64,000 nt of DNA from contig NZ_JAAQPI010000007.1 in assembly GCF_011683955.1 (NCBI RefSeq), forward strand, positions 186,001 to 250,000, read 5' to 3'. This document shows positions 1 to 64,000 of the stretch, one piece after another. Source of the DNA: Pseudomaricurvus alkylphenolicus (lineage in GTDB: Bacteria; Pseudomonadota; Gammaproteobacteria; Pseudomonadales; Cellvibrionaceae). Position 1 is the first letter of the stretch, and the number at the start of each line of letters is the position of its first letter. Under the pieces are notes generated by a model that saw only the letters and a list, made by a program, of their open reading frames with translations, was not told where the DNA came from and ran no database searches. Made by a program: the position numbers and the translations under genes.

Positions 1-81
1 CAGCCGGTACATATCCTCACCCTGTACGGAAGCCACCCAGAGCATCCAACCGCACAAAACCCAAAGCAATTGTCTGCTCAT
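1..81 (-). CDS. Start of a secreted protein (partial, runs off the left edge)
   Basis: Only the first 27 codons are in the window, reading leftward from ATG at 81. They form a good Sec signal peptide: MSRQLL, then a hydrophobic stretch rich in Leu, Trp and Val, then ASVQG as a likely cleavage region. A purine-rich site (GGTAAGGGC) precedes the ATG. The start lies 4 bases after the stop of the NmrA-like gene, so the two are probably co-transcribed. The product is exported, but nothing can be said of its function from this fragment. Confidence 0.6.
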   Translation of the reverse strand, partial: MSRQLLWVLCGWMLWVASVQGEDMYRL

Positions 82-85
82 GCCC

Positions 86-1012
86 TTACCCCGCTTCCAC
101 CATTAACGGTGCGAACTGCTCGCGGGTTTGCCGTAACCAATCGGCAAATCGACGTGGCTGCCGCCCCAGCAAACGCTCTACCGTATCCGTATGCGCCCGG
201 TACTCTTTGACAATAGACTGCTCCCAACCAATGTATTTAAGCAAAGGGGCAGCACCCTCACCCAACAGTTGTTCAAACAATGAAATGCTGCCGGAGTAAG
301 ATATTTCCCGCTCCAAATGCTCACTGAATTGCTCGGCGAGTTCTTCAAAGCTGAAACAGTCGTCTTCGTGACCGGTCAGGGCCAACTCCTCGTTGACATA
401 CTTTTCCACCGGCTCCGTTAGCACCTTGGCCGCCACCTCTGAGATATCCCGAGTATCGATGTACGGCAAAGTGTGTGAAAACGGCAAACAGAATGTATCC
501 TGCTCCACCACTCCACGCGCTGCCAGCCAGGGGAGACTTTGCATATACCAGGACCAAGGGTTGATAAAGGTTACCGGCAACCCACTCTGCCGCCACAGCT
601 GCCGACCACGAAAGTGAACCCAACAGGGCATGGCAGGTTGTTGGCGAAAACTGAGGGGAATATCGTCTTCCTCAACCAGCGAGACTACCCCTAGCAAACG
701 CACCACCTGCTTGATCGTCGGTGTATCCCGCACCGCTTGAATCATGGCAAGTGTGGATGCCTCCTCATCAAATTCGAAATCGGGATACATCACAAACACA
801 CGCTCGGCATCCTTAATCGCTGCCTGTATGGATTCCGGTGAGGAAAGATCCCCATACCGGGTGTCAGCATTTGGATAGCGTGCTGACAAGTCGCTTACGC
901 CTTCCTGACTGCTGGAAATCAGACGAAGCTCTTGTCCCATTTGCGGATAAAGCGTCTCCACCAGGTGACCACCAATATTGCCCCTGGAACCAAATACAAC
1001 GATTTTTGCCAT
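86..1012 (-). CDS. NmrA-family NAD(P)-binding oxidoreductase-like protein
   Basis: This 308-residue protein opens with a Rossmann motif, VVFGSRGNIGG (residues 5-15), the GxxGxxG nucleotide-binding pattern of NmrA/atypical SDR proteins. The length is typical of NmrA-like quinone reductases and regulators. I see no classical YxxxK catalytic pair, as expected for this subgroup. It belongs to cytosolic redox or sensing proteins, but the substrate is unknown. A 13-bp palindrome that recurs twice in the next 4 kb lies about 60 bases upstream, so control by the neighbouring TetR repressor is likely. A signal-peptide gene follows after 4 bases. Confidence 0.75.
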   Translation of the reverse strand: MAKIVVFGSRGNIGGHLVETLYPQMGQELRLISSSQEGVSDLSARYPNADTRYGDLSSPESIQAAIKDAERVFVMYPDFEFDEEASTLAMIQAVRDTPTIKQVVRLLGVVSLVEEDDIPLSFRQQPAMPCWVHFRGRQLWRQSGLPVTFINPWSWYMQSLPWLAARGVVEQDTFCLPFSHTLPYIDTRDISEVAAKVLTEPVEKYVNEELALTGHEDDCFSFEELAEQFSEHLEREISYSGSISLFEQLLGEGAAPLLKYIGWEQSIVKEYRAHTDTVERLLGRQPRRFADWLRQTREQFAPLMVEAG

Positions 1013-1070
1013 GTGAAAATTCCTGAAAAGATCATCGAGTGTTATTTCAGGCTACGCGCCTGCCCAAAAC

Positions 1071-1083
1071 ATGTCAATGACAT
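1071..1083. promoter_or_regulatory. Putative TetR operator, copy 1 (perfect palindrome)
   Basis: ATGTCAATGACAT is a perfect 13-bp palindrome with one central base, upstream of the leftward NmrA-like gene. On the minus strand a TAAAAT sequence, a possible -10 box, lies just before it. The same core occurs at 2031-2043 and 4930-4942. The assignment to the TetR protein encoded at 1261-1872 is inferred from position and symmetry. Confidence 0.6.
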
Positions 1084-1260
1084 ATTTTAGGCGCCTGTCT
1101 GATTCAAGCCTCCTAAACATTGAATATGACAAAGCTTTGATCGGGAGCTTATTGGGTGTTGGGACTAATTGGCGAGAAGAGAACCGGGAGGACGAAAGCG
1201 CGCAGAGTCAACCATCAGAAGGAATAGTCCGCCGCGCGCAGAAGCTCTAAGAAATGCCGT

Positions 1261-1872
1261 CTAATTGAGCACCAGCATCATGGCAGCGTCTTTGAGGTCA
1301 CTGTGAAAACGGGTGGTTTGACGACGAACTTCATCCTCGCCACCAGAGTGCATTTGGAACATGGCTCCATCAAGCAGGGAAGTAAAGATCTTGGCTTTGC
1401 GCAACAGTTCTGGCCGCGATCTGTCGGGATGGATTTTTTTAAGCAACACGACCATTTCGTCGTAAAACTTGAAATAGATTCTCCGCTTCAATTCATAGAA
1501 CCGCTGGTCGTGGAAGCTGCGAAGAGTGAGCACGAGGTATATTCTGCCTCGATCCCCCGCCCAACCAACCAACAAATTCGAAATGATGCTTTCCAGATCT
1601 TCTGCACTGGCGCCTTCATGGATTGTGGCTTCGTCGCCTTCCCAAGCCTCACAAAACAGCGCTTCGAGCAGATCATCACGGGTGGGGAAGTAGTATTGCA
1701 GATGGCCCAACTTGACGTTGGCGGCTGCGGCCACCTGTCGCAATACGACATTATCAACGCCCTCATTTAACAGTAAATCTCTGGCGACTGCCATCAATTC
1801 AGCGCGTCGCTGTAGCCCCTTGGCCCCCAGTTTATTCCTGGCGACCTCCGCCGCCGTTTCCAATCCTGGCAT
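1261..1872 (-). CDS. TetR-family transcriptional regulator
   Basis: This 203-residue protein carries an N-terminal TetR helix-turn-helix. The pattern is AVARDLLLNEGVDNVVLRQV followed by AAAANVKLGHLQYYFPTRDD, with the LxYYF signature at the end of the DNA-binding domain. The C-terminal half is the ligand-binding region, with no recognisable specificity. The start at 1872 is chosen because AGGAG sits seven bases before it; a longer frame to 1914 lacks such a site. It diverges from TonB receptor 1. The palindromes at 1071, 2031 and 4930 are its probable operators, making it the local repressor of the receptor, the quinone reductase and the NmrA-like gene. Confidence 0.85.
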   Translation of the reverse strand: MPGLETAAEVARNKLGAKGLQRRAELMAVARDLLLNEGVDNVVLRQVAAAANVKLGHLQYYFPTRDDLLEALFCEAWEGDEATIHEGASAEDLESIISNLLVGWAGDRGRIYLVLTLRSFHDQRFYELKRRIYFKFYDEMVVLLKKIHPDRSRPELLRKAKIFTSLLDGAMFQMHSGGEDEVRRQTTRFHSDLKDAAMMLVLN

Positions 1873-1993
1873 CGTTACTCCTGCATCAACATATTCATTC
1901 GATTTATATCCCAAGGCTAATAAAAAACTCTAAATATTTCAATGACCTAATTGTGAATGCCAGGCACAGGGCCTGGCAATACCAAAAGAACGC

Positions 1994-2023
1994 TTGACTG
2001 TACCTGAAAATTACTCCTAAACT
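1994..2023 (+). promoter_or_regulatory. Possible sigma-70 promoter of TonB receptor 1
   Basis: TTGACT (1994-1999) and TAAACT (2018-2023) are separated by 18 bases. This puts transcription start near 2030, directly at the palindromic operator 2031-2043. The -10 box matches only 4 of 6 consensus bases, so this is a weak prediction supported mainly by its position relative to the operator. Confidence 0.35.
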
Positions 2024-2030
2024 GTTTTTA

Positions 2031-2043
2031 GGGTCAATGACAT
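2031..2043. promoter_or_regulatory. Putative TetR operator, copy 2
   Basis: GGGTCAATGACAT matches copy 1 at 11 of 13 positions and shares the flanking ATATTTT. It lies in the divergent region between the TetR gene and TonB receptor 1, where binding would block transcription of the receptor and could also affect the regulator itself. Confidence 0.6.
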
Positions 2044-2124
2044 ATTTTTGATAATAAACCCGTTGGTTAAGTCCGATGGATATATACAGACCGGCCCTCA
2101 TGACAACACTGGAGCTATGCACCC

Positions 2125-4353
2125 ATGAACAAGACAGATATATTGGCCGGCCTTGTCGCCGGTTCGTCGCTACTTCCGATGGTCGTAGCGGCTAGCGACT
2201 CTTTTTCGATCGAAGAGGTTATCGTTACCGCACAGAAAAAGGCGGAAAGCCTTCAGGACATCCCCTTATCCGTATCTGCATTGTCTGCCGGCGAACTGGG
2301 AGCCTTAAAACTTCACGACACCACTGAGATCGCCGCCCAGATTCCCAATGTACAGGTTTCGACACCCTACTCCGACAGCCAACCCTCCTTTTCGGTTCGC
2401 GGTGTTTCCATGTCCGATTTCAGCCAGAATCAATCCAGCCCAATCGCCATGTACGTGGATGAGGTATACAAAGGCGTAGGCGCTCTGCAGGCTTTGCAAC
2501 TATTTGACCTTGAACGCATTGAAGTTCTGCGCGGTCCTCAAGGCACTCTGTATGGTAAAAATGCCACGGGCGGTGCGGTAAACATCATCAGCAGGCAGCC
2601 TTTGCTTGATGGCGTTACCCGAGGCGATATCGCCTTTGGCATTGGTAACTATAATCGTCGTGAAAGCCACGGCGCCGTAGAATTTTCTGACGTGGAAAGC
2701 GCAATGGGCGCGCGTGCTGCGTTCACCTATACTGAGGCTGACGGCTGGGTGGAAAATTCGCTGGCGGGCCATGACGACGCAAGTGCCTTTCGCGATTATG
2801 CTATTCGTCTGACTGGTCGTTATGAACCGACCGACAATCTGGACGTCGTTCTGAGACTCTCCAAAAGTCGCAGTAAACAAGAAGATGGACACGAAGTATT
2901 TGCCACGAATATTGGTGCAGGTGGTGTCGGATTCTTCACCGGCTACGACCGTTCGGGCCTGGACTATTTTGACAGCGACTTGGATCGACAAAGCTACACC
3001 GCCATCGACAATACCAGCGCGTCATTGACCCTCAACTGGGAAATCAACGAATACCTCAGCCTTACCAGTGTCACATCCTGGGATACGGGTGAGTGGATCA
3101 CAGAAGAGGACGCCGATGGTTCGCCTTTTGATATTCTGCATTCTGACTACGGTTCAGACGTCACCTCTATTGCCCAGGATCTACGGCTGACCTCAAGCTT
3201 TGAGGGAGATTTTAACTTTTTGCTGGGCGTCTACGCCCATCGCGAAGATCTTGAAGCCGACGTCGCCATCAGAACCTACTATGAATATGCGGGTGACAAC
3301 AACGGCAACGGCCTGCATGACTGCTTTGAAGACTTCGCTACCGGCTGTCGTCTGACCAACGAAATTGATCAGGTAAAGACGAGCCTGGCAGCGTACTTCC
3401 AGGGAACTTATGACCTCAGTGAAGACTTATCCTTTACTCTTGGGGTTCGTTTTACCGAAGACGAGACCGAAATCGACGACTACAACGCCTGGCTCGGCTA
3501 CCTGGACCCAAACACTGGTAGAGAAGTAATCGGTGCCTTACCCACCATCAGTGGTTATCAGGAAGAGATTACTGATCGCAATTGGGGCTCGCGCTTTGCC
3601 CTGGACTATGCCATTGCCGACAACATCACCACTTATATCAGTTTTACAACCGGTTACCGCAATAGCGCCTTCAATGGACAGGCATTCTTTGACCTCACCG
3701 AAATTACCGTTGCCGACCCCGAAGAGGTTGATGCCTGGGAAGTCGGTTTTAAGTCAGACCTGTTGGATAATCGCCTGCGAGTTAACGGGGCTATTTTTTA
3801 CTATAGCTATGAAAACCAACAGTTTCTGGACGTCACACCCAGCTTACTCCAGATACTCGTCAATGCCGATGAGTCAACCGTAAAAGGCGCGGAACTGGAA
3901 ATCACTGCCATTCCGCATCCCGATGTGGATTTTCGAATGGGGCTCGGATTCCTGGACGCCGAATACGATGAGCTATTGTTACGCGGGCAGGACCTGTCAG
4001 GCAACGATCTGATAAATGCTCCCGAATTCAGTTTCAATGCACTGTTGAATTGGCGCTTCGCTGAACTCGATATTGGTAATCTGTATTTGACTCTGGACAC
4101 CAGTTACACCGATGACCAGTACTTTGATGCTTTTAACAATGACAACACCCGCCAAGAGGGCTATTGGTTGTCGAATCTGCGCATCGGCTTCGAGTCCCAG
4201 GATGAGAATCTGGAGGTGGCTCTTTGGGTGAAGAATCTGGCTGACAAGGAGTACATTTCCTCAATGTTGGATCTTCAGGATTTCTTTAACTTTGACTACG
4301 CGCACCGGGGCCGCACCCGCACCTTCGGCCTGGACGCAAACTATCGCTTTTAA
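2125..4353 (+). CDS. TonB-dependent outer-membrane receptor 1
   Basis: This 742-residue protein takes up an unknown substrate across the outer membrane using TonB energy. A signal peptide ends near VVAAS (residue 23). A TonB-box-like IEEVIVTAQKKAE follows, then a plug domain with the conserved FDLERIEVLRGPQGTLYGKN region around residues 125-145. The rest is a long aromatic-rich beta-barrel ending in the aromatic residue of ANYRF. The VTAQK subtype is common in marine and sphingomonad-type degraders and usually serves organic molecules rather than siderophores. A GGAG site precedes the ATG. The RidA-like gene follows after 24 bases and is probably in the same transcript. Control by the adjacent TetR is inferred from the operator at 2031. 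Confidence 0.9.
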   Translation: MNKTDILAGLVAGSSLLPMVVAASDSFSIEEVIVTAQKKAESLQDIPLSVSALSAGELGALKLHDTTEIAAQIPNVQVSTPYSDSQPSFSVRGVSMSDFSQNQSSPIAMYVDEVYKGVGALQALQLFDLERIEVLRGPQGTLYGKNATGGAVNIISRQPLLDGVTRGDIAFGIGNYNRRESHGAVEFSDVESAMGARAAFTYTEADGWVENSLAGHDDASAFRDYAIRLTGRYEPTDNLDVVLRLSKSRSKQEDGHEVFATNIGAGGVGFFTGYDRSGLDYFDSDLDRQSYTAIDNTSASLTLNWEINEYLSLTSVTSWDTGEWITEEDADGSPFDILHSDYGSDVTSIAQDLRLTSSFEGDFNFLLGVYAHREDLEADVAIRTYYEYAGDNNGNGLHDCFEDFATGCRLTNEIDQVKTSLAAYFQGTYDLSEDLSFTLGVRFTEDETEIDDYNAWLGYLDPNTGREVIGALPTISGYQEEITDRNWGSRFALDYAIADNITTYISFTTGYRNSAFNGQAFFDLTEITVADPEEVDAWEVGFKSDLLDNRLRVNGAIFYYSYENQQFLDVTPSLLQILVNADESTVKGAELEITAIPHPDVDFRMGLGFLDAEYDELLLRGQDLSGNDLINAPEFSFNALLNWRFAELDIGNLYLTLDTSYTDDQYFDAFNNDNTRQEGYWLSNLRIGFESQDENLEVALWVKNLADKEYISSMLDLQDFFNFDYAHRGRTRTFGLDANYRF

Positions 4354-4377
4354 TTCAAGAAACGGGAGATTTTTGTG

Positions 4378-4875
4378 ATGCCTATTCCACTCATTTTCAA
4401 GAAAGGATGGATTTCCGGCGCCATCAGCATAGCGGCAATTTGCACGGCTAACACAACGTTAGCCGCCGATGCCAATAACACCTTTAGCCTGAACAAAGGT
4501 TTTGAAAGCGCCTACCAATATAACATGGCTTCAAAAGCCGGATGCCTGCTGTTCATCGGTGGCCTGGTCAGCATCGATAAGGAAGGCCGGGTTGTGGGCA
4601 AGGGCCAACCGGAAACCGAAGCGAAACAGATATATAGTCAGTTGGAAGAGACACTGGCTGCTCACCAATTAACCTTAAAACATGTGGTGCGTGAATCCTT
4701 TTACGCTACCGATCTGGATTCATTAGCCGCGGCTATTCCCGTTCGTAATCGCTACTACGAACAGGCAAGCGCAAGTTTTCCGTCGACAGTGGGCGCGGAG
4801 GTCAGCAAGCTGGGGCTCGAAGGAATTACGCTCGAAATGACAGCTATCGCCAACACTTGTACAGATCGGTCGTAA
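4378..4875 (+). CDS. Exported RidA (YjgF/YER057c)-like protein lacking the catalytic Arg
   Basis: This protein of about 165 residues has an N-terminal signal peptide (hydrophobic stretch ending TTLAADA) followed by a complete RidA-like fold. Recognisable are LLFIGGLVSIDKEG, the QIYSQLEETLAAH helix and the end segment GITLEMTAIA. Cytosolic RidA deaminates reactive imines using an Arg in a PARS-type motif. Here the aligned stretch is SFPSTVGAEV, with Thr in place of that Arg, so classical imine deaminase activity is doubtful. Export to the periplasm is also unusual. ATG at 4378 is preferred; a GTG at 4375 adds one residue. It follows TonB receptor 1 and probably acts on or binds the imported compound. 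Confidence 0.8.
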   Translation: MPIPLIFKKGWISGAISIAAICTANTTLAADANNTFSLNKGFESAYQYNMASKAGCLLFIGGLVSIDKEGRVVGKGQPETEAKQIYSQLEETLAAHQLTLKHVVRESFYATDLDSLAAAIPVRNRYYEQASASFPSTVGAEVSKLGLEGITLEMTAIANTCTDRS

Positions 4876-4929
4876 CTCTTGTTTCTTAACCCAGGTTTCG
4901 TAAACCATGTTTTTTTATAACCTCATTTT

Positions 4930-4942
4930 AGGTCATTGACAT
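4930..4942. promoter_or_regulatory. Putative TetR operator, copy 3, overlapping the ribosome-binding region
   Basis: AGGTCATTGACAT ends directly before the ATG of the quinone reductase gene and includes its AGG ribosome-binding bases. It matches the other two palindromes at their core. A weak TATAAC (4916-4921) could be the -10 box, placing transcription start at the operator, as with copy 2. Confidence 0.55.
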
Positions 4943-5521
4943 ATGAAACACTTGATTATCTACACCCACCCTAACCCCGAGAGTTTTAACCATGCGATTC
5001 TGGAAACCGTCGTGGAAACCCTGGATAAGCAAGGACACGAATTCCGAGTTGCCGATCTTTATCGAGATAAGTTCAATCCCGTTCTTGCAGCGGAGGACTT
5101 TATCGCGTTCAGTAAGGGGGAAACACCCCGGGACATTCAGGAGTATCAGGATCTGATTCAGTGGGCCGACAATCTGATTTTTATTTACCCCACCTGGTGG
5201 TTTGATCGCCCGGCGATGTTGCAAGGTTGGATAGACCGGGTACTCTCTCATGGCTTTGCGTTCCTCGAAGACGCCAATGGATTCGAAGGGCTGATGACTG
5301 ACAAGAGTGCATCTGTCTACATAACCTTTGGCGGCAAAGAGGAGGACATAGCAACTCAGATCGGGCTGGAAACCATTACCGGCGCCATGACACTGGGCAC
5401 CCTGGAGCTGGTAGGCATGAGTCCGGTGAGCGTCTATCCCTTCTATGAGGTACCAACCACCAGCGATGAAAACCGCAAGACCATGCTGGAATCGGTACGC
5501 CAATCCTTAACGCTCGACTAG
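4943..5521 (+). CDS. Flavodoxin-fold NAD(P)H:quinone reductase
   Basis: This 192-residue protein belongs to the NQO1/KefF/MdaB type of flavodoxin-fold enzymes, which use FAD or FMN for two-electron reduction of quinones. It shows the N-terminal phosphate-binding segment THPNPESFNHAI (residues 8-19) and the family signature YPTWWFDRPAMLQGWIDRV (about residues 81-99), followed by GFAF. It is cytosolic and probably detoxifies quinone-like products or supports redox balance during catabolism of the substrate of receptor 1. The operator directly before the start suggests it is in the TetR regulon. Confidence 0.85.
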   Translation: MKHLIIYTHPNPESFNHAILETVVETLDKQGHEFRVADLYRDKFNPVLAAEDFIAFSKGETPRDIQEYQDLIQWADNLIFIYPTWWFDRPAMLQGWIDRVLSHGFAFLEDANGFEGLMTDKSASVYITFGGKEEDIATQIGLETITGAMTLGTLELVGMSPVSVYPFYEVPTTSDENRKTMLESVRQSLTLD

Positions 5522-5684
5522 TTCATCCTCTCTCCTTTGGGAAGCCAGCTGGTAGGGGCTTCCCCTTTTTCGAAGCGCCGGATAGTTCGTCCTCACTATT
5601 ACCGGTGCGAATACTCTGCCATAAGCAGAATAAATTTCAGCCAATCTATCGGGGCTGATAGCCTCGGGTAAACCCCTATGGCCC

Positions 5685-7304
5685 ATGAGAATTAACGACG
5701 TGACCACTGACACCTCCTTCGCCAAAGAAATGCTTGCCGAGCTTAACCCCGACGGCTACACCAGCCTGGTTGAGCGTTTTGTGGAAGCCTGCCGCACCTA
5801 CGCCAATCAACCGGCCTTTAACTGCCTGGGCCAGGACCTGACTTTCGCCGAACTGGAGCAGAAAACCCGCGACTTTGCGGCCTGGCTGTTGAGCGATGGC
5901 GGTTTGCAAGCGGGTGATCGCTTGGCTGTACAACTGCCCAACCTTATTCAATATCCGGTGGTGGCTTGGGGCGCGATTCGTGCCGGGGTCATTTTGGTCA
6001 ATACCAATCCCCTTTACACAGAGAGAGAATTGGTACATCAGTTCAATGATTCTGGCGCCAAGAAATTAGTGGTATTAGCCGATCTATTGCCCCTGGTGGA
6101 AAAAGTGATCCCGCAAACCGGGGTGGAACAGGTCATTGTTACCAACGCCCTGGATATGATTCAGCCGCAACCGGCGCCGGATTCCTCAATCGCCTCACTG
6201 GTCACCTTGCCTGAGGTGTTGGCCGCTGGCGCTGATAAGGCACTGCCGGACGTATCTCTCTCAATGGACAGCACCCTGGTACTGCAATACACCGGCGGTA
6301 CCACCGGTGTTGCCAAAGGCGCCGTGCTCACCCACGCCAACTTTTTTGCCTGTGCCAAGCAGGTGGAACGGGCGGCGGACATTTGGGAAGAAGGCAAAGA
6401 GATCTTTATTGCTCCGCTACCGATCTATCACGTGTATGGTTTCAATACGTATTTAATGGGTATGATTTTCCGGGGCGGCATGTCGGTTCTGATCCCCAAC
6501 CCCAGAGATCTGGACGCCATGATGACGTCGATGAAGCCCTACCGTTTTACCGGATTTGCGGGTATTAACACCCTGTTTGTCAGTATGCTCAATCATCCCA
6601 TGATCGACGATATCGATTTCAGTGCATTAAAACTTACCATTTCCGGCGGCTCCGCCCTGATGATGGACGTAGCCAACAAATGGGAAGAAAAAACCGGCTG
6701 CCGCATCAGCGAAGGCTACGGATTGTCAGAAACCGCCGCCACGGTTTCCTTTAACCGCCCCGGCTTTCAGCAGGTGGGGACCATTGGAGAGCCCATACCC
6801 TGTACCCAGGTAAGAATCGTCGACGCCGAGGGCGAGGAAGTCAGCGAGGGCGAGGAAGGTGAACTGTTGGCACGCGGACCACAGATTATGCGCGGTTATT
6901 GGAATCGCCCGGAGGCTACCGCTGAAGCCATTGACGAACAGGGCTGGTTCAAGACTGGCGATATCGCCGTGCGCCAACCCGACGGTTATCTGAAAATCGT
7001 TGATCGCAAAAAAGACATGATCATCGTCTCCGGCTTTAATGTTTACCCCAATGAAATCGAAGACATCGCTTCCAGCCACGACGGCGTGCTGGAATGTGCG
7101 GCGGTGGGCGTTGATGATGAAAAATCCGGCGAGGCTGTGAAGCTGTTTGTGGTTAAGGCCAATCCTGATTTGACCGCCGACAACCTGCGCGCCCACTGCC
7201 GTCAGCAGCTTACCGCTTACAAAGTACCCAAGCACATTGAATTTCTGGAAGAGCTACCGAAATCCAACGTGGGTAAGATCTTGCGAAGGGAATTGCGGAC
7301 GTAA
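5685..7304 (+). CDS. Acyl-CoA ligase, long-chain fatty-acid type (FadD-like)
   Basis: This 539-residue AMP-forming ligase activates a carboxylic acid to its CoA thioester through an acyl-adenylate. The P-loop-like motif YTGGTTGVAKGA lies near residues 206-217 and EGYGLSET near 343. The DGYLKIVDRKKDMIIVSGFN hinge and C-terminal domain lie near 430-450, and the catalytic Lys is in KSNVGKILRREL at the end. Length and motifs fit FadD (about 560 residues). It is a single gene after 163 bases of non-coding DNA, convergent with the vWA gene. The chain length accepted cannot be read from the sequence. Confidence 0.85.
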   Translation: MRINDVTTDTSFAKEMLAELNPDGYTSLVERFVEACRTYANQPAFNCLGQDLTFAELEQKTRDFAAWLLSDGGLQAGDRLAVQLPNLIQYPVVAWGAIRAGVILVNTNPLYTERELVHQFNDSGAKKLVVLADLLPLVEKVIPQTGVEQVIVTNALDMIQPQPAPDSSIASLVTLPEVLAAGADKALPDVSLSMDSTLVLQYTGGTTGVAKGAVLTHANFFACAKQVERAADIWEEGKEIFIAPLPIYHVYGFNTYLMGMIFRGGMSVLIPNPRDLDAMMTSMKPYRFTGFAGINTLFVSMLNHPMIDDIDFSALKLTISGGSALMMDVANKWEEKTGCRISEGYGLSETAATVSFNRPGFQQVGTIGEPIPCTQVRIVDAEGEEVSEGEEGELLARGPQIMRGYWNRPEATAEAIDEQGWFKTGDIAVRQPDGYLKIVDRKKDMIIVSGFNVYPNEIEDIASSHDGVLECAAVGVDDEKSGEAVKLFVVKANPDLTADNLRAHCRQQLTAYKVPKHIEFLEELPKSNVGKILRRELRT

Positions 7305-7399
7305 ATCCTTTTTCCGGGTAGGCCCGCAACCTGCTGAGGTAATGGGCACTATGCGCTACAATGATCATCCTTTTGCACCACGCCGCCGAGGTGGGTCCG

Positions 7400-8650
7400 T
7401 TACAACGACGGCGCGTCCGCCTCGTAGGTGATGCCCATATCCTTGGTCTGTTCCTTAACCGCACCAAATATCTGGTAATCCAACGAAGTTTCGGCCGTCT
7501 CCATTGCTTCCACCTTTTTCTTGATAAAATCCTTACGTTGTTTCGACAAGGTGCGGATTTCTTCCTTCAGCGCCTGACGCTTTTGGGCTTTTTCGGCGAT
7601 AACTGCCTTCTGTTCCTCCGGGGACATCGCCTGCATAGGCGCGGGCAGCTCCGCTACGGCAACTTCCTCCAGCGCAATACGGCCGCTAGCGACATCATCC
7701 ACCAATTCACCTTCACCGAGAAAATTCTTCTTGCCGCTGCCGGAAGCATTAAACCCGGCACGTTTGGCTTGTGCGGCAGCTGATGATTCACGGTGCAGCT
7801 TTTCGGTTGCCTTCAACTTGGCCATCTGTTTCTTTTTCTGTTCGGCGTTGCCATAGTACACACGGGTTTCATCCAAAGAGCGCGACAAAGCCGCAATGCG
7901 GTCATCAAACGGCGTGGCAACCGCCACCGCACTCCCGGACTGCTCCACCTGGAAGTAACGACCACCGGCGAGCTGAGCGATTTGCTGCCAGGGCAAAGTC
8001 GTATCCTGATGCTCACCGCACTGAATGGTATTGACAATAATGCCTTGTGCATTGGCAGCCTGCAGGCTCTGCGGGTACTTGACGTCGTCCTGATAATCCA
8101 TATGAGGAGGGGCGTCACCTACGAGAAAAACCACTCGATAAGCATCTGAGTCCTGGCTCCAGGAAATTTTGTGAATGCTGTCATAGAGCGCCGCATTGAC
8201 ACTCTCCGGTCCGTCCCCGCCACCGGCGGCTTCAAAATCCATTAATGTGCTGTAGACGGAATCAAGATCCGAAGACAGGTCTATCACACGCGTAACGTAG
8301 GCATCACCGCGATCCCGATAGGCAACAAGGCCAATGGAGATTTCCGGCGCGGGATCCGCCTGGGCCATGGTTGTGGCAATAGACCAGATATTTTCCTTGG
8401 CCGCTTGAATCAGTCCGCCCATACTGCCAGTGGTGTCCAGAGCAAACACCACCTCGATTTTTGGGCGTTTTTGTACAATGGGAGCGGTGAGGGATTGCTC
8501 CGGATTGGTCGCTGTATGGGAAGCCGGCGGGTTGAATTTGGAAATTGCCGTTTCGGCTTCAGGGTACCAGGCGATAGTTGCTGCAGTGGCGCCTAGTAAT
8601 GCAACGGCCAGCAATTTGGTCGGCACGGAAATGCGTGTTGAAGCGTTCAT
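7400..8650 (-). CDS. von Willebrand factor A domain protein, membrane-anchored
   Basis: This 416-residue protein has one N-terminal hydrophobic segment (LLAVALLGATAATIAW) and then a vWA domain. The metal-binding MIDAS motif is FALDTTGSMGG, with D72, T74 and S76, and GDAPPH lies later in the domain. The C-terminal 130 residues are charged, Lys/Glu-rich and probably coiled-coil. The domain would sit in the periplasm and bind a protein partner through a metal ion. A GGGAGAAG site precedes the ATG. It is the last gene of a three-gene operon (PspA-like, membrane protein, vWA) that diverges from a two-component system. No sortase signal or LPXTG-like tail is visible. Confidence 0.8.
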   Translation of the reverse strand: MNASTRISVPTKLLAVALLGATAATIAWYPEAETAISKFNPPASHTATNPEQSLTAPIVQKRPKIEVVFALDTTGSMGGLIQAAKENIWSIATTMAQADPAPEISIGLVAYRDRGDAYVTRVIDLSSDLDSVYSTLMDFEAAGGGDGPESVNAALYDSIHKISWSQDSDAYRVVFLVGDAPPHMDYQDDVKYPQSLQAANAQGIIVNTIQCGEHQDTTLPWQQIAQLAGGRYFQVEQSGSAVAVATPFDDRIAALSRSLDETRVYYGNAEQKKKQMAKLKATEKLHRESSAAAQAKRAGFNASGSGKKNFLGEGELVDDVASGRIALEEVAVAELPAPMQAMSPEEQKAVIAEKAQKRQALKEEIRTLSKQRKDFIKKKVEAMETAETSLDYQIFGAVKEQTKDMGITYEADAPSL

Positions 8651-8664
8651 AGTCTTCTCCCGTA

Positions 8665-9228
8665 TCAGGGTTGAGAGGATAAAAGCGCCCGCAGGGCGGA
8701 CTGTGCTGAGCGGTGTGCTCGATGAAATCCGGACTCCAGGTCCGGGCTGTCTTTATCACTGCGATGTTGAAATTGTTGAATGAATACGAACAGGGCTTGG
8801 CAGAGGAAGAAGGTCCAAAGGGACAACCCCACGCTGCCGGTATATTGCAGCGCCCAAAGGGCTGCGACGAAGCTGGCGGCTTGTAAGATCGAGTCGGTCA
8901 ACGCAGAAACCAGTCGAGGATAAAACCAGAGGCAGCGCGCCAACCACAGGGGGCCAAGGTAGAATGATGCGTGCCCCCAAAGATCGAAACCGATGACCCA
9001 AGGCAACAATAACGCCCCCGCAAGCAAGGTCACGAACAGCAGCGATACACTTTGGCCATTGCTTTGATGCCCAAGAAGCAGAAGGTAAGCGGCCGCTGAG
9101 AAGGTGATAACGAGCCGCCAGCTGATGTCGCTACCCAACAGGGGTTCAATGACGCTTTGCAGGACACCGCCAAATACGCTGATGAACAGAGCAAAGCCGA
9201 CACCCGCACCGAATGAGAGCTTACCCAT
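8665..9228 (-). CDS. Polytopic membrane protein of unknown function
   Basis: The product has about 187 residues and roughly five hydrophobic segments, including FGAGVGFALFISVFGGVL, LVITFSAAAYLLLLG, LLFVTLLAGALLLPWVIG and LWTFFLCQALFVFI, followed by a short charged tail. I do not recognise a family. The start at 9228 overlaps the end of the PspA-like gene by 8 bases, which indicates translational coupling; an upstream frame to 9297 would give an implausible polar extension. The vWA gene follows after 14 bases. The context suggests an inner-membrane partner of the PspA-like and vWA proteins. Confidence 0.65.
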   Translation of the reverse strand: MGKLSFGAGVGFALFISVFGGVLQSVIEPLLGSDISWRLVITFSAAAYLLLLGHQSNGQSVSLLFVTLLAGALLLPWVIGFDLWGHASFYLGPLWLARCLWFYPRLVSALTDSILQAASFVAALWALQYTGSVGLSLWTFFLCQALFVFIQQFQHRSDKDSPDLESGFHRAHRSAQSALRALLSSQP

Positions 9229-9769
9229 GGGGCTCACCCCCCAGTTGCTGCTCGCGCTGTTGTTTTGCCTGCAACAGCGCCAGCTCCACCTCGTCATTCC
9301 CGATCGAGATATTGCAGGGGCTTGGCTCCAACGGAGAAGAACCCGCCCCCAATAACAAGTCTGCTTTTTGGCGCACGCCCTCCAATTGGTGACGCTGGCG
9401 ATTCAGCAGTTGTTGCCGTTCGCAGAGCAAGGCCTCCCGCTGCCGCGAACCCTGTTGGAGGCTGGCCATCAAACGCCGGGATTCCAACTGCCGCCGGACC
9501 AGGCTCCGCGCCAAGGCTTCATCGCCAGTGGCCAGACAGGCATCCAACTCGCTGTCCAGTTGCTGCAACAGTTGCTTAAGCTCTAGACTTCGCGCTGCAG
9601 CTGCGTCCTGCTCCTGTTGCAGCCGCCGCACCGCCTGCTCTGTGCGTTCCAGCTCTGCCTCCATCTCGCGAATCGCCTGTTTCAGCAGTATTTGCGGCTG
9701 TTCCAGATGATCGAGTAAATGGTGTAAGTCCGCCTGGCAAAGTCTCAGTAACCGTCTTACAAGGGCCAT
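9221..9769 (-). CDS. PspA/IM30-like coiled-coil protein
   Basis: This protein of about 182 residues is almost entirely helical coiled coil. The N-terminus (ALVRRLLRLCQADLHHLLDH, then LEQPQILLKQAIREMEAEL) matches the PspA/Vipp1 pattern: an amphipathic membrane-binding helix followed by the DPxxLLxxxI-like turn. PspA proteins (about 220 residues) bind damaged inner membrane as oligomers. This one is somewhat short and has a Gln/Leu-rich centre. The start at 9769 is supported by GGAGG seven bases upstream. It opens the leftward operon opposite the two-component system, which suggests a role in envelope-stress response. Confidence 0.7.
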   Translation of the reverse strand: MALVRRLLRLCQADLHHLLDHLEQPQILLKQAIREMEAELERTEQAVRRLQQEQDAAAARSLELKQLLQQLDSELDACLATGDEALARSLVRRQLESRRLMASLQQGSRQREALLCERQQLLNRQRHQLEGVRQKADLLLGAGSSPLEPSPCNISIGNDEVELALLQAKQQREQQLGGEPHG

Positions 9770-9878
9770 AGGTGCCTCCGCAACCAACCGTGTTTACTAT
9801 CGGCTTCTCTATGGGTGCAGCTTAAGCCCGGACCACACTCGTCAGTAGGCCCGCTTTGGTAAACATGATGTCGGTGAG

Positions 9879-9894
9879 TTTACATAGCGTTTAC
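9879..9894 (+). promoter_or_regulatory. Direct-repeat operator TTTAC-N6-TTTAC (CreB-box-like)
   Basis: The sequence GTTTACAT is repeated exactly with an 11-bp period (9878-9885 and 9889-9896), the spacing at which OmpR/PhoB-family dimers bind one face of DNA. The core TTTAC-N6-TTTAC differs from the known CreB tag TTCAC-N6-TTCAC by one base in each half. It lies between the PspA-like operon and the response-regulator operon, so the regulator encoded at 9955 probably controls both through it. That assignment is inferred. Confidence 0.55.
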
Positions 9895-9954
9895 ATGCAA
9901 AGGCCGTGGCTGAGTGATAGGCTTGTAAGGGTATGAGAGCATGGGAATCGGGAA

Positions 9955-10653
9955 ATGGAGAGGAAGCTGAACCTGCTGATTGTTGAAGACGAACCCGCCA
10001 TCCGGACCGGGCTGGTGGATGTATTCGTCTTTCACGGATTTGAGGTAGAGTTCGCCGAAGATGGCAACACCGGGCTGACGAAAGCCCTGAGTGGCCGATT
10101 TGATATGATTTTGCTCGACATTATGCTGCCCGGCATCGATGGTTATGAGATCTGCCGACGGATTCGGGAACAGGACCGGGATCAACCCATCATTATGCTG
10201 ACGGCCAAATCCAGCGACGAGGAAATCATTCAGGGTCTGACACTGGGCGCCGATGACTATGTCGCCAAGCCCTTTTCCGTGGCCCAGCTGGTATTGCGGG
10301 TGCAATCCGTATTGCGCCGTTCGCGTGCTCTGCAAGAGCAGCAAAACCGCCTGCAGCTGGGCGACACCAGCATTGATCTGGAAAACCTGAACGGTTGCTG
10401 CGGAGACAGGCCCCTGGCGTTTACCCGTCGGGAAATCGAAGTTCTCCAATACCTGCTGGCGCACTCTGAACGGCCGGTACCCCGAGAAGAGTTGCTCAAC
10501 AAGGTGTGGGGCTACGACCGCACGATGGATATCGAAACACGTACCGTAGACATCCATATTGCCAAACTGCGGCGCAAGCTGGAAATGGATCCCAAACACC
10601 CAAAGCATCTGGTTACCGTGCGTGGCGCCGGTTATCGTCTGGTAGTGGACTGA
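9955..10653 (+). CDS. OmpR/PhoB-family response regulator
   Basis: This 232-residue regulator has a receiver domain with the acidic pair E11/D12, phospho-acceptor D55 in ILLDIMLPG, T83 and K105 in VAKPFS. It is followed by a winged-helix DNA-binding domain (about residues 135-232) with TRREIEVLQYLLAH and HIAKLRRKLE plus the terminal VRGAGYRLV. The kinase gene starts at once after its stop. Because the downstream genes are YdbH, YnbE and YdbL, the regulon probably concerns outer-membrane lipid supply. A direct repeat suited to this family lies about 60 bases upstream. Confidence 0.9.
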   Translation: MERKLNLLIVEDEPAIRTGLVDVFVFHGFEVEFAEDGNTGLTKALSGRFDMILLDIMLPGIDGYEICRRIREQDRDQPIIMLTAKSSDEEIIQGLTLGADDYVAKPFSVAQLVLRVQSVLRRSRALQEQQNRLQLGDTSIDLENLNGCCGDRPLAFTRREIEVLQYLLAHSERPVPREELLNKVWGYDRTMDIETRTVDIHIAKLRRKLEMDPKHPKHLVTVRGAGYRLVVD

Positions 10654-10656
10654 GTG

Positions 10657-12750
10657 ATGCGAGCCGGAACCAACCTCAGGCGGTTGCAGCTGCTGTTGGT
10701 GCTGTTTTTTCTCGCCATCGCTATACCCTCGGTGGTTCTGGTCCGGCACGCCTATAGTCAGTTGAAGTGGGAAGCTTTTTATCAGTTCCGTGCGCAAGCC
10801 GAGTCTCTGTCGGCTCGTATTGATGAACAGCTGCAGCGTTTTGTGAGTAAAGAAGAAGCCAGGCCCTCAACGGATTATCAGTTTTTGGTGATTGCTGAAA
10901 ACACAAACTTCCTGCAACCCTCTCCGTTGTCCCGTTGGCCGCTGAGCTCCGATGTTCCCGGCCTGATCGGCTATTTTCAGCTCAATGCCCAGGGAGCTTT
11001 CAGCTCGCCAATATTGCCCCTGCTTGAGCGTGAGGCTACGCAATATGGAGTGACCGTGGATCAGCTCGCAGAACGCAAACGAGTGCGAGACCGGATCCTG
11101 AATATTCTGTTAGATAACCGGTTGGCGGAAAGCCCTTCATTGCCGGCACACTTGGCCGGCTCATCCATGGGAGCAACTGCCGCCGCTGTTGATTCCGAAG
11201 ATGCCGCCGACATGAGTGCTGGAGCGGCCCTCGCTCCAGCACTTGAAGAAGAGGCGGGCACCATACTGCAAGAATCAGTGATGCAAGCAGCCGATCCTCC
11301 ACAGGACTTTCGCGGATTTAAAGATCAGCTTACCAATCGCAAGATGAAAAAATCCAGCGGCGAATACACCCGGGTTGATGATCTCAGGCTGCAACGCAAC
11401 TATCTGGAACCGCAGCAGGCGAAGGAAAAGCAACTCAAACTCGAACAAAAACAACACCTGGCCCCGGAACCCGAGTTAACGGTGGCCAGGTCATCCTTGC
11501 CGAAAAAACTGCGCAGCCCACGCAAGGAAAAAACCACGCTGGCCCCTGTAGAGGTCGCTGATGCTCAATCAGCAGAAGAGAGGGCGACCCCAAAACGCAT
11601 TACCGTGTTTGAAAGCGAAGTCGATCCCTTTGACTTTGCGCTGTTGGACAGCGGCCACTTTGTGCTGTATCGCAATGTCTGGCGCGATGGTCAACGCAGT
11701 ATCCAGGGGGGGCTTATCGAACAGTCCGCATTTCTGCAGGGGCTGACCCAATCCGTATTTCCTGATAACGAACTGTCCACCGTCGGGCAATTGCTGCTGG
11801 CGTTTCAGGGGAATGTCCTGTCCGTGGCCGGTGGCTATGCCAACGTTCCACAGGCAAGCGGGAGCGGCGAGCTGTTGCTGCAAACCCGCCTCTCCGCTCC
11901 TTTCAGCGATTTGGAGTTAATCTATAGCCTGCAACAGTTACCCACCGGACAGAGTGCCCGGGTCATCAGCTGGACTGCCCTGATACTGGCGCTGGTGCTA
12001 ATAACAGGCATTGCATTGATATATTTGCTTGGCCGACGACAAATCGCTCTGTCTCAACAGCAACAGGATTTTGTCTCCTCCGTCAGTCACGAACTGAAAA
12101 CACCACTGACATCCATTCGAATGTACAGTGAAATTCTTCGAGAAGGCTGGGCGGACGAAACCAAACGCAAGAGCTATTACGAATTTATATTTGATGAAAG
12201 CGAGCGTTTGTCTCGGTTGATCGCCAATGTATTGCAGTTGGCACGTATGAACCGCAATGACATTCAGCTGGACATCAAGGTCTACTCTGTAGCAGAACTG
12301 CTGGACCAAATGCGTTCCAAACTCAGCTCGCAGATCGACAGTGCGGATTTCGAGTTAAACCTCTCTATACCGGACCAAACGAGCCAGGTGATGGTCGACC
12401 GGGATGTGCTTGCCCAGGTATTGATCAATCTGGTAGACAACGCCCTTAAATTCTCTTCAAAGGCCGACAAAAAAGTCGTGGACGTTAGTGTACTCGATGG
12501 AGACAATAATCAAGTTGTCATTGCGGTAAGGGACTATGGCCCCGGTATCCCCAAGGCGCAAATAAAAAAGATATTCCGGCTGTTTTACCGGGCGGAAAAT
12601 GAGCTGACGCGAGAAACCGTAGGCACTGGCATTGGTCTGGCCCTGGTAAATCAGTTGGTACACGCCCTCGGTGGCAAAGTGGATGTCATCAATCGGGAAC
12701 CCGGCGCCGAGTTCAGGGTCACACTGCCTAGAGCCAAGGTACATCAATAG
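10657..12750 (+). CDS. Sensor histidine kinase with a long low-complexity extracytoplasmic domain
   Basis: This 697-residue inner-membrane kinase has a first membrane segment at about residues 11-30 and a second at about 440-460 (ALILALVLITGIALIYLLG). The roughly 400-residue sensory region between them contains Ala/Glu- and Lys/Glu-rich low-complexity stretches. The kinase core is complete: H-box SVSHELKTPLTSIR (His about 478), N-box INLVDNALKFS, G1 DYGPGIP, F-box and G2 GTGIGLALV. ATG at 10657 is taken; the GTG just before it is possible. It should phosphorylate the regulator encoded just upstream. The signal is unknown. No HAMP domain is obvious. Confidence 0.88.
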   Translation: MRAGTNLRRLQLLLVLFFLAIAIPSVVLVRHAYSQLKWEAFYQFRAQAESLSARIDEQLQRFVSKEEARPSTDYQFLVIAENTNFLQPSPLSRWPLSSDVPGLIGYFQLNAQGAFSSPILPLLEREATQYGVTVDQLAERKRVRDRILNILLDNRLAESPSLPAHLAGSSMGATAAAVDSEDAADMSAGAALAPALEEEAGTILQESVMQAADPPQDFRGFKDQLTNRKMKKSSGEYTRVDDLRLQRNYLEPQQAKEKQLKLEQKQHLAPEPELTVARSSLPKKLRSPRKEKTTLAPVEVADAQSAEERATPKRITVFESEVDPFDFALLDSGHFVLYRNVWRDGQRSIQGGLIEQSAFLQGLTQSVFPDNELSTVGQLLLAFQGNVLSVAGGYANVPQASGSGELLLQTRLSAPFSDLELIYSLQQLPTGQSARVISWTALILALVLITGIALIYLLGRRQIALSQQQQDFVSSVSHELKTPLTSIRMYSEILREGWADETKRKSYYEFIFDESERLSRLIANVLQLARMNRNDIQLDIKVYSVAELLDQMRSKLSSQIDSADFELNLSIPDQTSQVMVDRDVLAQVLINLVDNALKFSSKADKKVVDVSVLDGDNNQVVIAVRDYGPGIPKAQIKKIFRLFYRAENELTRETVGTGIGLALVNQLVHALGGKVDVINREPGAEFRVTLPRAKVHQ

Positions 12751-12781
12751 CCTAGAGCCCGACGGAGGCACCGGACAGGGA

Positions 12782-15118
12782 ATGAACACAAACTGGCGAA
12801 GCCTGCTGATTCGCGTATCGGCCCTATTGCTGTTTCTGGCGGTGGTAGCCCTGTTGGCACTCTATGTCGCCCTCCAGAACCTGGCCCCGGTACTGCGCGC
12901 CACCCTGCAGGAGGAGTTTTCCGCCTACGGTGTCGAGCAGGTGGCTATCAGCCCTATCGAGTTGGATTGGGGAGGACTGCAGAGCCAATCCGTTCGACTG
13001 CAGGGTCAATCCGAGGCCTACCAATTCCAATTAGAGCTACAGGATCTGCATTTCCAGTACCGATGGCGGGGTCTGCAGCAACTCCAACTGCAGAAGCTCG
13101 CTGTTGGCAGCGGCGAATTGTTACTGCAGCTGACCGATAATGCCAGCCCACCCCCTTCCCAGGATTCAGCACCGATTCAGCTTCTGGCGGCTATGCTGCC
13201 CCAACAATGGTTGCAGGCCGTGCCGCTAAAGCACCTGCAACTGGAACAATTACAGCTGACAGTAAAGGGTGACAACTTGCCGGAATTACACACCAGCGCC
13301 CGCTTGCACAAAAGGGATGACCAGTTGTGGGTTCATCTGCTCGAAGCCACAGGTCAGGAGTTGACCCTGGAGTCGACACCGGAGCAACCGCTGCAGCTGG
13401 CTCTTAGCCTGGTGGGTGAGGAGCGAGCGCAGGCAGCAAAGCTGGATGCTTCCCTGGCGGCCGTTAATGATGCCGATGACGACCTTGAGTGGCTGATTTC
13501 CGGCTTGGTGGATTACACCGCTCTGCGCCAGTTGCTTGAACTGAAGCTGCCATCCACACTGCGAGAACAACTGCAGTCGGTTCCGCCTTTAGCGGGTTCT
13601 ACAGAATTTGAGTTGACTCTCAAGCATGCCCCCCGATTAAACACCGATATTTCCACATTACCAACTCAGATCAATCTCAATGGTACCAGTCGTACTGCCC
13701 TGCAGTTATCTGAAGCTTATGAGGCCTTGCCCCCGTTTGCCTTAGATATACACCACAGCCTGGAGTGGCGGGATGCCCTGCTGACGTTGACGTTACTGGA
13801 TACCGCAAACCTGAATACCACCATGGCAGCCTCCGAGCAGACCGGAAACCAGCCCCTGCCGGCTCAATTGCATCTGCCCGCTGACACGCAAGTACTGGCA
13901 GATGCTAAGGGTCTTAAGCAGCTGACTCTCAGCAATGGCTTTTTTTCTGTGGGTGACTATCAACTGGGCGCACAGGTAAACCTGGCTTCCGTGCAATTGC
14001 AACGTGGCTGGATACTGGAAGCCAGCACCAGCCTGTCTTTGCAATGGCATAGCCAGACAGTTCCCGAGCTGCAATCACAATGGCAGATTCAAGGTGAAGG
14101 TGACCGTTGGCAGCTCAATCTGCGGCAACAGATGGCGGCGATTGGCGCTGAGCAGGTGTTAAATGGGCAGTGGAACGCCTCCGAACAGACCGGTGAGCTT
14201 GAAACTCGCATTGAGATCGGGCGCCTTACGGATGCTATTGCGTTGGTGCGACAGTTAGCACCATTGCCGCTGGATGTTGAACTGGCCGATGGTCGGTTGC
14301 AACTGGACGCGAACATGACCGGTCAAGGGGCAGACCCCGGCTTCTGGAGCAAGCAGGTAAAGCTCCAGGCCCACAACCTCGAAGGATTGGCTGAGGGAAT
14401 CGGTTTTAGCGGACTTGAGTTGACCGGCAGCTTTAAAGAACGTGATCATGACTGGTACAGTACCACTCCCATCAAGCTCAACCTGGCCAAGGTTCATCCC
14501 GGCGTACCCATGAGCGATACACAAATGGTCCTGAATTTGAAAAGCGCAACCCGGCCAGCCATGGAGGTAAAAGCCTATTCCAGCCGCTTGCTCGGCGGCA
14601 GCCTTTTCAGCCCCAAACCCTTTTACATTGATCTGACTAAAGAGAGCAACCCGTTTGTATTGCAATTAAAGGACTGGGATCTCTCCCAACTGGTTGCATT
14701 GCATCAACAGCCAGGGTTGGAAGCCAACGGCATACTCGATGGTGAACTGCCTCTGGACTATGGCAGCCAGGGGCTGACCATGAATCAGGGTCAGGTGAGT
14801 GCACGCAGCCCCGGCGGATTAATTCGCTACCAACCCGACACCGCCACGCAGGCACTGGTGGATACCCATCCCGAATTACAGCTGGCCACCAAGCTGTTGT
14901 CGAACTTGCGCTATCAGGAGTTGCAATGCGACGTGAACTACGAAACAGACGGCAAACTGTTGATGGGCTTAACCTTGGCCGGTAACAACCCCAATGAATT
15001 CGATGGTCGCGATGTGCGTTTCAATATCAATTTGGAACAAAACCTGCTCGACCTGTTTAAGAGCTTGCGCCTGACAGACACCTTTACCGATAATCTGGAA
15101 AAGAAACTCGCCCAATAA
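12782..15118 (+). CDS. ydbH: YdbH-family intermembrane lipid-transport protein (AsmA-like)
   Basis: This protein of about 778 residues has one N-terminal membrane anchor (LIRVSALLLFLAVVALLALYVAL) and a long beta-rich periplasmic part typical of bridge-forming AsmA-like proteins. E. coli YdbH (about 880 residues) forms a hydrophobic groove spanning the periplasm and moves phospholipids to the outer membrane, redundantly with TamB and YhdP. The identification rests on the fold style and above all on the two following genes, which are the YdbH partners YnbE and YdbL. The start at 12782 is chosen because the membrane anchor begins there; an in-frame extension to 12671 lies inside the kinase gene. 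Gln/Leu-rich codon use runs throughout. Confidence 0.8.
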   Translation: MNTNWRSLLIRVSALLLFLAVVALLALYVALQNLAPVLRATLQEEFSAYGVEQVAISPIELDWGGLQSQSVRLQGQSEAYQFQLELQDLHFQYRWRGLQQLQLQKLAVGSGELLLQLTDNASPPPSQDSAPIQLLAAMLPQQWLQAVPLKHLQLEQLQLTVKGDNLPELHTSARLHKRDDQLWVHLLEATGQELTLESTPEQPLQLALSLVGEERAQAAKLDASLAAVNDADDDLEWLISGLVDYTALRQLLELKLPSTLREQLQSVPPLAGSTEFELTLKHAPRLNTDISTLPTQINLNGTSRTALQLSEAYEALPPFALDIHHSLEWRDALLTLTLLDTANLNTTMAASEQTGNQPLPAQLHLPADTQVLADAKGLKQLTLSNGFFSVGDYQLGAQVNLASVQLQRGWILEASTSLSLQWHSQTVPELQSQWQIQGEGDRWQLNLRQQMAAIGAEQVLNGQWNASEQTGELETRIEIGRLTDAIALVRQLAPLPLDVELADGRLQLDANMTGQGADPGFWSKQVKLQAHNLEGLAEGIGFSGLELTGSFKERDHDWYSTTPIKLNLAKVHPGVPMSDTQMVLNLKSATRPAMEVKAYSSRLLGGSLFSPKPFYIDLTKESNPFVLQLKDWDLSQLVALHQQPGLEANGILDGELPLDYGSQGLTMNQGQVSARSPGGLIRYQPDTATQALVDTHPELQLATKLLSNLRYQELQCDVNYETDGKLLMGLTLAGNNPNEFDGRDVRFNINLEQNLLDLFKSLRLTDTFTDNLEKKLAQ

Positions 15119-15150
15119 GGGCCTCAACACAATGAGCCAATGGTAATGCT

Positions 15151-15363
15151 ATGAAACCAATGATCAACACTCTACCCGGCCTGTGGCGATTAATACCACT
15201 GGCACTGGTGGCCACACTCTGGGGCTGCACACCAACCGTGCAAGTGCAGGCCCCGGAGAAGCCGATCACCATTAACCTCAACATCAAAATTGAACATGAG
15301 ATTCGCGTCAAAGTGGATAAAGAGCTGGACGAGCTCTTCTCCGAAGACAGCGAACTCTTCTAA
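15151..15363 (+). CDS. ynbE: YnbE-like outer-membrane lipoprotein
   Basis: This 70-residue lipoprotein has a lipobox LWGC with Cys at position 26. A short acidic tail follows, containing the ITINLNIKIEHEIRVKVDKE segment characteristic of YnbE. In E. coli, YnbE sits in the outer membrane and docks on the C-terminal end of YdbH by beta-strand addition, completing the lipid bridge. It lies 32 bases after ydbH and 17 before ydbL, so the three form one operon. The small size is normal (E. coli about 61 residues). Confidence 0.8.
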   Translation: MKPMINTLPGLWRLIPLALVATLWGCTPTVQVQAPEKPITINLNIKIEHEIRVKVDKELDELFSEDSELF

Positions 15364-15380
15364 CTACAGGGACCAACACT

Positions 15381-15746
15381 ATGATGAAATCCATTTCTGC
15401 CAAATTGGGTAAGCTTCCGCGTTTCCTGCAGCAGTTGATACTTATCGCCAGTATCGCTCTTTCACCTCTGGCATGGGCCATTGATCTGCAAAGCGCCAAG
15501 AGTCAGGGGCTGGTCGGCGAGACCGCAAATGGTTATCTGGAAGTGGTTAAACCCAAAAGTGCCCCGGAAATTCACCGGTTGGTTAACGACGTTAACGGCA
15601 AGCGCCGTCAGAAATACCAGGCCATCGCCACCAAGAACAAAATCAGCCTGCAGGCAGTGGAAGCGCGCGCCGGTGAGCGCGCCATCGCCAAAACCAAAGC
15701 CGGGCAGTTTATCAAACCCGCCGGGAGCAGCTGGAAAAAGAAATAG
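15381..15746 (+). CDS. ydbL: YdbL-family (DUF1318) periplasmic protein
   Basis: This 121-residue protein has a signal peptide ending SPLAWA and the DUF1318 core: LQSAKSQGLVGETANGYLEV, VNGKRRQKYQAIA and AGERAIAKTKAGQFI. YdbL is a periplasmic helper that modulates the YdbH-YnbE interaction in E. coli. It closes the five-gene operon that begins with the two-component system. Its stop codon lies within the stem of the terminator at 15736-15771. Confidence 0.85.
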   Translation: MMKSISAKLGKLPRFLQQLILIASIALSPLAWAIDLQSAKSQGLVGETANGYLEVVKPKSAPEIHRLVNDVNGKRRQKYQAIATKNKISLQAVEARAGERAIAKTKAGQFIKPAGSSWKKK

Positions 15747-15771
15747 AGGGTTAGTGCCCTTTATTTCTTTT
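15736..15771. terminator. Bidirectional intrinsic terminator containing both stop codons
   Basis: The arms AAAAGAAATA (15736-15745) and TATTTCTTTT (15762-15771) are exact complements. The stem continues with GAGGG against CCCTT (one wobble pair) around a 6-base TTAGTG loop. The A-rich and T-rich arms give a T tract in either direction. The TAG of ydbL (15744-15746) and the stop of the leftward AraC gene (15761-15763) both lie inside the hairpin. Confidence 0.8.
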
Positions 15772-16618
15772 CACGACTTGCGTAAGCCTTGGGGGTACAA
15801 CCCACTTCGTTTTTAAAGACCTTGGTAAAGTAAGACGCGCTGTCCATCTCCAGGCGGTGGGCAATTTCGGTCACAGACAAGCTGGATGAACGCAACAGAT
15901 ACTTGGCCGCGTCTATCTTGCGCTGAACCATAAACTGGTTAAAGGTGACCCCATAGGTCTTTTTAAACTTGCTCATAAAGTGAGAGCGCGACAGGTGGCA
16001 CAACTCCGCTGCCTGCTCCACACTCAGCTGATATCGGTGATGAGCGTTGAGGTACTTGACCAGAGGCGCGAAAGCGCCGGCATTGGCCACCCCGGAGCTA
16101 ATACCGCTGGCGGCAATTTTCTCAAAAAACAGGCAGAGAATCAGATCCAGAGCCCCATTCAGTGTGGTGGGACAGTGCTCCTCCCCTCCAGACTCCTCCA
16201 GACTCTGACACCACCGCAATAGCCCCAGTAAACACTCAAAATCCTGCGCCGTGGCATCTGCCAGCAAAGCGCCCTCCGGTAGAAGAAAGTCAGGATTGAT
16301 GCGACTGACCTTCGACGCCTCGAAATGCAGAACGTGATAAATCTGGTGTCCTGGCTGGACCACAAAACTGTGAATCGTGTCGGGGGGCACAAACACCACC
16401 TGACCCCGACCGATTGTGCGGCTCTCGCCTCCGCAGAACATCTCCCCCTCAATCGCCTCATAAACCACCATCTCACAGATGTCATGAAAGTGATGATTGA
16501 CCCGCCATTCCTGAGTGAGATCCCGTTCAATTCGGCTTAGATTGACACCCTGTTGTTCTGGAAACAGGATCTTCTGGTGGTAGGGTTCTTGGCTGCGAAC
16601 TGAATTCGGCAAAGGCAA
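15761..16618 (-). CDS. AraC-family regulator with N-terminal cupin
   Basis: This 285-residue protein has an N-terminal cupin-like sensor domain (HHFHDICEMVVYEAIEGEM, and VFVPPDTIHSF, residues about 42-90). A C-terminal pair of AraC helix-turn-helix motifs follows (LSVEQAAELCHLSRSHFMSKFKK, and SSLSVTEIAHRLEMDSASYFTKVFK). Such proteins sense a small effector in the cupin pocket. It diverges from the alpha/beta hydrolase gene across about 100 bases and is its likely activator. Confidence 0.88.
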   Translation of the reverse strand: MPLPNSVRSQEPYHQKILFPEQQGVNLSRIERDLTQEWRVNHHFHDICEMVVYEAIEGEMFCGGESRTIGRGQVVFVPPDTIHSFVVQPGHQIYHVLHFEASKVSRINPDFLLPEGALLADATAQDFECLLGLLRWCQSLEESGGEEHCPTTLNGALDLILCLFFEKIAASGISSGVANAGAFAPLVKYLNAHHRYQLSVEQAAELCHLSRSHFMSKFKKTYGVTFNQFMVQRKIDAAKYLLRSSSLSVTEIAHRLEMDSASYFTKVFKNEVGCTPKAYASREKK

Positions 16619-16717
16619 ACTCCATACTATAGTTACATTTTATCGTCTAATTGAGCTATTTCGACGAGCATAGCAAGACTAATATAGCATCACAGTTGAA
16701 TAATTTGGGAGGCACAA

Positions 16718-17671
16718 ATGGTCAAAGAGCTTATAGATCCGGAATTGCTGGTCGAGCCCGAAGTCAACATGGACTTCGATCTATGGGCAGATCTGCCCAC
16801 CACTCGAACGCTATACAATCAGATGATGCGCGATCGAATCGCCGATATCCCGGTCAGGGAAGACGTGCCCTTCCAGGACCAGGATATCAATGGGCTCGAC
16901 GGCGACCCCCGTGTAAAGGTTAGAGTTTATCGACCCTCCCGCCTGCAGGGCCCTGCGCCTGCCATCCTCTGGATTCATGGTGGCGGCTACTTCCTGGGAG
17001 CCATCGACAGCGAAACCCCCATTATGCAGACCATGGCTGACGGCGTTGGCTGCACCATTGTATCGGTGGAATATCGTCTCGCCCCGGAACACCCCTTTCC
17101 GGCGCCGTTGAATGACTGTTACGCGACGCTCAAGTGGATGGTGGAAAACTCCGGCACTCTGGAAATCAATCCGAAAAAAATTGCGGTGGTCGGCATCAGC
17201 GCCGGCGGCGGCCTGGCGGCGGCTCTGGCACTGATGGTTCGTGAGCGGAAAGAATACTCGCTGGTCTACCAGCTGCTGTTTTGCCCAATGCTGGATGATC
17301 GCAACGACCAACCTTCCACACATTTTGAACTGACCGGTATTGCCTGGGATCGCGATTCCAACCGCAAGGGCTGGGATGCTTATCTGGGTGAAGGCGACCC
17401 GGAGTCACTGCCTTGTTACGCCGTACCTGCGCGAGCCGAGGACCTCAGTGGCTTGCCCCCCGCCTACATCGGCGTCGGCAGTCTGGATTTATTTTTGGAT
17501 GAAAACATCCTCTATGCACGGCGCTTGCTGGAAGCGGGTGTTCCGGCGGAGCTGCACATCTTTCCCGGCGGCACCCACGCGTTTGAATTTAAAGTTCCCG
17601 GCGCACGGGTATCGAAACGAGCACATACCATCTATTTTGATGTGCTGAAGCACGCGTTTGATATTGACTGA
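16718..17671 (+). CDS. Alpha/beta hydrolase, hormone-sensitive-lipase family (esterase)
   Basis: This 317-residue esterase of family IV carries the oxyanion-hole motif HGGG (H87-G90) in LWIHGGGYFLG. The nucleophile elbow is GISAGG with Ser161. The acid/His part lies in LDLFLDEN and IFPGGTHAFEF. The enzyme should hydrolyse short-chain or bulky carboxylic esters in the cytosol; no signal peptide is present. A strong GGGAGG site lies just before the ATG. It is divergent from an AraC-family regulator, which suggests induction by its substrate or product. Confidence 0.88.
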   Translation: MVKELIDPELLVEPEVNMDFDLWADLPTTRTLYNQMMRDRIADIPVREDVPFQDQDINGLDGDPRVKVRVYRPSRLQGPAPAILWIHGGGYFLGAIDSETPIMQTMADGVGCTIVSVEYRLAPEHPFPAPLNDCYATLKWMVENSGTLEINPKKIAVVGISAGGGLAAALALMVRERKEYSLVYQLLFCPMLDDRNDQPSTHFELTGIAWDRDSNRKGWDAYLGEGDPESLPCYAVPARAEDLSGLPPAYIGVGSLDLFLDENILYARRLLEAGVPAELHIFPGGTHAFEFKVPGARVSKRAHTIYFDVLKHAFDID

Positions 17672-17787
17672 ACAACTGGATTATCCATTGAAGACAGCTC
17701 AGTCGTCTCAACCCATACACCATTTACCGCCAAATGGGTTAGAATCACTGCCCTGATTGCAACTTTGGGCAGTAGAGGATTCCCGCT

Positions 17788-18372
17788 ATGAGCGACACTT
17801 GGGACGATTACGCTGACGACTGGGATACCAATGCGTCCGTTATTGCTTATGCAGACAACGCCTATCAATCCTTAATTGCAAAGCTCGACATCGATGGATT
17901 TCGCATCCTCGATTTCGGCTGTGGGACTGGCCTGCTCACCGAAAAACTGTCCCGACACGCCACATCAATCGTCGCTCTGGATCCCTCCTCAAAAATGATT
18001 GACGTTCTTGATGCAAAACGCATCGGCAACGTGAATACCATTTCATCTGAACTGTCTCAGAGTGAGATAGATGAAAACCCTCTGTTAGGAGAAGAATTTG
18101 AGCTTATCGTTGCCTCATCCTCACTGGCCTTTGTTCCGGACTTTGGCAACACCCTTAAATTACTCAAACAGCTGCTGAAAAGAGAGGGACGCTTGGTCCA
18201 GTGGGACTGGCTCAAGCAGGAAAATGAACCGGGAAGTGGTTTTTCAGAAAAAGAAATTAGGGAAGCCTACGAACGAGCTGGTTTCTCGAACTACTCAGTG
18301 ACTCTTCCATTCTCTATGGAAAATGGCGAAGATTCCATCGAAGTCATAATGGCAGTCGCCAACAATCAGTAA
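17788..18372 (+). CDS. Class I SAM-dependent methyltransferase
   Basis: This 194-residue Rossmann-fold methyltransferase has motif I at FRILDFGCGTGLL (about residues 36-48), an acidic end of beta-2 in SIVALDPSS, and a later strand LIVASSSLAFVPD. No specificity domain can be recognised; targets of similar stand-alone proteins range from small molecules to quinones. It is a single gene between two short non-coding regions. Confidence 0.82.
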   Translation: MSDTWDDYADDWDTNASVIAYADNAYQSLIAKLDIDGFRILDFGCGTGLLTEKLSRHATSIVALDPSSKMIDVLDAKRIGNVNTISSELSQSEIDENPLLGEEFELIVASSSLAFVPDFGNTLKLLKQLLKREGRLVQWDWLKQENEPGSGFSEKEIREAYERAGFSNYSVTLPFSMENGEDSIEVIMAVANNQ

Positions 18373-18453
18373 AACTACAAATTGTCGGTACATACTCCAA
18401 AACACCCCATAAGGTTGAGGCATTAAACAACGAGAACTACAGAGTCAAGGGTG

Positions 18454-18587
18454 GCTGGTGCGTTGTTTTCGGAGCATAAAAGAGGAGCGCCGAAGGAGTG
18501 AAAAAGACCGGCGTTTTTTGCCGGGCTTTTTCGGGACTGAGGGTACCCCGGAGGGGCGCCCGACAGCTCCGAAAACAACGTACCAGC
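18454..18587. repeat. 134-bp element bounded by 22-bp inverted repeats
   Basis: The ends (18454-18475 and 18566-18587) are inverted copies matching at 21 of 22 positions and share the core GTTGTTTTCGGAGC. The inside is GC-rich and contains a small hairpin, CCGGC-GTTTTTT-GCCGG, followed by CTTTTT. It lies between a rightward methyltransferase and a leftward GST gene. It could be a miniature mobile element or an extended terminator structure. No coding sequence or clear target duplication is visible. Confidence 0.6.
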
Positions 18588-18650
18588 TGCCCGTTATGGC
18601 ACCAAACCTGACGGCTCCTGCAACCTCAAACACCGAACCAGTAATGCCTG

Positions 18651-19280
18651 TTAAGCCTCTTCAGCATCATACTGTTTTTCCAAAGCATCAGCCTTCTGCG
18701 CCGCAGGGCGAGACTTAATCCTCTCCAGATACTCTGCCAACTTCGGGAAATGATCCAGCCCCACACTGGCAGCCACAGCCTCAAACACAAACGCATTTAA
18801 AATATCCGCAGCCGTAAACTGCTCACCCACCAAATAAGTCCGACTCTCCAACAACTGATTGACGTACCCCAGATTGGCAATCATATTGCGAGTGGAATAC
18901 TCACCCAACTTACAGTCCTGGCTATTATCCGCGCTCAAAATAAACGTAGCGATCAACGGAAAGGCTGCCGTCCCCTCCGCAAAATGCAACCACTGAATAT
19001 AATCCACATACTCAACCGTACCCGGCTGCGGCACCAGCGTATCCGCACCATAAGTCGCTGCCAGATACTCCGTAATCGCGCCCGACTCCGCCACCGTCAA
19101 ATCGCCATCCTCAATCACCGGAGACTTGCCCAACGGATGAACCGCCCGCAACTCCGCCGGCGCCAAACGCGTCTGCGCATCCCGCTGGTACGACTTGATC
19201 TCATAATCAACACCCAGCTCCTCCAACAACCAGATGATACGCTTGGAACGCGACTTATTCAGATGGTGCAACCTAATCAT
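18651..19280 (-). CDS. Glutathione S-transferase
   Basis: This 209-residue protein has an N-terminal thioredoxin-like domain with the RSKRIIWLLEELGVDYEI start and the GSH-binding segment GKSPVIEDGDLTVAESGAI. An all-helical C-terminal domain follows. In bacteria such enzymes conjugate or reductively process electrophiles. A GGAGAG site precedes the ATG. It follows the TVP38-flavoprotein gene by 44 bases and may be transcribed with it. Confidence 0.88.
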   Translation of the reverse strand: MIRLHHLNKSRSKRIIWLLEELGVDYEIKSYQRDAQTRLAPAELRAVHPLGKSPVIEDGDLTVAESGAITEYLAATYGADTLVPQPGTVEYVDYIQWLHFAEGTAAFPLIATFILSADNSQDCKLGEYSTRNMIANLGYVNQLLESRTYLVGEQFTAADILNAFVFEAVAASVGLDHFPKLAEYLERIKSRPAAQKADALEKQYDAEEA

Positions 19281-19324
19281 AAAACTCTCTCTCCTTACTG
19301 GGATGTCATCGTATTGAAAGACGG

Positions 19325-21529
19325 CTAACTCGCATCCGCACCGCGATCAGCCAAGGAACCGTAAGAACGGGGCGCCGTAGCCGGCGCCGGCTTATCGCCA
19401 CGCTGCCAACTGAAGAAACGCTCAACCCACGCCAACAACGCCTCGGGCTTACGAGCCCGCTTCCACTCGCCGGCTGCGTACTTGTTCATCTCAGCCAGAG
19501 TCGGATAAATATGGATCGTGCCGAGAATTTTATTGAGGCCGATATTGTGTTTCATCGCCATCACATACTCAGCGATCAAATCACCGGCCTGTTCCCCCAC
19601 AATCGTCACACCCAGGATCTTATCCTTGCCGGGTACCGTCAGCACCTTCACAAAGCCATGAGCCTCCTCATCGGCGATAGCCCGATCCAACTCCGCCACA
19701 TCAAAACAAGTGACCTCGTAATCAATCCCCTGCTCCTTCGCATCGAGCTCATTGAGCCCTACCCGAGCCACCTCAGGCTCGGTAAAAGTGGCCCAGGGAA
19801 TTACCGAATAATCCACTTTGAAAGACTTAAAGCGCCCAAACAATGCGTTAACCGCCGCATACCAGGCTTGATGCGCAGAGGTGTGAGTAAACTGATAAGG
19901 CCCAATTACATCACCCACTGCATAAATATTGGGATAACGGGTCTGCAGGTACTCGTTTACAGCGATAGTGCCATTAGGATTGGTTTCTACACCCAGCTCC
20001 TGCAGCCCAAAGCCCTGACTGTTGGCGGCACGACCCACTGCCACCAGGACGCGATCAAATTCAATCTCTACCTTTTCGTCACCATGCTCGCAAATCAAAA
20101 TCTGGCGACCATCGCGCTTCACAAACTCCACCGCCTTATGGTCGACCCTGACATCCACTCCCTCAGCGGCAAAACGCTGCTGCACGGCGGTGGAAACATC
20201 CTCGTCTTCACGAATCATCAGACGCGGCAACATCTCCACCTGAGTCACCTTACTGCCCAGACGGGCAAAACTCTGACTCAGTTCACACCCAATCGGACCG
20301 CCACCCAATACCAACAAACGCTCAGGCTGCTCCTGCAACTGCCACAAATTGTCCGAGGTCAGAATATCAATATCCTCCACCCCTTTAATCGGCGGAACAA
20401 ACGGACGCGCACCGGTAGCCACCACAATATTACGCGTGGTAATGGTCTGGCCGTTGACTTCCACCGTCCAGGGAGACGTAATCCTGGCCTCACCCTGCAC
20501 CACGTTTACGCCCAGGTTGGTATAGCGCTCGATGGAATCATGAGGTTCGATGTCTTTTATCACCCGCTGCACACGAGCCATAATATCGCCAAAGCTGAAC
20601 TCCACATCCGCCTTGCGAAAACCCAGATCTGAAGCACGGCTGGCATCAGCCATAAATTTGCTCGAACGAATTAACGCTTTGGAAGGCACACAACCGGTGT
20701 TGAGACAGTCACCACCCATTTGGTGCCTTTCGATCAGCGTCACTCGCGCCTTCACCATCGCCGCGATATAAGCCGTTACCAAACCTCCGGAGCCCGCGCC
20801 GAGCACCACGATGTCCTCATCAAACTGCGTAGGCTTGGGATGGTTCTTGTAAACCTGACGACGTTTGACCAACGCCACCAAATGCCGGGCAAACCAGGGG
20901 AACAAACCCAGCAGCACAAATGACAGAATAATGGGCGCGGAGACAATGCCCTGCAGGGAATCGATATTGGCAATCTGAGTACCCGCGTTGACGTAGACCG
21001 CCGTTCCCGCCAGCATACCCACCTGGCTGACCCAGAAAAAGGTGCGCGCCGGCATCCGAGTCAGACCCATCGCCAGGTTGATGACAAAGAAAGGAACTAC
21101 GGGCACAAGACGCAGTGTAAACAAATACAGCGCCCCCTCTTTTGCAACGCCGGTGTTGATGGTTTTGAGCTGCGAAGCAAAACGCTTTTGAACAACATCC
21201 CGCAGCAATAACCGCGACACTAACATCGCCAGTGTCGCCCCCAGCGTCGATGCAAAGGAAACAATAATCAGCCCTTCAAGCAAGCCAAATAGTGCACCGG
21301 CAATCAGTGTCATCAGCGCGGCACCGGGAATGGAGAGGGCGGTAACAGCCACATAGACGCCAAAGAAAATCACCACACTGAGCAGGTGTCGAGTGGCTAC
21401 AAACTCATCCACGGCGGCCTGTTGTGACTTAAAGTACTCCAGACTCAGGAATCGGGTGGCATCAAAATAATAGACCGCCGCGAGGGCAGCGGCGATCACA
21501 ATCAACAGCAAGACTTTGGTGCGGCTCAT
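19325..21529 (-). CDS. TVP38/TMEM64-flavin disulfide reductase fusion
   Basis: This 734-residue protein has two parts. Residues 1-225 hold about five membrane segments with the TVP38/TMEM64 (DedA-like) domain (LSIPGAALMTLIAGALFG, and FTLRLVPVVPFFVINLAMG). Residues 235-715 form a mercuric-reductase-like enzyme. It has an FAD site VVLGAGSGGLV, redox pair C275-x4-C280 in GGDCLNTGCVPSKAL, an NAD(P) motif VLGGGPIGCELS, an FAD motif YAVGDV and the C-terminal base in HIYPTLAE. The architecture recurs in proteobacteria, but its substrate is unknown. No N-terminal HMA domain or C-terminal Cys pair for Hg(II) is present, so mercury reduction is unlikely. Confidence 0.88.
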   Translation of the reverse strand: MSRTKVLLLIVIAAALAAVYYFDATRFLSLEYFKSQQAAVDEFVATRHLLSVVIFFGVYVAVTALSIPGAALMTLIAGALFGLLEGLIIVSFASTLGATLAMLVSRLLLRDVVQKRFASQLKTINTGVAKEGALYLFTLRLVPVVPFFVINLAMGLTRMPARTFFWVSQVGMLAGTAVYVNAGTQIANIDSLQGIVSAPIILSFVLLGLFPWFARHLVALVKRRQVYKNHPKPTQFDEDIVVLGAGSGGLVTAYIAAMVKARVTLIERHQMGGDCLNTGCVPSKALIRSSKFMADASRASDLGFRKADVEFSFGDIMARVQRVIKDIEPHDSIERYTNLGVNVVQGEARITSPWTVEVNGQTITTRNIVVATGARPFVPPIKGVEDIDILTSDNLWQLQEQPERLLVLGGGPIGCELSQSFARLGSKVTQVEMLPRLMIREDEDVSTAVQQRFAAEGVDVRVDHKAVEFVKRDGRQILICEHGDEKVEIEFDRVLVAVGRAANSQGFGLQELGVETNPNGTIAVNEYLQTRYPNIYAVGDVIGPYQFTHTSAHQAWYAAVNALFGRFKSFKVDYSVIPWATFTEPEVARVGLNELDAKEQGIDYEVTCFDVAELDRAIADEEAHGFVKVLTVPGKDKILGVTIVGEQAGDLIAEYVMAMKHNIGLNKILGTIHIYPTLAEMNKYAAGEWKRARKPEALLAWVERFFSWQRGDKPAPATAPRSYGSLADRGADAS

Positions 21530-21557
21530 GCAAGAACTCCGGCTTCAAATAAATAAC

Positions 21558-21580
21558 CCGCCCGACAATCACAAGGGCGG
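21558..21580 (-). terminator. Possible terminator after the DUF1499 gene
   Basis: CCGCCC (21558-21563) and GGGCGG (21575-21580) form a 6-bp GC stem. On the minus strand it is followed by GTTATTTATTT, a broken T tract. It sits between the DUF1499 gene and the TVP38-flavoprotein gene, both leftward. Confidence 0.4.
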
Positions 21581-21638
21581 TAATACATTGAGCTTGTTGA
21601 CATCACGCTCCGGTATACGTTCCCAATATTGCGTTGGA

Positions 21639-22097
21639 TTATCGCAGATAGAGTTCGCGAAACTGCTCGTAGCGCTTACGGTTTACCCCCATATCCGAGT
21701 AACCGGCGCGGGATTGAGAGCGAAAATGCAGCACCCCGTTGGCTTCATCAATATAGAACTCCACATCATCGCGATAGCGCATCACAGGCGTGGTGAACAC
21801 ACTGTAGAGGTAGGGGCCATCCTGGCGCTGAATCTCGTTACCACCCATAGCCTCCAGCACAGCCACGACAGCAACCATGGTCGCCTCGCGGCTGCCCCTG
21901 GCGGGAAGCGGCTCGACTCGCTTGTCCGTCTGATCAGTCTGAGTGGATACCGCATTTGGTTTGTCCGGCATTGGCGCCAGCTGGCCGTTCTGGTGACCCA
22001 AGTGGGAGGGTGCGGTAAGGTTTTGAGCCAGCAGGGAACACCCCCCCAGAACGATCAAACCGCTTAGAACCAGAACAACCTTCTTAATGGATTTCAT
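21639..22097 (-). CDS. DUF1499-domain lipoprotein
   Basis: This 152-residue protein has a lipobox VLGGC (Cys 20) and the DUF1499 pattern: MPDKPNAVSTQ early and FRSQSRAGYSDMGVNRKRYEQ at the end, matching the family's conserved R-SR-GYSD-GVN-R signature. The usual Cys of the PNCVSS motif is Ala here. Function of the family is unknown. It would be anchored to a membrane, facing the periplasm. It lies between a TetR gene and the TVP38 fusion, all leftward. Confidence 0.8.
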   Translation of the reverse strand: MKSIKKVVLVLSGLIVLGGCSLLAQNLTAPSHLGHQNGQLAPMPDKPNAVSTQTDQTDKRVEPLPARGSREATMVAVVAVLEAMGGNEIQRQDGPYLYSVFTTPVMRYRDDVEFYIDEANGVLHFRSQSRAGYSDMGVNRKRYEQFRELYLR

Positions 22098-22198
22098 GGG
22101 ACTGCCGCCTTAAGTTGTGCACAATTTAATTGCACCAAATTTATACAGACAAACCCCTAAAGTCAATAGTATCAGGGGCGGCAAGATTGACTGCCGAG

Positions 22199-22843
22199 TC
22201 ACGCCCAGGGTTGGGAAATCGCTCGTTCCACTAAAGGGAAAATGGCCATTTGGTAGATCTTGATGGTCTCACTGCGATCCCGGCCGTGGGCGTGTGGCTG
22301 GTCGTAATAGATGCTGTTGGCGGTATGGTAGAGAAACCTGCCTGTATTCATCAGGGCATGGCGTGGCCAAGTGGAGCCGTAATTCTGCAGCAGATGCACG
22401 TAGAAGTCGGCGATGGCATCCGTATGCTGCCGCTCCATCTGCTGCAGCTCCTCGCTGGTAAAAATGGCGTGATCCAGCTCCCGCACCAGCTTGATATGCT
22501 CCTCACTGGCCAGAAAGTCATCGTCCATGCGTTTAAATAATTTCTTCCAGCCCAGAGTTTCACTGAGCTCGAGGTAGCGCTCGCAGCCCTCCAGCACCTC
22601 ATCCAGCATCTTGCGGTTGATGGCGTATACCAGGGCTTCTTTGTTGGGAAAGTACTGGTACAGCGAAGCAATGCTGATATCTGCCTCTTTGGCGACACGA
22701 TTGGTACTGAAGGAGTCATAGCCCTCGTCGATCAGCAGCTGCTCGGCCACCTCAAGCAACTTAGCGACCCGCTGTTTGGCGCGGGCCTGTTTGGGGGCTT
22801 TTCGTAACTGGACCAACGGGCTCTCCGGACTGGTTTGGTTCAC
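22199..22843 (-). CDS. TetR-family transcriptional regulator
   Basis: This 214-residue regulator has the N-terminal helix-turn-helix LLIDEGYDSFSTNRVAKEAD, then ISIASLYQYFPNKEALVYAI, a classical TetR DNA-binding domain with the LYxYFPNK signature. The C-terminal part carries a TetR_C-like helical bundle with no visible clue to ligand. The gene lies downstream of the secreted amidohydrolase in the same direction, separated by 86 bases. Its target could be that operon or the DUF1499 gene; no palindrome shared with either was found by eye. Confidence 0.85.
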   Translation of the reverse strand: MNQTSPESPLVQLRKAPKQARAKQRVAKLLEVAEQLLIDEGYDSFSTNRVAKEADISIASLYQYFPNKEALVYAINRKMLDEVLEGCERYLELSETLGWKKLFKRMDDDFLASEEHIKLVRELDHAIFTSEELQQMERQHTDAIADFYVHLLQNYGSTWPRHALMNTGRFLYHTANSIYYDQPHAHGRDRSETIKIYQMAIFPLVERAISQPWA

Positions 22844-22929
22844 ATCCGTGAACTGGCTCCTGCCGGTTTCCGGACGACGCTGCAGCCAGCTATTGTAGTG
22901 GGTCCGGTGCAGTCAACCAAGCGATCAGT

Positions 22930-24624
22930 CTATCGAGCAATTGGAAACACCTGCCCTTCAAACACCGTTCCCCAAATCGAAATGTCTTTCAGCTGCGATA
23001 GGGGAATCCGGTAGGGGTCCGCTACCAGCACCGTAAAGTCTGCTTTTTTACCAACAGCGATGCTACCCACCTCCTGCTCCATTCGAATCGCATGGGCCGC
23101 GTCAATGGTCACCGCCCGAAGTGCCTGATCCAATGTCAATTTAAGGTCTGACGCCATCTCAGTCCCCGCGGCCGTTTTACGGTTGGCCGCGACCCAGGCC
23201 AGGGTCAGAGGCTCCACCGGAGCCATGGTAAAGTCGGAATGCAGAGATAAGGGCACACCATGCTTTACCAAAGAGCCGGCCCGAACAATTTCGGACGCCC
23301 GTTCCGCACCCAATCCAATCTCTGAGTACTTGTCCCCCAAGGCATACAGATAATAGGGATTGGCGGAAACCAATGCCCCCAACTCAGCCATGCGAGCGCT
23401 TTGCGCTTCGGTGGAGTAGCCGAGGTGATGCAGGGTTGTACGATGGTCATCCTTGGGATGCTCCTGTTGTAACTTTTCCAGGATATCCAAAACCACCTCA
23501 GTGCCTTTGTCACCATTGCTGTGAATATGAAGCTGGTAGCCGGCCTGCCAATAGGCCCGCGCGGCATTCTCCAGGAGTTCCGGTTCCATCAGCCACTCAC
23601 CATGGTGTCCATCCAGATAACCGGGATCGTTCATTTGCATCAGCTGAGAAAAGAACGCACCATCGGCCAGTAATTTGACTTGTTTGACGAATTTCAGCTT
23701 CTCGCTGTTGCGCTCTGGCAATCCGCTGATTGTGTGCATTGACTGCTCGTCACCGGGCGCCCCACCGAAGCTGGCAGCAGATGGAATCATCAGTGTCCTA
23801 AACGGTGTTTGTTCGCTGTCGAGAACGGCCTTTAGATGGGGCCACTCCATGTTGAGGCCAAACATGCCTGCTGCCATGTCCGCAATAGTGGTGACGCCAC
23901 CGCGATGTACTGCCTCACGCACGCTTTCGAGCCCGCCTCGAAACCAGTTGGGAGCTAGAATTTTTGGCCCCAGATGTGCGAATGCAAACGGCAGCGCAGT
24001 TTCGTAAAAATGGCCTTTGTCCCAATCAATATGTGGGTGTCCTGCCACCTTATCAGCGGTAATGTTCAGAGCTTTGAGGGCCGGCGTATTGATATAGATT
24101 TCATGAAAGGAGCGATGCCAGACAATAATCGGACGCCGGCTGGAAATCCCATCAAGATCTTGACGACTGATGCCTCCGTGGAAATAGTGGTGGTAGCCCC
24201 AGGTAAACAGCCATTCATCGCCCTTTGTTTCAGTTTCCTTTTGTTGCAATGCCTGGAGATAGGCTTCCCTTCCCTGCACACCCTTGACGCTTTGGCCAGG
24301 CACCTGCCAATCAAAGGGGGTGATAAAGGCCATCGGCAACAAAACAGCAGCCATAGATGGGTGCAGGTGATTGTCGATTAATCCCGGCATCAACACCTTG
24401 TCCGCGAAGCTGGAGTCCACCCGATACGGCCGCCCCCCCAGTTGCTGTTGAATTTCCGCCTGAGAACCCACAGCAACAATTCTTCCATCGGCAACTGCCA
24501 CAGCTTCCGCCCGGGGGCGGTCCGATTCCATTGTGATGATTTCCGCTGCCGTGTAGATCGCTACGGGTTCACCCGCTTGAGTAGTGACACTCAGCAAGAG
24601 CGCCACCAGGGTTATGATTCTCAT
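22930..24624 (-). CDS. Secreted metal-dependent amidohydrolase (YtcJ-like)
   Basis: This 564-residue protein has a signal peptide ending TTQAGE. The amidohydrolase fold begins with AVAVADGRIVAVGSQAEI, metal ligands HLH follow LMPGLIDN, and later ligands lie in HIHSNGDKG and LHSDFTMAP; it ends with VGKKADFTVLVADP. It is close in style to exported YtcJ/N-substituted-formamide deformylase proteins. Its start overlaps the end of the upstream amide hydrolase by 4 bases (ATGA), so the two are coupled. Together they probably cleave amide bonds of a compound imported by TonB receptor 2. Confidence 0.85.
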   Translation of the reverse strand: MRIITLVALLLSVTTQAGEPVAIYTAAEIITMESDRPRAEAVAVADGRIVAVGSQAEIQQQLGGRPYRVDSSFADKVLMPGLIDNHLHPSMAAVLLPMAFITPFDWQVPGQSVKGVQGREAYLQALQQKETETKGDEWLFTWGYHHYFHGGISRQDLDGISSRRPIIVWHRSFHEIYINTPALKALNITADKVAGHPHIDWDKGHFYETALPFAFAHLGPKILAPNWFRGGLESVREAVHRGGVTTIADMAAGMFGLNMEWPHLKAVLDSEQTPFRTLMIPSAASFGGAPGDEQSMHTISGLPERNSEKLKFVKQVKLLADGAFFSQLMQMNDPGYLDGHHGEWLMEPELLENAARAYWQAGYQLHIHSNGDKGTEVVLDILEKLQQEHPKDDHRTTLHHLGYSTEAQSARMAELGALVSANPYYLYALGDKYSEIGLGAERASEIVRAGSLVKHGVPLSLHSDFTMAPVEPLTLAWVAANRKTAAGTEMASDLKLTLDQALRAVTIDAAHAIRMEQEVGSIAVGKKADFTVLVADPYRIPLSQLKDISIWGTVFEGQVFPIAR

Positions 24625-25766
24625 CGAACATTCGCCTTCGCTTGTTGCTGACTTGAGGCCTGATCGTGGAAACTGATTTGCTGATAACCTCCGCGCGTAT
24701 CCATATCCGTGGTCAGTATACGATCTCCATCCAAATCCAGATCGTTCAAGTCCATATAGCGAATATTGTGATCCTCATAACTGCGGAAGTAAAAGCGTCG
24801 GTTGCTGATATCGGATACCGACACCCACTGGGTATGATCGTAGTGAGGGGTGCCCGTTACCGTTCCTCGTGCCGCCCCCTTGGGAATATCGATATTGTTG
24901 ATCAGGTGCCAGGCGAGACTCACCCCCTCCTCGGCATTATTTGCGGGTATCGCTGAATGCAACAACGCAGCCGCCCGAACAAATCGTGATGGCGGCGTAA
25001 AGTCACCGGGCAGACCGATCATTCCTGAGCCCTCACCAAAGGGTTTTAACGTCATGGCATCACTCAGGTTAAGCTGCTTAACGTTATCTGCGTGCAAATT
25101 TACATAGTTCCGCAAATTGGTCAGATGCCAATCAAAGCTGGGGGCGTTGGTAAAAACCCCAACGGGGTTTTCATGCAATATCAATTCACCTTTGATAGGT
25201 TCAATGACCAAGGCCCGACCGGTTTCGTCCTGCACCATCCAATGCAGGGGAAACACAAAGTCCTCTCCCCAGGGCTTGTGGAAAGTTTCCACAATGTCGA
25301 CGTCGGCTAGACCTTTGACCACAGCGTCGACTGAATCGAAGTTCCCCAACAGCCAGCCGGTGACATCCAGCGGACGCATTGCGCGCGACTGCTGCGAAGA
25401 CTTAAGTTGAGCGTATTCGGCAAAGCCCGGGAAATAGAAGACACCGACATGCAGCCCCTTCTCGTTGAAACCCTCTCCCATATAGTTCTGTTCCAGGGCG
25501 CTGGCGCCGAGGTAAGCGTAACGGTTTTTCCATTCAGCCCCCGACTTGCCGTCGTTGAGCTGACTCTGAAAGCTTTGCTGTCTGGGCACAAACGTCAATT
25601 CTGACTCCAAGGGCAACCCAAATTCCAGAGTACGGGCAAAGATCACACTGCCATCCAAAGCCTTTACCTGAATACCGGTACAGGCCATTAGCGCTGGCGA
25701 CCAGACCAACAGGATACTCAGGCACCAGACCAAACCAGATGATGTGCTAGTGTTATTTCTGTTCAT
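24621..25766 (-). CDS. Linear amide C-N hydrolase (choloylglycine hydrolase/penicillin V acylase family)
   Basis: This 381-residue N-terminal-nucleophile hydrolase has a signal peptide followed directly by Cys in ALMACTGIQVKALDG, where that Cys should be the catalytic residue exposed by processing. GSVIFARTLEFG, the Arg-containing motif, follows. Relatives cleave bile-salt conjugates, penicillin V or acyl-homoserine lactones. Location in the periplasm is expected. The start at 25766 has AGGAG nearby and gives a clean signal peptide; the frame extends further upstream into the receptor gene. It lies 13 bases after TonB receptor 2 and overlaps the amidohydrolase. Substrate: an N-acyl compound, not identifiable further. 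Confidence 0.85.
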   Translation of the reverse strand: MNRNNTSTSSGLVWCLSILLVWSPALMACTGIQVKALDGSVIFARTLEFGLPLESELTFVPRQQSFQSQLNDGKSGAEWKNRYAYLGASALEQNYMGEGFNEKGLHVGVFYFPGFAEYAQLKSSQQSRAMRPLDVTGWLLGNFDSVDAVVKGLADVDIVETFHKPWGEDFVFPLHWMVQDETGRALVIEPIKGELILHENPVGVFTNAPSFDWHLTNLRNYVNLHADNVKQLNLSDAMTLKPFGEGSGMIGLPGDFTPPSRFVRAAALLHSAIPANNAEEGVSLAWHLINNIDIPKGAARGTVTGTPHYDHTQWVSVSDISNRRFYFRSYEDHNIRYMDLNDLDLDGDRILTTDMDTRGGYQQISFHDQASSQQQAKANVR

Positions 25767-25779
25767 AAGCAGACACTCC

Positions 25780-27981
25780 TTAGAAAAGATTCCAGGTTGC
25801 GGTGACGCCCACCGTACGAGGCATCGCGGGAATGTGAAACGCGCCAAAGGGAGCCAACGCGTAGTTGTGCAGGTAGTACTCCTCGTCAAATGCATTATTG
25901 ATCCAGCCCGCCACTTCCCAATGCTCTTCAGGCGAGACATAGGTCAATCTCAAGTTGGTGACTCTGTAGGCGGGAATCGCGGCATAGTCGACGTTCTGTA
26001 CATCCTGATAAGCTTGATCCTTGGCCACATATTCCGCCCGGGCATTAACGCTTCCACCACTCTCCAGATCCCAGTCATAGAGCGCCGCAAGGCTGTAAGC
26101 ATGTTTCGGCGCGTTACGCAGTTTATTGCCTTCATGGGGTTCGAGGTTGCCATCCAGCTGGGTGTATTCAGTATCAAGATAGGCATAGGTGGCGGATAGC
26201 TGCAGGTTTTCGGTCAACGCCAATGTGGCTTCCAGTTCAATACCCTGGCTCACCGCCTCACCGGCATTTTTGGTTTGCAATGGAGGTACCGGGCTACCAT
26301 TGGGAAAGGTCTGGAGAATCTGCAGGTCTTCGTATTGCGTATTAAACAGCGCTCCGTTTAAACGCAGGCGACGATCAAGCAGCATCGACTTGAAGCCCAG
26401 TTCCAGATTCAATGCCTGTTCTTCGTCGAATGGCGTCGCCGCTCCCTCTCCGGTGGACGCCGTGCCATCGAAGCCGCCGCTCTTGAATCCGCTGGCAGCG
26501 CTGAGGTATACCATGGTGTCGTCGTTGACATGGTAGTTGACCACCAACTTATAAGTTGGCGCCGTCCAGGTTTCGCTCACGGCGACGTCGTAACTCTCCA
26601 GCACATACAAACCCGCCCCCCCGGTGCCGACATTGGTAAAGTCTTTTTCTTCGCGGGTGTAGCGCACCCCCAAGGTCAGATCGAGATCCTCTGTCAGGGA
26701 GTAGGTACCCTGCCCAAATATTGCAACACTGGTGGTTTCGTTACCTTGAATGGAGAAGTCATCGGGCAGAGCTATGGTGGTGCCGAGAGGTACCACACCG
26801 CCCCCCGTAAACAGTGCACCGAGATCGACTGCTGTGGTAAAGGCGCCCCCCTCAGTCCGATTTGTCTTTTCGTTGTTGTAATAGATACCTGCCTGCCAAT
26901 TCAGGTCGCCCTGTTCACCCGCCAAACGAAACTCCTGGCTGAGCATTTCGCTGTTTTCTTTCACGAAATTATCGATAGTGAGCACTGGAAACGCGGTAAT
27001 GCCAGTCCCCAGGGAGATCTGGTTCATGGCAGTGGCGCTCTCCCGCCAAGCGGTCAGAGAGGTCAAGGTACCAAAATCATTATCCCAATCCACCTGAAGC
27101 GAAATGCCCTTAGCGTCAACATGAGTGCGGCCGGCATCTTCCAAGTAATTTTCGTGGAAGCCGGTTTGGGGCAACGCCGGCGATTGCAGGAACATTCCGA
27201 CCAGCCCCTGATCGCCGGCAGGAACCACCGCCGAGCCGCTGCGCTCGTCGGTGCCGTAGTCAAGGGTCAGCAGCAATTCCAGATTGTCCTGAGGAGTAAC
27301 CAACACCTGGGCACGAACATTGCCGCTATCGAGGTCTCCTGTTTCAATATCCGGATCAATGACGCTGTCCACATAGGCGTCGCGGTTTTTGCGGCTAAAG
27401 CTGATCTTGCCGTTTATATTTTCCGCCAGAGGGCCTGTGACCATGCCCCGATAGCTTTGCAGACCATAGTTTCCCGCGCCCACTTCCAGGGAGGCTTCCA
27501 GTTCCTCAGAAGGTCGCTTGCTGGTCAGGTTGATGGCGCCGGCGATGGCATTTTTGCCCCACAGAGTCCCCTGAGGACCACGTAACACCTCAATGCTTTC
27601 CAGGTCATAAAGTTCTGTGCCGGCGCCGGCACTGCGATTGATATACACACCGTCGAGAAACAGCGCCACAGACTGCTCGCCACCGCCGGCGCCATCGCCA
27701 TTACTGCCGATGCCGCGAATAAACATTTGTGGCTGGGCCGGGTTAAAGCTGCCCATGCTAAACCCGGGCGTGCGTACGGCGATACCTTTCATATCGCTGA
27801 TGCCAGCCTGCTTAATCATTTCGGCAGACATGGCCGTCACGGCGATAGGTACATCCTGCATATCCTGGGCGCGCTTCTGGGCGGTAACTACAACCTCCTC
27901 AAGGGCAAAACTGCCCGGCTCTTCGGCGATGGCTCCCAGAGAAACAGCAGCGGCAACCGCCAGGGAAGTGGTTTTTTTCAT
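25780..27981 (-). CDS. TonB-dependent outer-membrane receptor 2
   Basis: This 733-residue receptor has a signal peptide (AVAAAVSLGAIAEE) and a TonB-box-like region ALEEVVVTAQKRAQ. The plug carries LYDLESIEVLRGPQGTLWGKN, and the beta-barrel ends in VTATWNLF. A GAGGAGAG site precedes the ATG. It is the first gene of a three-gene operon with an amide hydrolase and an exported amidohydrolase, so the ligand is probably an amide or N-acyl compound trimmed in the periplasm. A divergent AraC gene with a 22-bp-spaced direct repeat between them suggests substrate-induced expression. Confidence 0.9.
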   Translation of the reverse strand: MKKTTSLAVAAAVSLGAIAEEPGSFALEEVVVTAQKRAQDMQDVPIAVTAMSAEMIKQAGISDMKGIAVRTPGFSMGSFNPAQPQMFIRGIGSNGDGAGGGEQSVALFLDGVYINRSAGAGTELYDLESIEVLRGPQGTLWGKNAIAGAINLTSKRPSEELEASLEVGAGNYGLQSYRGMVTGPLAENINGKISFSRKNRDAYVDSVIDPDIETGDLDSGNVRAQVLVTPQDNLELLLTLDYGTDERSGSAVVPAGDQGLVGMFLQSPALPQTGFHENYLEDAGRTHVDAKGISLQVDWDNDFGTLTSLTAWRESATAMNQISLGTGITAFPVLTIDNFVKENSEMLSQEFRLAGEQGDLNWQAGIYYNNEKTNRTEGGAFTTAVDLGALFTGGGVVPLGTTIALPDDFSIQGNETTSVAIFGQGTYSLTEDLDLTLGVRYTREEKDFTNVGTGGAGLYVLESYDVAVSETWTAPTYKLVVNYHVNDDTMVYLSAASGFKSGGFDGTASTGEGAATPFDEEQALNLELGFKSMLLDRRLRLNGALFNTQYEDLQILQTFPNGSPVPPLQTKNAGEAVSQGIELEATLALTENLQLSATYAYLDTEYTQLDGNLEPHEGNKLRNAPKHAYSLAALYDWDLESGGSVNARAEYVAKDQAYQDVQNVDYAAIPAYRVTNLRLTYVSPEEHWEVAGWINNAFDEEYYLHNYALAPFGAFHIPAMPRTVGVTATWNLF

Positions 27982-28061
27982 GGATACTCTCCTCGTCTCT
28001 TTGTTATGTTTTGAACGATAGATGGCCCTCTATTCTAGGCATTCCGCTCACTCGGCCCGTG

Positions 28062-28096
28062 CGAATTAGCGGCAAGTTGATTTCGAATTCGCGCCA
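28062..28096. promoter_or_regulatory. Direct repeat in the receptor 2/AraC divergent promoter region
   Basis: CGAATTAGCGGCA (28062-28074) and CGAATTCGCGCCA (28084-28096) match at 11 of 13 positions with a 22-bp period, about two helical turns. That spacing suits the two DNA-binding sites of an AraC-type dimer. The regulator encoded at 28215 is the natural candidate. Confidence 0.45.
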
Positions 28097-28214
28097 CCCT
28101 GTAGCTTTATAAGACGAGTTGGACGATGATAGATCAATCCAGACTACTCTTAAATTGTCTGCGCCCAACCAATAACCAATAAAAATCAATGACTTAGGAT
28201 GATGTCATTGTGAA

Positions 28215-29282
28215 ATGCCTCCATCTGACCAGGAGAAGGCCTTGCGAAACCACGACACCTTATCAATATCGCCAGAATGGAGCGTCGTGGGCTATTGGTT
28301 CAGAAACGTTCTGGACACGGCTCAGGGCCTCGGCTGTGATCGCGACTCATTGCTGCTGCAGGCGGGACTGTCGCCCGGCATTCTGGAGGATTTGGAGACT
28401 CACTATCCTCTCGCCGATTTATATCAACTGATCCGGTTGATACGAGGCCATTGTGGAATTGAGGATCTGGGGCTCCATTATGTGCTCAACGCCCATCCCT
28501 GCGGGATGGGTTTGGTCGGCATGGCAGCCTACACCGCTCCGACGGTCCGCGCCGCCTGGGAGCTGGTATTTCGTTATCGTCACCTGGTGATGAATACGGG
28601 CAATTCGCAACTGCTCAATGAAGGTGACACCTGCAGTATTCGCTGGTATCCCTACAGCCGAGACATTGTCTCCGACCGCTGCTTTGTAGATGCGGTGACC
28701 GCCGGCTGGATTTCCAACTCTCAGGCACTCAGCGGCAGAACCATCATCCCCACCAGTGTCGAGCTCACCTATACACGTCCTCGAATCACATCGCTGTTTA
28801 GCGAAACCTACGGCAATAATGTAAGCTTTGATCAGCCATACAACAGCATTACGTTTCGCCGAACAGATATCGACGCGCCGGTACGATATGCCAACGAACG
28901 TGTACATCGAGTGCTGTGCCGTGAAGCGGAAGAGGCGATTGCTCACTTGCGAGCAGCCTGCGCTTTTTCAGAGAAATTGGAATACCATATTCGCCAACAG
29001 CTGCCCCAGGGCGAAACCACCGTAGAGACATTGTCGGCGCTAATGCACGTAGCACCACGAACCCTGCAACGCCGTCTAAAGCGGGAAAACACCAGTTTTC
29101 ACGAATTACTGGTCAATGTTCGCCATGAATTGGCTCTGCAGCACCTGCAAGAAGAAAAGCTATCAACATTGGATGTGGCTTTGAGGCTGGGTTACAACCA
29201 GGCAAGTTCCTTTTGCACCGCATTTAAGAGCTGGACGGGGCTAACCCCGTCCGAGTATCGCGGCGAGCAGGAAGCAAATTAG
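28215..29282 (+). CDS. AraC-family regulator with arabinose-binding-like N-terminal domain
   Basis: This 355-residue protein has a long N-terminal domain of the type found in OruR/ArgR-like AraC regulators. A C-terminal DNA-binding domain follows (TVETLSALMHVAPRTLQRRLKREN, and LSTLDVALRLGYNQASSFCTAFKSWTG). The LGYNQASSFCTAFK segment is the second helix-turn-helix with the usual family signature. It diverges from the TonB receptor 2 operon, so it is probably its activator. The ribosome-binding site before ATG 28215 is weak, so the exact start is uncertain. Confidence 0.85.
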   Translation: MPPSDQEKALRNHDTLSISPEWSVVGYWFRNVLDTAQGLGCDRDSLLLQAGLSPGILEDLETHYPLADLYQLIRLIRGHCGIEDLGLHYVLNAHPCGMGLVGMAAYTAPTVRAAWELVFRYRHLVMNTGNSQLLNEGDTCSIRWYPYSRDIVSDRCFVDAVTAGWISNSQALSGRTIIPTSVELTYTRPRITSLFSETYGNNVSFDQPYNSITFRRTDIDAPVRYANERVHRVLCREAEEAIAHLRAACAFSEKLEYHIRQQLPQGETTVETLSALMHVAPRTLQRRLKRENTSFHELLVNVRHELALQHLQEEKLSTLDVALRLGYNQASSFCTAFKSWTGLTPSEYRGEQEAN

Positions 29283-29291
29283 TTGTCGGTA

Positions 29292-30743
29292 TTATTGATC
29301 AATTGGGATCTGCATATGGAAGGTGCTGCCCACCTCCACGTCGGAAGTTACCGCCATCTCGCCCTGATGGTGATCGCTGACAATAAAGTGAGAAAACGAC
29401 AGTCGCTTACCAATGTCGTAATCGTCTTCTGACGCACCATCACCAAAGAAAGGCTCAAACAGATACTGTTGTTCTTCACTGGTCAACCCGATGCCATTGT
29501 GCTGTATCTGAATCCAGATCGCGTCGTAGCATTCAAGAATACGAATGGAAATCTTCGGTTCCCGGCCCGATCCAGGCATTTGCCCCAAGGCGTGTCGGAA
29601 CAGACTGAGAAAGACCTGCTGCAATTCGAATACATAGCATTGGATCTGCGGCAGGCCTTCTTCGTAGTTACGCTCGATCTCGATGTCTTCGAATTTCAAT
29701 TTGGAAGGTACCGACAGCATTTCACTGGCCAGCTTGAGCGAATGGTCCATCACCTCCGGTACATTGATCGCCTGCTTTTCGTCATTGCGACTGCGGGCAA
29801 AGGCGAGCAGATTGCCGATCACCGATGCCACATAGCGGCCCTGGTCCAACGCGTCGGCCAGTGATTCATCGAGCTTGTTGACCTCACTGTCATTGCCCTC
29901 ACCATTGACCGTCAGGGCGCCACTGGCCAGCAGGTTGCGATAGACCTCCAGGTCCTTGAAGATCGCCTGCAGGGGGGTATCGATGTCCTGAGCCATGGTG
30001 GCGGCCAGCTCTCCCATGGAGGACATTTTATCGCGCTGAATCAGTCGGTTTTCGGTCTTCACCCGTTTGGTGACGTCGTCAACCAGAATCACCACACCGG
30101 CTTCCACCTGGCCCTGCAGCGGATAAATGGTGATGTCATAATGGTACCGGCCCCGCTGACTGTGCTTGATGGTAACCGCCTCGCCCTTCTCCATTGCCTG
30201 CTTGACCTGGTCCGGCGAAATGGTAATCACCGGGTAGGCTTCCCACAGGTTCTTGCCCATGACGTCATCGGAGGGATGGCCGGATACCTCTTCGGCGCGT
30301 TGGTTCCACTGAGTGATCTGGCCCTTTTCATCCAGCCCGATCAGCATCAGTGGCATCGAGGTCAGAATATTCTTGATATAGGACTCGGACGCGCGCAGCC
30401 TTTGGGAGGTAATCACGTGCTGGGAGACCTCATCTTCCAACAACTTGTTGGTATCTGTCAGCTTCTGGTTGGCTTCGTCCAGAGTCGCGGTGCGTTCCTG
30501 CACCCTCAGTTCCAAGTCATTACGGATTGCTTCCAGAGCCCGATTGGCCTGGTGGGCCTTGTTGCGAGTGATAAACAGGTTCACCACAACAATCGTTAAC
30601 AGAATAATCAGAGTACCGCTGGTCCAGTTGGCCAGGTGCTGCCAGTTGGTGTTGCCCTCTTCGTCTTTGAAGATGTCGGTAATTCCGGCCAGGACAACTT
30701 GGCTATGGAGAAGAATCAGGGTGGAAAGGATGACTTGTTTCAT
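29292..30743 (-). CDS. PAS-domain sensor with a degenerate histidine-kinase core (pseudokinase)
   Basis: This protein of about 483 residues has a signal or first membrane segment at the N-terminus, a second membrane segment (TLIILLTIVVVNLFI) and a coiled coil. A PAS domain (about residues 120-225, SMPLMLIGLDEKGQITQWN) and a kinase-like core follow. The core aligns with NtrB/DctB-type kinases, but every motif is broken. The H-box MAQDIDTPLQAI has Gln252 for the phospho-accepting His. The N-box reads LSLFRHAL, G1 reads HNGIGL without Asp, and G2 reads GKRLSF. It should not autophosphorylate and may act as a scaffold or signal-responsive binder. The start at 30743 is chosen for the signal segment. 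No response regulator is adjacent. Confidence 0.8.
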   Translation of the reverse strand: MKQVILSTLILLHSQVVLAGITDIFKDEEGNTNWQHLANWTSGTLIILLTIVVVNLFITRNKAHQANRALEAIRNDLELRVQERTATLDEANQKLTDTNKLLEDEVSQHVITSQRLRASESYIKNILTSMPLMLIGLDEKGQITQWNQRAEEVSGHPSDDVMGKNLWEAYPVITISPDQVKQAMEKGEAVTIKHSQRGRYHYDITIYPLQGQVEAGVVILVDDVTKRVKTENRLIQRDKMSSMGELAATMAQDIDTPLQAIFKDLEVYRNLLASGALTVNGEGNDSEVNKLDESLADALDQGRYVASVIGNLLAFARSRNDEKQAINVPEVMDHSLKLASEMLSVPSKLKFEDIEIERNYEEGLPQIQCYVFELQQVFLSLFRHALGQMPGSGREPKISIRILECYDAIWIQIQHNGIGLTSEEQQYLFEPFFGDGASEDDYDIGKRLSFSHFIVSDHHQGEMAVTSDVEVGSTFHMQIPIDQ

Positions 30744-30929
30744 TTTACCGCTCAAACGTGTGATCAGGTGCAATACTAGCATTAGATGCCAAAACCCGCC
30801 TCATTGCTGAGGGCATTTTGTAGGATCGAGCCCCTTTAATTGATTAAATTTTGCTCAATCCGGCACTGGCGTCCAATTTATCAACGCCATTGAAATCGAG
30901 TGCCAGTCGATAGACTAATGCGGGCACCG

Positions 30930-30943
30930 TTGACCTGGATCAA
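30930..30943. promoter_or_regulatory. FNR/Anr box
   Basis: TTGACCTGGATCAA matches the FNR/Anr consensus TTGAT-N4-ATCAA at 9 of 10 defined positions. It is centred near 30936.5; with an ATTAAT-like -10 at 30964-30969, transcription would start near 30978, which is the class II activation distance of -41.5. The downstream gene is the 38-residue membrane protein at 31004. The box points to oxygen-dependent induction. Confidence 0.6.
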
Positions 30944-31003
30944 TATCCCATGCCCAACCACCGATTAATGTGGCTGGACTATTAAAAGCGGAGGTGGTGA
31001 TCC

Positions 31004-31120
31004 ATGAGCGATAAAGCCCTCAGCGACCAGGATACCTGGCGCAATCTGCGAAACCTGATTCTGGTGTTTATCGGCCTGACCGTCGCCATGGCGCTGAGCG
31101 TCAACTACTTCACCGGCTGA
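31004..31120 (+). CDS. 38-residue single-pass membrane protein
   Basis: The ATG at 31004 follows a GGAGGTGG site. The frame encodes a polar start (MSDKALSDQDTWRNLRN) and one hydrophobic segment of about 18 residues (LILVFIGLTVAMALSV), ending NYFTG. It stops exactly one base before the stop codon of the convergent prephenate dehydratase gene. A matching FNR/Anr box upstream argues that this is a real gene. Small proteins of this form often assist respiratory complexes, but I do not recognise its family. Confidence 0.65.
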   Translation: MSDKALSDQDTWRNLRNLILVFIGLTVAMALSVNYFTG

Positions 31121-31990
31121 TCAATCCTCGATAACCGTGTCGGCACGATAGCGGAAGGGATGCGCCGGATAGGTGCCGATGTTGCGCACCTCCTTGGCGA
31201 AGAAGTTCAGTTCCTGCATGGCGAACTTCATGCTGTCCTGATCGGGGTGCCCCTCCACATCCAGGTGAAAGCTTGAGACCTGCATGGTGTCTGACGCCAT
31301 ATAACTCTCCAGCTTGATCATGTTGACGCCGTTGGTGGAGAAACCACCCAGAGCTTTGTAGAGCGCCGCAGGAATGTTGCGCACGGTGAACATCACCGAT
31401 GTCACGAACTTTGTCTGGGGCTCATACTCAGGCATATGGCTGTCGCGCGATAGCACCATAAAACGGGTGGTATTACCGGTTTTATCCTGGAAGTTTTCTT
31501 TCAGGATATCGAGGTTATAGAGTTCCGCAGCCAGGCTGCTGGCGATGGCCGCATGGGTGCCATCGCCGCTTTCAGACAGCTCTTTGGCCGAGCCGGCGGT
31601 ATCCAGCGCTGCGCTTTGCTCCAAGCCCAACTGTTTAATATGACCATCGCACTGCGCCAATGCCTGGGGATGAGAGGAGATCGTCTTCAGGTCCTCCAGT
31701 TTGGTGCCAGGCAGCGCTAATAAACAGTGATTTACCGGTTCAAAGTGCTCGCCAATAATATGCAGTTTGGTCTTTGGCATAAGCCGATAGATTTCTTCGA
31801 CGCGACCCGCCGTCGAATTTTCCAGTGGGATCATCGCCAGATCCGCTTCGCCCCTTTCCACCATAAACATTGCCTGGGTAAAAGAATCGCACGCAAAAGC
31901 TTGCATGTCGGGGAATACCCGGTGGCAGGAAAGGTGGGAGTAGGCGCCGGGCTGCCCCTGATACGCGATGATACTGTCTGCTTTGTCCAT
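31121..31990 (-). CDS. pheA: Prephenate dehydratase
   Basis: This 289-residue monofunctional enzyme converts prephenate to phenylpyruvate in phenylalanine synthesis. The catalytic domain (about 1-185) contains the ENSTAGRV segment and the TRF motif (T175-R176-F177). A C-terminal ACT domain (about 195-270) follows. The ACT motif that binds Phe is usually GALV/ESRP; here the second reads ESYM (residues 228-231), so feedback inhibition may be altered. There is no chorismate mutase domain, unlike enteric PheA. The ribosome-binding site is weak. Divergent from the Hsp20 gene. Confidence 0.9.
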   Translation of the reverse strand: MDKADSIIAYQGQPGAYSHLSCHRVFPDMQAFACDSFTQAMFMVERGEADLAMIPLENSTAGRVEEIYRLMPKTKLHIIGEHFEPVNHCLLALPGTKLEDLKTISSHPQALAQCDGHIKQLGLEQSAALDTAGSAKELSESGDGTHAAIASSLAAELYNLDILKENFQDKTGNTTRFMVLSRDSHMPEYEPQTKFVTSVMFTVRNIPAALYKALGGFSTNGVNMIKLESYMASDTMQVSSFHLDVEGHPDQDSMKFAMQELNFFAKEVRNIGTYPAHPFRYRADTVIED

Positions 31991-32101
31991 AACTACAACA
32001 CTGCTGTTACTATCAGAATCAATAAGAGGCGTAGTATGCCACAGGCAAGCGCGTCCACATAATAACGCAACTGTTTATAGCCAAATATTGCAAAGAGTGC
32101 A

Positions 32102-32127
32102 TTTGAAATTAAGAGATTGGATACCAT
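32102..32127 (+). promoter_or_regulatory. Possible sigma-32 (heat-shock) promoter
   Basis: TTTGAA (32102-32107) and TACCAT (32122-32127), 14 bases apart, resemble the CTTGAA/CCCCAT heat-shock promoter and are followed by ATTT. The downstream gene is a small heat-shock protein, which raises the chance that the match is real. Confidence 0.4.
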
Positions 32128-32173
32128 ATTTCTATTGTCTACATAAACCTCAACTCATACGGGAGATATCACC

Positions 32174-32602
32174 ATGAGTCTGATTCCACGTGATTCGCTG
32201 TTGAACTTTGAGCACATGTTCGACAATTTCTTTACCCCCTCGCGGTTTATGTCCGAGCAAGGAGAAGGGTTCTTTTCTCCACGGGTGGACATCCGTGAAA
32301 ATGACAAGACCTATATGGTCAGCGCTGAGCTACCGGGCGTGAAAAAGGACGATCTTACAGTCACTCTGAGAGACGGAGTTCTGACTGTTGAGGCCGAACT
32401 GCACCAGGAAGACAAAGAAGAGAAGGATGGCAAGCTATTACGCCAGGAGCGCCGCTATGGCCGTTTTATGCGCAGTTTTAACCTGATGGGCGATGTCAAG
32501 GAAAAAGACATTGATGCCACCTTTAAGGATGGAATCCTGCACCTGACCGTGCCCAAGCGCGAGCCCAAGGCACCGCAAAGCCGCCGCATCGAAGTTCATT
32601 AG
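32174..32602 (+). CDS. Hsp20/alpha-crystallin small heat-shock protein
   Basis: This 142-residue ATP-independent holdase binds unfolding proteins. The alpha-crystallin domain runs from about residue 38 to 128 (RVDIRENDKTYMVSAELPGV, then KKDDLTVTLRDGVLTVEAEL). The conserved late strand is FKDGILHLTVPKRE. The C-terminal RRIEVH carries the I-x-V motif used in oligomer assembly. A GGGAG site precedes the ATG. Convergent with the RND pump gene, with two bases between the stops. Confidence 0.93.
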   Translation: MSLIPRDSLLNFEHMFDNFFTPSRFMSEQGEGFFSPRVDIRENDKTYMVSAELPGVKKDDLTVTLRDGVLTVEAELHQEDKEEKDGKLLRQERRYGRFMRSFNLMGDVKEKDIDATFKDGILHLTVPKREPKAPQSRRIEVH

Positions 32603-32604
32603 AT

Positions 32605-35600
32605 TCAAGCCTGCTTATGGGGGACGCCACCAAAACGTCCCCCGACTTTCGCATAGAAAAGCCCTAGCTTTGACGTCCAGCGGTCCCAAATCACGTACAG
32701 ACAGGGGACGAGAAACAGGGTCACCACCGAGGCAAACAGGACACCAAAACCCAGGGAGATCACCATTGGGATCAGGAATTTTGCCTGGCTGCTTTGTTCA
32801 AACAATATGGGCAGCAGACCAACAAACGTGGTCAGTGATGTTAACACGATGGGGCGAAAGCGGTCCTGTCCGGCCGTTAGCGCCGCCTTCACTATATCCA
32901 CACCCTGGGATCTAAGATGATTGAGCCGGTCGAGCAATACCAGGTTATCGTTGACAACAACTCCCGCACAGGCAAGAAAGCCAAAGAATGACATCATACT
33001 GATGTCGTGTCCCAGTAGAAGATGTCCCACCAACCCACCAGTAAAGCCAAAAGGGACAGCGGTAAGAATGATAAAGGGCTGACCATAAGACTTAAATGCC
33101 ACTGCCATCAGCGCATAAACGGCGAGCAGTGCCATCAGGAAGTTACGGGCCAGGCCTTCGCCAAATTGAGCCTGGGATCTTAGATTACCGTCGCTACTGA
33201 GATCAAAGCCGGGAAAACTGCGCTGCCACTGTAACGCGTTTTTTTCCATCATGTGATGGTAGATTGCCAATGCGTCTACCCCTTCGACGGTATCTGCGGT
33301 GATGCTGATATTACGCTTGCGAGAGGTTCGCTCAATAGCGCTGAAACCGGGCATTAAGTGAATATCTGCCACCGCACTCAATGGAATTTCTGTGCCATCC
33401 TCAGTCCGGATTCGCATACTATCCAGCATGCCAAGGTGGCTGCGATCAGCCTTGGGGTAGTGCAACATCACCCGCACATCTTCCTTGGCCCTGGGTATAC
33501 GCTGCACTTCTTCTCCGTAAAGACCCTGCCTGAGCTGGCGGGCAACCGTTTCCGTGGTTATTCCAAGCGTGGTGGCGTGATCCCTGAGGCCAACAACCAC
33601 TTCCACTCGCTCCGACTGTAAACTGCTGCGTACGTTCTCGACGCCAGGATAAGCCGCTAAAGTCTCTTTAACTGCGTTTACCGCCTGCAACTGGGACGGA
33701 TAATCATTGGCAGCAACATTAAGATTCAACTGAATATCTGCGCTATTGTTACCAAACCCCGTAACCAGAGAAAAGCTTTTGGCTTCTGGCATTGGTCCTA
33801 TCAATTTCCGAAGACGTGCGCTGACCTGGTCGATGTTAACGACCCGTTTCTCAGGCTGCATCAACCCAACGAATAAGTTAACCTCAGCAGCTCGCGCTGT
33901 TTTTTTGATTTCGGTGAGAAAGGGCTTGCCTTGATTTATTTTTATCAGTTTCTCGTCATCGCGCATATCAATGGCGATACGTTCAATGCGGTCGGCGATA
34001 GCTTGGGTATCCTCAAACGCAGTCCCCTCGGGTAAAGTGATGTTCACTGACAAGAAGCTTTGGGGCACATTGGGAAAGAACGAAGTACCCACCCAGCCTC
34101 CAATATAGAGCGCAACGGAGATCATAAAAACCAGAGTAAATCCGATCAGTGTCGCGCCGCGATTGCCGATGACGCTCTGTAACAGAGGCCGATATCGACG
34201 CTTGGCCACGCTCATGAGCCCGTCAGCAACGCGGCTCCGGGTGACACTTAGCTTACGGAGCAAGGAGAATCTGCTGGCACGCTCGGGCTTGAGGTGCGCG
34301 AGGTGACAAGGCAGGATCAACAGACATTCAATCAGAGAAAACACCAGACAGAAGGCCACCACATAAAATATGGAATGCGTAAATGGGGCTACCGCTGTTG
34401 GGACACCCAGCATTGGCAAAAAGAAAATGATGGTGCTGAGCACAGCCAGTATCACCGGCTTCATCACCCGTCTTGCACCTTCGCTGGCAGCATTGTGTGT
34501 ACCCAACTGCTGGCAGGAATAGATGCTCTCCCCCACCACAATTGCATCATCCACCACAATACCCAGTACCATCAAAAACGCAAACAATGACAGCATATTC
34601 AGGCTGATACCTGCATAGGGCAATGACCAAAAGGCGCCGGCGAAGGCGGTAACGATACCCAGGCATACCCACGCCCCCAACAGAGGGCGTAGGAACAGCA
34701 TCAAAATGGAAAACACCAACAGCAAACCACCGCCTGCGTTGCTGGTGAGTAGCACGACTCGACTGTCAAACAGCTCTCGCATTTCGTAATTGATGGTGAC
34801 ATCTAAACCAGGGGGAAGAATGGAGCGTAAGTCCTCGATATATTGGCGCGCAGCAGCCGTGCCGCCAAACAAATCCGGGTTATCACTGATGTGAACCGTA
34901 AAATCCAGCGCCGGTTTGCCATTGTAAGTCACCTCAAGGTCTTCCTCGGCGAAACCGTCTCGGATTTCGGCAATATCGCCCAGGGTCAACTGGGAGCCAT
35001 CCCTATTGGAGAGAACCACAATTTCGGCAAAATCCTGCGCACTATACGCCTGTTCCCGGGTTTGCACCTGCACCCCCCCGGTAGGTGTTTGAATCATACC
35101 CGCCGGCAGGTTTACCGATGATTGCCGGATAGCCCTGGCCACTTGTTCGAACGTTAAACGGTATTTTCTGAGCGTATTCTCGGAGATTTCGATGCTGACC
35201 TCGTCCGCTCGTGCACCGTTGTAGGTTACATCGGAGATACCATCCAACAGCGGCATTTCGTCGCGAACCTGCTGACCGAGTCTCTTCAGAGTCGCCTCAT
35301 CGGCGTCACCGTAAAGGGAAAAGAACATCAGTTGCGGCCGAAAATGTTCGTGGCTGACAATCGGGCGTTCGGCACGAGGCGGAAACGTATTGATGGCGTC
35401 CACCCTCGCCTTGATATCGTTCAGCAACTGCTTGATATCGAAGCCCTCGATCACTTCGATACGAACATTGCCTGAGCTTTGACGAGAACTGGAGGTTATC
35501 TGGAAAACTCCCGCCAGATCCGACACTGCCTCTTCAATTCGAACAACAATTTGCTGCTCTACCTCTTGGGGCCCCGCACCGGGATAGATCATGGTGACAT

Positions 35601-35739
35601 TAATAACGTTCTGCTCGGTTGCAGGGAACACCTCTTTGTTAATCGTATTCAACCCGAGAAAACCACCCAACAGGATAGCCAACATCAACAGGTTGGCGGC
35701 CACCGGATTATCAATAAAAAAGTCTACCAGTCGGGTCAT
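32605..35739 (-). CDS. RND efflux pump inner-membrane transporter (HAE1-like)
   Basis: This 1044-residue proton-driven transporter has the two-repeat RND architecture: a first membrane helix, a large periplasmic porter domain with PGAGPQEVEQQI, and six helices. TM4 has the acidic pair in MVLGIVVDDAIVVGE needed for proton relay. The second half repeats this with FGFLACAGVVVNDNLVLLDR. Length is normal. It forms a pair with the periplasmic adaptor just upstream (28 bases). No outer-membrane channel is encoded nearby, so a TolC-type protein from elsewhere is needed. Substrates cannot be predicted. Confidence 0.92.
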   Translation of the reverse strand: MTRLVDFFIDNPVAANLLMLAILLGGFLGLNTINKEVFPATEQNVINVTMIYPGAGPQEVEQQIVVRIEEAVSDLAGVFQITSSSRQSSGNVRIEVIEGFDIKQLLNDIKARVDAINTFPPRAERPIVSHEHFRPQLMFFSLYGDADEATLKRLGQQVRDEMPLLDGISDVTYNGARADEVSIEISENTLRKYRLTFEQVARAIRQSSVNLPAGMIQTPTGGVQVQTREQAYSAQDFAEIVVLSNRDGSQLTLGDIAEIRDGFAEEDLEVTYNGKPALDFTVHISDNPDLFGGTAAARQYIEDLRSILPPGLDVTINYEMRELFDSRVVLLTSNAGGGLLLVFSILMLFLRPLLGAWVCLGIVTAFAGAFWSLPYAGISLNMLSLFAFLMVLGIVVDDAIVVGESIYSCQQLGTHNAASEGARRVMKPVILAVLSTIIFFLPMLGVPTAVAPFTHSIFYVVAFCLVFSLIECLLILPCHLAHLKPERASRFSLLRKLSVTRSRVADGLMSVAKRRYRPLLQSVIGNRGATLIGFTLVFMISVALYIGGWVGTSFFPNVPQSFLSVNITLPEGTAFEDTQAIADRIERIAIDMRDDEKLIKINQGKPFLTEIKKTARAAEVNLFVGLMQPEKRVVNIDQVSARLRKLIGPMPEAKSFSLVTGFGNNSADIQLNLNVAANDYPSQLQAVNAVKETLAAYPGVENVRSSLQSERVEVVVGLRDHATTLGITTETVARQLRQGLYGEEVQRIPRAKEDVRVMLHYPKADRSHLGMLDSMRIRTEDGTEIPLSAVADIHLMPGFSAIERTSRKRNISITADTVEGVDALAIYHHMMEKNALQWQRSFPGFDLSSDGNLRSQAQFGEGLARNFLMALLAVYALMAVAFKSYGQPFIILTAVPFGFTGGLVGHLLLGHDISMMSFFGFLACAGVVVNDNLVLLDRLNHLRSQGVDIVKAALTAGQDRFRPIVLTSLTTFVGLLPILFEQSSQAKFLIPMVISLGFGVLFASVVTLFLVPCLYVIWDRWTSKLGLFYAKVGGRFGGVPHKQA

Positions 35740-35767
35740 GGTTCACGTCTCCATAGCGGGCAACGCC

Positions 35768-36949
35768 TCAGCGGGTATCCTGGTTAACTGCAGGACTCAG
35801 CGCGAGTACTTCGGCACTGCGGGGTAACACCTGCTGTCCTGGGCTCACAAAGCTCTGCCGGGAGGCCATAACGCGAGCATTCCCATGCACGCTCGCTCGA
35901 ATCCAAACAGTGGTTTCATCGCTCGACAGCACCTCAACCTCGACAGGAACAACCCGATCATTATTGTCCAAGGTGTATATTCGGTTACGTTGAAAAATTG
36001 CCCCTCTCGGCAACTCGATCACGTTTGCCAAAGGTTTGCTTTGGACTCTGGCCTCGACAAACATCCCCACCATCAGTGGAACATCGCCCTGGTTATTCAC
36101 CTCGGCAATGGCGTAAATCATCCGGGAACGATTATCGACGCTGCCGGCAGTACGGAAAATCTTCCCCGCCCATTCGTGAGGCTCCCGCCCAATGACCCCC
36201 TCAATGGTCACCCGCGTCTCGTCGCCATCCTCGGCCCCTGTCATCGGCAGACTCAACAGTCCAAGTTGCTCATCGGAAAGCGGAAGTCGAATTTGCACCG
36301 TCGAGTTATCGTAAACTGACGCCAACTCAGTACCGGCGCTGACATATTGTCCCAAGTCCACATGGATACGGTCGATACGACCGGAAAACGGAACGCTGAT
36401 TCGGGTGCGCTGCAGATCCTTTTGTGCTTTAGCCAAGTCCCCTTGCGCGGCTTTTAGTCGCGCCCGCGCAGCTGCAATATGAGGCTTTCGAAGAAACAGC
36501 TCGTTGGCATTGGCATTACCGAGATCCCGCCACTCCCTGCGAGCCTGGCGCGCTTGCCCCAACTCGGTGGCCAAAGCCTGCTGCGCTTCAGCAACTCTGG
36601 CCCGGGCTTGTAGAAGAGCGGCCTGATAATCACTGTCCTCAATGCGTATCAGAATCTGGCCCTGGTCAAAAAATCCGCCATCGACAAACTGCGCATCGAC
36701 TTCGACAATCCGACCAGAGACCTCTGCTGCCAAAGTAATCCGACGACGAGGTTCTACAGTACCTTGGCTGAAAACACTGACTCTATGAGTGCTCGGTTTG
36801 GCCTCCACTACCGGGACGGTTTTCTTTTCCGGTACAGGGGGTGGACTATTGGGAATCGGGTCGGATTTACCGGTAGCAACCAGAAATACGATCAACAAGC
36901 CTGGAACGGCTATCTTGAGAGCCAGGGGAATTCTCTGCCAGAGTACCAT
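35768..36949 (-). CDS. RND efflux periplasmic adaptor (MFP)
   Basis: This 393-residue membrane-fusion protein has an N-terminal anchor (LALKIAVPGLLIVFLVATG). The barrel-sandwich (lipoyl-like) segments are VSGRIVEVDAQFVDGGFFDQGQ and VPFSGRIDRIHVDLGQYVSAG, with the alpha hairpin of heptad-rich sequence between them, followed by a beta-barrel domain. It bridges the RND pump to an outer-membrane channel. It starts the two-gene pump operon and lies after TonB receptor 3, with a hairpin in between. Confidence 0.9.
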   Translation of the reverse strand: MVLWQRIPLALKIAVPGLLIVFLVATGKSDPIPNSPPPVPEKKTVPVVEAKPSTHRVSVFSQGTVEPRRRITLAAEVSGRIVEVDAQFVDGGFFDQGQILIRIEDSDYQAALLQARARVAEAQQALATELGQARQARREWRDLGNANANELFLRKPHIAAARARLKAAQGDLAKAQKDLQRTRISVPFSGRIDRIHVDLGQYVSAGTELASVYDNSTVQIRLPLSDEQLGLLSLPMTGAEDGDETRVTIEGVIGREPHEWAGKIFRTAGSVDNRSRMIYAIAEVNNQGDVPLMVGMFVEARVQSKPLANVIELPRGAIFQRNRIYTLDNNDRVVPVEVEVLSSDETTVWIRASVHGNARVMASRQSFVSPGQQVLPRSAEVLALSPAVNQDTR

Positions 36950-37053
36950 ACTGAATCCTGCATCCGTTCGTCGCCCGCTGATTCTGAGATACTAAACCAG
37001 CTGCGGCTCATGGTTGCGTTGAATACGTATGCAGGCGCTTGATTTGGGTAAAC

Positions 37054-37077
37054 CCCGGGTTCACTGAAGAACCCGGG
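37054..37077 (-). terminator. GC-rich hairpin after TonB receptor 3
   Basis: CCCGGGTT (37054-37061) and AACCCGGG (37070-37077) form a perfect 8-bp stem with an 8-base loop, seven bases beyond the receptor's stop codon. No real T tract follows, so it may be a weak terminator or an mRNA-stabilising end. Confidence 0.5.
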
Positions 37078-37083
37078 CGAGAG

Positions 37084-39288
37084 CTAGAACGCGTACTTGA
37101 TATCCACCCCGTAGGTGCGGGGCACGCCGCGCATAACCTGATCAGCGCCTATCAGGTCAGTGAGCTCGAACATATAAGCCGCATATTCCTTGTCGGCCAA
37201 GTTCTTGCCCCAGAGTGCCAATTCCAACTGCTCGCTGGAATCGGTCCAGGACAGACGCGCGTTCCAGAGACTGTAGCTGTCTTGCCCCAATTCTTTGTTT
37301 CGAGTGTAGCTGGTGGGATCACCTACGACGGCTACGGTACCGTTGGAATAGTAGACTTCGCTCTGGTAGGAGCCGTCTACCTGTGCCGAGAGGCTGCCGT
37401 TATCGCCCAGTGACCAGGTGTAGTGAGCCAGCAGGTTGGCGCTCCATTCCGGCGTGTTCTGAGGTGTAACGCCATTGAGATCCGCAGTAGCAACACCTGT
37501 GGCTGTTGGCACGGTCAAGTCGAATTCATCAAATTCGGAGTGAGTATAACCCAGCCCCACCTGAATAAAGAGAGCCTCCAGCGGCTGCCAGGTGACGTCC
37601 ATATCAAGGCCATATAGCTCAAGGGACTCGGCATTTTCAATCTGATTTTGTGGTAAACCCGTGTTCGGATCACCAATACTGTTAAACACTTGTGCGTCCT
37701 GATAGTCGTAGTAAAACAGGGCCGCGTTCAGTTGCATGGTGTCATCTAGCAGTGTGGATTTTATGCCAAGCTCGTAGGCCGTGAGAATCTCAGGGTCATA
37801 CTCGGCGTTGGCCGGGTAATTCGCCAGATCAGTCACCACCCCACCGTTAAAGCCACCGCCTTTGAATCCCCGAGTGATGGAGCCATAGAGCATGTGATCC
37901 TCATTGGGGTAGAAATTCAAGGCGACTTTGCCCGAAAATTCTTCATTGCGAAGATCGTCGGAGTAGCTCATGGAAGCCAGTAAGGGCGTAAATGCGAAGT
38001 TAGGCACATCCGTGGCATAATCGAAGTCCACCTCAAGCTGTGTGTAACGCGCCCCCACAGTCAATACCCAGGACTCCGCCAATTCGTATTCCATCTGGCC
38101 GAATAACGCCTGAGTCGTCAGTTGCTGATGGCCTTCGGACCGGGAAGTTCCCAAATTCAGTAAACCGGGAATCAAGGGAAGATCTGCGTTGTCCACCTCT
38201 ACATCCCAGTTAATGGTTTCAGACAGATAGTACAGACCCGCAATCCAGTGTAATTGGTCAGTATCGCCATTGAGCCGAAGCTCCTGAGTAAACGTATGAG
38301 TATCTACGCTGTACACAAACTCCACCAACGCCAGTGGTGTCATGTCTCCATCTTCTCCCTGGCGTTTATCCAGATCATCATAGGCCGTGATCGATGTAAG
38401 ACTGATTTGATCGTTCAGGTCATAGCTGACGTTTACCGAAACGCCTTTGGTATCAGTATTGATACGATACTCTTTATCGCCATGAACGCCCTCGTAAAAA
38501 TCGGAATCCAACGTAGTGCCGTACAGGTCGGAATCGCTGTCGTTGCGTGACGCATGAAGATTGAACAGGACTGACAGATCATCGGTTGGGAGATAGTTCA
38601 ACAACGCACGACCGGCAAAGTTCTGCTTCTCCACTCTATCGCCATTGCTGAGGTTCTCTATATAGCCGTCTGACTCATACCCGACCAGAGCCAAGCGTCC
38701 ATTTAGCGTTTCTGTCAAAGAGCCGGAGACCATGCTTTCGAGTTTGGTGTAACCATAGTTACCGGCACTGAGTTTCAGCGAGGCTTCGAATTCCTCCGTG
38801 GGCTTATTGGAAACAATATTCAGGGCACCACCAGTGGTGTTGCGACCAAACAGAGTCCCCTGCGGCCCCTTCAGAATCTCAACGCGTTCGATATCAAAGA
38901 GTGTGGTTAGCTGACCGTTGGACGAACCGATGGAGGCTTCGTCGATATAAAAACCTACCGGTCCGGTATTGTTCAACGCGAAATCATTCAGACCGATGCC
39001 GCGAATAAATACAGAAACCACCCCCCCTTCACCGGCTGGAGACATAATGTTCAAATTAGGGGTTTTGGCGGCGACCTCGTTGCTGTTGACAACGCCCATG
39101 GCCTCCATGGTTTCGCCGTCAAATGCACTAATGGCAATTCCCACCTCCTGCAAACTCTGCTCACGCTTTTGCGCAGTAATGACTATTTCTTCCAGGGTAA
39201 AAGCGCTGTCTGCCTGGGTTAAGGTCGCCTGCGAGGCCGTAGCCAGCGCGATAGCTGCAGCCAGCTGATGGCAAGAACGAAACTGCAT
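37084..39288 (-). CDS. TonB-dependent outer-membrane receptor 3
   Basis: This 734-residue receptor has a signal peptide ending near QATLTQADS, the TonB-box-like TLEEIVITAQKREQ, and the plug motif FDIERVEILKGPQGTLFGRN. It ends with a barrel of alternating aromatic strands and the terminal VDIKYAF. GAGGAGAG precedes the ATG. A 41-bp element 115 bases upstream is shared with the promoter of the transaminase/dehydrogenase operon starting at 45141. So this receptor most likely imports the compound that the operon degrades, under the AraC regulator encoded at 45268. Confidence 0.9.
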   Translation of the reverse strand: MQFRSCHQLAAAIALATASQATLTQADSAFTLEEIVITAQKREQSLQEVGIAISAFDGETMEAMGVVNSNEVAAKTPNLNIMSPAGEGGVVSVFIRGIGLNDFALNNTGPVGFYIDEASIGSSNGQLTTLFDIERVEILKGPQGTLFGRNTTGGALNIVSNKPTEEFEASLKLSAGNYGYTKLESMVSGSLTETLNGRLALVGYESDGYIENLSNGDRVEKQNFAGRALLNYLPTDDLSVLFNLHASRNDSDSDLYGTTLDSDFYEGVHGDKEYRINTDTKGVSVNVSYDLNDQISLTSITAYDDLDKRQGEDGDMTPLALVEFVYSVDTHTFTQELRLNGDTDQLHWIAGLYYLSETINWDVEVDNADLPLIPGLLNLGTSRSEGHQQLTTQALFGQMEYELAESWVLTVGARYTQLEVDFDYATDVPNFAFTPLLASMSYSDDLRNEEFSGKVALNFYPNEDHMLYGSITRGFKGGGFNGGVVTDLANYPANAEYDPEILTAYELGIKSTLLDDTMQLNAALFYYDYQDAQVFNSIGDPNTGLPQNQIENAESLELYGLDMDVTWQPLEALFIQVGLGYTHSEFDEFDLTVPTATGVATADLNGVTPQNTPEWSANLLAHYTWSLGDNGSLSAQVDGSYQSEVYYSNGTVAVVGDPTSYTRNKELGQDSYSLWNARLSWTDSSEQLELALWGKNLADKEYAAYMFELTDLIGADQVMRGVPRTYGVDIKYAF

Positions 39289-39402
39289 ATCGACTCTCCT
39301 CTTAAAGTCGGATGGTTATTATTGAAGAGGACCGTATCCGAATAAGAAACGACACCCCTTCGTTATTCCATCTCCTACATTAGCGCCGTAGAGTAAGACT
39401 GG

Positions 39403-39443
39403 CTTGACCTTTACGGCAGCAAAATTGACACATTCGGCCAACG
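39403..39443. promoter_or_regulatory. Shared AraC-type operator, copy 1 (receptor 3 promoter)
   Basis: Two half-sites of form TTGAC-N5-CGGC (39404-39417 and 39425-39438) repeat directly with a 21-bp period, the spacing of AraC half-sites such as araI1/araI2. The whole 41-bp stretch matches 45211-45251 at 34 positions by eye. It lies between the class IV transaminase stop and the receptor 3 start. Confidence 0.7.
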
Positions 39444-39450
39444 TGATTTG

Positions 39451-40440
39451 CTATTCGGCGATTACCACCGGAGTATCGAAGTCAACGCAAGTGCCCAACC
39501 ATCCCTGCCAGCGTTTCTGCCAGTACAGATTGTGAAGTTTGGTGGTTATCGCGCCCGGACCGACGGCGCCACCCAGCAGGGTGTCGTTAACGCTATTGAT
39601 GGGCATGATGCCGCCGGCGGTGGACGTCATAAATGCTTCGTCCGCGTGAATCAACTCGTCCTTGTGAACCCGCTGTACATGGACAGGAATATCCAGTTCA
39701 CGGGCCAGATCCAGCGTCGTCCGTCGCGTAATCCCTTCCAGGCAGCCGCTGTCCGGTGTATAGATTGCGCTGCCCTTAACCACAAAAATATTGGCTCCTG
39801 GAGCTTCGGCCAGATAACCTTCACTATCGAGTAAGACCGACCACTCTTTCTGGTTGTCACGGGCTTCAAACAAGGCCAGTTTCATATCCATCCAATGCAG
39901 ATTCTTGGCGGTGGGATCGACGGAATTCGGCGGTATGCGGATATAATTCTTACTGATCATTACATCCAGCCCTCGGGTTCTTTGTTCATCGCTGGCAATG
40001 TACATATAGGGAATCACAAACGCGTAAAAACAGTTCTCAAACGCGTCCGCATCGGAGCGATCACCACCGCTCATGATGCCACGGGTCACACACCACCAGA
40101 CGTAGGCCTCACGAGTACCAGCCAGCTTGACGAGATTGGTCAGGATCTCTGCCGTCTGCTGCTGGCTGTAAGGGTTGTTCAATCGAAACTTGGCGCAAGA
40201 GCTTTCGAAGCGATTGAGGTGGTCCTCCAGGCGGAAAAACTGCCCTTTGGAAACACTGACCACATCGTAAGCTGCATCGGCGTGCATAAAACCCATATCC
40301 ACGATAGGTATGGCTGCCTCGTGAACGCCGCAGTAAACGCCGTTGATAAAAGCACTGCCAAAGGCATAGTTGTCATCGTGAGCGAGACGCGCGTGGGTGG
40401 GTTCCTGGAGCATGATTTGCTCGGCTTGGATAATCGTCAT
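39451..40440 (-). CDS. Class IV PLP aminotransferase, resembling (R)-selective amine transaminases
   Basis: This 329-residue fold-type IV enzyme has the PLP-binding Lys at K179 (DPTAKNLHWMD), Glu at E212 (AEAPGANIF) and the phosphate-binding TSTAGGIMPI near residue 275. The active-site stretch H53-ADAA-Y58-DV-VSV and the following FFRLEDHLNRFESSC resemble the (R)-amine transaminases (ATA-117 type: H, Y, V in the same positions, as I recall) more than branched-chain or D-amino-acid enzymes. Branched-chain enzymes would show Y/F and G/R at these places. It is the last gene of the five-gene operon, 29 bases after the E2 gene. Activity on an amine or an amino acid cannot be decided from sequence alone. 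Confidence 0.82.
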   Translation of the reverse strand: MTIIQAEQIMLQEPTHARLAHDDNYAFGSAFINGVYCGVHEAAIPIVDMGFMHADAAYDVVSVSKGQFFRLEDHLNRFESSCAKFRLNNPYSQQQTAEILTNLVKLAGTREAYVWWCVTRGIMSGGDRSDADAFENCFYAFVIPYMYIASDEQRTRGLDVMISKNYIRIPPNSVDPTAKNLHWMDMKLALFEARDNQKEWSVLLDSEGYLAEAPGANIFVVKGSAIYTPDSGCLEGITRRTTLDLARELDIPVHVQRVHKDELIHADEAFMTSTAGGIMPINSVNDTLLGGAVGPGAITTKLHNLYWQKRWQGWLGTCVDFDTPVVIAE

Positions 40441-40469
40441 GGTGAATCCTTTATGAGTAAGTAGATGTA

Positions 40470-41822
40470 TCAGGCGAGCATCAAGGCCGGGGACTCGATC
40501 AGGCGCTTCAGTTCACGCATAAACTCTGCGGCCTGGGCACCGTCAATCACTCGATGGTCGGAGGAAAGCGACAGCGTCATGACCGTGGCCACCTGAATGT
40601 CGCCTTCTCTTACAACCGCCCGCTGTTCTCCACCGCCCACAGCAAGGATGGCGCCCTGGGGAGGATTGATAATCGCATCGAATTGGCGCACCCCATACAT
40701 TCCCAGGTTGGAAATGCAGAAGGTGCCGCCCTGAAATTCTTCGGCCGTCAGTTGCCCGGATTTTGCTCGGGCAGCGAGATCTCTCATTCGGTTTGATATT
40801 TCGCTCAAGGACTGTCGATTGGCCGTGTTAATGATAGGTGTTACCAACCCGCCCTCTATCGCTACTGCGACCGCTATATCCGCATTGGAGAACTGACGAA
40901 TCGTTTGACTGGCTTCATCGAACTGAATATTTAGCTCCGGCACTTTAATCAACGCACAGGCGCAAGCCTTGATCAGAAAATCGTTCACCGAGACGTTTGT
41001 CTCCGGGTTACTCTGATTAACCTGATTGCGAATGGCCAACAGAGCATCGAGTTCTGCATCCACTGTCACGCGAAAATGCGGTGCAGTTTGTTTGGAACTC
41101 TGCAGGCGGTCTGCGATGGTTCGACGCATGGCGTTCATGGGAATCGCTTTGAATTCGGAATTCCCCAATGGTTGAATGTTCGGCGTTTGAGCAACGCCTT
41201 GTTGTTCAATCCGGACCTTGGGTTCAACATTCGAATTCTCTTCGGCTTCGGGTGTTGCAGAATCCTCCGGATGATCATTTGTGGTTTTCTGAATACGCGC
41301 CCAAGCCGCTTCAACGTCCGCCTTGCCAACACGTCCGCCGCGACCGGTTGCCTGACATTCGTGTAGATTCACACCCAGCTCTCTGGCGAGGCGGCGAGCA
41401 ACCGGCGTGGTTTTTACATCGCTATCATCGAGTTCCTCGGGAGCTTCCAGGCTCGTTTCAGCCTGGTCAATTGCTACCTCCTTAGGAGCCGCGCTCGACT
41501 TGGCCATAACGTCGGTGCTGGCAACACCCTCAGGTACATAGTTGGCGATAAACGCCTCAACTTCATTATCGGGGACATCGTCGTCGGCCAATACCGCCAG
41601 CAGCGCAGCGATTTCCAGCGTTTCGCCGGGTTGGGCCACAATCCGCCTCAGCTTGCCAGAGACAATAGACTCGACGGTATTAACGATCTTGCTGGTTTCC
41701 ATATCGACAACTTCGTCACCGATCTGAATAACAGCGCCTTCTTCAACCAGCCACTGACTGACTGTGCCTTCGGTCATGGTCAGCCCCCACTTGGGGACAG
41801 TAATTGCTTCTATCGCACTCAT
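40470..41822 (-). CDS. Dihydrolipoamide acyltransferase (E2), acetoin-dehydrogenase-like
   Basis: This 450-residue E2 component has one N-terminal lipoyl domain (KWGLTMTEGTVSQWLVEEGA) with the lipoylated K45 in METSKI. A flexible linker leads to a peripheral-subunit-binding domain near residue 125-160 (TPVARRLARELGVNLHECQA). The C-terminal catalytic domain carries the HRVIDGAQAAEF motif with the active His. It transfers an acyl group from E1 to CoA. A single lipoyl domain and the KWGL-type start fit AcoC-like E2s. GGGAGG precedes the start, 12 bases after E1 beta. No E3 gene is present here. Confidence 0.88.
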   Translation of the reverse strand: MSAIEAITVPKWGLTMTEGTVSQWLVEEGAVIQIGDEVVDMETSKIVNTVESIVSGKLRRIVAQPGETLEIAALLAVLADDDVPDNEVEAFIANYVPEGVASTDVMAKSSAAPKEVAIDQAETSLEAPEELDDSDVKTTPVARRLARELGVNLHECQATGRGGRVGKADVEAAWARIQKTTNDHPEDSATPEAEENSNVEPKVRIEQQGVAQTPNIQPLGNSEFKAIPMNAMRRTIADRLQSSKQTAPHFRVTVDAELDALLAIRNQVNQSNPETNVSVNDFLIKACACALIKVPELNIQFDEASQTIRQFSNADIAVAVAIEGGLVTPIINTANRQSLSEISNRMRDLAARAKSGQLTAEEFQGGTFCISNLGMYGVRQFDAIINPPQGAILAVGGGEQRAVVREGDIQVATVMTLSLSSDHRVIDGAQAAEFMRELKRLIESPALMLA

Positions 41823-41834
41823 TTTCTACCTCCC

Positions 41835-42911
41835 TCAGGCCGCCGCACTCTTCGCCGCCATCACCGTGTCCATTGCGGTTTTGGCATCCAACCCCATGGT
41901 GACTTCGAGAACAGCCGCAGCAACGCGTTCACCACTGGGAATCCAAGCCTGCTCCAGCGGCGATGAAAACGGCACCGGAGTGTGCGGCGGAGTGACCAAC
42001 TTTATCGGCGCCTTCAAACAGTCAAACGCCTGGCTGGCCACCAGTGCCGCGATATCGTGAGCAAAACCACAACGGGCGCTCGACTCATCTACAACGATCA
42101 ATCGCCCGGTATTTTGTACGCTTTCCAGGATGGCTTCTTCATCCAGAGGCGAGGTCGTACGTGGATCAATCACATCACAACCGATACCCTGCTTGGCCAG
42201 CTCATCAGCGGCACCGGCCGCGAGATGAACCATCAGCCCCAGCGCTACGATCGTGACATCCTCACCTTCGCGAACAAAATTGGCTTCGCCAAACGGCACA
42301 GTGTAGCTTTCGTCCGGGACTTCGCTGGCTGCCAAGGGCAAATCGTAAAGCGCCTTGTGCTCGCAAAAGATAACCGGATCGTCATCCTGAATTGCCTGGA
42401 TCAGCAGGCCCTTGGCATCGTAGGCGTTGGAGGGCACCACGCATTTCATCCCGGGCAGTGAGGTAAACACGTGGTAAGGGCTCTGGGAATGCTGCGCAGA
42501 AGCGGAGGCGCCGGCACCAATCATGGTACGTACCGTTAGCGGCGTCACTGCTTTACCGCCAAACATATAACGGAATTTGGCCGCCTGGTTGTAGAGCATG
42601 TCCCAGCAGCATCCGTAAAAGTCCGAAAACATCAGCTCTGCAATTGGGCGCAATCCACTGGCAGCAGCACCCACCGCCATGCCCATATAGCCCATTTCAG
42701 AAATTGGCGTATCGATAATTCGATCAGCGCCAAACTCCTGAATCAGACCTTTGGAAATGCCCAACACACCGCCATAGGCATCAAGTTCGCCTTCACACCC
42801 CTGGCCACCGGCGACGTCTTCGCCAATCAAAATTACGTTGTTGTCGCGACGCATTTCCGCGCGCATCGCCTCACCAATGGCGGTGCGAATACTTTTTTCT
42901 GCCATGTTCAT
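41835..42911 (-). CDS. 2-oxoacid/acetoin dehydrogenase E1 beta subunit
   Basis: This subunit of about 358 residues is a transketolase-like E1 beta. It shows MRRDNNVILIGEDVAGGQG at the N-terminus, DTPISEMGYMGMAVGAAASG and PSNAYDAKGLLIQAI, plus the C-terminal domain with DPRTTSPLDEEAILESV. It pairs with E1 alpha to bind thiamine diphosphate at the dimer interface. The start at 42911 lies 11 bases after the E1 alpha stop and has GGGG just upstream; a frame to 42941 would overlap E1 alpha. Confidence 0.88.
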   Translation of the reverse strand: MNMAEKSIRTAIGEAMRAEMRRDNNVILIGEDVAGGQGCEGELDAYGGVLGISKGLIQEFGADRIIDTPISEMGYMGMAVGAAASGLRPIAELMFSDFYGCCWDMLYNQAAKFRYMFGGKAVTPLTVRTMIGAGASASAQHSQSPYHVFTSLPGMKCVVPSNAYDAKGLLIQAIQDDDPVIFCEHKALYDLPLAASEVPDESYTVPFGEANFVREGEDVTIVALGLMVHLAAGAADELAKQGIGCDVIDPRTTSPLDEEAILESVQNTGRLIVVDESSARCGFAHDIAALVASQAFDCLKAPIKLVTPPHTPVPFSSPLEQAWIPSGERVAAAVLEVTMGLDAKTAMDTVMAAKSAAA

Positions 42912-42921
42912 GTTCCCCCGT

Positions 42922-43890
42922 TTAATAGGTGATGTAGACATCTTCGGTCAGAGCTTCGGGCCGCGGCCAGGCGGCCTGCTTGGCCTCAGCCACATAGCCT
43001 TTGTAGGCGGCAACCAAATCGCTGTCGATACTGTCGAATTCCTCGGTGGTGGCCAGGCCCTCTTCAATCACCCTGCTGCGAAACTTCTTCAGACAATCGC
43101 GGTGCAGTTTGGCGTTGTCGATTTCCTCCTTGAGACGGTATTTCTGCGGATCACCTTCAAAGTGCCCGTAAAACCGCACAGTTTCTGCCTCAACGAAGTA
43201 AGGTCCATTGCCAGCCCGACAGTGGGCAACCACCTCTTCCATCGCGTCATAGACTGAAAAGAAATCGGTACCATCGATTTTTTTGGCGGGCATACCAAAC
43301 GCGGCAGCACGATCTGCGATAGAGTCAGCACCCACGGCGTAATCGACACCGGTACCCTCACCCACGCCGTTATTTTCGCAGTAGAAGATCACCGGCAGCT
43401 TCAGAATAACCGCCAGGTTCATCGCCTCGAAGACATAGCCCTCGTTACTGGCGCCATCACCAAAAAAGCACACCGACACATTGTCGCGCCCCTTCACTTT
43501 TTGAGTAAGTGCCGCGCCGGTAGCCAGTGGTGCACCGGCACCGACAATACCATTGGCACCGAGGCTGCCGCGATCCAGGTCGGCGATATGCATTGAGCCG
43601 CCCTTGCCGCCGCATAGCCCTTCGGCGCGGCCATAGAGCTCCATCACCATCAGCCGCGGGTCGGAGCCCTTGGCCACACAATGACCGTGTCCGCGGTGAT
43701 TGCTGGCGATATAGTCGTCATCGCTCAAGTGGGCGCAGACACCAACCGCGTTGGCTTCTTCTCCACAGTACAAATGCAGGAAACCGGGAATCTCGCCGGT
43801 GGTGTTTTCGCGGTGAATGGTTTCTTCAAACTCGCGGATATTACGCATCTTGCGGTAGTAATCGAGCAGTTGTTCTTTCGTCAGACTCAT
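42922..43890 (-). CDS. Thiamine-dependent E1 alpha subunit, AcoA-like
   Basis: This 322-residue subunit has the E1 alpha thiamine diphosphate motif GDGASNEGYVFEAMNLAVI followed by CENN, which fits the GDG-x25-NN rule. It also has NHRGHGHCVAKG and GKGGSMHIADLDRGSLGANG. Length and these motifs match the acetoin-dehydrogenase branch (AcoA) better than pyruvate or branched-chain enzymes. It decarboxylates or cleaves a 2-oxo or acyloin substrate and passes the acyl unit to E2. GGAG precedes the ATG, 18 bases after the transaminase. Confidence 0.88.
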   Translation of the reverse strand: MSLTKEQLLDYYRKMRNIREFEETIHRENTTGEIPGFLHLYCGEEANAVGVCAHLSDDDYIASNHRGHGHCVAKGSDPRLMVMELYGRAEGLCGGKGGSMHIADLDRGSLGANGIVGAGAPLATGAALTQKVKGRDNVSVCFFGDGASNEGYVFEAMNLAVILKLPVIFYCENNGVGEGTGVDYAVGADSIADRAAAFGMPAKKIDGTDFFSVYDAMEEVVAHCRAGNGPYFVEAETVRFYGHFEGDPQKYRLKEEIDNAKLHRDCLKKFRSRVIEEGLATTEEFDSIDSDLVAAYKGYVAEAKQAAWPRPEALTEDVYITY

Positions 43891-43908
43891 CGTTGTTTCT
43901 CCTTCCGA

Positions 43909-45141
43909 TTAACCGTCCCCAAATTCGCGTTTCAGCGCCTTAAAAGCTCCCTCAATGCGGTCAAGCGCCTCAACGATATCGGTGTCGTGCGCCGCACATA
44001 CAAACATGTTGTGTACCGGGTGCAGATAAACACCGTTTTTAACGGCTTCATTGCAGAAGCTGATACCCTTGGCAAACTCGGGGTCGTCCTTAAACAGAAA
44101 CAGAGGCATTTGCACGGGACCCGATTGCTCCAAAGCAAAGCCATAGCCGTGGGCCAGGTCTGCCAAGCCTTCGCGAAGCTGACGGCCGGCACTCTCCATT
44201 CGGGGAATTGCTTCCTCTTCTTCAATCGCTTCAATCGTTGCAAGTGAGGCAGCAAACGCTACCGATGAGAACCAATAGGAGCCTGTTGTAAAGCTCTCCG
44301 CCGCACCGCTGCGGAATTTGTTATTTCCGGTGACTGCCGAAAGCGCGTAGCCGTTGCCCAGGGTTTTTCCCATTGCACACAGATCCGGCAGTACGCCGAT
44401 GGTCTGCCAGGTACAGCCCAGCGAAAACCGGTAGGAGCAGCGTACATCGTCCAGAATCAGAGCGGCGCCTTTGTCATCGCAAAGCTGCCTCGCTTTTTGT
44501 GCAAACTCCTGCTTGACGATTTGCTGGGGCACCAGGACTTCGTGCATGTTGGGTGTCAGGATTATCCCGGCCAGATCGTCCCCGGCATCGGCTACCGCTT
44601 GCTCCAGGCTTGTTACATCGTTGTAGGTAAAAGTAATAATGTTCGCCCGGGCACCTTCGGTAATGCCGACCTTGGACCAGCTGCACCAGGGGTCCACACC
44701 GTGATAGGTGCCTTCCGCCATCAAGATGGTGTTGCGGCCGGTCTGAGCACGGGCGATCATCAGACAGATAGTCGTGGCATCGGAGCCGTTCTTGCAAAAC
44801 AGACTCCAATCCGCATGCTCACCTTTTTCAATCATTTTTTCGGCCAGCTCTACCATCACTGGCGAGGGGCCGGTGGTGCAATCGCCCTGCTCCATTTGCC
44901 TGCGCACCGCCGCCTCGACCTTGGGGTGCTTGTAGCCGAGAATATTGGGGCCATAGGCACACAAAAAATCGATATATTCGTAGCCGTCCACGCCCCACAA
45001 GCGGCCACCTTCAGCTTGGGCAATAAACTGCGGATAGTTATCCGGCAATACCTTAGTACTCATATGACCGTAAATTCCCGCCGGGAAAGCGGATTCCGCA
45101 CGCATTCTCAGCGCCTTATCTTTATCAAGCGTGTAAGCCAT
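43909..45141 (-). CDS. Class III PLP aminotransferase (glutamate-1-semialdehyde-aminomutase-like)
   Basis: This 410-residue fold-type I enzyme has PLP Lys K259 in AMGKTLGNGYALSAVTG, the PLP-pyridine Asp in ALILDDVRCSYR, SDATTICLMIARAQTGR and the EGTYHGV strand. It resembles GSA aminomutase and beta-amino-acid or amine transaminases of the same subgroup. A heme-pathway role is unlikely because it leads a catabolic operon. The start at 45141 is fixed by AGGAG; the frame to 45249 has none. It is the first gene of the operon and diverges from an AraC gene; a shared operator lies 70 bases upstream. Confidence 0.87.
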   Translation of the reverse strand: MAYTLDKDKALRMRAESAFPAGIYGHMSTKVLPDNYPQFIAQAEGGRLWGVDGYEYIDFLCAYGPNILGYKHPKVEAAVRRQMEQGDCTTGPSPVMVELAEKMIEKGEHADWSLFCKNGSDATTICLMIARAQTGRNTILMAEGTYHGVDPWCSWSKVGITEGARANIITFTYNDVTSLEQAVADAGDDLAGIILTPNMHEVLVPQQIVKQEFAQKARQLCDDKGAALILDDVRCSYRFSLGCTWQTIGVLPDLCAMGKTLGNGYALSAVTGNNKFRSGAAESFTTGSYWFSSVAFAASLATIEAIEEEEAIPRMESAGRQLREGLADLAHGYGFALEQSGPVQMPLFLFKDDPEFAKGISFCNEAVKNGVYLHPVHNMFVCAAHDTDIVEALDRIEGAFKALKREFGDG

Positions 45142-45210
45142 TTCGAACTCCTGTTTGTTATTCACTACCAGTAGGATATGGCTTACCTTATCTCGAACCC
45201 CGACGCACGA

Positions 45211-45251
45211 CTTGACCTTTGCGGCACGATAATTGACAATTTCGGCCAAGG
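45211..45251. promoter_or_regulatory. Shared AraC-type operator, copy 2 (transaminase operon promoter)
   Basis: TTGAC-N5-CGGC occurs at 45212-45225 and again at 45233-45246, a 21-bp period identical to copy 1 at 39403. Flanks also match. It is between the class III transaminase (start 45141, leftward) and the AraC gene (start about 45268, rightward), which supports autoregulated divergent control. Confidence 0.7.
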
Positions 45252-45267
45252 CGATTGCGGGGTCTAC

Positions 45268-46314
45268 ATGAAAAAGGGCGCTATGCAGAACAACACGTTA
45301 AAAGCAGTCCGTAGTGGCCTGCCGGCGGAATGGTTGCTGAGCGCCTTGTCAAAACGTGGTGTCGGCCGCGACGAAATCTGCCAGTCGCTGGGGCTCCAAG
45401 ACTCGATCTTCAACACGCCGGCCACAGTGCTGTCGCTCGAGATTTACAACCGACTCTTCGAGTGGGGAGCCGAGCGGGTTGGCGACAGCGCCTTGGGCAT
45501 TCATATGGCTGAAGAGGTTGAATTCCACCAATTTGGTTTGTTGGGTTATTTGAGCAGCAATGCCGCGACTCTAAGAGATTGGAGCGAATTAATAGAGCGG
45601 TATCACTGTATATTTTCTCCAGAATTCAGCATCACATTTCGGCATCAGGCGAAGACCTGCTATTGCGTGTATCAGGAAGCGAAACTCCCGGACAGCGACA
45701 CCCGTCAGGATATTGCTTTCAGCATGGCTCTGATGATACAGACGATTCGCAGAGTGCTGGAAATCGATTGGATACCGGAACGTTGCGACTTTACCTACTC
45801 GGCACCGCAAGATCTGGAGGAACACCATCGGTTTTTCGGCCCGAACCTGCACTTCGATCAAGCCCACAATACCATCAAGTTGGAAGAGGATTTATTGGAG
45901 ACTCCTGTGGCGACAGCGGATCCCAACCTGCTGCTTATCCTGAAGCAACAGGCTAACCAGCTGTTTGATCAGATTGCAGGCACGCAGGATTTGGTGCGGC
46001 ATGTACGCGTGTTGCTCACCACAGGTCTGGGCAACAAGGAGCTGACCACAGAAACCATGGCGCGGCAATTGAATATGTCTGTGCGGAATTTACACCGGCA
46101 GCTGCGTGAGAGAAATACATCTTTCAGTGAGCTGCGGGACGAGACTATATTGCAAGTCTCCAAGGAGGCGTTGCTGGAAACCGATGCCAGCATCACCGAT
46201 ATTGCCCTTAAGCTGGGTTACTCTGAGGCCAGTGCGTTTGTGAGAGTTTTTAAACGCCTGTCAGGTAGCAGCCCTTTGCAATTTCGTAAACACTCTTCGC
46301 AAAAAGCTCCTTAG
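45268..46314 (+). CDS. AraC-family regulator of the transaminase/dehydrogenase operon
   Basis: The product has about 348 residues. The N-terminal region is of the OruR/ArgR type (arabinose-binding-like), and the C-terminal DNA-binding domain is LTTETMARQLNMSVRNLHRQLRE, then ASITDIALKLGYSEASAFVRVFKR. The frame opens at 45178, but the operator at 45211-45251 would then be coding. ATG 45268 (after GCGGGG) or 45283 (after AAGGG) are therefore better starts. It is divergent from the operon and is the likely protein that binds the 41-bp elements at 39403 and 45211. Confidence 0.85.
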   Translation: MKKGAMQNNTLKAVRSGLPAEWLLSALSKRGVGRDEICQSLGLQDSIFNTPATVLSLEIYNRLFEWGAERVGDSALGIHMAEEVEFHQFGLLGYLSSNAATLRDWSELIERYHCIFSPEFSITFRHQAKTCYCVYQEAKLPDSDTRQDIAFSMALMIQTIRRVLEIDWIPERCDFTYSAPQDLEEHHRFFGPNLHFDQAHNTIKLEEDLLETPVATADPNLLLILKQQANQLFDQIAGTQDLVRHVRVLLTTGLGNKELTTETMARQLNMSVRNLHRQLRERNTSFSELRDETILQVSKEALLETDASITDIALKLGYSEASAFVRVFKRLSGSSPLQFRKHSSQKAP

Positions 46315-46432
46315 ATAATATTATGGCCTTCGGGATAAATTATGGGTTGTTTGGGTTCGGACCACGGCGGCAAAGTGCCATAACCGGTCTTAGAAATTCG
46401 CAGGATTGGTACTCTGACGGCGTTGTTTATGC

Positions 46433-46467
46433 GTAGGGCGGATTAGGCGCTTGCGCCGTAATCCGCC
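46433..46467 (+). repeat. REP-like hairpin A (GTAG type)
   Basis: GTAG (46433-46436) is followed by GGCGGATTA, an inner GGCGC-TT-GCGCC and TAATCCGCC, an almost perfect stem-loop. GTAG followed by a hairpin is the form of REP sequences that RAYT transposases recognise. Confidence 0.65.
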
Positions 46468-46577
46468 GGTTCTGCCGGAGATGTTCGTTGGCTGCGGCCC
46501 AGTTTTTAACACCCTTGAATGTGCCTGCAGCAGGTGATTTGTACACGGCCGCCGCCAATTTAAACCTTCGGCGGATC

Positions 46578-46617
46578 GGTGGATTACGAAGCGCAAAGCG
46601 CTTCTATTCCACCCTAC
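46578..46617 (-). repeat. REP-like hairpin B (GTAG type, inverted)
   Basis: On the minus strand this reads GTAG then GGTGGA, inner GAAGCGC-TTT-GCGCTTC and TCCACC, the same family as hairpin A. The two face each other, 110 bases apart, which is the layout of a REPIN. Confidence 0.65.
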
Positions 46618-46809
46618 GTCGTGCGGCCGTTGCGGACATTATCGAACGCCCATGGTGCCCTGAACCAGGATTATGAACTTCCGGTTATGGCACTTTGCAG
46701 CCTATCCGGTCCTGCCAGCGCTTGCTGAAAATAGTGCGCAAAGAGAAAGCTCGACCTTCAACGTCAAAGCCGTTATTCAGGTCATGGTCGTTACCGCACC
46801 CAACCACAA

Positions 46810-48141
46810 TCAAATCCGGCCGCTTCGCTTGAGCTCTAGATATTTATTTACCAAAGCAATATGCAGCTGCGAGGGCATATCATCGAGCACAATAGCGCCA
46901 GATGAGACCAGACGCTTCAAACTGGCCTGACGCTTGAGCTGAAAATCCAGGGCACTGGAGTAGCTCAGCGCCCCCATAAAATCCTTCACCGGCGTTTCCA
47001 GCTGCTGATCAATTACATATTCGCGAAGACACGCAAACATCACCAAGTGATTTCGGGACAAGAGCGCGTAGGCAGACAGCAGGTCTTCGTTGTCCTGACC
47101 ATTAACATTGGAAACGATGATGATCAGCGATCGCTTGCGATGCTTGTCCATCAGGTTTTGTGCCGCAGACAGGTAATCACTGGTGGCGACGCTACTGTGC
47201 AGATCATAAACCTGATGCAGCAGCGTGTTAAGGTTGTTTTTGCCCTTCACCGGATTCACCCATTTTTGGTCACTGCCGAAGATCTGGAGCCCTACGGCGT
47301 CACCTTGGCGCAGAGCCACATAGGCGGTCAGCAAAAACGCATTCAGGCAATGGTCAAAGTGGCTGAGTTCACCGTCTTTGGCACGCATGCGACGGCCGTT
47401 ATCGAGCAGGAAGATAATGTCCTGGTCCCGTTCATCCTGAAACTCGCGGGAAATGGGTTTGTGAGTTCGGGAGGTAGCCTTCCAGTCAACCTGCCGGAGT
47501 GAGTCGCCCGGACGGTACTCTCGCAACTGATGAAAATCCAGCCCCTCACCACGACGTTGGTTCAGATGGATTCCCAGTTGTCCCGCCTGCTGGCCGTGTG
47601 CCAACAATTCAAAGTTGGAAATGGCGGTAAAGTTGGGAAAGACCTTGACCACAACCGCTTCCAGAAAGGTTTCGCGCCTGGCCCATAAACCCCAGCGGGA
47701 TTCAATGAGTACATCCACGCCGCTGAAGTTGGTATCACCACGCCTCAAAGGATAGGCATGCGGTTTGACTTCAACGGTTTCTTCCGGTGCCAGGGTCAGA
47801 GCCAGTGGCAGACCTTCGATCTGCATATCGTCTTGCGTCAACTCGGTAACCCGTAGATTCACTGTATTGAGGGTGAGGTTACTCAACCGCAGTGTAAATT
47901 CATTGCGGGTGCCAACCGCCAACCCCTGAGGCAATTCTCGCTCAACATCAAGCGGCTGTGTCTTGCGCAGTACCAGTGCATCGATCGCGCCAACCACCAA
48001 CAAAACAGCCATCAACCACCACCAACCACTAGTAGCCTGCTCCAGGGATCCGGCCACAGAATAGGCCGTGAGCCCGCCCAGCAAAAGGGCGACAACCCAG
48101 CCGGCCAGCAACAGATACAGCAGTTTTTTGGTCGGCCTCAT
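46810..48141 (-). CDS. DUF58-domain protein
   Basis: This 443-residue protein has two N-terminal membrane segments (LLYLLLAGWVVALLLGGLTAY, then WWWLMAVLLVVGAIDAL). An extracytoplasmic-like beta domain and a DUF58 segment with REYRPGDSLRQVDWKATSR follow. A vWA-like fold (IIFLLDNGRRMRAKDGELSHFD) completes the protein. DUF58 proteins are regularly partnered with MoxR ATPases; their biochemical function is not settled. Its start overlaps the MoxR stop by 4 bases, indicating coupling. It is the last gene of the seven-gene operon. Confidence 0.85.
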   Translation of the reverse strand: MRPTKKLLYLLLAGWVVALLLGGLTAYSVAGSLEQATSGWWWLMAVLLVVGAIDALVLRKTQPLDVERELPQGLAVGTRNEFTLRLSNLTLNTVNLRVTELTQDDMQIEGLPLALTLAPEETVEVKPHAYPLRRGDTNFSGVDVLIESRWGLWARRETFLEAVVVKVFPNFTAISNFELLAHGQQAGQLGIHLNQRRGEGLDFHQLREYRPGDSLRQVDWKATSRTHKPISREFQDERDQDIIFLLDNGRRMRAKDGELSHFDHCLNAFLLTAYVALRQGDAVGLQIFGSDQKWVNPVKGKNNLNTLLHQVYDLHSSVATSDYLSAAQNLMDKHRKRSLIIIVSNVNGQDNEDLLSAYALLSRNHLVMFACLREYVIDQQLETPVKDFMGALSYSSALDFQLKRQASLKRLVSSGAIVLDDMPSQLHIALVNKYLELKRSGRI

Positions 48142-49130
48142 AGGCGTGGCGCTTCGATTTTGTCCAACAGATTATGCAGCATTTCATCTGCGGTGACGCC
48201 ATCAATTTCGGCATCCGCAGCCAGGGTGATTCTATGGCGCATCACAGCAACCGCCACCGCCTTGATATCGTCCGGCAGCACAAACTCCCGCCCCTGTAGC
48301 ACCGCATTGACCCGTGCGCAGCGCACCAGCGCAATAGAAGCACGGGGGCCAGCGCCCTGGCGAATAGCCGTGTTTTCACGGGTGGCGCGCACCAGACGAA
48401 CCGCATAATCGACCACTTGCTCATCCAGTGTCACCTGGTTGATCGTATTTTGAAGCAGCTGAAATTGTTCGGTATTCAGCAACTGCGCGCCATTACCACT
48501 GTCGGGATCGTCGCTGGTGGTTTGGGTGATCATACGGGTCAGTTGCACTTCGTCGCTCTCATTGGGGTAATCGATGAGCACTTTCATCAGAAAACGGTCC
48601 AGCTCCGCCTCAGGCAACGGATAGGTTCCCTCTTGTTCCAGGGGATTCTGGGTTGCCAATACCATAAAGGGCAAGGGCACTGCCTGGCTCTTGCCTTCAA
48701 TCGTCACCCGTCTCTCCTGCATAACCTCCAACAGCGCCGCTTGGGTTTTGGCAGGCGCGCGATTGATTTCATCCGCCAACAGCAAATTGGTAAACACCGG
48801 ACCCTGGCGCACCCGAAACTTGCCCTCTTTCATGTCGAACAGCGCATGACCGGTGATGTCGGAGGGCATAAGATCCGGGGTAAACTGAATGCGTTTGAAG
48901 GTCCCGCCAAAGGTCTGGGCCAATACCCGCACCAACAACGTTTTGCCCAAACCGGGCACCCCTTCGAGCAGAACATGGCCACCTGCAAACATGGCGATCA
49001 GTACTTGCTCCACCACGGCCTGTTGCCCGATAAGTGACTTTCCGATCTGCTGAGTGAGTTTTTCCAGCAGCTCACTGGCCTCGGCAAAACTCGGCTCGGT
49101 AACCGAGCCCGGTGTGCTCATGTCGTTCAT
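48138..49130 (-). CDS. MoxR-family AAA+ ATPase
   Basis: This 330-residue ATPase has Walker A GVPGLGKTLLV (about residues 58-68), Walker B LLADEINRAP, sensor 1 LATQNPLEQEGTYPLPEAEL and the arginine-finger region LDRFLMK. MoxR proteins act as chaperone-like ATPases that help mature or activate partner enzymes, working with vWA/DUF58 proteins. It overlaps both neighbours by 4 bases (DUF4350 before, DUF58 after). Confidence 0.92.
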   Translation of the reverse strand: MNDMSTPGSVTEPSFAEASELLEKLTQQIGKSLIGQQAVVEQVLIAMFAGGHVLLEGVPGLGKTLLVRVLAQTFGGTFKRIQFTPDLMPSDITGHALFDMKEGKFRVRQGPVFTNLLLADEINRAPAKTQAALLEVMQERRVTIEGKSQAVPLPFMVLATQNPLEQEGTYPLPEAELDRFLMKVLIDYPNESDEVQLTRMITQTTSDDPDSGNGAQLLNTEQFQLLQNTINQVTLDEQVVDYAVRLVRATRENTAIRQGAGPRASIALVRCARVNAVLQGREFVLPDDIKAVAVAVMRHRITLAADAEIDGVTADEMLHNLLDKIEAPRL

Positions 49131-50506
49131 AGTGATTTCCTTAGGATTTGCAGTGCTTTCACCAGATTCAGGTATTGGGTTTCCTGAAAATTGATCTTGC
49201 TGTTCATGGCACTGTCGATAGTAATGGCGGGCAGTACACCGAGCGAAGCCAGGTTGCGGGTTTGCTCCGCCCGGTTGAGATTGGGAAAGTCCGGCCAGCG
49301 CCGGTGCGCACGGCGCTGAATATCCTCACGCATATGCGCTACCAGACCTTCATCGTCTTTGATCTTCCAGCGGTACTGGGCCAGCGCTGAAAAGTTTTGA
49401 TGGCGGGAGCGACGCACGGCATCGCTCGCCCCCTGCACTGGACCAAAGCGTCGACCGAAGTAGAACAAGGCGCTAATGATCAGCATGGCACTGGCAACCA
49501 GCGCTTCGAAAAAATAACGATAAATCAGCGTGCCCAGGGAGGGCATGTCTTTGCCGTACAGAATCAGTACGTCGCTGTCTTCATGCACAAAGATATCCAG
49601 TAAATAAGCATGGTCGAAGTGGCCGATGCGGTAATTGTTCCAGATATTGGTGCTGCTCATTACCGTGATCAGCCCCTGACCGTATTCGAGTTGGGCGAAG
49701 TGTACGCCCCGTCCATCTCCCGTCCAGTACACCAGTTCATTGGTCTCTGGCTCCTCTTCCGATATCTCCGGGTGATCCAGTACCTGGCTGCCCCAGAAAT
49801 GGGCCTTTAATTCTGCGTCTATACCATCAAAAGTCAGAACGGTGGTCTGACGTTCAGTAATTTCAGGTTCAGATCTTGGCTCGCACTGATTGAGTACCGT
49901 CGCACAGCGCGGCACATCCGGCCCGGCATCGGCAGGGTTTTGCTTTTGTTCAGCGCGGCGTTTGCGAATGCGTTCGTTCTCCTCCCGGAGTCGCTCTGCC
50001 AGGGACTTTTCTTTATCCTCGGTACGGTCTTTGTCTTTTTCCTGTTGTGGCGTTTCTTCGTCGCCGTGGCCCCTGACCTCAACACGATTATCAATGAAGG
50101 CTTCTTCATGCTCGTCGTCCTGAACATCACCAAAGGTGGTACTGAAACCCAAATCGGACACCAGGGTGTCGGGGTCGCCTTCATCAGCACCGATAATGAG
50201 TACTCCGCCTTCTTGAACCCATTGCAGAAGACGGCTTTTCTGTCGGTCAAAATTCAAGTGGCTGGCCTCGGATACCAACATCACGGAATAGCCGCTGAAA
50301 TCTTCATCCCGCTCTACTTTCGGGGCACTGGTAACACGGTGAACCCGAGTTTGCAGATACTGTTCCGCTGCCAGATAAGGGTTACGCAGTGCTTCCACAC
50401 TCCAACCCTTGTTGATGAGTTCATTGTAAAATTCGAGATTGCGATAAATCAGCCAGCCGCTTCCAACGACCAGCAACACCACCAGGCAGATTAGCAATCT
50501 AGGCAT
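49127..50506 (-). CDS. DUF4350-domain membrane protein
   Basis: This 459-residue protein has an N-terminal membrane segment (LLICLVVLLVVGSGWLIY) and a DUF4350 domain (YLAAEQYLQTRVHRVTSAPK, and WVQEGGVLIIGADEGDP). A charged Lys/Glu-rich insertion at about residues 150-200 and a second membrane segment (ALVASAMLIISALFYFG) follow. The function is unknown; the domain is found only in MoxR/DUF58 operons. The start at 50506 overlaps the DUF4129 gene by 8 bases and is chosen over an upstream frame because the membrane segment begins there. Confidence 0.78.
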   Translation of the reverse strand: MPRLLICLVVLLVVGSGWLIYRNLEFYNELINKGWSVEALRNPYLAAEQYLQTRVHRVTSAPKVERDEDFSGYSVMLVSEASHLNFDRQKSRLLQWVQEGGVLIIGADEGDPDTLVSDLGFSTTFGDVQDDEHEEAFIDNRVEVRGHGDEETPQQEKDKDRTEDKEKSLAERLREENERIRKRRAEQKQNPADAGPDVPRCATVLNQCEPRSEPEITERQTTVLTFDGIDAELKAHFWGSQVLDHPEISEEEPETNELVYWTGDGRGVHFAQLEYGQGLITVMSSTNIWNNYRIGHFDHAYLLDIFVHEDSDVLILYGKDMPSLGTLIYRYFFEALVASAMLIISALFYFGRRFGPVQGASDAVRRSRHQNFSALAQYRWKIKDDEGLVAHMREDIQRRAHRRWPDFPNLNRAEQTRNLASLGVLPAITIDSAMNSKINFQETQYLNLVKALQILRKSL

Positions 50507-52055
50507 GGCGGAAAGCCTCCGTCCAGCCTTCGCACAGCGACTGGAACTGTTCCTGCTGGCAATCTTTGTGGGCATAGGCGATAGACAGCCACTGGCGGGT
50601 AAGCGCCTGAAAGTAACCGGCAATTTTCTGAATATCGCCCCCTGAAGGATCAACCAAACCGGCTTGATTCACAATCTGAGCGCATTCCAGTTCCGTATGC
50701 CCTTCCTGAAAAGGACAGCGATGGTCATGAATCAATTTGATGATCGATGAGCGTAGCAGTATTCCGATGGCCTGGCGCTGTTGACCGGATTGCCACTGCG
50801 ACTGCGCTGCAGCGATAACATCTTTGGGTAAGCTGTCTTTGGTCACGTCCAGCCCGAACAGTACCTCCGGAGGCTCTACATCCAGGTGACCCTGATCTCT
50901 ATCACTGCCCATAAATTGCCGCAGTTGCTGCCGATACCGGTACAGCACGTAGATCACAATACTGATGAACGATATCCAAAGCAGAAATTCGAGAATGGAT
51001 GCACCTGATCGGAAAAAGTCTGCCAATGCCGAGAAGAAGCCGCCGTGTTTGTCCAACCATTCGGCGAATTCGATCAACCAGTCCGGTATTGTGGCTTCTT
51101 CTTCATCTTGCTTGTCCTTAAAGCGCCAGCCTTCTTCGGTTTCAATGCGGCGAAAATCTTCTCCCTCCAGCACCGCTTGAATATCTGCCTTGGCCCTTGT
51201 CTGTGCCGATGGGAACGCGCTTTCATCCTGCGCGTAGGCGATGTTAGTATCAAGGACGCCCATCAGCACGGCCAGTCCCAGACCGATGACGGCCAGACGA
51301 GGGCGCCCACCGCCGGCACTGCTGCGCCGCTTGGCCAGTTGACGGAAGTTGATTTCAATGTCCCAGCCTTCCAGATCGATCCGCCGTTGCAGATACAGGA
51401 AGAATCCACAGCAGACGTAAAAAGGCGCTATCAAAGCCATGGTCAGCACCCAGAAGGTGTTGTACAGATGCGAGCTCAGGGTCTCCTGCTCTGTCACCAG
51501 CTCGTTCCAGTTCAATTCCACACCCTGAGGCAACAAAAAGTACAACCCGGTTAGAAACCCGAACAGCAAGAAGCCTTCGATATGAAACAAGGTAATCAGC
51601 AACCAGGAGGCGCCGCTGCTAAAGCGTCGATGCAATAAACCAAGTCGCTTTTGTCGCTCCTTACCCTTTAGCCCTTCCAGCAAGGTCACCGGCATATCGA
51701 AGGCCCGGTAGATGGAGAATCGACGCAAACTGAGCCATAGAAACCAATCGGTTTTGATCATACTGAGGTATTGGCGAACCACCTGACGCGGACTGACTTG
51801 CTCATCAAATAACTGGCGGCTGGCGATAAACAGGATAGGGCGCTCCCACAGCGGTTTACACCACCAGATAATGAAAATCGAGATCCAGGTGCTGTCCCAG
51901 AAGAAAAGCAACAAGACACTATAGACCAATACAGCCGGCACCGCCCAAGCCACCAGCAACTTGAAATACCATGCCCGGGCCATCACGATACCCAGATCAA
52001 TAGCCTGCCATTCGCTGCGGGGCCGGGCAATCGCTTTAAACTCACTCAGCTGCAT
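50499..52055 (-). CDS. DUF4129-domain membrane protein
   Basis: This 518-residue protein has about five membrane segments, a middle soluble segment (SAFPSAQTRAKADIQAVLEGED), and a C-terminal DUF4129 domain near residues 400-518 (DVTKDSLPKDVIAAAQSQWQ, GILLRSSIIKLIHDHR). Function unknown. It overlaps SpoIIM by 14 bases and DUF4350 by 8, so these proteins are probably made in fixed ratio and act together in the membrane. Confidence 0.78.
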   Translation of the reverse strand: MQLSEFKAIARPRSEWQAIDLGIVMARAWYFKLLVAWAVPAVLVYSVLLLFFWDSTWISIFIIWWCKPLWERPILFIASRQLFDEQVSPRQVVRQYLSMIKTDWFLWLSLRRFSIYRAFDMPVTLLEGLKGKERQKRLGLLHRRFSSGASWLLITLFHIEGFLLFGFLTGLYFLLPQGVELNWNELVTEQETLSSHLYNTFWVLTMALIAPFYVCCGFFLYLQRRIDLEGWDIEINFRQLAKRRSSAGGGRPRLAVIGLGLAVLMGVLDTNIAYAQDESAFPSAQTRAKADIQAVLEGEDFRRIETEEGWRFKDKQDEEEATIPDWLIEFAEWLDKHGGFFSALADFFRSGASILEFLLWISFISIVIYVLYRYRQQLRQFMGSDRDQGHLDVEPPEVLFGLDVTKDSLPKDVIAAAQSQWQSGQQRQAIGILLRSSIIKLIHDHRCPFQEGHTELECAQIVNQAGLVDPSGGDIQKIAGYFQALTRQWLSIAYAHKDCQQEQFQSLCEGWTEAFRHA

Positions 52056-53004
52056 TGCGAGAGCGCCCCGAGAACAGAATGTAGATGATAGTCAGTGCCC
52101 AAAAACCGGCACCCACGGAGTATTTGACTGAAATGGGCAGAGTCGAACTTGAGGACCAGAAAGCCTCGATAAATGCCGCCAATAACAACATCGCAGTGGT
52201 GCCATACACCATAATCACCGCATCCTTCGCCGCCAGTTTAAGTGCCATGAGACGCTTGTAGGGACCAGGGCTGATCAGCGCCCAGCCCAGTTTCAGTCCG
52301 GCAGCGCCGCTAAAGGCGATGGCGGTCAGTTCGAAAGCACCATGCCCCACCACAAACGGGAAGAAGGTGTCGGTGTAACCCACTTGAGTGATATGGCCGG
52401 CGGCGGCACCAATAAAAATGCCGTTGTAAATCAGAAAGAACAAACTGCCCAAACCAAAGAAGATGCCGCTGGCAAAGGTTTGAAAGCTGATGCCGATATT
52501 GTTGTAGATGTAAAAACAAAACATTTTCAGATCGGTATCCGACTCACGTGTTCTGCCCAAGGCCCGCGAACCGGGATCATACATGCGCTCGAAATCCCTG
52601 ACCTGGTCATAGGACATCAGGCTGTAGATCAACTCGTCGGACGTCAGGCATAAAAAGAAGAAGATAAAGCCAGGAATAAAAAACAATGCCAGCCCGGCCC
52701 AAACGAAAGGTGCGTTGCTGCGAATTGCCCGTGGAAACCCCACATAGCATTGATAGAAAAAGTTGGCCCGAAAACGGGGCAGGTCACCGTAGAACCGTTT
52801 GTGCCCCTCGACTACCAAATGATTCAGTCGGTGAATCAGGTTGGTGCTATAGCGGCGCTGCTTTGAGATGGCCAAGTGGTGGCTCACTACCTGATAAAGA
52901 TCCGGAAGGCGCTTGCGATCCAGGGTTTTATCATCGCCTTTCAGTAATTTACTGAATTCATCCCACAGGGGTTGGTGCTGTTGTTCAAAGTCGTTTTGTT
53001 TCAT
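52042..53004 (-). CDS. SpoIIM-like membrane protein
   Basis: This 320-residue protein has a charged N-terminal domain and about five membrane segments typical of the SpoIIM/DUF95 family, including IFIGAAAGHITQVGYTD and FVVGHGAFELTAIAFSGAAGL with the family's HG-xE pattern. In bacilli SpoIIM works in engulfment; in Gram-negatives it accompanies MoxR/DUF58 genes. It is placed 3 bases after the RDD gene. Confidence 0.85.
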   Translation of the reverse strand: MKQNDFEQQHQPLWDEFSKLLKGDDKTLDRKRLPDLYQVVSHHLAISKQRRYSTNLIHRLNHLVVEGHKRFYGDLPRFRANFFYQCYVGFPRAIRSNAPFVWAGLALFFIPGFIFFFLCLTSDELIYSLMSYDQVRDFERMYDPGSRALGRTRESDTDLKMFCFYIYNNIGISFQTFASGIFFGLGSLFFLIYNGIFIGAAAGHITQVGYTDTFFPFVVGHGAFELTAIAFSGAAGLKLGWALISPGPYKRLMALKLAAKDAVIMVYGTTAMLLLAAFIEAFWSSSSTLPISVKYSVGAGFWALTIIYILFSGRSRNAAE

Positions 53005-53007
53005 AGG

Positions 53008-53748
53008 TTATCGAGAACCCAGTAGCCAGGCGCCAATGCTGCGTAAGTAATTCAATGCGGAGTCCGGCTTTTTACCCATAGTTTCCGCAACGATGGCAGC
53101 CAATTCCTGTTGCCGGCTGTCAGTTAATGACTCATGTCGCAGTGACAGCTCCACAACTGCAGTTTGCTCGGATTCATGCAGCTCAAACGGGGGCGGAGCG
53201 GGTGTAGTGTCCGGCAGGCTCGGGGCACTGGTTTCGGCGGCTTTGTGAATAACCAGTGTGCCGGCGGCGATATCCCCCAGCCGCTGAAATTGCGGATGCA
53301 TCGTCATGGAGATAAGGCCAAATGTATAAAACGACGGCAGAAAATCGGCGGCCCTGAGCAGGTTTCTGATCAGGGAACCTCCCAGAGTAACGGGCGTCAA
53401 ATCATCGTTGACCACGGTAATGCCCATGGCTTTTTTCCCCGGGGTCTGGCCACCACGAAAGGTTTCAAACAGAACCGGATACCACCACTCCACTAGAAAG
53501 TAGAACAACAGCCAAACGGCCCAACCCACGTTTCCGCCCAGCAAGAGAGCGGCAATCATGATGATGAACATCGCCAGACAGCGAATGCTGAAGTCAATAA
53601 CAAACGCCAGGGACCGAACCACCGGTCCGGCAAGATCAGCCTGCATATCCACCCCCTCGGGGGTTTCTACTGCATGACTGATGTCAAAAAGAGAGCGGGA
53701 TGGGTTCAAGCAAAATCCTATGTGACGGCCGTTGCGGCCGCCGACCAT
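53008..53748 (-). CDS. RDD-family membrane protein
   Basis: The protein has about 233-246 residues, with the RDD signature of Arg and Asp residues in AGPVVRSLAFVIDFSIRCLAM and the later TPGKKAMGITVV. It has three to four membrane segments followed by a hydrophilic tail. The frame opens at 53748; a TTG at 53709 after AGGA may be the true start, since it precedes the conserved SHAVETPEG region. RDD proteins are poorly characterised, and transport has been proposed for some. It is the second gene of the operon. Confidence 0.8.
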   Translation of the reverse strand: MVGGRNGRHIGFCLNPSRSLFDISHAVETPEGVDMQADLAGPVVRSLAFVIDFSIRCLAMFIIMIAALLLGGNVGWAVWLLFYFLVEWWYPVLFETFRGGQTPGKKAMGITVVNDDLTPVTLGGSLIRNLLRAADFLPSFYTFGLISMTMHPQFQRLGDIAAGTLVIHKAAETSAPSLPDTTPAPPPFELHESEQTAVVELSLRHESLTDSRQQELAAIVAETMGKKPDSALNYLRSIGAWLLGSR

Positions 53749-53769
53749 TCTATCAATCTAAACGAGCAG

Positions 53770-54516
53770 TTATTCTGCCGCCAAAGTGTCCTGTTCGACG
53801 CCAAAGATAATACGGTAGGTGGTTCCAAAAGCGATCAATGCCCAGGGTAGTGTCCAGATGAGGCCGATCAACAGAGGAATCATGGAAATAACCACGGCCA
53901 ACCAGGTGACAAAGACAATACCAAACACCGTGAACCAGTTTTTGGTGACCGCTTTTCTCGAAGCTTCCATGGCCTCCCAGGGCCCCAGATTCTTTTCGAC
54001 CACCAGAGGGATGGCGAACATATAGGCAACAGACAGGTAAATGCCTGGAATAATCAGTAACAGAAAGCCGATCATAAGCATGACATAGACCAGGATCATG
54101 CAGATAAACAACGGCAATATCATACCGAAGTAATCAAACACGGAGCTGGAACGAATACTGGCATTGGAGGCACGACGAATACCGATAATCAGCATGCCGG
54201 CGGTCAACGGAGTGGTCAGCAGCGTAATCACCACCTGAGACAGGATGGCAGGAAAAAGCGCCGCTTCGGCACCGGAGGACATCATGCCGGCAACAAACTG
54301 GCAGACACCCGACACCACCATGGTGACGACGATCATGATAATACCCGCGACAAGAATGGTGGTCTTGGCGCCTTTGGTATTGTTCCAGGCTTCGCTGAGC
54401 ACACTGCCCAGTCTAAGATCGTAATCGCCCGCAATCCCTTGCTCCAGCGAACCAAACTGGCTGCCTGCGTTCGATTCGGTCAGCTCGGACTCGGGGGCAG
54501 AATAGATATCACTCAT
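53770..54516 (-). CDS. Membrane protein (YciC/DUF-type) heading the MoxR operon
   Basis: This 248-residue protein has a hydrophilic start (MSDIYSAPESEL) and six hydrophobic segments, among them TTILVAGIIMIVVTMVVSGV and IGFLLLIIPGIYLSVAYMFA. The late segment GIYLSVAYMFAIPLVVEKNL resembles integral membrane proteins of the YciC/glycerophosphodiesterase-membrane type. No enzymatic motif is visible. It lies upstream of the RDD gene, leftward. Confidence 0.75.
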   Translation of the reverse strand: MSDIYSAPESELTESNAGSQFGSLEQGIAGDYDLRLGSVLSEAWNNTKGAKTTILVAGIIMIVVTMVVSGVCQFVAGMMSSGAEAALFPAILSQVVITLLTTPLTAGMLIIGIRRASNASIRSSSVFDYFGMILPLFICMILVYVMLMIGFLLLIIPGIYLSVAYMFAIPLVVEKNLGPWEAMEASRKAVTKNWFTVFGIVFVTWLAVVISMIPLLIGLIWTLPWALIAFGTTYRIIFGVEQDTLAAE

Positions 54517-54591
54517 ACACCATTACTCCTTTATTGGCCGATTGATACACCCTGCCAGAATCATACGCCAACGGGATGCCAGAAAAAAGTG

Positions 54592-56079
54592 TCAAAAGCT
54601 CAGCTCGGTACGGTGATCTTCCAGAATGCGTTCCAACTGTTGGCAGCCCAGCTGTAATTGCTCTTCGTTGGAATGGGTAAATCCCATCATAAGCCCCTGG
54701 CGCGCCGGTAGCGTTCGGTAATAATGCGATAAATACCCGCAACCCAGCCCGGCTTTTGTAAGCGCCGGCGCCAGCTGTTGATCCTCCACGCAAGTAAACA
54801 CAGGTACGTGCAGCCCCCCGGGATTGAGCTTCTGGCGGGCACCCCGTATACGCTGCAACTGCTCTTCGAGACATTGGCGTCTGGCGCCGTATAAATGACG
54901 CATGCGCTTGATATGATTGGAAAAATAACCTCGACTGATCATCTCTGCCAGCGCCGCCTGGGTGGCGACGCTGCTTTCATTGCCGAGCATCGGATAGACA
55001 CGCCGAAAACCATCAATCAGCACCTCGGGCACAACGATATAACTGCACCGCAGAGTCGGCAAAAGGACCTTGCTGAAGGTCCCCATATAGAGAGTGCGTT
55101 GGTTTCCTTTCAACCCCGCCAGTGCCGGTATCGGACTGCCGTGATAGCGAAACTCACCGTCGTAGTCGTCTTCCAACACCCAGGCGTCATGGGCTTGTGC
55201 TAATGCCAACAGCTCCAATCGACGCGCCATCGACAGTGTGTGGCCGAGAGGATACTGATAAGAGCTGGTCACATAAATCAGGCGTGGGGGAGGCGCTTGT
55301 GCCTGACAGCCTGGCAGTATGCCCTGATCATCCACGGGCTTCGATTGCAGTTGCAGGTCGGCCATTGCCAGGCTGGTGCGCGCGACGTCGTAACAAGGGT
55401 CCTCAACCCAGGCCGTGTCACCGGGATCAGTCAATACCCGACTGGCGAGTAACAGCGATTGCGCCAGACCGGCGGTAATAAATATCTGCTCCGGCTGCGC
55501 GCTCACTCCCCGTGATACCTTCAGGTACTGGGACAACGCCAACCGCAATGGCAGATGACCGGCACACAGATCCAAATCGCTGAAGGCCTGCCCGATATGG
55601 CGATTATGCCGATTGTACAGTCGGCTCCAGACTTTGTAGGGAAATTCGTTTAAATCCGGCAAACCCGGCAAAAACGTCGCACCGCCAATGCCTCCCTGCA
55701 ATAAAGGCAATGTTCGCACACGCTGCGCCAGCCGCGGGAGCGGCTCAGTCTGTTTCTCCTGATCACGCCCTGCCCCGCTGCCCGCCAATGGTTTCACCAT
55801 ATTTGCGGGCAGGGACGCAATGCGCGTGCCGGAACCCTGGCGGCTGACCAACAGTCCTTCCGCCTGTAACTGTTCATAAGCGGTAATAACGGTATTGCGG
55901 GAGACACCCAGTTGTTTGGCCAAATGGCGACTGGGCGGCAGGGGCGTATCCGCCGTCAGACGTCCGTCCAAAACGGCACTGCGGATGCGTCCATAGATTT
56001 GGCGGTGACGCGGTTGACCGGCATCGCCGGCGTCTTCGAACCCCAACAGGTCCTCCAGAAGGGTGTGAGCGGTCTTCAT
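54592..56079 (-). CDS. MocR-family regulator (GntR DNA-binding plus aminotransferase-like domain)
   Basis: This 495-residue protein has an N-terminal GntR helix-turn-helix (LPPSRHLAKQLGVSRNTVITAYEQL) and a fold-type I aminotransferase-like domain. PLP-contact features are LEDDYDGEFRYHGSP and the Lys in YMGTFSKVLLPTLRCSY. Such proteins bind PLP or an aldimine as effector; known ones control PLP or taurine/GABA metabolism. It diverges from a GNAT gene. Between them lies a widely spaced TGGACC/GGTCCA pair that could be an operator. Confidence 0.88.
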   Translation of the reverse strand: MKTAHTLLEDLLGFEDAGDAGQPRHRQIYGRIRSAVLDGRLTADTPLPPSRHLAKQLGVSRNTVITAYEQLQAEGLLVSRQGSGTRIASLPANMVKPLAGSGAGRDQEKQTEPLPRLAQRVRTLPLLQGGIGGATFLPGLPDLNEFPYKVWSRLYNRHNRHIGQAFSDLDLCAGHLPLRLALSQYLKVSRGVSAQPEQIFITAGLAQSLLLASRVLTDPGDTAWVEDPCYDVARTSLAMADLQLQSKPVDDQGILPGCQAQAPPPRLIYVTSSYQYPLGHTLSMARRLELLALAQAHDAWVLEDDYDGEFRYHGSPIPALAGLKGNQRTLYMGTFSKVLLPTLRCSYIVVPEVLIDGFRRVYPMLGNESSVATQAALAEMISRGYFSNHIKRMRHLYGARRQCLEEQLQRIRGARQKLNPGGLHVPVFTCVEDQQLAPALTKAGLGCGYLSHYYRTLPARQGLMMGFTHSNEEQLQLGCQQLERILEDHRTELSF

Positions 56080-56204
56080 AATTGGACCCTTATATATTCC
56101 AAAAGCGGATCTTTTCTATAGGTCCATTTAATTTAGACTGATTTCTACCGGATCACAATCCAACTGATAAATACACACAGTCGACACTTGACGAGGAATC
56201 ACCC

Positions 56205-56660
56205 ATGACCATTGCCATCCGTTCCCTGACCGCAAACGATTATGCTCAGTGGGCCCCTTTGTTTGAGGGCTATTGCGCATTCTACGAGCAAGACTGCGAT
56301 ACCCAGAAAAAAGAAACCATGTGGGGCTGGCTGCAGGACCCTGAGCACATGCTCGAAGGGGTAGTCGCCGAAGATGAAAACGGTAACCTGCTGGGGTTGG
56401 CCCATTTTCATGAGTGGCCCATCAGCATCTACGGTTGTAACAGTTGTTATCTAAGTGACCTGTTTGTGAGCCCGGCTGCACGGGGCAAGAGCGTTGGAGA
56501 AACACTGTACCGCTGGTTGATGGGCGAGAGCGCTGAGCGCGGCTGGCCAGTGCTGACACTGTTAACCCAGGACGGCAACCGCGTGGCTCGTGGGCTCTAT
56601 GACAAATATGGTGAGAAATCGGAGTTCGGGTTTTACATCACTCCAACCGTTGCTGATTAA
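56205..56660 (+). CDS. GNAT-family N-acetyltransferase
   Basis: This 151-residue protein has the GNAT core: the beta-4 strand LGLAHFHEWP, the acetyl-CoA pyrophosphate loop LFVSPAARGKSVGETLYRWL, and the end segment LTLLTQDGNRVARGLYDKYG. It transfers an acetyl group to an unknown amine substrate in the cytosol. Divergent from the MocR gene, which is its most likely regulator. The ribosome-binding site (GACGAGGAATCACC) is good. Confidence 0.88.
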   Translation: MTIAIRSLTANDYAQWAPLFEGYCAFYEQDCDTQKKETMWGWLQDPEHMLEGVVAEDENGNLLGLAHFHEWPISIYGCNSCYLSDLFVSPAARGKSVGETLYRWLMGESAERGWPVLTLLTQDGNRVARGLYDKYGEKSEFGFYITPTVAD

Positions 56661-56705
56661 TTCTGGCGGGCATTGCAGCAGCAGGCTCAGAGAGCCTGCC
56701 CTTTA

Positions 56706-57467
56706 TTACTGCTCCATTGAAACACCGGCTATAATCCCACCATCTACCTGATGGAATGAACCCGTCACATAAGAGGCCTGATCGGATGCCAGCCACACCA
56801 CCAGATTGGCAACCTCCTGAGGTTCTGCACCTCGCTTACCGAGCGGCACCATATTGGCCAGTCCGTCCAGCTCCTCCCGGGCAAAACCACCGGCAGTCAT
56901 ATCGGTTTTGATATAGCCCGGTGCTACCGATACACAGCGGATATTGTCCTTGCCGTACTCCAGCGCCACCGTTTTGGTAAAGCCGATGACCGCGTGTTTG
57001 GTGGCAACATAAGGTGAGATACCGCCCATACCGATCAGACCATCTACTGAAGCGGTATTGATAATGACTCCTCCACCGGCGTTTTGCAGATGAGGCAGTG
57101 CTGCGCGGGTACCATAGAAAACACCGTTGAGGTTAATGTCGACCACGCGCTGCCAGTTTTGCAGGGATTGTTCGGCAGTGTAGGCACGATCTCCGGCGAT
57201 ACCGGCATTGTTAAAGATAACGTCCAGGCGACCAAATTTTTCCACCGCGAGTTCCACCATATCGCGGCAGGATTGCCAGTCGGCCACATCCACCTGGGTG
57301 GCGATAGCCTTGTCACCAATGATTGCAGCCGTTTCCCGCACACGGGTTTTATCAATATCCGCCACCAGAACCTTGGCGCCTTGCCCGGCAAAGGTGATTG
57401 CGGCCGCTCGACCGATGCCACCGGCGGCGCCTGTGACTATAACTGCTTTTTGATCAAATGAAGTCAT
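56706..57467 (-). CDS. Short-chain dehydrogenase/reductase
   Basis: This 253-residue classical SDR has VTGAAGGIGRAAAI as the cofactor motif, VLVADIDKTRV with Asp that favours NAD(H), NNAG, Ser in INTASVD and the catalytic YVATKHA pair. GGIIAGVSMEQ ends it. It oxidises a hydroxyl or reduces a ketone, probably a hydroxyacyl-CoA step given the operon. It is the last gene of the acyl-CoA degradation set, 15 bases after the thiolase. Confidence 0.9.
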   Translation of the reverse strand: MTSFDQKAVIVTGAAGGIGRAAAITFAGQGAKVLVADIDKTRVRETAAIIGDKAIATQVDVADWQSCRDMVELAVEKFGRLDVIFNNAGIAGDRAYTAEQSLQNWQRVVDINLNGVFYGTRAALPHLQNAGGGVIINTASVDGLIGMGGISPYVATKHAVIGFTKTVALEYGKDNIRCVSVAPGYIKTDMTAGGFAREELDGLANMVPLGKRGAEPQEVANLVVWLASDQASYVTGSFHQVDGGIIAGVSMEQ

Positions 57468-57482
57468 CGCTGTTACCTCTTA

Positions 57483-58676
57483 TTACCTTTGTCTCTGAAT
57501 GATATTTACGAAGCCGGCGCTGCCCAGGCCGCCATTGTGTTGCAGAGCGGTGCGCGCACCCTGCACCTGGCGAACACCAGATTGACCGCGCAGTTGCTCC
57601 ACCAGCTCTGTGATTTGAGCGAGCCCGGTGGCGCCCAGTGGATGACCTTTGGCGAGTAATCCACCGGACGGTCCAATCACGTAACGCCCGCCGTAGGTGT
57701 TTTGCTTTTCCAGAATAAATTTTTCGACTTCATCGTCTCTGCAAAGCCCCAGGGCTTCATAGGTAATGGCTTCATTGCTGGTAAAGCAGTCGTGCAGCTC
57801 GATCACATCGATAGCTTCCGGACCTATGCCGGCCTCTTCGTAGGCTTGATTGGCCGCCTCCCTGCTGAGCGCGCGGAACATAATGTCGAGTGGGTCACTC
57901 TCAAAATATTCCTGCTTATCGCTGCACCAACCGGAGCCAATCAATCGAATATCGCTACGAACACCATGACGCCTGGCAAAGCTTTCATTGCAGACGATAA
58001 CCGCCGCCGCGCCACAGCTTGGCGGACAAGCATAGAGTTTGCGCAGGCCTCGATAGATGGGTTCGTCCGCTAGAATGTCATCTTCGGTCAGAGGCGAACG
58101 AAATATCGCATTGGAATTGTGTTGCGCGTGGCGACGGGCCTTGATGGAAATCTGAGCGAGTGCGCTGTCACTGAGGCCGTAGGTTTCTTTGGCCAATTCC
58201 ACCTGGCAGCCGAACAACATCACCGCCGGCGGCAGTTTTTGTTCTTCTTCCGACAGGCCCAACAGCTCAGCCGTTGCTTGATTGTGACGATGCAAGGGAC
58301 TGATGCGGTCGGGAAATACCATGTCCAGCGCACCGGGCATCATTTGTTCAAACCCCATAGCCAGCGCGCAATCCACCGCTCCGCTTGCCACCGCCTGAGA
58401 TGCCAGAGCAAAAGCCGTAGATCCGCTGGCGCAATTGTTATTGACATTGACAATCGGCACGCCGGTAATGCCCAGGTTGTAGAGCGCGGCCTGACCGGCG
58501 CAACTGTCGCCATAGACGTAGCTCGCATAAGCCTGTTGGATTTTTTGATAGTCCAGCCCGGCATCCGCCAACGCCGCCCGGGTGGCCTTGCTACCCATCT
58601 GGTCGTAGCTATCGCTCTGACCGGGCTTTTTAAACGGGATCATACCGACCCCGGCGATCACGACTTTGTTTGTCAT
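57483..58676 (-). CDS. Thiolase, SCPx/lipid-transfer type
   Basis: This 397-residue thiolase has the nucleophilic Cys in NVNNNCASGSTAFALA and the His in SGGLLAKGHPLGATGLAQ. Its C-terminal motif is ALQHNGGLGSAGF, similar to the QHN-GLGGA ending of SCPx thiolases instead of the CxG of standard thiolases. Such enzymes act on branched or sterol-derived 3-ketoacyl-CoA. The start at 58676 has AGGAT upstream and matches the family's N-terminus (KVVIAGVGMIPFKKPG); a frame to 58703 exists. Confidence 0.88.
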   Translation of the reverse strand: MTNKVVIAGVGMIPFKKPGQSDSYDQMGSKATRAALADAGLDYQKIQQAYASYVYGDSCAGQAALYNLGITGVPIVNVNNNCASGSTAFALASQAVASGAVDCALAMGFEQMMPGALDMVFPDRISPLHRHNQATAELLGLSEEEQKLPPAVMLFGCQVELAKETYGLSDSALAQISIKARRHAQHNSNAIFRSPLTEDDILADEPIYRGLRKLYACPPSCGAAAVIVCNESFARRHGVRSDIRLIGSGWCSDKQEYFESDPLDIMFRALSREAANQAYEEAGIGPEAIDVIELHDCFTSNEAITYEALGLCRDDEVEKFILEKQNTYGGRYVIGPSGGLLAKGHPLGATGLAQITELVEQLRGQSGVRQVQGARTALQHNGGLGSAGFVNIIQRQR

Positions 58677-58712
58677 AAATAGATCCTTGGTGTGTCCAGG
58701 CAAAAACTGTCA

Positions 58713-60266
58713 CTAATTCACTGCGCGTGCCTGGCCCTGCCAGTAACGCTTACGCAGTTCGGTTTTAAGCACTTTGCCCACCGGACTGCGTGGCAGATCA
58801 TCAATAAAATCGATGCTTTTGGGGGCTTTAACGCTGCCGAGTTTATCCTTGGCAAGAGCAATCAGTTCCTGCCCGGAAATTAGCGCACCGGGTTTGAGTT
58901 GAATCACGCCCTTAACGGCCTCACCCCACTTTTCATCCGGCACTCCGATCACGGCACAGTCCTGCACAGCCGGATGATGGGTGAGCACCTGTTCGATTTC
59001 GTTGGGGAAGACATTAAAACCGCCGGAAATAATCATGTCTTTCTTGCGATCCACAATGGTGATGTAGCCATCCTCACTCATCACTCCGATGTCTCCGGTG
59101 TGGTGCCATCCAAATTCCCTGGCTTCGGCTGTGGCCTCGGGGTTTTGATAATAGCCGGGTGTCACCAGGTTTCCCTGCACGCAGATTTCGCCGGCCTCAC
59201 CGCGAGGAACTTCAATGCCTTCGTCATTCAATATGGCGACTCGATTGAACACACAAGGGCGGCCAATGCTGTGCAGCCGCGACTCATTGATGGAACCGTC
59301 GGGATTGAGATAATCCCAGGGCGCCTTGGCGGTAATGGATGCCGGTGCCTCCGTCTGCCCAAAGGCTTCGGTCATGACCGGACCAAACACCTGCAGCGCT
59401 TCTTTCAGTTTTTGCAAAGACGTGGGGGCCGCACCGATAAAGATATGATGCAATGAGGAATAGTCGAATTCCCCCACGTTTGGCAGCGCCAGCATCATAT
59501 AGAGCACCGTTGGTGGAATAAAAAAGTGGGTAATGCCGTAGCACTCGATCGCCTGGAGAATACCCTCGGGATCCGGGGCCGCCATCATGTAGTTGGTGCC
59601 ACCACGAGCGAAATGGGCCATCCCCAGTATTCCCGCCGAGTGAGTCATCGGTGCCACCACCAAATGACGACTGTTGTCGTGGTAGTTAAAATGCGCCCAA
59701 TAGTTGGCAAACATGGTTTCGAGATTTTTGTGGGCAATCATGACCCCTTTGGGTTTGCCCGTGGTGCCGCCGGTTGGAAACAGGGCGACAATGTCGTCCG
59801 GGTTTTCCGCTGTCATCTCAAAGCGATGTTGGTAGTCAGCCGTCCACTGTCTGAGATCAGAACCCGTTCCGCTGTCGCTATCCAGGCAAACAATCTCCCG
59901 AATACCCGGCACCTGTTGCGCGATGGAGACGGCCTCAGACTCGAAGCTGCTGTGATAGAACAGCAACTCACCACCAAAACGGTCCAGCAACTCGATATTA
60001 TTATCGAGAGCGTTGCGCGGATTGATCGGCAACCAGGTGCATTCCGCGCGAAACAGTCCAAGCAGCGCCAGAAATGCCAGATTGGAGTTGGGCGCTAACA
60101 CGCCCACCTTACTGTTTTTGCCAAACCCACGCCCGCGAATCGCGGACGCTATGTGGTGAGACTCAGTGTTCGCCTGAGCGTAGGTAATCTCCGAGCCAGG
60201 CTCAACAAACGCCAGGTTCTCGGGGTATAGTGCTACCCCCTGGTCAAAGAAATCGATAATACGCAT
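58713..60266 (-). CDS. AMP-forming acyl-CoA synthetase
   Basis: This 517-residue ligase has the adenylation motif FPTGGTTGKPKGVMIAHKN (about residues 167-185) and EAFGQTEAPA. The hinge GYITIVDRKKDMIISGGFN and the catalytic Lys in SPVGKVLKTELR follow. It activates a carboxylate to the CoA thioester, presumably the substrate of the operon. It lies 3 bases after the saccharopine-dehydrogenase-like gene, so the genes are co-transcribed. Confidence 0.9.
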   Translation of the reverse strand: MRIIDFFDQGVALYPENLAFVEPGSEITYAQANTESHHIASAIRGRGFGKNSKVGVLAPNSNLAFLALLGLFRAECTWLPINPRNALDNNIELLDRFGGELLFYHSSFESEAVSIAQQVPGIREIVCLDSDSGTGSDLRQWTADYQHRFEMTAENPDDIVALFPTGGTTGKPKGVMIAHKNLETMFANYWAHFNYHDNSRHLVVAPMTHSAGILGMAHFARGGTNYMMAAPDPEGILQAIECYGITHFFIPPTVLYMMLALPNVGEFDYSSLHHIFIGAAPTSLQKLKEALQVFGPVMTEAFGQTEAPASITAKAPWDYLNPDGSINESRLHSIGRPCVFNRVAILNDEGIEVPRGEAGEICVQGNLVTPGYYQNPEATAEAREFGWHHTGDIGVMSEDGYITIVDRKKDMIISGGFNVFPNEIEQVLTHHPAVQDCAVIGVPDEKWGEAVKGVIQLKPGALISGQELIALAKDKLGSVKAPKSIDFIDDLPRSPVGKVLKTELRKRYWQGQARAVN

Positions 60267-60269
60267 GGC

Positions 60270-61376
60270 TTACTGAACCTCAACGTCCACCGGCAAGAAG
60301 GACTTCAGCGCACCCAACAGGTAATGGTGGCCAGCCGCCTGACAGGGTGAGGCAAAGCCGACTTTATCCGGTCCGGCGTGAATCAGTTTGTGGGCCATGG
60401 CCGCCTGGAACACACCGGTTTGTAGATAGCCGGGGCCGCTGCGAATCACACAGCGACGGGTACCCGCTGTTCCGCGCCCCAGTGCAAAATCGACACAGCG
60501 ATGCTTAAGCATGTTTTCCCGTGGCGGCATGCCAGGCTGCATTTGATCCGCAATAGCACTCAATGCCTCCAGTTGCTCTTCCTTGGGCAGCTGCTTGAGG
60601 TTTTGTTCATAATGCGTCTGCAATTCGAGAATCTTTTCAAACATGGGGCGATTGTCGAATGCCGTCAGCTGGCGCAGATTTTTCACGCGGTAATCGTCCT
60701 GAAACCACGCCGGCAGGCTGCCGCCACCCCAGGGATGCGCCAATTGGGTCATCATTCGGCCGGGCACCTGCATCTCGAATCCACGAGCCTTTTGCCAGGG
60801 TACCAGCTGGTCATCTTGTAAATAGAAATGCTCACTCTGCAGCATATCAAAGATGGTTTGGGTCGAGCCGTAGGTGGGTACACCGGCCGCCAGCAGTCCC
60901 ACATCCAGGCTATCGATGCCGCCCTCTTCCAGCACGATCTGGGCGGCGATTTCCGAGGTAACGTACATATAAGCGGTACTGGGTACCAGTGCCAGACCCG
61001 CCGCCTCATAGGCTTCACCGAACTTCTCTTTGGCGGCCAGCATATAAGCCTGTTCACCGGTGGTGTCGATATAGTGCACTCCGGCTTTCAATGCAGCTTC
61101 GATTGCGGTTTCGCCAAATTGTGAAAACGGCCCCACGGTATTGCACACGACCTTGGCACCACTGAACAGTTCGGCCAGCGCGTCGACATCGTGAGCCACT
61201 TCCTTCACTTCGTATTGGGCGGTTTCAATGCCGGGTACTTGAGCCATGGCTTCCTCAACCCGAGCCTGGTTACGGCCGGCGGCAATAAAGGGGATGTCGT
61301 ATTCGCGCAGGTATTCAGCGACCAGTCGGCCAGTGTATCCGCTGGCGCCATAGATAATTGCAGGTTGCTTGCTCAT
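60270..61376 (-). CDS. Saccharopine-dehydrogenase-like NAD(P)-binding protein
   Basis: This 368-residue protein has an N-terminal Rossmann motif AIIYGASGYTGRLVAEYL and the following CNTVGPFSQFGE and IDTTGE segments. This is the fold of saccharopine dehydrogenases and of trans-acting enoyl reductases. Lysine synthesis is unlikely here. Among acyl-CoA genes it may reduce or carry a fatty-acyl intermediate. The function is not proven by sequence. GAGGAAG precedes the start. Confidence 0.8.
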   Translation of the reverse strand: MSKQPAIIYGASGYTGRLVAEYLREYDIPFIAAGRNQARVEEAMAQVPGIETAQYEVKEVAHDVDALAELFSGAKVVCNTVGPFSQFGETAIEAALKAGVHYIDTTGEQAYMLAAKEKFGEAYEAAGLALVPSTAYMYVTSEIAAQIVLEEGGIDSLDVGLLAAGVPTYGSTQTIFDMLQSEHFYLQDDQLVPWQKARGFEMQVPGRMMTQLAHPWGGGSLPAWFQDDYRVKNLRQLTAFDNRPMFEKILELQTHYEQNLKQLPKEEQLEALSAIADQMQPGMPPRENMLKHRCVDFALGRGTAGTRRCVIRSGPGYLQTGVFQAAMAHKLIHAGPDKVGFASPCQAAGHHYLLGALKSFLPVDVEVQ

Positions 61377-61420
61377 TATTTTCTTCCTCTTTCGGTTGTC
61401 TCTTTGCAGGCTCTCGGAGT

Positions 61421-62695
61421 TCAGTGATTGGCTTTGTACCAGTGGCTCAGCCAGCTGCCACCTTTAAGCGACAGCACCGTGTTCTCGCCGTCTTCGACCA
61501 GGGCAGCACGCGCATCGCGCAGCAGCTTTTCCAGGGGGTATTCGCGGGTCAGGCCGTTGCCACCAAACAACTGCATGGCGTCGTTACAGACTTCGAAGCA
61601 GCTTTGGGTAACAAACGTCTTGCTGGTCAGGGAAGCCAACAGATGCGGACCCTTGGGGCCGTAGTTGTAATCAAACACCCGCTGACTCATTGCCCGGCTG
61701 CTTTCCACTTTGCGCCACAGATCGAACAGACGCAGGCGCACGCTTTGATGCTCGATCAATAACCCGCCGCCCTGTTTGCGCTCGTGCACGTAATCCAGTG
61801 CATGTTCAAACGCCGCCCGGGCAACACCGGTAAAGGTGGCGGCCATTTCCATATTGGCGAAGGTCAAAGCGCCGTAGAAACTGGGGTAGGCCAGCTCTTT
61901 GTCCGCAATCACATAATCCAGCGGAATGCGCACTTCATCGAAGTAGATTTCGCCCTGGGGCAATGCACGCTGGCCAATCTTGTCAAGCGCCTTGCCTTTG
62001 GAAACACCGGGCAAGTCGAAAGGCACCAGTGCCACTAAACTGTTTAGGCCGCCGTCTTCACGATAGATACCATTGCCATCGTAATCACAGGGGCAATTGA
62101 GGAGGCCACATTCTGCGATGGGAGCGCCGCTGACCCAGGCCGAGCTCTGGCCGTTGACAATGAGTTCGTTGCCTTCCACCCGAGCGTGCAGGTTGGGTTT
62201 ATTGTGCCGACTGCCGACGACGGCCTCGCTCTTGTCGTAGTCAACCATGTCGCTGCCACGGTCTGGCTGGGTACCAATCCAGCAGCCTCTCAGGTGACCA
62301 AAGCGTTCAATCAACTCGGGGTTACCGGTGTTGTAGGCGGCAAAAGCAGGAAAAGCGCCCGCCAGCGCGCAGATGGTCAGACCGGAATCGCCCCAACCCA
62401 ACTCTTCAAAAATAATGGGAACCAGGCGAGCTTTTTGCGCGTTGTCCATGGCGGCGATCGCCTCCAGATCAATTAATCCGGAGTCACGCAGCTGTTGCAG
62501 AAAACTCCACAGCGGAGATTCCGGAGCCGCCACTTGCTCGGGTGTCATTTTGTCCAGTTGCTCACCGATGGGTCGCATCACATCACGGGCAAAACGGTGG
62601 GCCACGTCCTGGATCGCCAGCTCCTCTTCGCTGAGGTTAACGGCCAGGCCGGTGAGCCCAAGATTGGGCATGGGAATCTGTTCAACGGTAAACAT
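61421..62695 (-). CDS. Acyl-CoA dehydrogenase
   Basis: This 424-residue flavoprotein forms the alpha-beta double bond in an acyl-CoA. The FAD-contact region is QSSAWVSGAPIAECG, and the C-terminal helices contain QLFGGNGLTREYPLEKLLRD and EDGENTVL, the region where the catalytic Glu sits in the family. The middle insertion is somewhat long. The start at 62695 is supported by GGGGAGAG; an ATG at 62713 is possible. It is the first gene of the operon and follows the LuxR-type gene. Confidence 0.87.
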   Translation of the reverse strand: MFTVEQIPMPNLGLTGLAVNLSEEELAIQDVAHRFARDVMRPIGEQLDKMTPEQVAAPESPLWSFLQQLRDSGLIDLEAIAAMDNAQKARLVPIIFEELGWGDSGLTICALAGAFPAFAAYNTGNPELIERFGHLRGCWIGTQPDRGSDMVDYDKSEAVVGSRHNKPNLHARVEGNELIVNGQSSAWVSGAPIAECGLLNCPCDYDGNGIYREDGGLNSLVALVPFDLPGVSKGKALDKIGQRALPQGEIYFDEVRIPLDYVIADKELAYPSFYGALTFANMEMAATFTGVARAAFEHALDYVHERKQGGGLLIEHQSVRLRLFDLWRKVESSRAMSQRVFDYNYGPKGPHLLASLTSKTFVTQSCFEVCNDAMQLFGGNGLTREYPLEKLLRDARAALVEDGENTVLSLKGGSWLSHWYKANH

Positions 62696-62808
62696 AAAGG
62701 CTCTCCCCTTCATCAGTGCATGAGAAGAGATTACCGCTGCCCCCAGGGGATGAATTCACTAGAAAGAACCAATTTGAGACTCACCCGAACGGGTGAGAAA
62801 CGATTGGG

Positions 62809-64000
62809 TCAGTCGAAAATGGACAGTTCCTGCAGACGTCTGACCGCCTGAGTGCGGCGGCTGACGCCGAGCTTGGCGTAGGCGGACTGGAGATGGGTTT
62901 TGACCGTGTTGATAGAAACGTGCAACCGATCGGATATTTCTTTGTTGGAACAACCGGTCACCAGCAACTCCAGGGTTGCCAACTCACGCTTGGTCAGGGA
63001 TTCGACCATCAGGCCATCGACTGGAATTTTGTCCGGGGCCGATAACCCTTGAGAGGATTGTGGTTTAAAAGCCTTGTCTTGCTCGAGAATACGTTGAATT
63101 TGTCGTTGCCAAAGCAAATGTTGTTCTTCACCCGTGGTCTGCTGCAGCTCTGTAAGCAAGGCCTGCAGCTCCTGCAACACAACGTCGCCCTCTTCCCGAA
63201 ATAACTGGATGACACTGTTTTCGGTATCCAGCGCCAATGCCTGGGTCAATGCTTCATGAGCCGATGGTTGTTGACCCTGCAATGCGTAGCCCTTGGCCAG
63301 CAGTATCAGAACCTCCATCGCCCTAATATTGCGCCCATGTTCCAGAAACTGCGTCAGCAAGGCTTTCAGTAAGACGGCGGCGCGGTTGATATCTCGCTCT
63401 GCAATCGCCAGACGCGCTTCAGTCATGGCTTCCCACTCGTCCCCCTGACGAGTCAGGATCTGGTGGGCGCGGGGTTTGGGTGCCTGCGTTTGCTTCCACT
63501 GCCGGTAAAACGTTTGCGCCTGTTGTATTTCTCCAAGCGCGAGATATGAACGCACCCGCTCATGCATGACACAAGCCAGTAGTCGTTGCCAGCCTCTCTG
63601 CTCACCGACCTGCTGGGCTTCCTGTAAATAGGTGAGAGCTTCGTCAGTTCGCCGCAGATACAGCAGCATGCGTACGCTGGTGCGCAATACCACCACCATC
63701 AGGTCAGGGCTGGCATTATGGCGCTGGGCATCCAAGCCGTGTTCAAACAGGGGTTCGGCGACGCTGAGATCCCCCTGATAGTAGCGCATCACGGCCAACA
63801 GAGGTTCCATCAGCATAACCACTCGCGAATGTGTGCCAACCAGCGCTGTCAGGCGCTTGATTTCGCCGCTGAGATGAGTGTCAGCCTTAAGAAGATGTGC
63901 GCGGGTAAAGCTCAATAGCGCCGATAAACAGGCCGCATAGGCTTGCGAATAGGCCAGGTCGGCGTCCGCATCGTAATCGCGCATCCAACCAATTTCCGCT
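62809..64000 (-). CDS. LuxR/MalT-type transcriptional regulator (partial, runs off the right edge)
   Basis: At least 396 codons are in the window; the frame stays open to the edge, so the N-terminus is missing. The visible part is helical repeat sequence of the TPR kind, then a LuxR DNA-binding domain at the C-terminus: LTKRELATLELLVTGCSNKE, then ISDRLHVSINTVKTHLQSAYAKLGV. A MalT-like ATPase (about 900 residues) is the probable full form. It lies 113 bases upstream of the acyl-CoA operon in the same direction and is its likely regulator. Confidence 0.8.
   Translation of the reverse strand, partial: AEIGWMRDYDADADLAYSQAYAACLSALLSFTRAHLLKADTHLSGEIKRLTALVGTHSRVVMLMEPLLAVMRYYQGDLSVAEPLFEHGLDAQRHNASPDLMVVVLRTSVRMLLYLRRTDEALTYLQEAQQVGEQRGWQRLLACVMHERVRSYLALGEIQQAQTFYRQWKQTQAPKPRAHQILTRQGDEWEAMTEARLAIAERDINRAAVLLKALLTQFLEHGRNIRAMEVLILLAKGYALQGQQPSAHEALTQALALDTENSVIQLFREEGDVVLQELQALLTELQQTTGEEQHLLWQRQIQRILEQDKAFKPQSSQGLSAPDKIPVDGLMVESLTKRELATLELLVTGCSNKEISDRLHVSINTVKTHLQSAYAKLGVSRRTQAVRRLQELSIFD

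What the first reader, a model, noticed from the sequence alone, without database searches (positions are those of the whole stretch)
39451..45141. Operon with two transaminases of different folds and an AcoABC-like complex: a possible new amine degradation pathway
A class III enzyme and a class IV enzyme resembling (R)-amine transaminases bracket E1 alpha, E1 beta and E2 of acetoin-dehydrogenase type. One idea: the transaminases deaminate an amine or amino alcohol, perhaps opposite stereoisomers, to a ketone or acyloin (for example aminobutanol to acetoin), which the complex then cleaves to acyl-CoA. No E3 is encoded here, so it would be borrowed from elsewhere. I know of no described cluster with this order.
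Basis: partly seen in the sequence, partly recalled or inferred. Interest (0 to 1): 0.7.

Follow-up and report, generated by a model that had tools for sequence, protein, structure and literature searches.

The report
Amino-alcohol to acyloin degradation operon
A bacterial operon pairs two unrelated amine-removing enzymes with an acetoin-type cleavage complex, and probably lets the cell break down amino alcohols by turning them into hydroxy-ketones that are then split to acetyl-CoA and an aldehyde.

Summary
The five genes are complete, co-directional and tightly packed (39451-45141, minus strand). The class III enzyme's only close solved relative is FumI, the fumonisin aminopentol aminotransferase (46% identity; 417 bits, next 154). 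FumI turns a 2-amino-3-hydroxy compound into a 3-hydroxy-2-ketone, an acyloin. E1 alpha and beta fall with acetoin-operon E1, not with pyruvate or branched-chain E1. Both halves thus point to the same intermediate. The pairing recurs: FumI-like + class IV + fused E1 (another lineage) + AcoC on rhizobial plasmids and in Rhodobacter, where the Shinella class IV gene nearly matches the (R)-amine transaminase PDB 6XU3; class IV + fused E1/E2 in an Ochrobactrum ABC-uptake run; and an omega-transaminase with an acetoin-type complex elsewhere in the same genome. The next-nearest FumI-like genes, one in the same genome, sit beside a sugar-type kinase and class II aldolase, another way to split hydroxy-ketones. 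None of 11 acetoin-type E1 loci from family relatives has a homologue of five transaminase queries nearby. Against: 38 of 57 loci with a related class III gene show no such partner, and no other genome has this exact order. A 1-deoxysphingoid-like substrate is speculative.

The parts
43909..45141 (-). Class III (fold type I) aminotransferase, FumI clade: proposed 2-amino-3-hydroxy compound : pyruvate transaminase giving a 3-hydroxy-2-ketone
   Evidence: PF00202; best PDB 6HBS aminopentol aminotransferase 416.6 bits, next 154; 46% identity to the aligned 403 residues of FumI, Lys259 and Asp231 kept; tree
42922..43890 (-). E1 alpha, acetoin-dehydrogenase type
   Evidence: PF00676; in a clade with aco-operon E1 alpha, support 99/96 and 97/96; 9 of 10 acetoin-specific columns match; below the PDH equivalog cut-off (335 against 393.85 bits)
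41835..42941 (-). E1 beta, acetoin-dehydrogenase type (true start probably 42911 or 42905)
   Evidence: PF02779/PF02780; groups with Acinetobacter and Klebsiella aco-operon beta subunits, support 99/99, highest identity 67%; start region read
40470..41822 (-). E2: one lipoyl domain, E3-binding domain, 2-oxoacid-dehydrogenase acyltransferase domain
   Evidence: PF00364, PF02817, PF00198; 52% over 328 residues to the Acinetobacter and 45% over 502 to the Klebsiella aco-operon E2
39451..40440 (-). Class IV (fold type IV) aminotransferase resembling (R)-amine transaminases; proposed to deaminate the other C2 epimer
   Evidence: PF01063; best PDB hits are amine transaminases, 243 bits; separate clade from the canonical ones, with own copy C11, Burkholderia and Ochrobactrum
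37084..39288 (-). TonB-dependent receptor, co-directional, 162 bp downstream; possible uptake gene
   Evidence: PF00593, PF07715; no terminator-like site listed in the gap (gap read); membership of the operon is inferred
45178..46314 (+). Divergent AraC-type regulator (start uncertain), probable regulator
   Evidence: PF12625, PF12833; a 45% homologue is divergent to the 77%-identical aminotransferase in L054

Best explanation
A catabolic operon for a vicinal amino alcohol of the form R-CHOH-CH(NH2)-CH3. The FumI-like enzyme moves the 2-amino group to pyruvate and leaves the acyloin R-CHOH-CO-CH3. The class IV, (R)-amine-transaminase-like enzyme does the same for the other C2 epimer or a related amine. 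The ThDP enzyme E1 attacks the ketone and cleaves C2-C3, releasing the aldehyde R-CHO and passing the acetyl group to lipoyl-E2, which makes acetyl-CoA; E3 is supplied by another locus. In ordinary aco operons dehydrogenases feed acyloins from diols; here transaminases would feed them from amino alcohols. Shown: gene content, family placement, recurrence of the pairing. Inferred: every reaction, the substrate, stereochemistry, E3 sharing, and the role of the TonB receptor.
For: Class III enzyme: only close solved relative is FumI, which converts a 2-amino-3-hydroxy to a 2-keto-3-hydroxy chain with pyruvate (PMC2933618, passages seen). E1 alpha and beta lie with acetoin-operon E1. Recurrence: with another E1 lineage, FumI-like + class IV + fused E1 + AcoC in five loci (L058, L141-L144); class IV + fused E1 + E2 in an ABC-uptake run (L174); and, with E1 of the window's own clade, omega-type transaminase + E2 + E3 + E1a + E1b in the same genome (L171). 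Sister FumI-like genes, including one in this genome, sit with a PfkB-type kinase and class II aldolase: another route for splitting hydroxy-ketones. Background: 0 of 11 acetoin-type E1 loci of other family genomes show a homologue of five transaminase queries.
Against: No activity data. 38 of 57 loci with a class III gene at about 39% identity or more have no kinase + aldolase, transketolase or E1 detected within 9 kb, among them the nearest relative L054 (77%). Split transketolase also occurs near more distant class III genes (6 of 42 loci under 39%, against 1 of 38 above it in the same scan), so that association is not specific. L175 keeps fused E1, AcoC and class IV without a FumI-like gene beside them. 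No other genome or record searched has exactly this five-gene order. The E1 clade also holds Sphingobium and Novosphingobium operons among acyl-CoA genes with no acetoin genes, and one E1 annotated as acetoin:DCPIP oxidoreductase (L161) falls outside it on a long branch, so the clade does not prove acetoin. FumI identity is only 46%.
Confidence: 0.6

Rival explanations
1. The operon handles acetoin-type compounds and amines as separate tasks: the complex is an ordinary acetoin dehydrogenase, and the transaminases deaminate simple amines whose ketones are not its substrate.
For: E1 beta is 67% identical to a subunit from what looks like a genuine acetoin operon. Many related class III genes stand without a C-C lyase neighbour.
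Against: Two transaminases bracket the complex with gaps of at most 29 bp; the pairing recurs, also with another E1 lineage; FumI's product is itself an acyloin.
Confidence: 0.15
2. Amino-acid route: the transaminases make a 2-oxo acid from an unusual or D-amino acid, and E1/E2 decarboxylates it like a pyruvate or branched-chain complex.
For: Class IV enzymes include D-amino-acid and branched-chain transaminases, and NCBIfam matches far below cut-off go there. E1 belongs to the same superfamily as PDH and BCDH E1.
Against: E1 alpha and beta are in a supported group apart from the PDH and BCDH references; class III closest to FumI, which acts on a compound without carboxylate; class IV closest to amine transaminases.
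Confidence: 0.1
3. Substrate is a 2-amino-1,3-diol (sphinganine-like): transamination gives a 1,3-dihydroxy-2-ketone, and E1 transfers a glycoloyl rather than an acetyl group.
For: Sister FumI-like genes sit with kinase + class II aldolase, which would suit a 1-hydroxy ketone after phosphorylation; split transketolase partners in L060 and L146.
Against: E1 is of acetoin type (methyl ketone side) and matches transketolase only weakly; no homologue of the kinase or aldolase queries lies within 9 kb of this operon.
Confidence: 0.1
4. Biosynthetic direction: the transaminases aminate acyloins to make amino alcohols.
For: Transaminases are reversible; prodigiosin-type routes also pair a ThDP enzyme with a transaminase (recalled).
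Against: A lipoyl-E2 complex oxidises to acyl-CoA, the catabolic sense (established); a TonB receptor here and ABC uptake genes in other loci adjoin.
Confidence: 0.05

Closest known systems
FumI, aminopentol aminotransferase of Sphingopyxis sp. MTA144 (PDB 6HBS), fumonisin degradation
   Same: Same clade, 46% identity, same catalytic residues; product of FumI is a 3-hydroxy-2-ketone.
   Different: Here the gene is in an operon with E1/E2 and a class IV transaminase. None of the 27 window proteins scanned with Pfam (of 51 ORFs called) matched an esterase family like FumD. That the fum cluster holds an acetolactate-synthase-like ThDP gene is recalled and could not be verified.
Acetoin dehydrogenase complex (acoABC + lpdA)
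   Same: E1 alpha, E1 beta and E2 of the same kind and in the order A-B-C.
   Different: No E3, acetoin reductase or butanediol dehydrogenase in the operon; transaminases instead. 10 of 11 family relatives have an lpdA homologue beside E1/E2.
(R)-selective amine transaminase of Shinella (PDB 6XU3) and its operon on rhizobial plasmids
   Same: Class IV enzyme beside a FumI-like class III enzyme, E1 and AcoC.
   Different: Those operons have fused E1, hydrolase-fold AcoC, a DUF1537 kinase, class II aldolase, acyl-CoA dehydrogenase and a peptide-type binding protein; the window's class IV enzyme is in another clade.
Class IV transaminase + fused E1 + E2 in an ABC-uptake run of Ochrobactrum quorumnocens (L174)
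   Same: Class IV enzyme of the window's own clade together with E1/E2.
   Different: No FumI-like gene found in the 20 kb fetched; uptake by an ABC system that I read as polyamine-type by eye.

Membership tests
FumI-type aminotransferase | Class III fold with PLP lysine and clear preference for FumI over other class III families | tested here: met
   6HBS 416.6 bits against 154 for the next; Lys259, Asp231 invariant
FumI-type aminotransferase | Same supported clade as FumI | tested here: met
   50-row clade holding FumI and the window, 100/99; the window sits in its own 8-row subclade
FumI-type aminotransferase | Deaminates a 2-amino-3-hydroxy compound with pyruvate | not testable with these tools
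   needs an assay
Acetoin dehydrogenase complex | E1 alpha and beta in the clade of aco-operon E1 | tested here: met
   the clade also holds two sphingomonad operons without acetoin genes
Acetoin dehydrogenase complex | E2 with lipoyl and E3-binding domains | tested here: met
Acetoin dehydrogenase complex | Adjacent E3 and acetoin/butanediol dehydrogenases (common, not obligatory) | tested here: not met
   none among the operon genes; E3 candidates elsewhere in the genome. In seven aco-type plasmid loci read, lpdA is in 3 and butanediol dehydrogenase in 3
Acetoin dehydrogenase complex | Activity on acetoin | not testable with these tools
   needs an assay
(R)-amine transaminase | Fold type IV with conserved Lys179, His53, Tyr58, Val60, Trp183 (NfTA numbering; motif recalled) | tested here: met
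(R)-amine transaminase | Glu115 and Arg126 of the fungal enzymes (recalled) | tested here: not met
   Trp at 115; Asp at 126 with Arg at 127; note that 6XU3 itself has Met at 115. So 'works like', not filed as a canonical member
(R)-amine transaminase | Same clade as characterised (R)-amine transaminases | tested here: not met
   11-row tree: separate supported group with Ochrobactrum, Burkholderia and the second own copy
Pyruvate or branched-chain dehydrogenase complex | E1 grouping with PDH or BCDH references | tested here: not met
   335 bits against an equivalog cut-off of 393.85

The most novel reading that the evidence does not exclude
A bacterial route for degrading 1-deoxysphingoid bases and similar 2-amino-3-alkanols, which lack the 1-hydroxyl that the sphingosine kinase / S1P lyase route needs: transamination at C2 to an acyloin, then acetoin-type cleavage to acetyl-CoA and a long-chain aldehyde. 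In the same scheme a natural role of (R)-amine transaminases is to deaminate the C2 epimer that the FumI-type enzyme does not take.
Probability: 0.2. Interest if true: 0.82.

Novelty: new variant of a known kind. Interest (0 to 1): 0.6.

Why it matters
If right, it defines a general way to degrade vicinal amino alcohols (transaminate, then split the hydroxy-ketone) and gives a natural setting to (R)-amine transaminases. Those are widely used as biocatalysts (recalled); I found no statement of their physiological role, but looked little: one search listed no paper, one search listed three, of which I searched one for passages. It would also offer enzymes for fumonisin-like and 1-deoxysphingoid compounds; in animals 1-deoxysphingoid bases, as exemplified by the synthetic Enigmol, escape phosphorylation and degradation (PMC4505451, passages seen). 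It is directly testable with a few purified proteins.

Tried and rejected
Pyruvate or branched-chain dehydrogenase reading of E1: not supported by the E1 alpha and beta trees. Generic glutamate-semialdehyde aminomutase or acetylornithine reading of the class III enzyme: the 25 NCBIfam rows shown of 65 all score far below cut-off and PDB places it with FumI. The idea that every FumI-like gene has a C-C lyase partner: rejected, 19 of 57 loci do; restricted to the 80 loci of the genome scan, kinase + aldolase is near 5 of 38 loci at 39% identity or more and 0 of 42 below. The queries for these counts came from the same loci, and L031-L033, L141-L149 and L154-L158 were picked, so the counts are descriptive; seven of the 57 fall outside the FumI clade, two (L071, L078) were too short for that tree, and L053 and L157 have identical class III proteins. 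A link with the penicillin-V-acylase-like gene at 24621-25940 (an N-acyl hydrolase could free the amine): no homologue at E up to 1e-20 in the related loci tested, so left as a lead. Promoter and terminator scan: 6 promoter-like sites against 7.5 expected; 18 terminator-like sites against 9.7 expected, several of them inside the operon genes, none in the gap before the TonB receptor; I draw nothing from it. Literature: no description found; the 2011 FumI characterisation paper is not held. Structure prediction was not run: a model would add little at 46% identity to 6HBS.
Full report
WHAT IS THERE. The five genes are complete, all on the minus strand, from 45141 down to 39451, with gaps of 18, -20, 12 and 29 bp; the E1 beta start is probably 42911 or 42905, which makes the second gap positive. 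Pfam confirms class III aminotransferase, E1 alpha, E1 beta, E2 (lipoyl, E3-binding and acyltransferase domains) and class IV aminotransferase. A divergent AraC-type gene lies upstream and a TonB-dependent receptor 162 bp downstream in the same direction. A consensus scan listed no terminator-like site in that gap; promoter-like matches were at chance level.

THE CLASS III ENZYME IS FumI-LIKE. Against the PDB it scores 416.6 bits with 6HBS, the aminopentol aminotransferase FumI, and 154 with the next protein; identity is 46%. FumI moves the 2-amino group of hydrolysed fumonisin B1 to pyruvate, giving a 3-hydroxy-2-ketone (PMC2933618: passages of abstract, background, figure legend and methods seen). 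PMC9858248 (abstract and section 3.1 seen) reports three further fumonisin-active transaminases at 61-74% identity to the known ones. In a 58-row tree (two short rows dropped) the window and a 77%-identical MAG gene (L054) are sisters (100/100), together with a subclade from this genome and relatives (100/99), inside a 50-row clade that holds FumI (100/99). Such genes are rare here: at E up to 1e-90, 4 of 144 genomes of the family, this one included, 5 of 390 in an order sample, this one included, and only this genome of 369 in a class sample.

E1 IS OF ACETOIN TYPE. The 40 best plasmid relatives of E1 alpha have 56-59% identity. I read seven aco-type loci, one of them at 50%: lpdA is in 3, butanediol dehydrogenase in 3, and two (Sphingobium L140, Novosphingobium L165) lie among acyl-CoA genes with neither. 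E1 alpha sits with all seven at 97/96 and with six at 99/96, apart from PDH and BCDH references and the fused rhizobial E1 (20 rows). Two rows there are unsafe long branches; one of them, L161, is annotated as acetoin:DCPIP oxidoreductase and falls outside. E1 beta groups with the Acinetobacter and Klebsiella subunits at 99/99 (16 rows). Of 10 E1 alpha columns that are invariant in five acetoin references and absent from nine others, the window matches 9. So the transaminase family and the E1 family independently point to an acyloin. That is the core of the argument; which acyloin is open.

RECURRENCE. (a) Rhizobial plasmids (Shinella x2, Sinorhizobium, Agrobacterium: L141-L144) and Rhodobacter kunshanensis (L058) hold FumI-like + class IV + fused E1 alpha-beta + AcoC, with a DUF1537 kinase, class II aldolase, acyl-CoA dehydrogenase and a peptide-type binding protein (L142 has no annotation and was read by homology). 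The AcoC of L141 passes the NCBIfam acetoin cut-off (373.6 against 307). Their FumI-like genes and their E1 are in other clades than the window's, so the pairing appears to have been assembled more than once. Rhizobium sp. SSA_523 (L175) has the module with class IV but without a FumI-like gene or class II aldolase in the 20 kb fetched; a FumI-like match lies about 1.2 Mb away on the same replicon. (b) The class IV gene of L141 lies 0.027 changes per column from PDB 6XU3, called an (R)-ATA from Shinella in PMC10671532 (one passage seen). (c) Ochrobactrum quorumnocens (L174): fused E1, E2, ABC-uptake genes and a class IV gene of the window's clade in one run; the polyamine-type label is my reading by eye. 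(d) The same genome, contig C11 (L171): an omega-type transaminase (below its NCBIfam cut-off, 598 against 618), E2, E3, E1 alpha, E1 beta in one direction; its E1 is in the window's clade.

ALTERNATIVE LYASES BESIDE SISTER GENES. The second FumI-like gene of this genome (L031, 63%) and those of G011, G030, G086 and G296 sit with a PfkB-type kinase and a fuculose-phosphate-aldolase-like class II aldolase (L031's two are below the curated cut-offs; in G086 the kinase is on the other strand). Over 57 loci with a class III gene at about 39% identity or more, kinase + aldolase is near 16, E1 near 6, split transketolase near 2, any of these near 19, none near 38; amidase-like genes are near 15. Eleven of the 57 have under 4 kb of sequence on one side. 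All 6 loci with E1 also have the class IV gene, and no other of the 57 has it; five of the six are one lineage. All three lyase types act on alpha-hydroxy-ketones, the aldolase on their phosphates (established enzymology), which fits a 2-amino-3-hydroxy substrate.

BACKGROUND AND RESULTS AGAINST. In the family, 12 of 144 genomes hold acetoin-type E1 alpha at E up to 1e-85, 13 loci. The 11 outside this genome were fetched with about 8 kb on each side: a homologue (E up to 1e-10) of five transaminase queries (FumI-like, three class IV, omega-type) was found in 0 of 11, and an lpdA homologue beside E1/E2 in 10 of 11. Other kinds of transaminase would have been missed. The nearest, G147 (72% and 75% to E1 alpha and beta), has E3, a zinc alcohol dehydrogenase-like gene and two short-chain dehydrogenases downstream (named by homology and by eye). 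I read the window as such an operon in which transaminases replaced dehydrogenases and E3 was dropped; that is inference. Against: no other genome or record searched has the exact five-gene order; L054, the closest class III relative, lacks E1 nearby; the transketolase association is not specific, 6 of 42 loci of more distant class III genes have it against 1 of 38 closer ones in the same scan.

THE CLASS IV ENZYME. It resembles (R)-amine transaminases but lies in a separate group in an 11-row tree. His53, Tyr58, Val60, Lys179 and Trp183 are kept; Glu115 is Trp, and Arg126 is replaced with an Arg one place on (roles recalled). In the order sample no other of 390 genomes has a gene this close (E up to 1e-95), while this genome has two. 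I treat it as working like an (R)-amine transaminase, with selectivity untested. That it serves the opposite C2 epimer is inference.

SUBSTRATE. Acetoin-type E1 acts on CH3-CO-CHOH-R (established), so the amine should be CH3-CH(NH2)-CHOH-R. Natural compounds of this form are 1-deoxysphinganine (spisulosine), xestoaminol and the fumonisin backbone; PMC4505451 (passages seen) says 1-deoxysphingolipids occur in fungi, bivalves and sponges. [quoted passage not shown] This, and a TonB receptor nearby, make a sphingoid-like substrate attractive, but a short one such as 3-amino-2-butanol is not excluded.

VERDICT. A real and coherent operon, most likely for amino-alcohol catabolism through an acyloin (0.6). 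Known enzyme kinds in a combination for which two direct and four indirect searches of an open-licence library listed no description (18, 74, 89, 108): a new variant of a known kind.

Noticed in passing
L031:7240-10212 (own genome, contig C3): Second FumI-like aminotransferase of the same genome (63%), in one run with a PfkB-type kinase and a fuculose-phosphate-aldolase-like gene.
   Followed up: yes
L171:6642-13082 (own genome, contig C11): Omega-type transaminase followed by E2, E3, E1 alpha and E1 beta of acetoin type in one direction: a second transaminase plus acetoin-complex run, and a candidate E3 source.
   Followed up: partly
L172:5550-8636 (own genome, contig C11): Second copy of the class IV transaminase (53%) next to a FAD-dependent oxidoreductase with weak similarity to PigB, with aldehyde dehydrogenases on both sides.
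   Followed up: no
window 22930-29282: AraC-type regulator divergent from a TonB receptor, a penicillin-V-acylase/choloylglycine-hydrolase-like protein (real start probably inside the ORF) and an amidohydrolase: an amide-degradation-like cluster that might release amines for the operon.
   Followed up: partly
window 54592-62713: GntR-aminotransferase fusion regulator near an SDR, thiolase, AMP-binding, DUF5938 and acyl-CoA dehydrogenase cluster.
   Followed up: no
window 46810-53004: Run of a DUF58-like protein, a MoxR-type ATPase (both named by eye), DUF4350 and SpoIIM-domain proteins.
   Followed up: no
window 19325-21529: VTT (DedA-type) membrane domain fused to a pyridine-nucleotide disulphide oxidoreductase that passes the lipoamide dehydrogenase cut-off.
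   Followed up: no
L032:4641-19563 and L033:6531-17867: In relatives the kinase, aldolase and FumI-like genes adjoin a GPH-type transporter, a GH88/105-like gene and a large unknown protein (named by eye), suggesting a glycan context.
   Followed up: no
L168:9816-16219: Short class IV gene (67% to the window's over its first 181 residues) near a Tn3-family transposase on a Pseudomonas aeruginosa plasmid, near phytanoyl-CoA dioxygenase and fatty-acid genes.
   Followed up: no
L070, L073, L099, L103, L111, L112: Transketolase-like genes lie within 9 kb of more distant class III aminotransferases in several phyla: a wider aminotransferase-transketolase association.
   Followed up: no
L191:11384-12904: In G147 the E2 reading frame ends at 12679 while the homology runs on to 12904: a frame break or an assembly error.
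   Followed up: no
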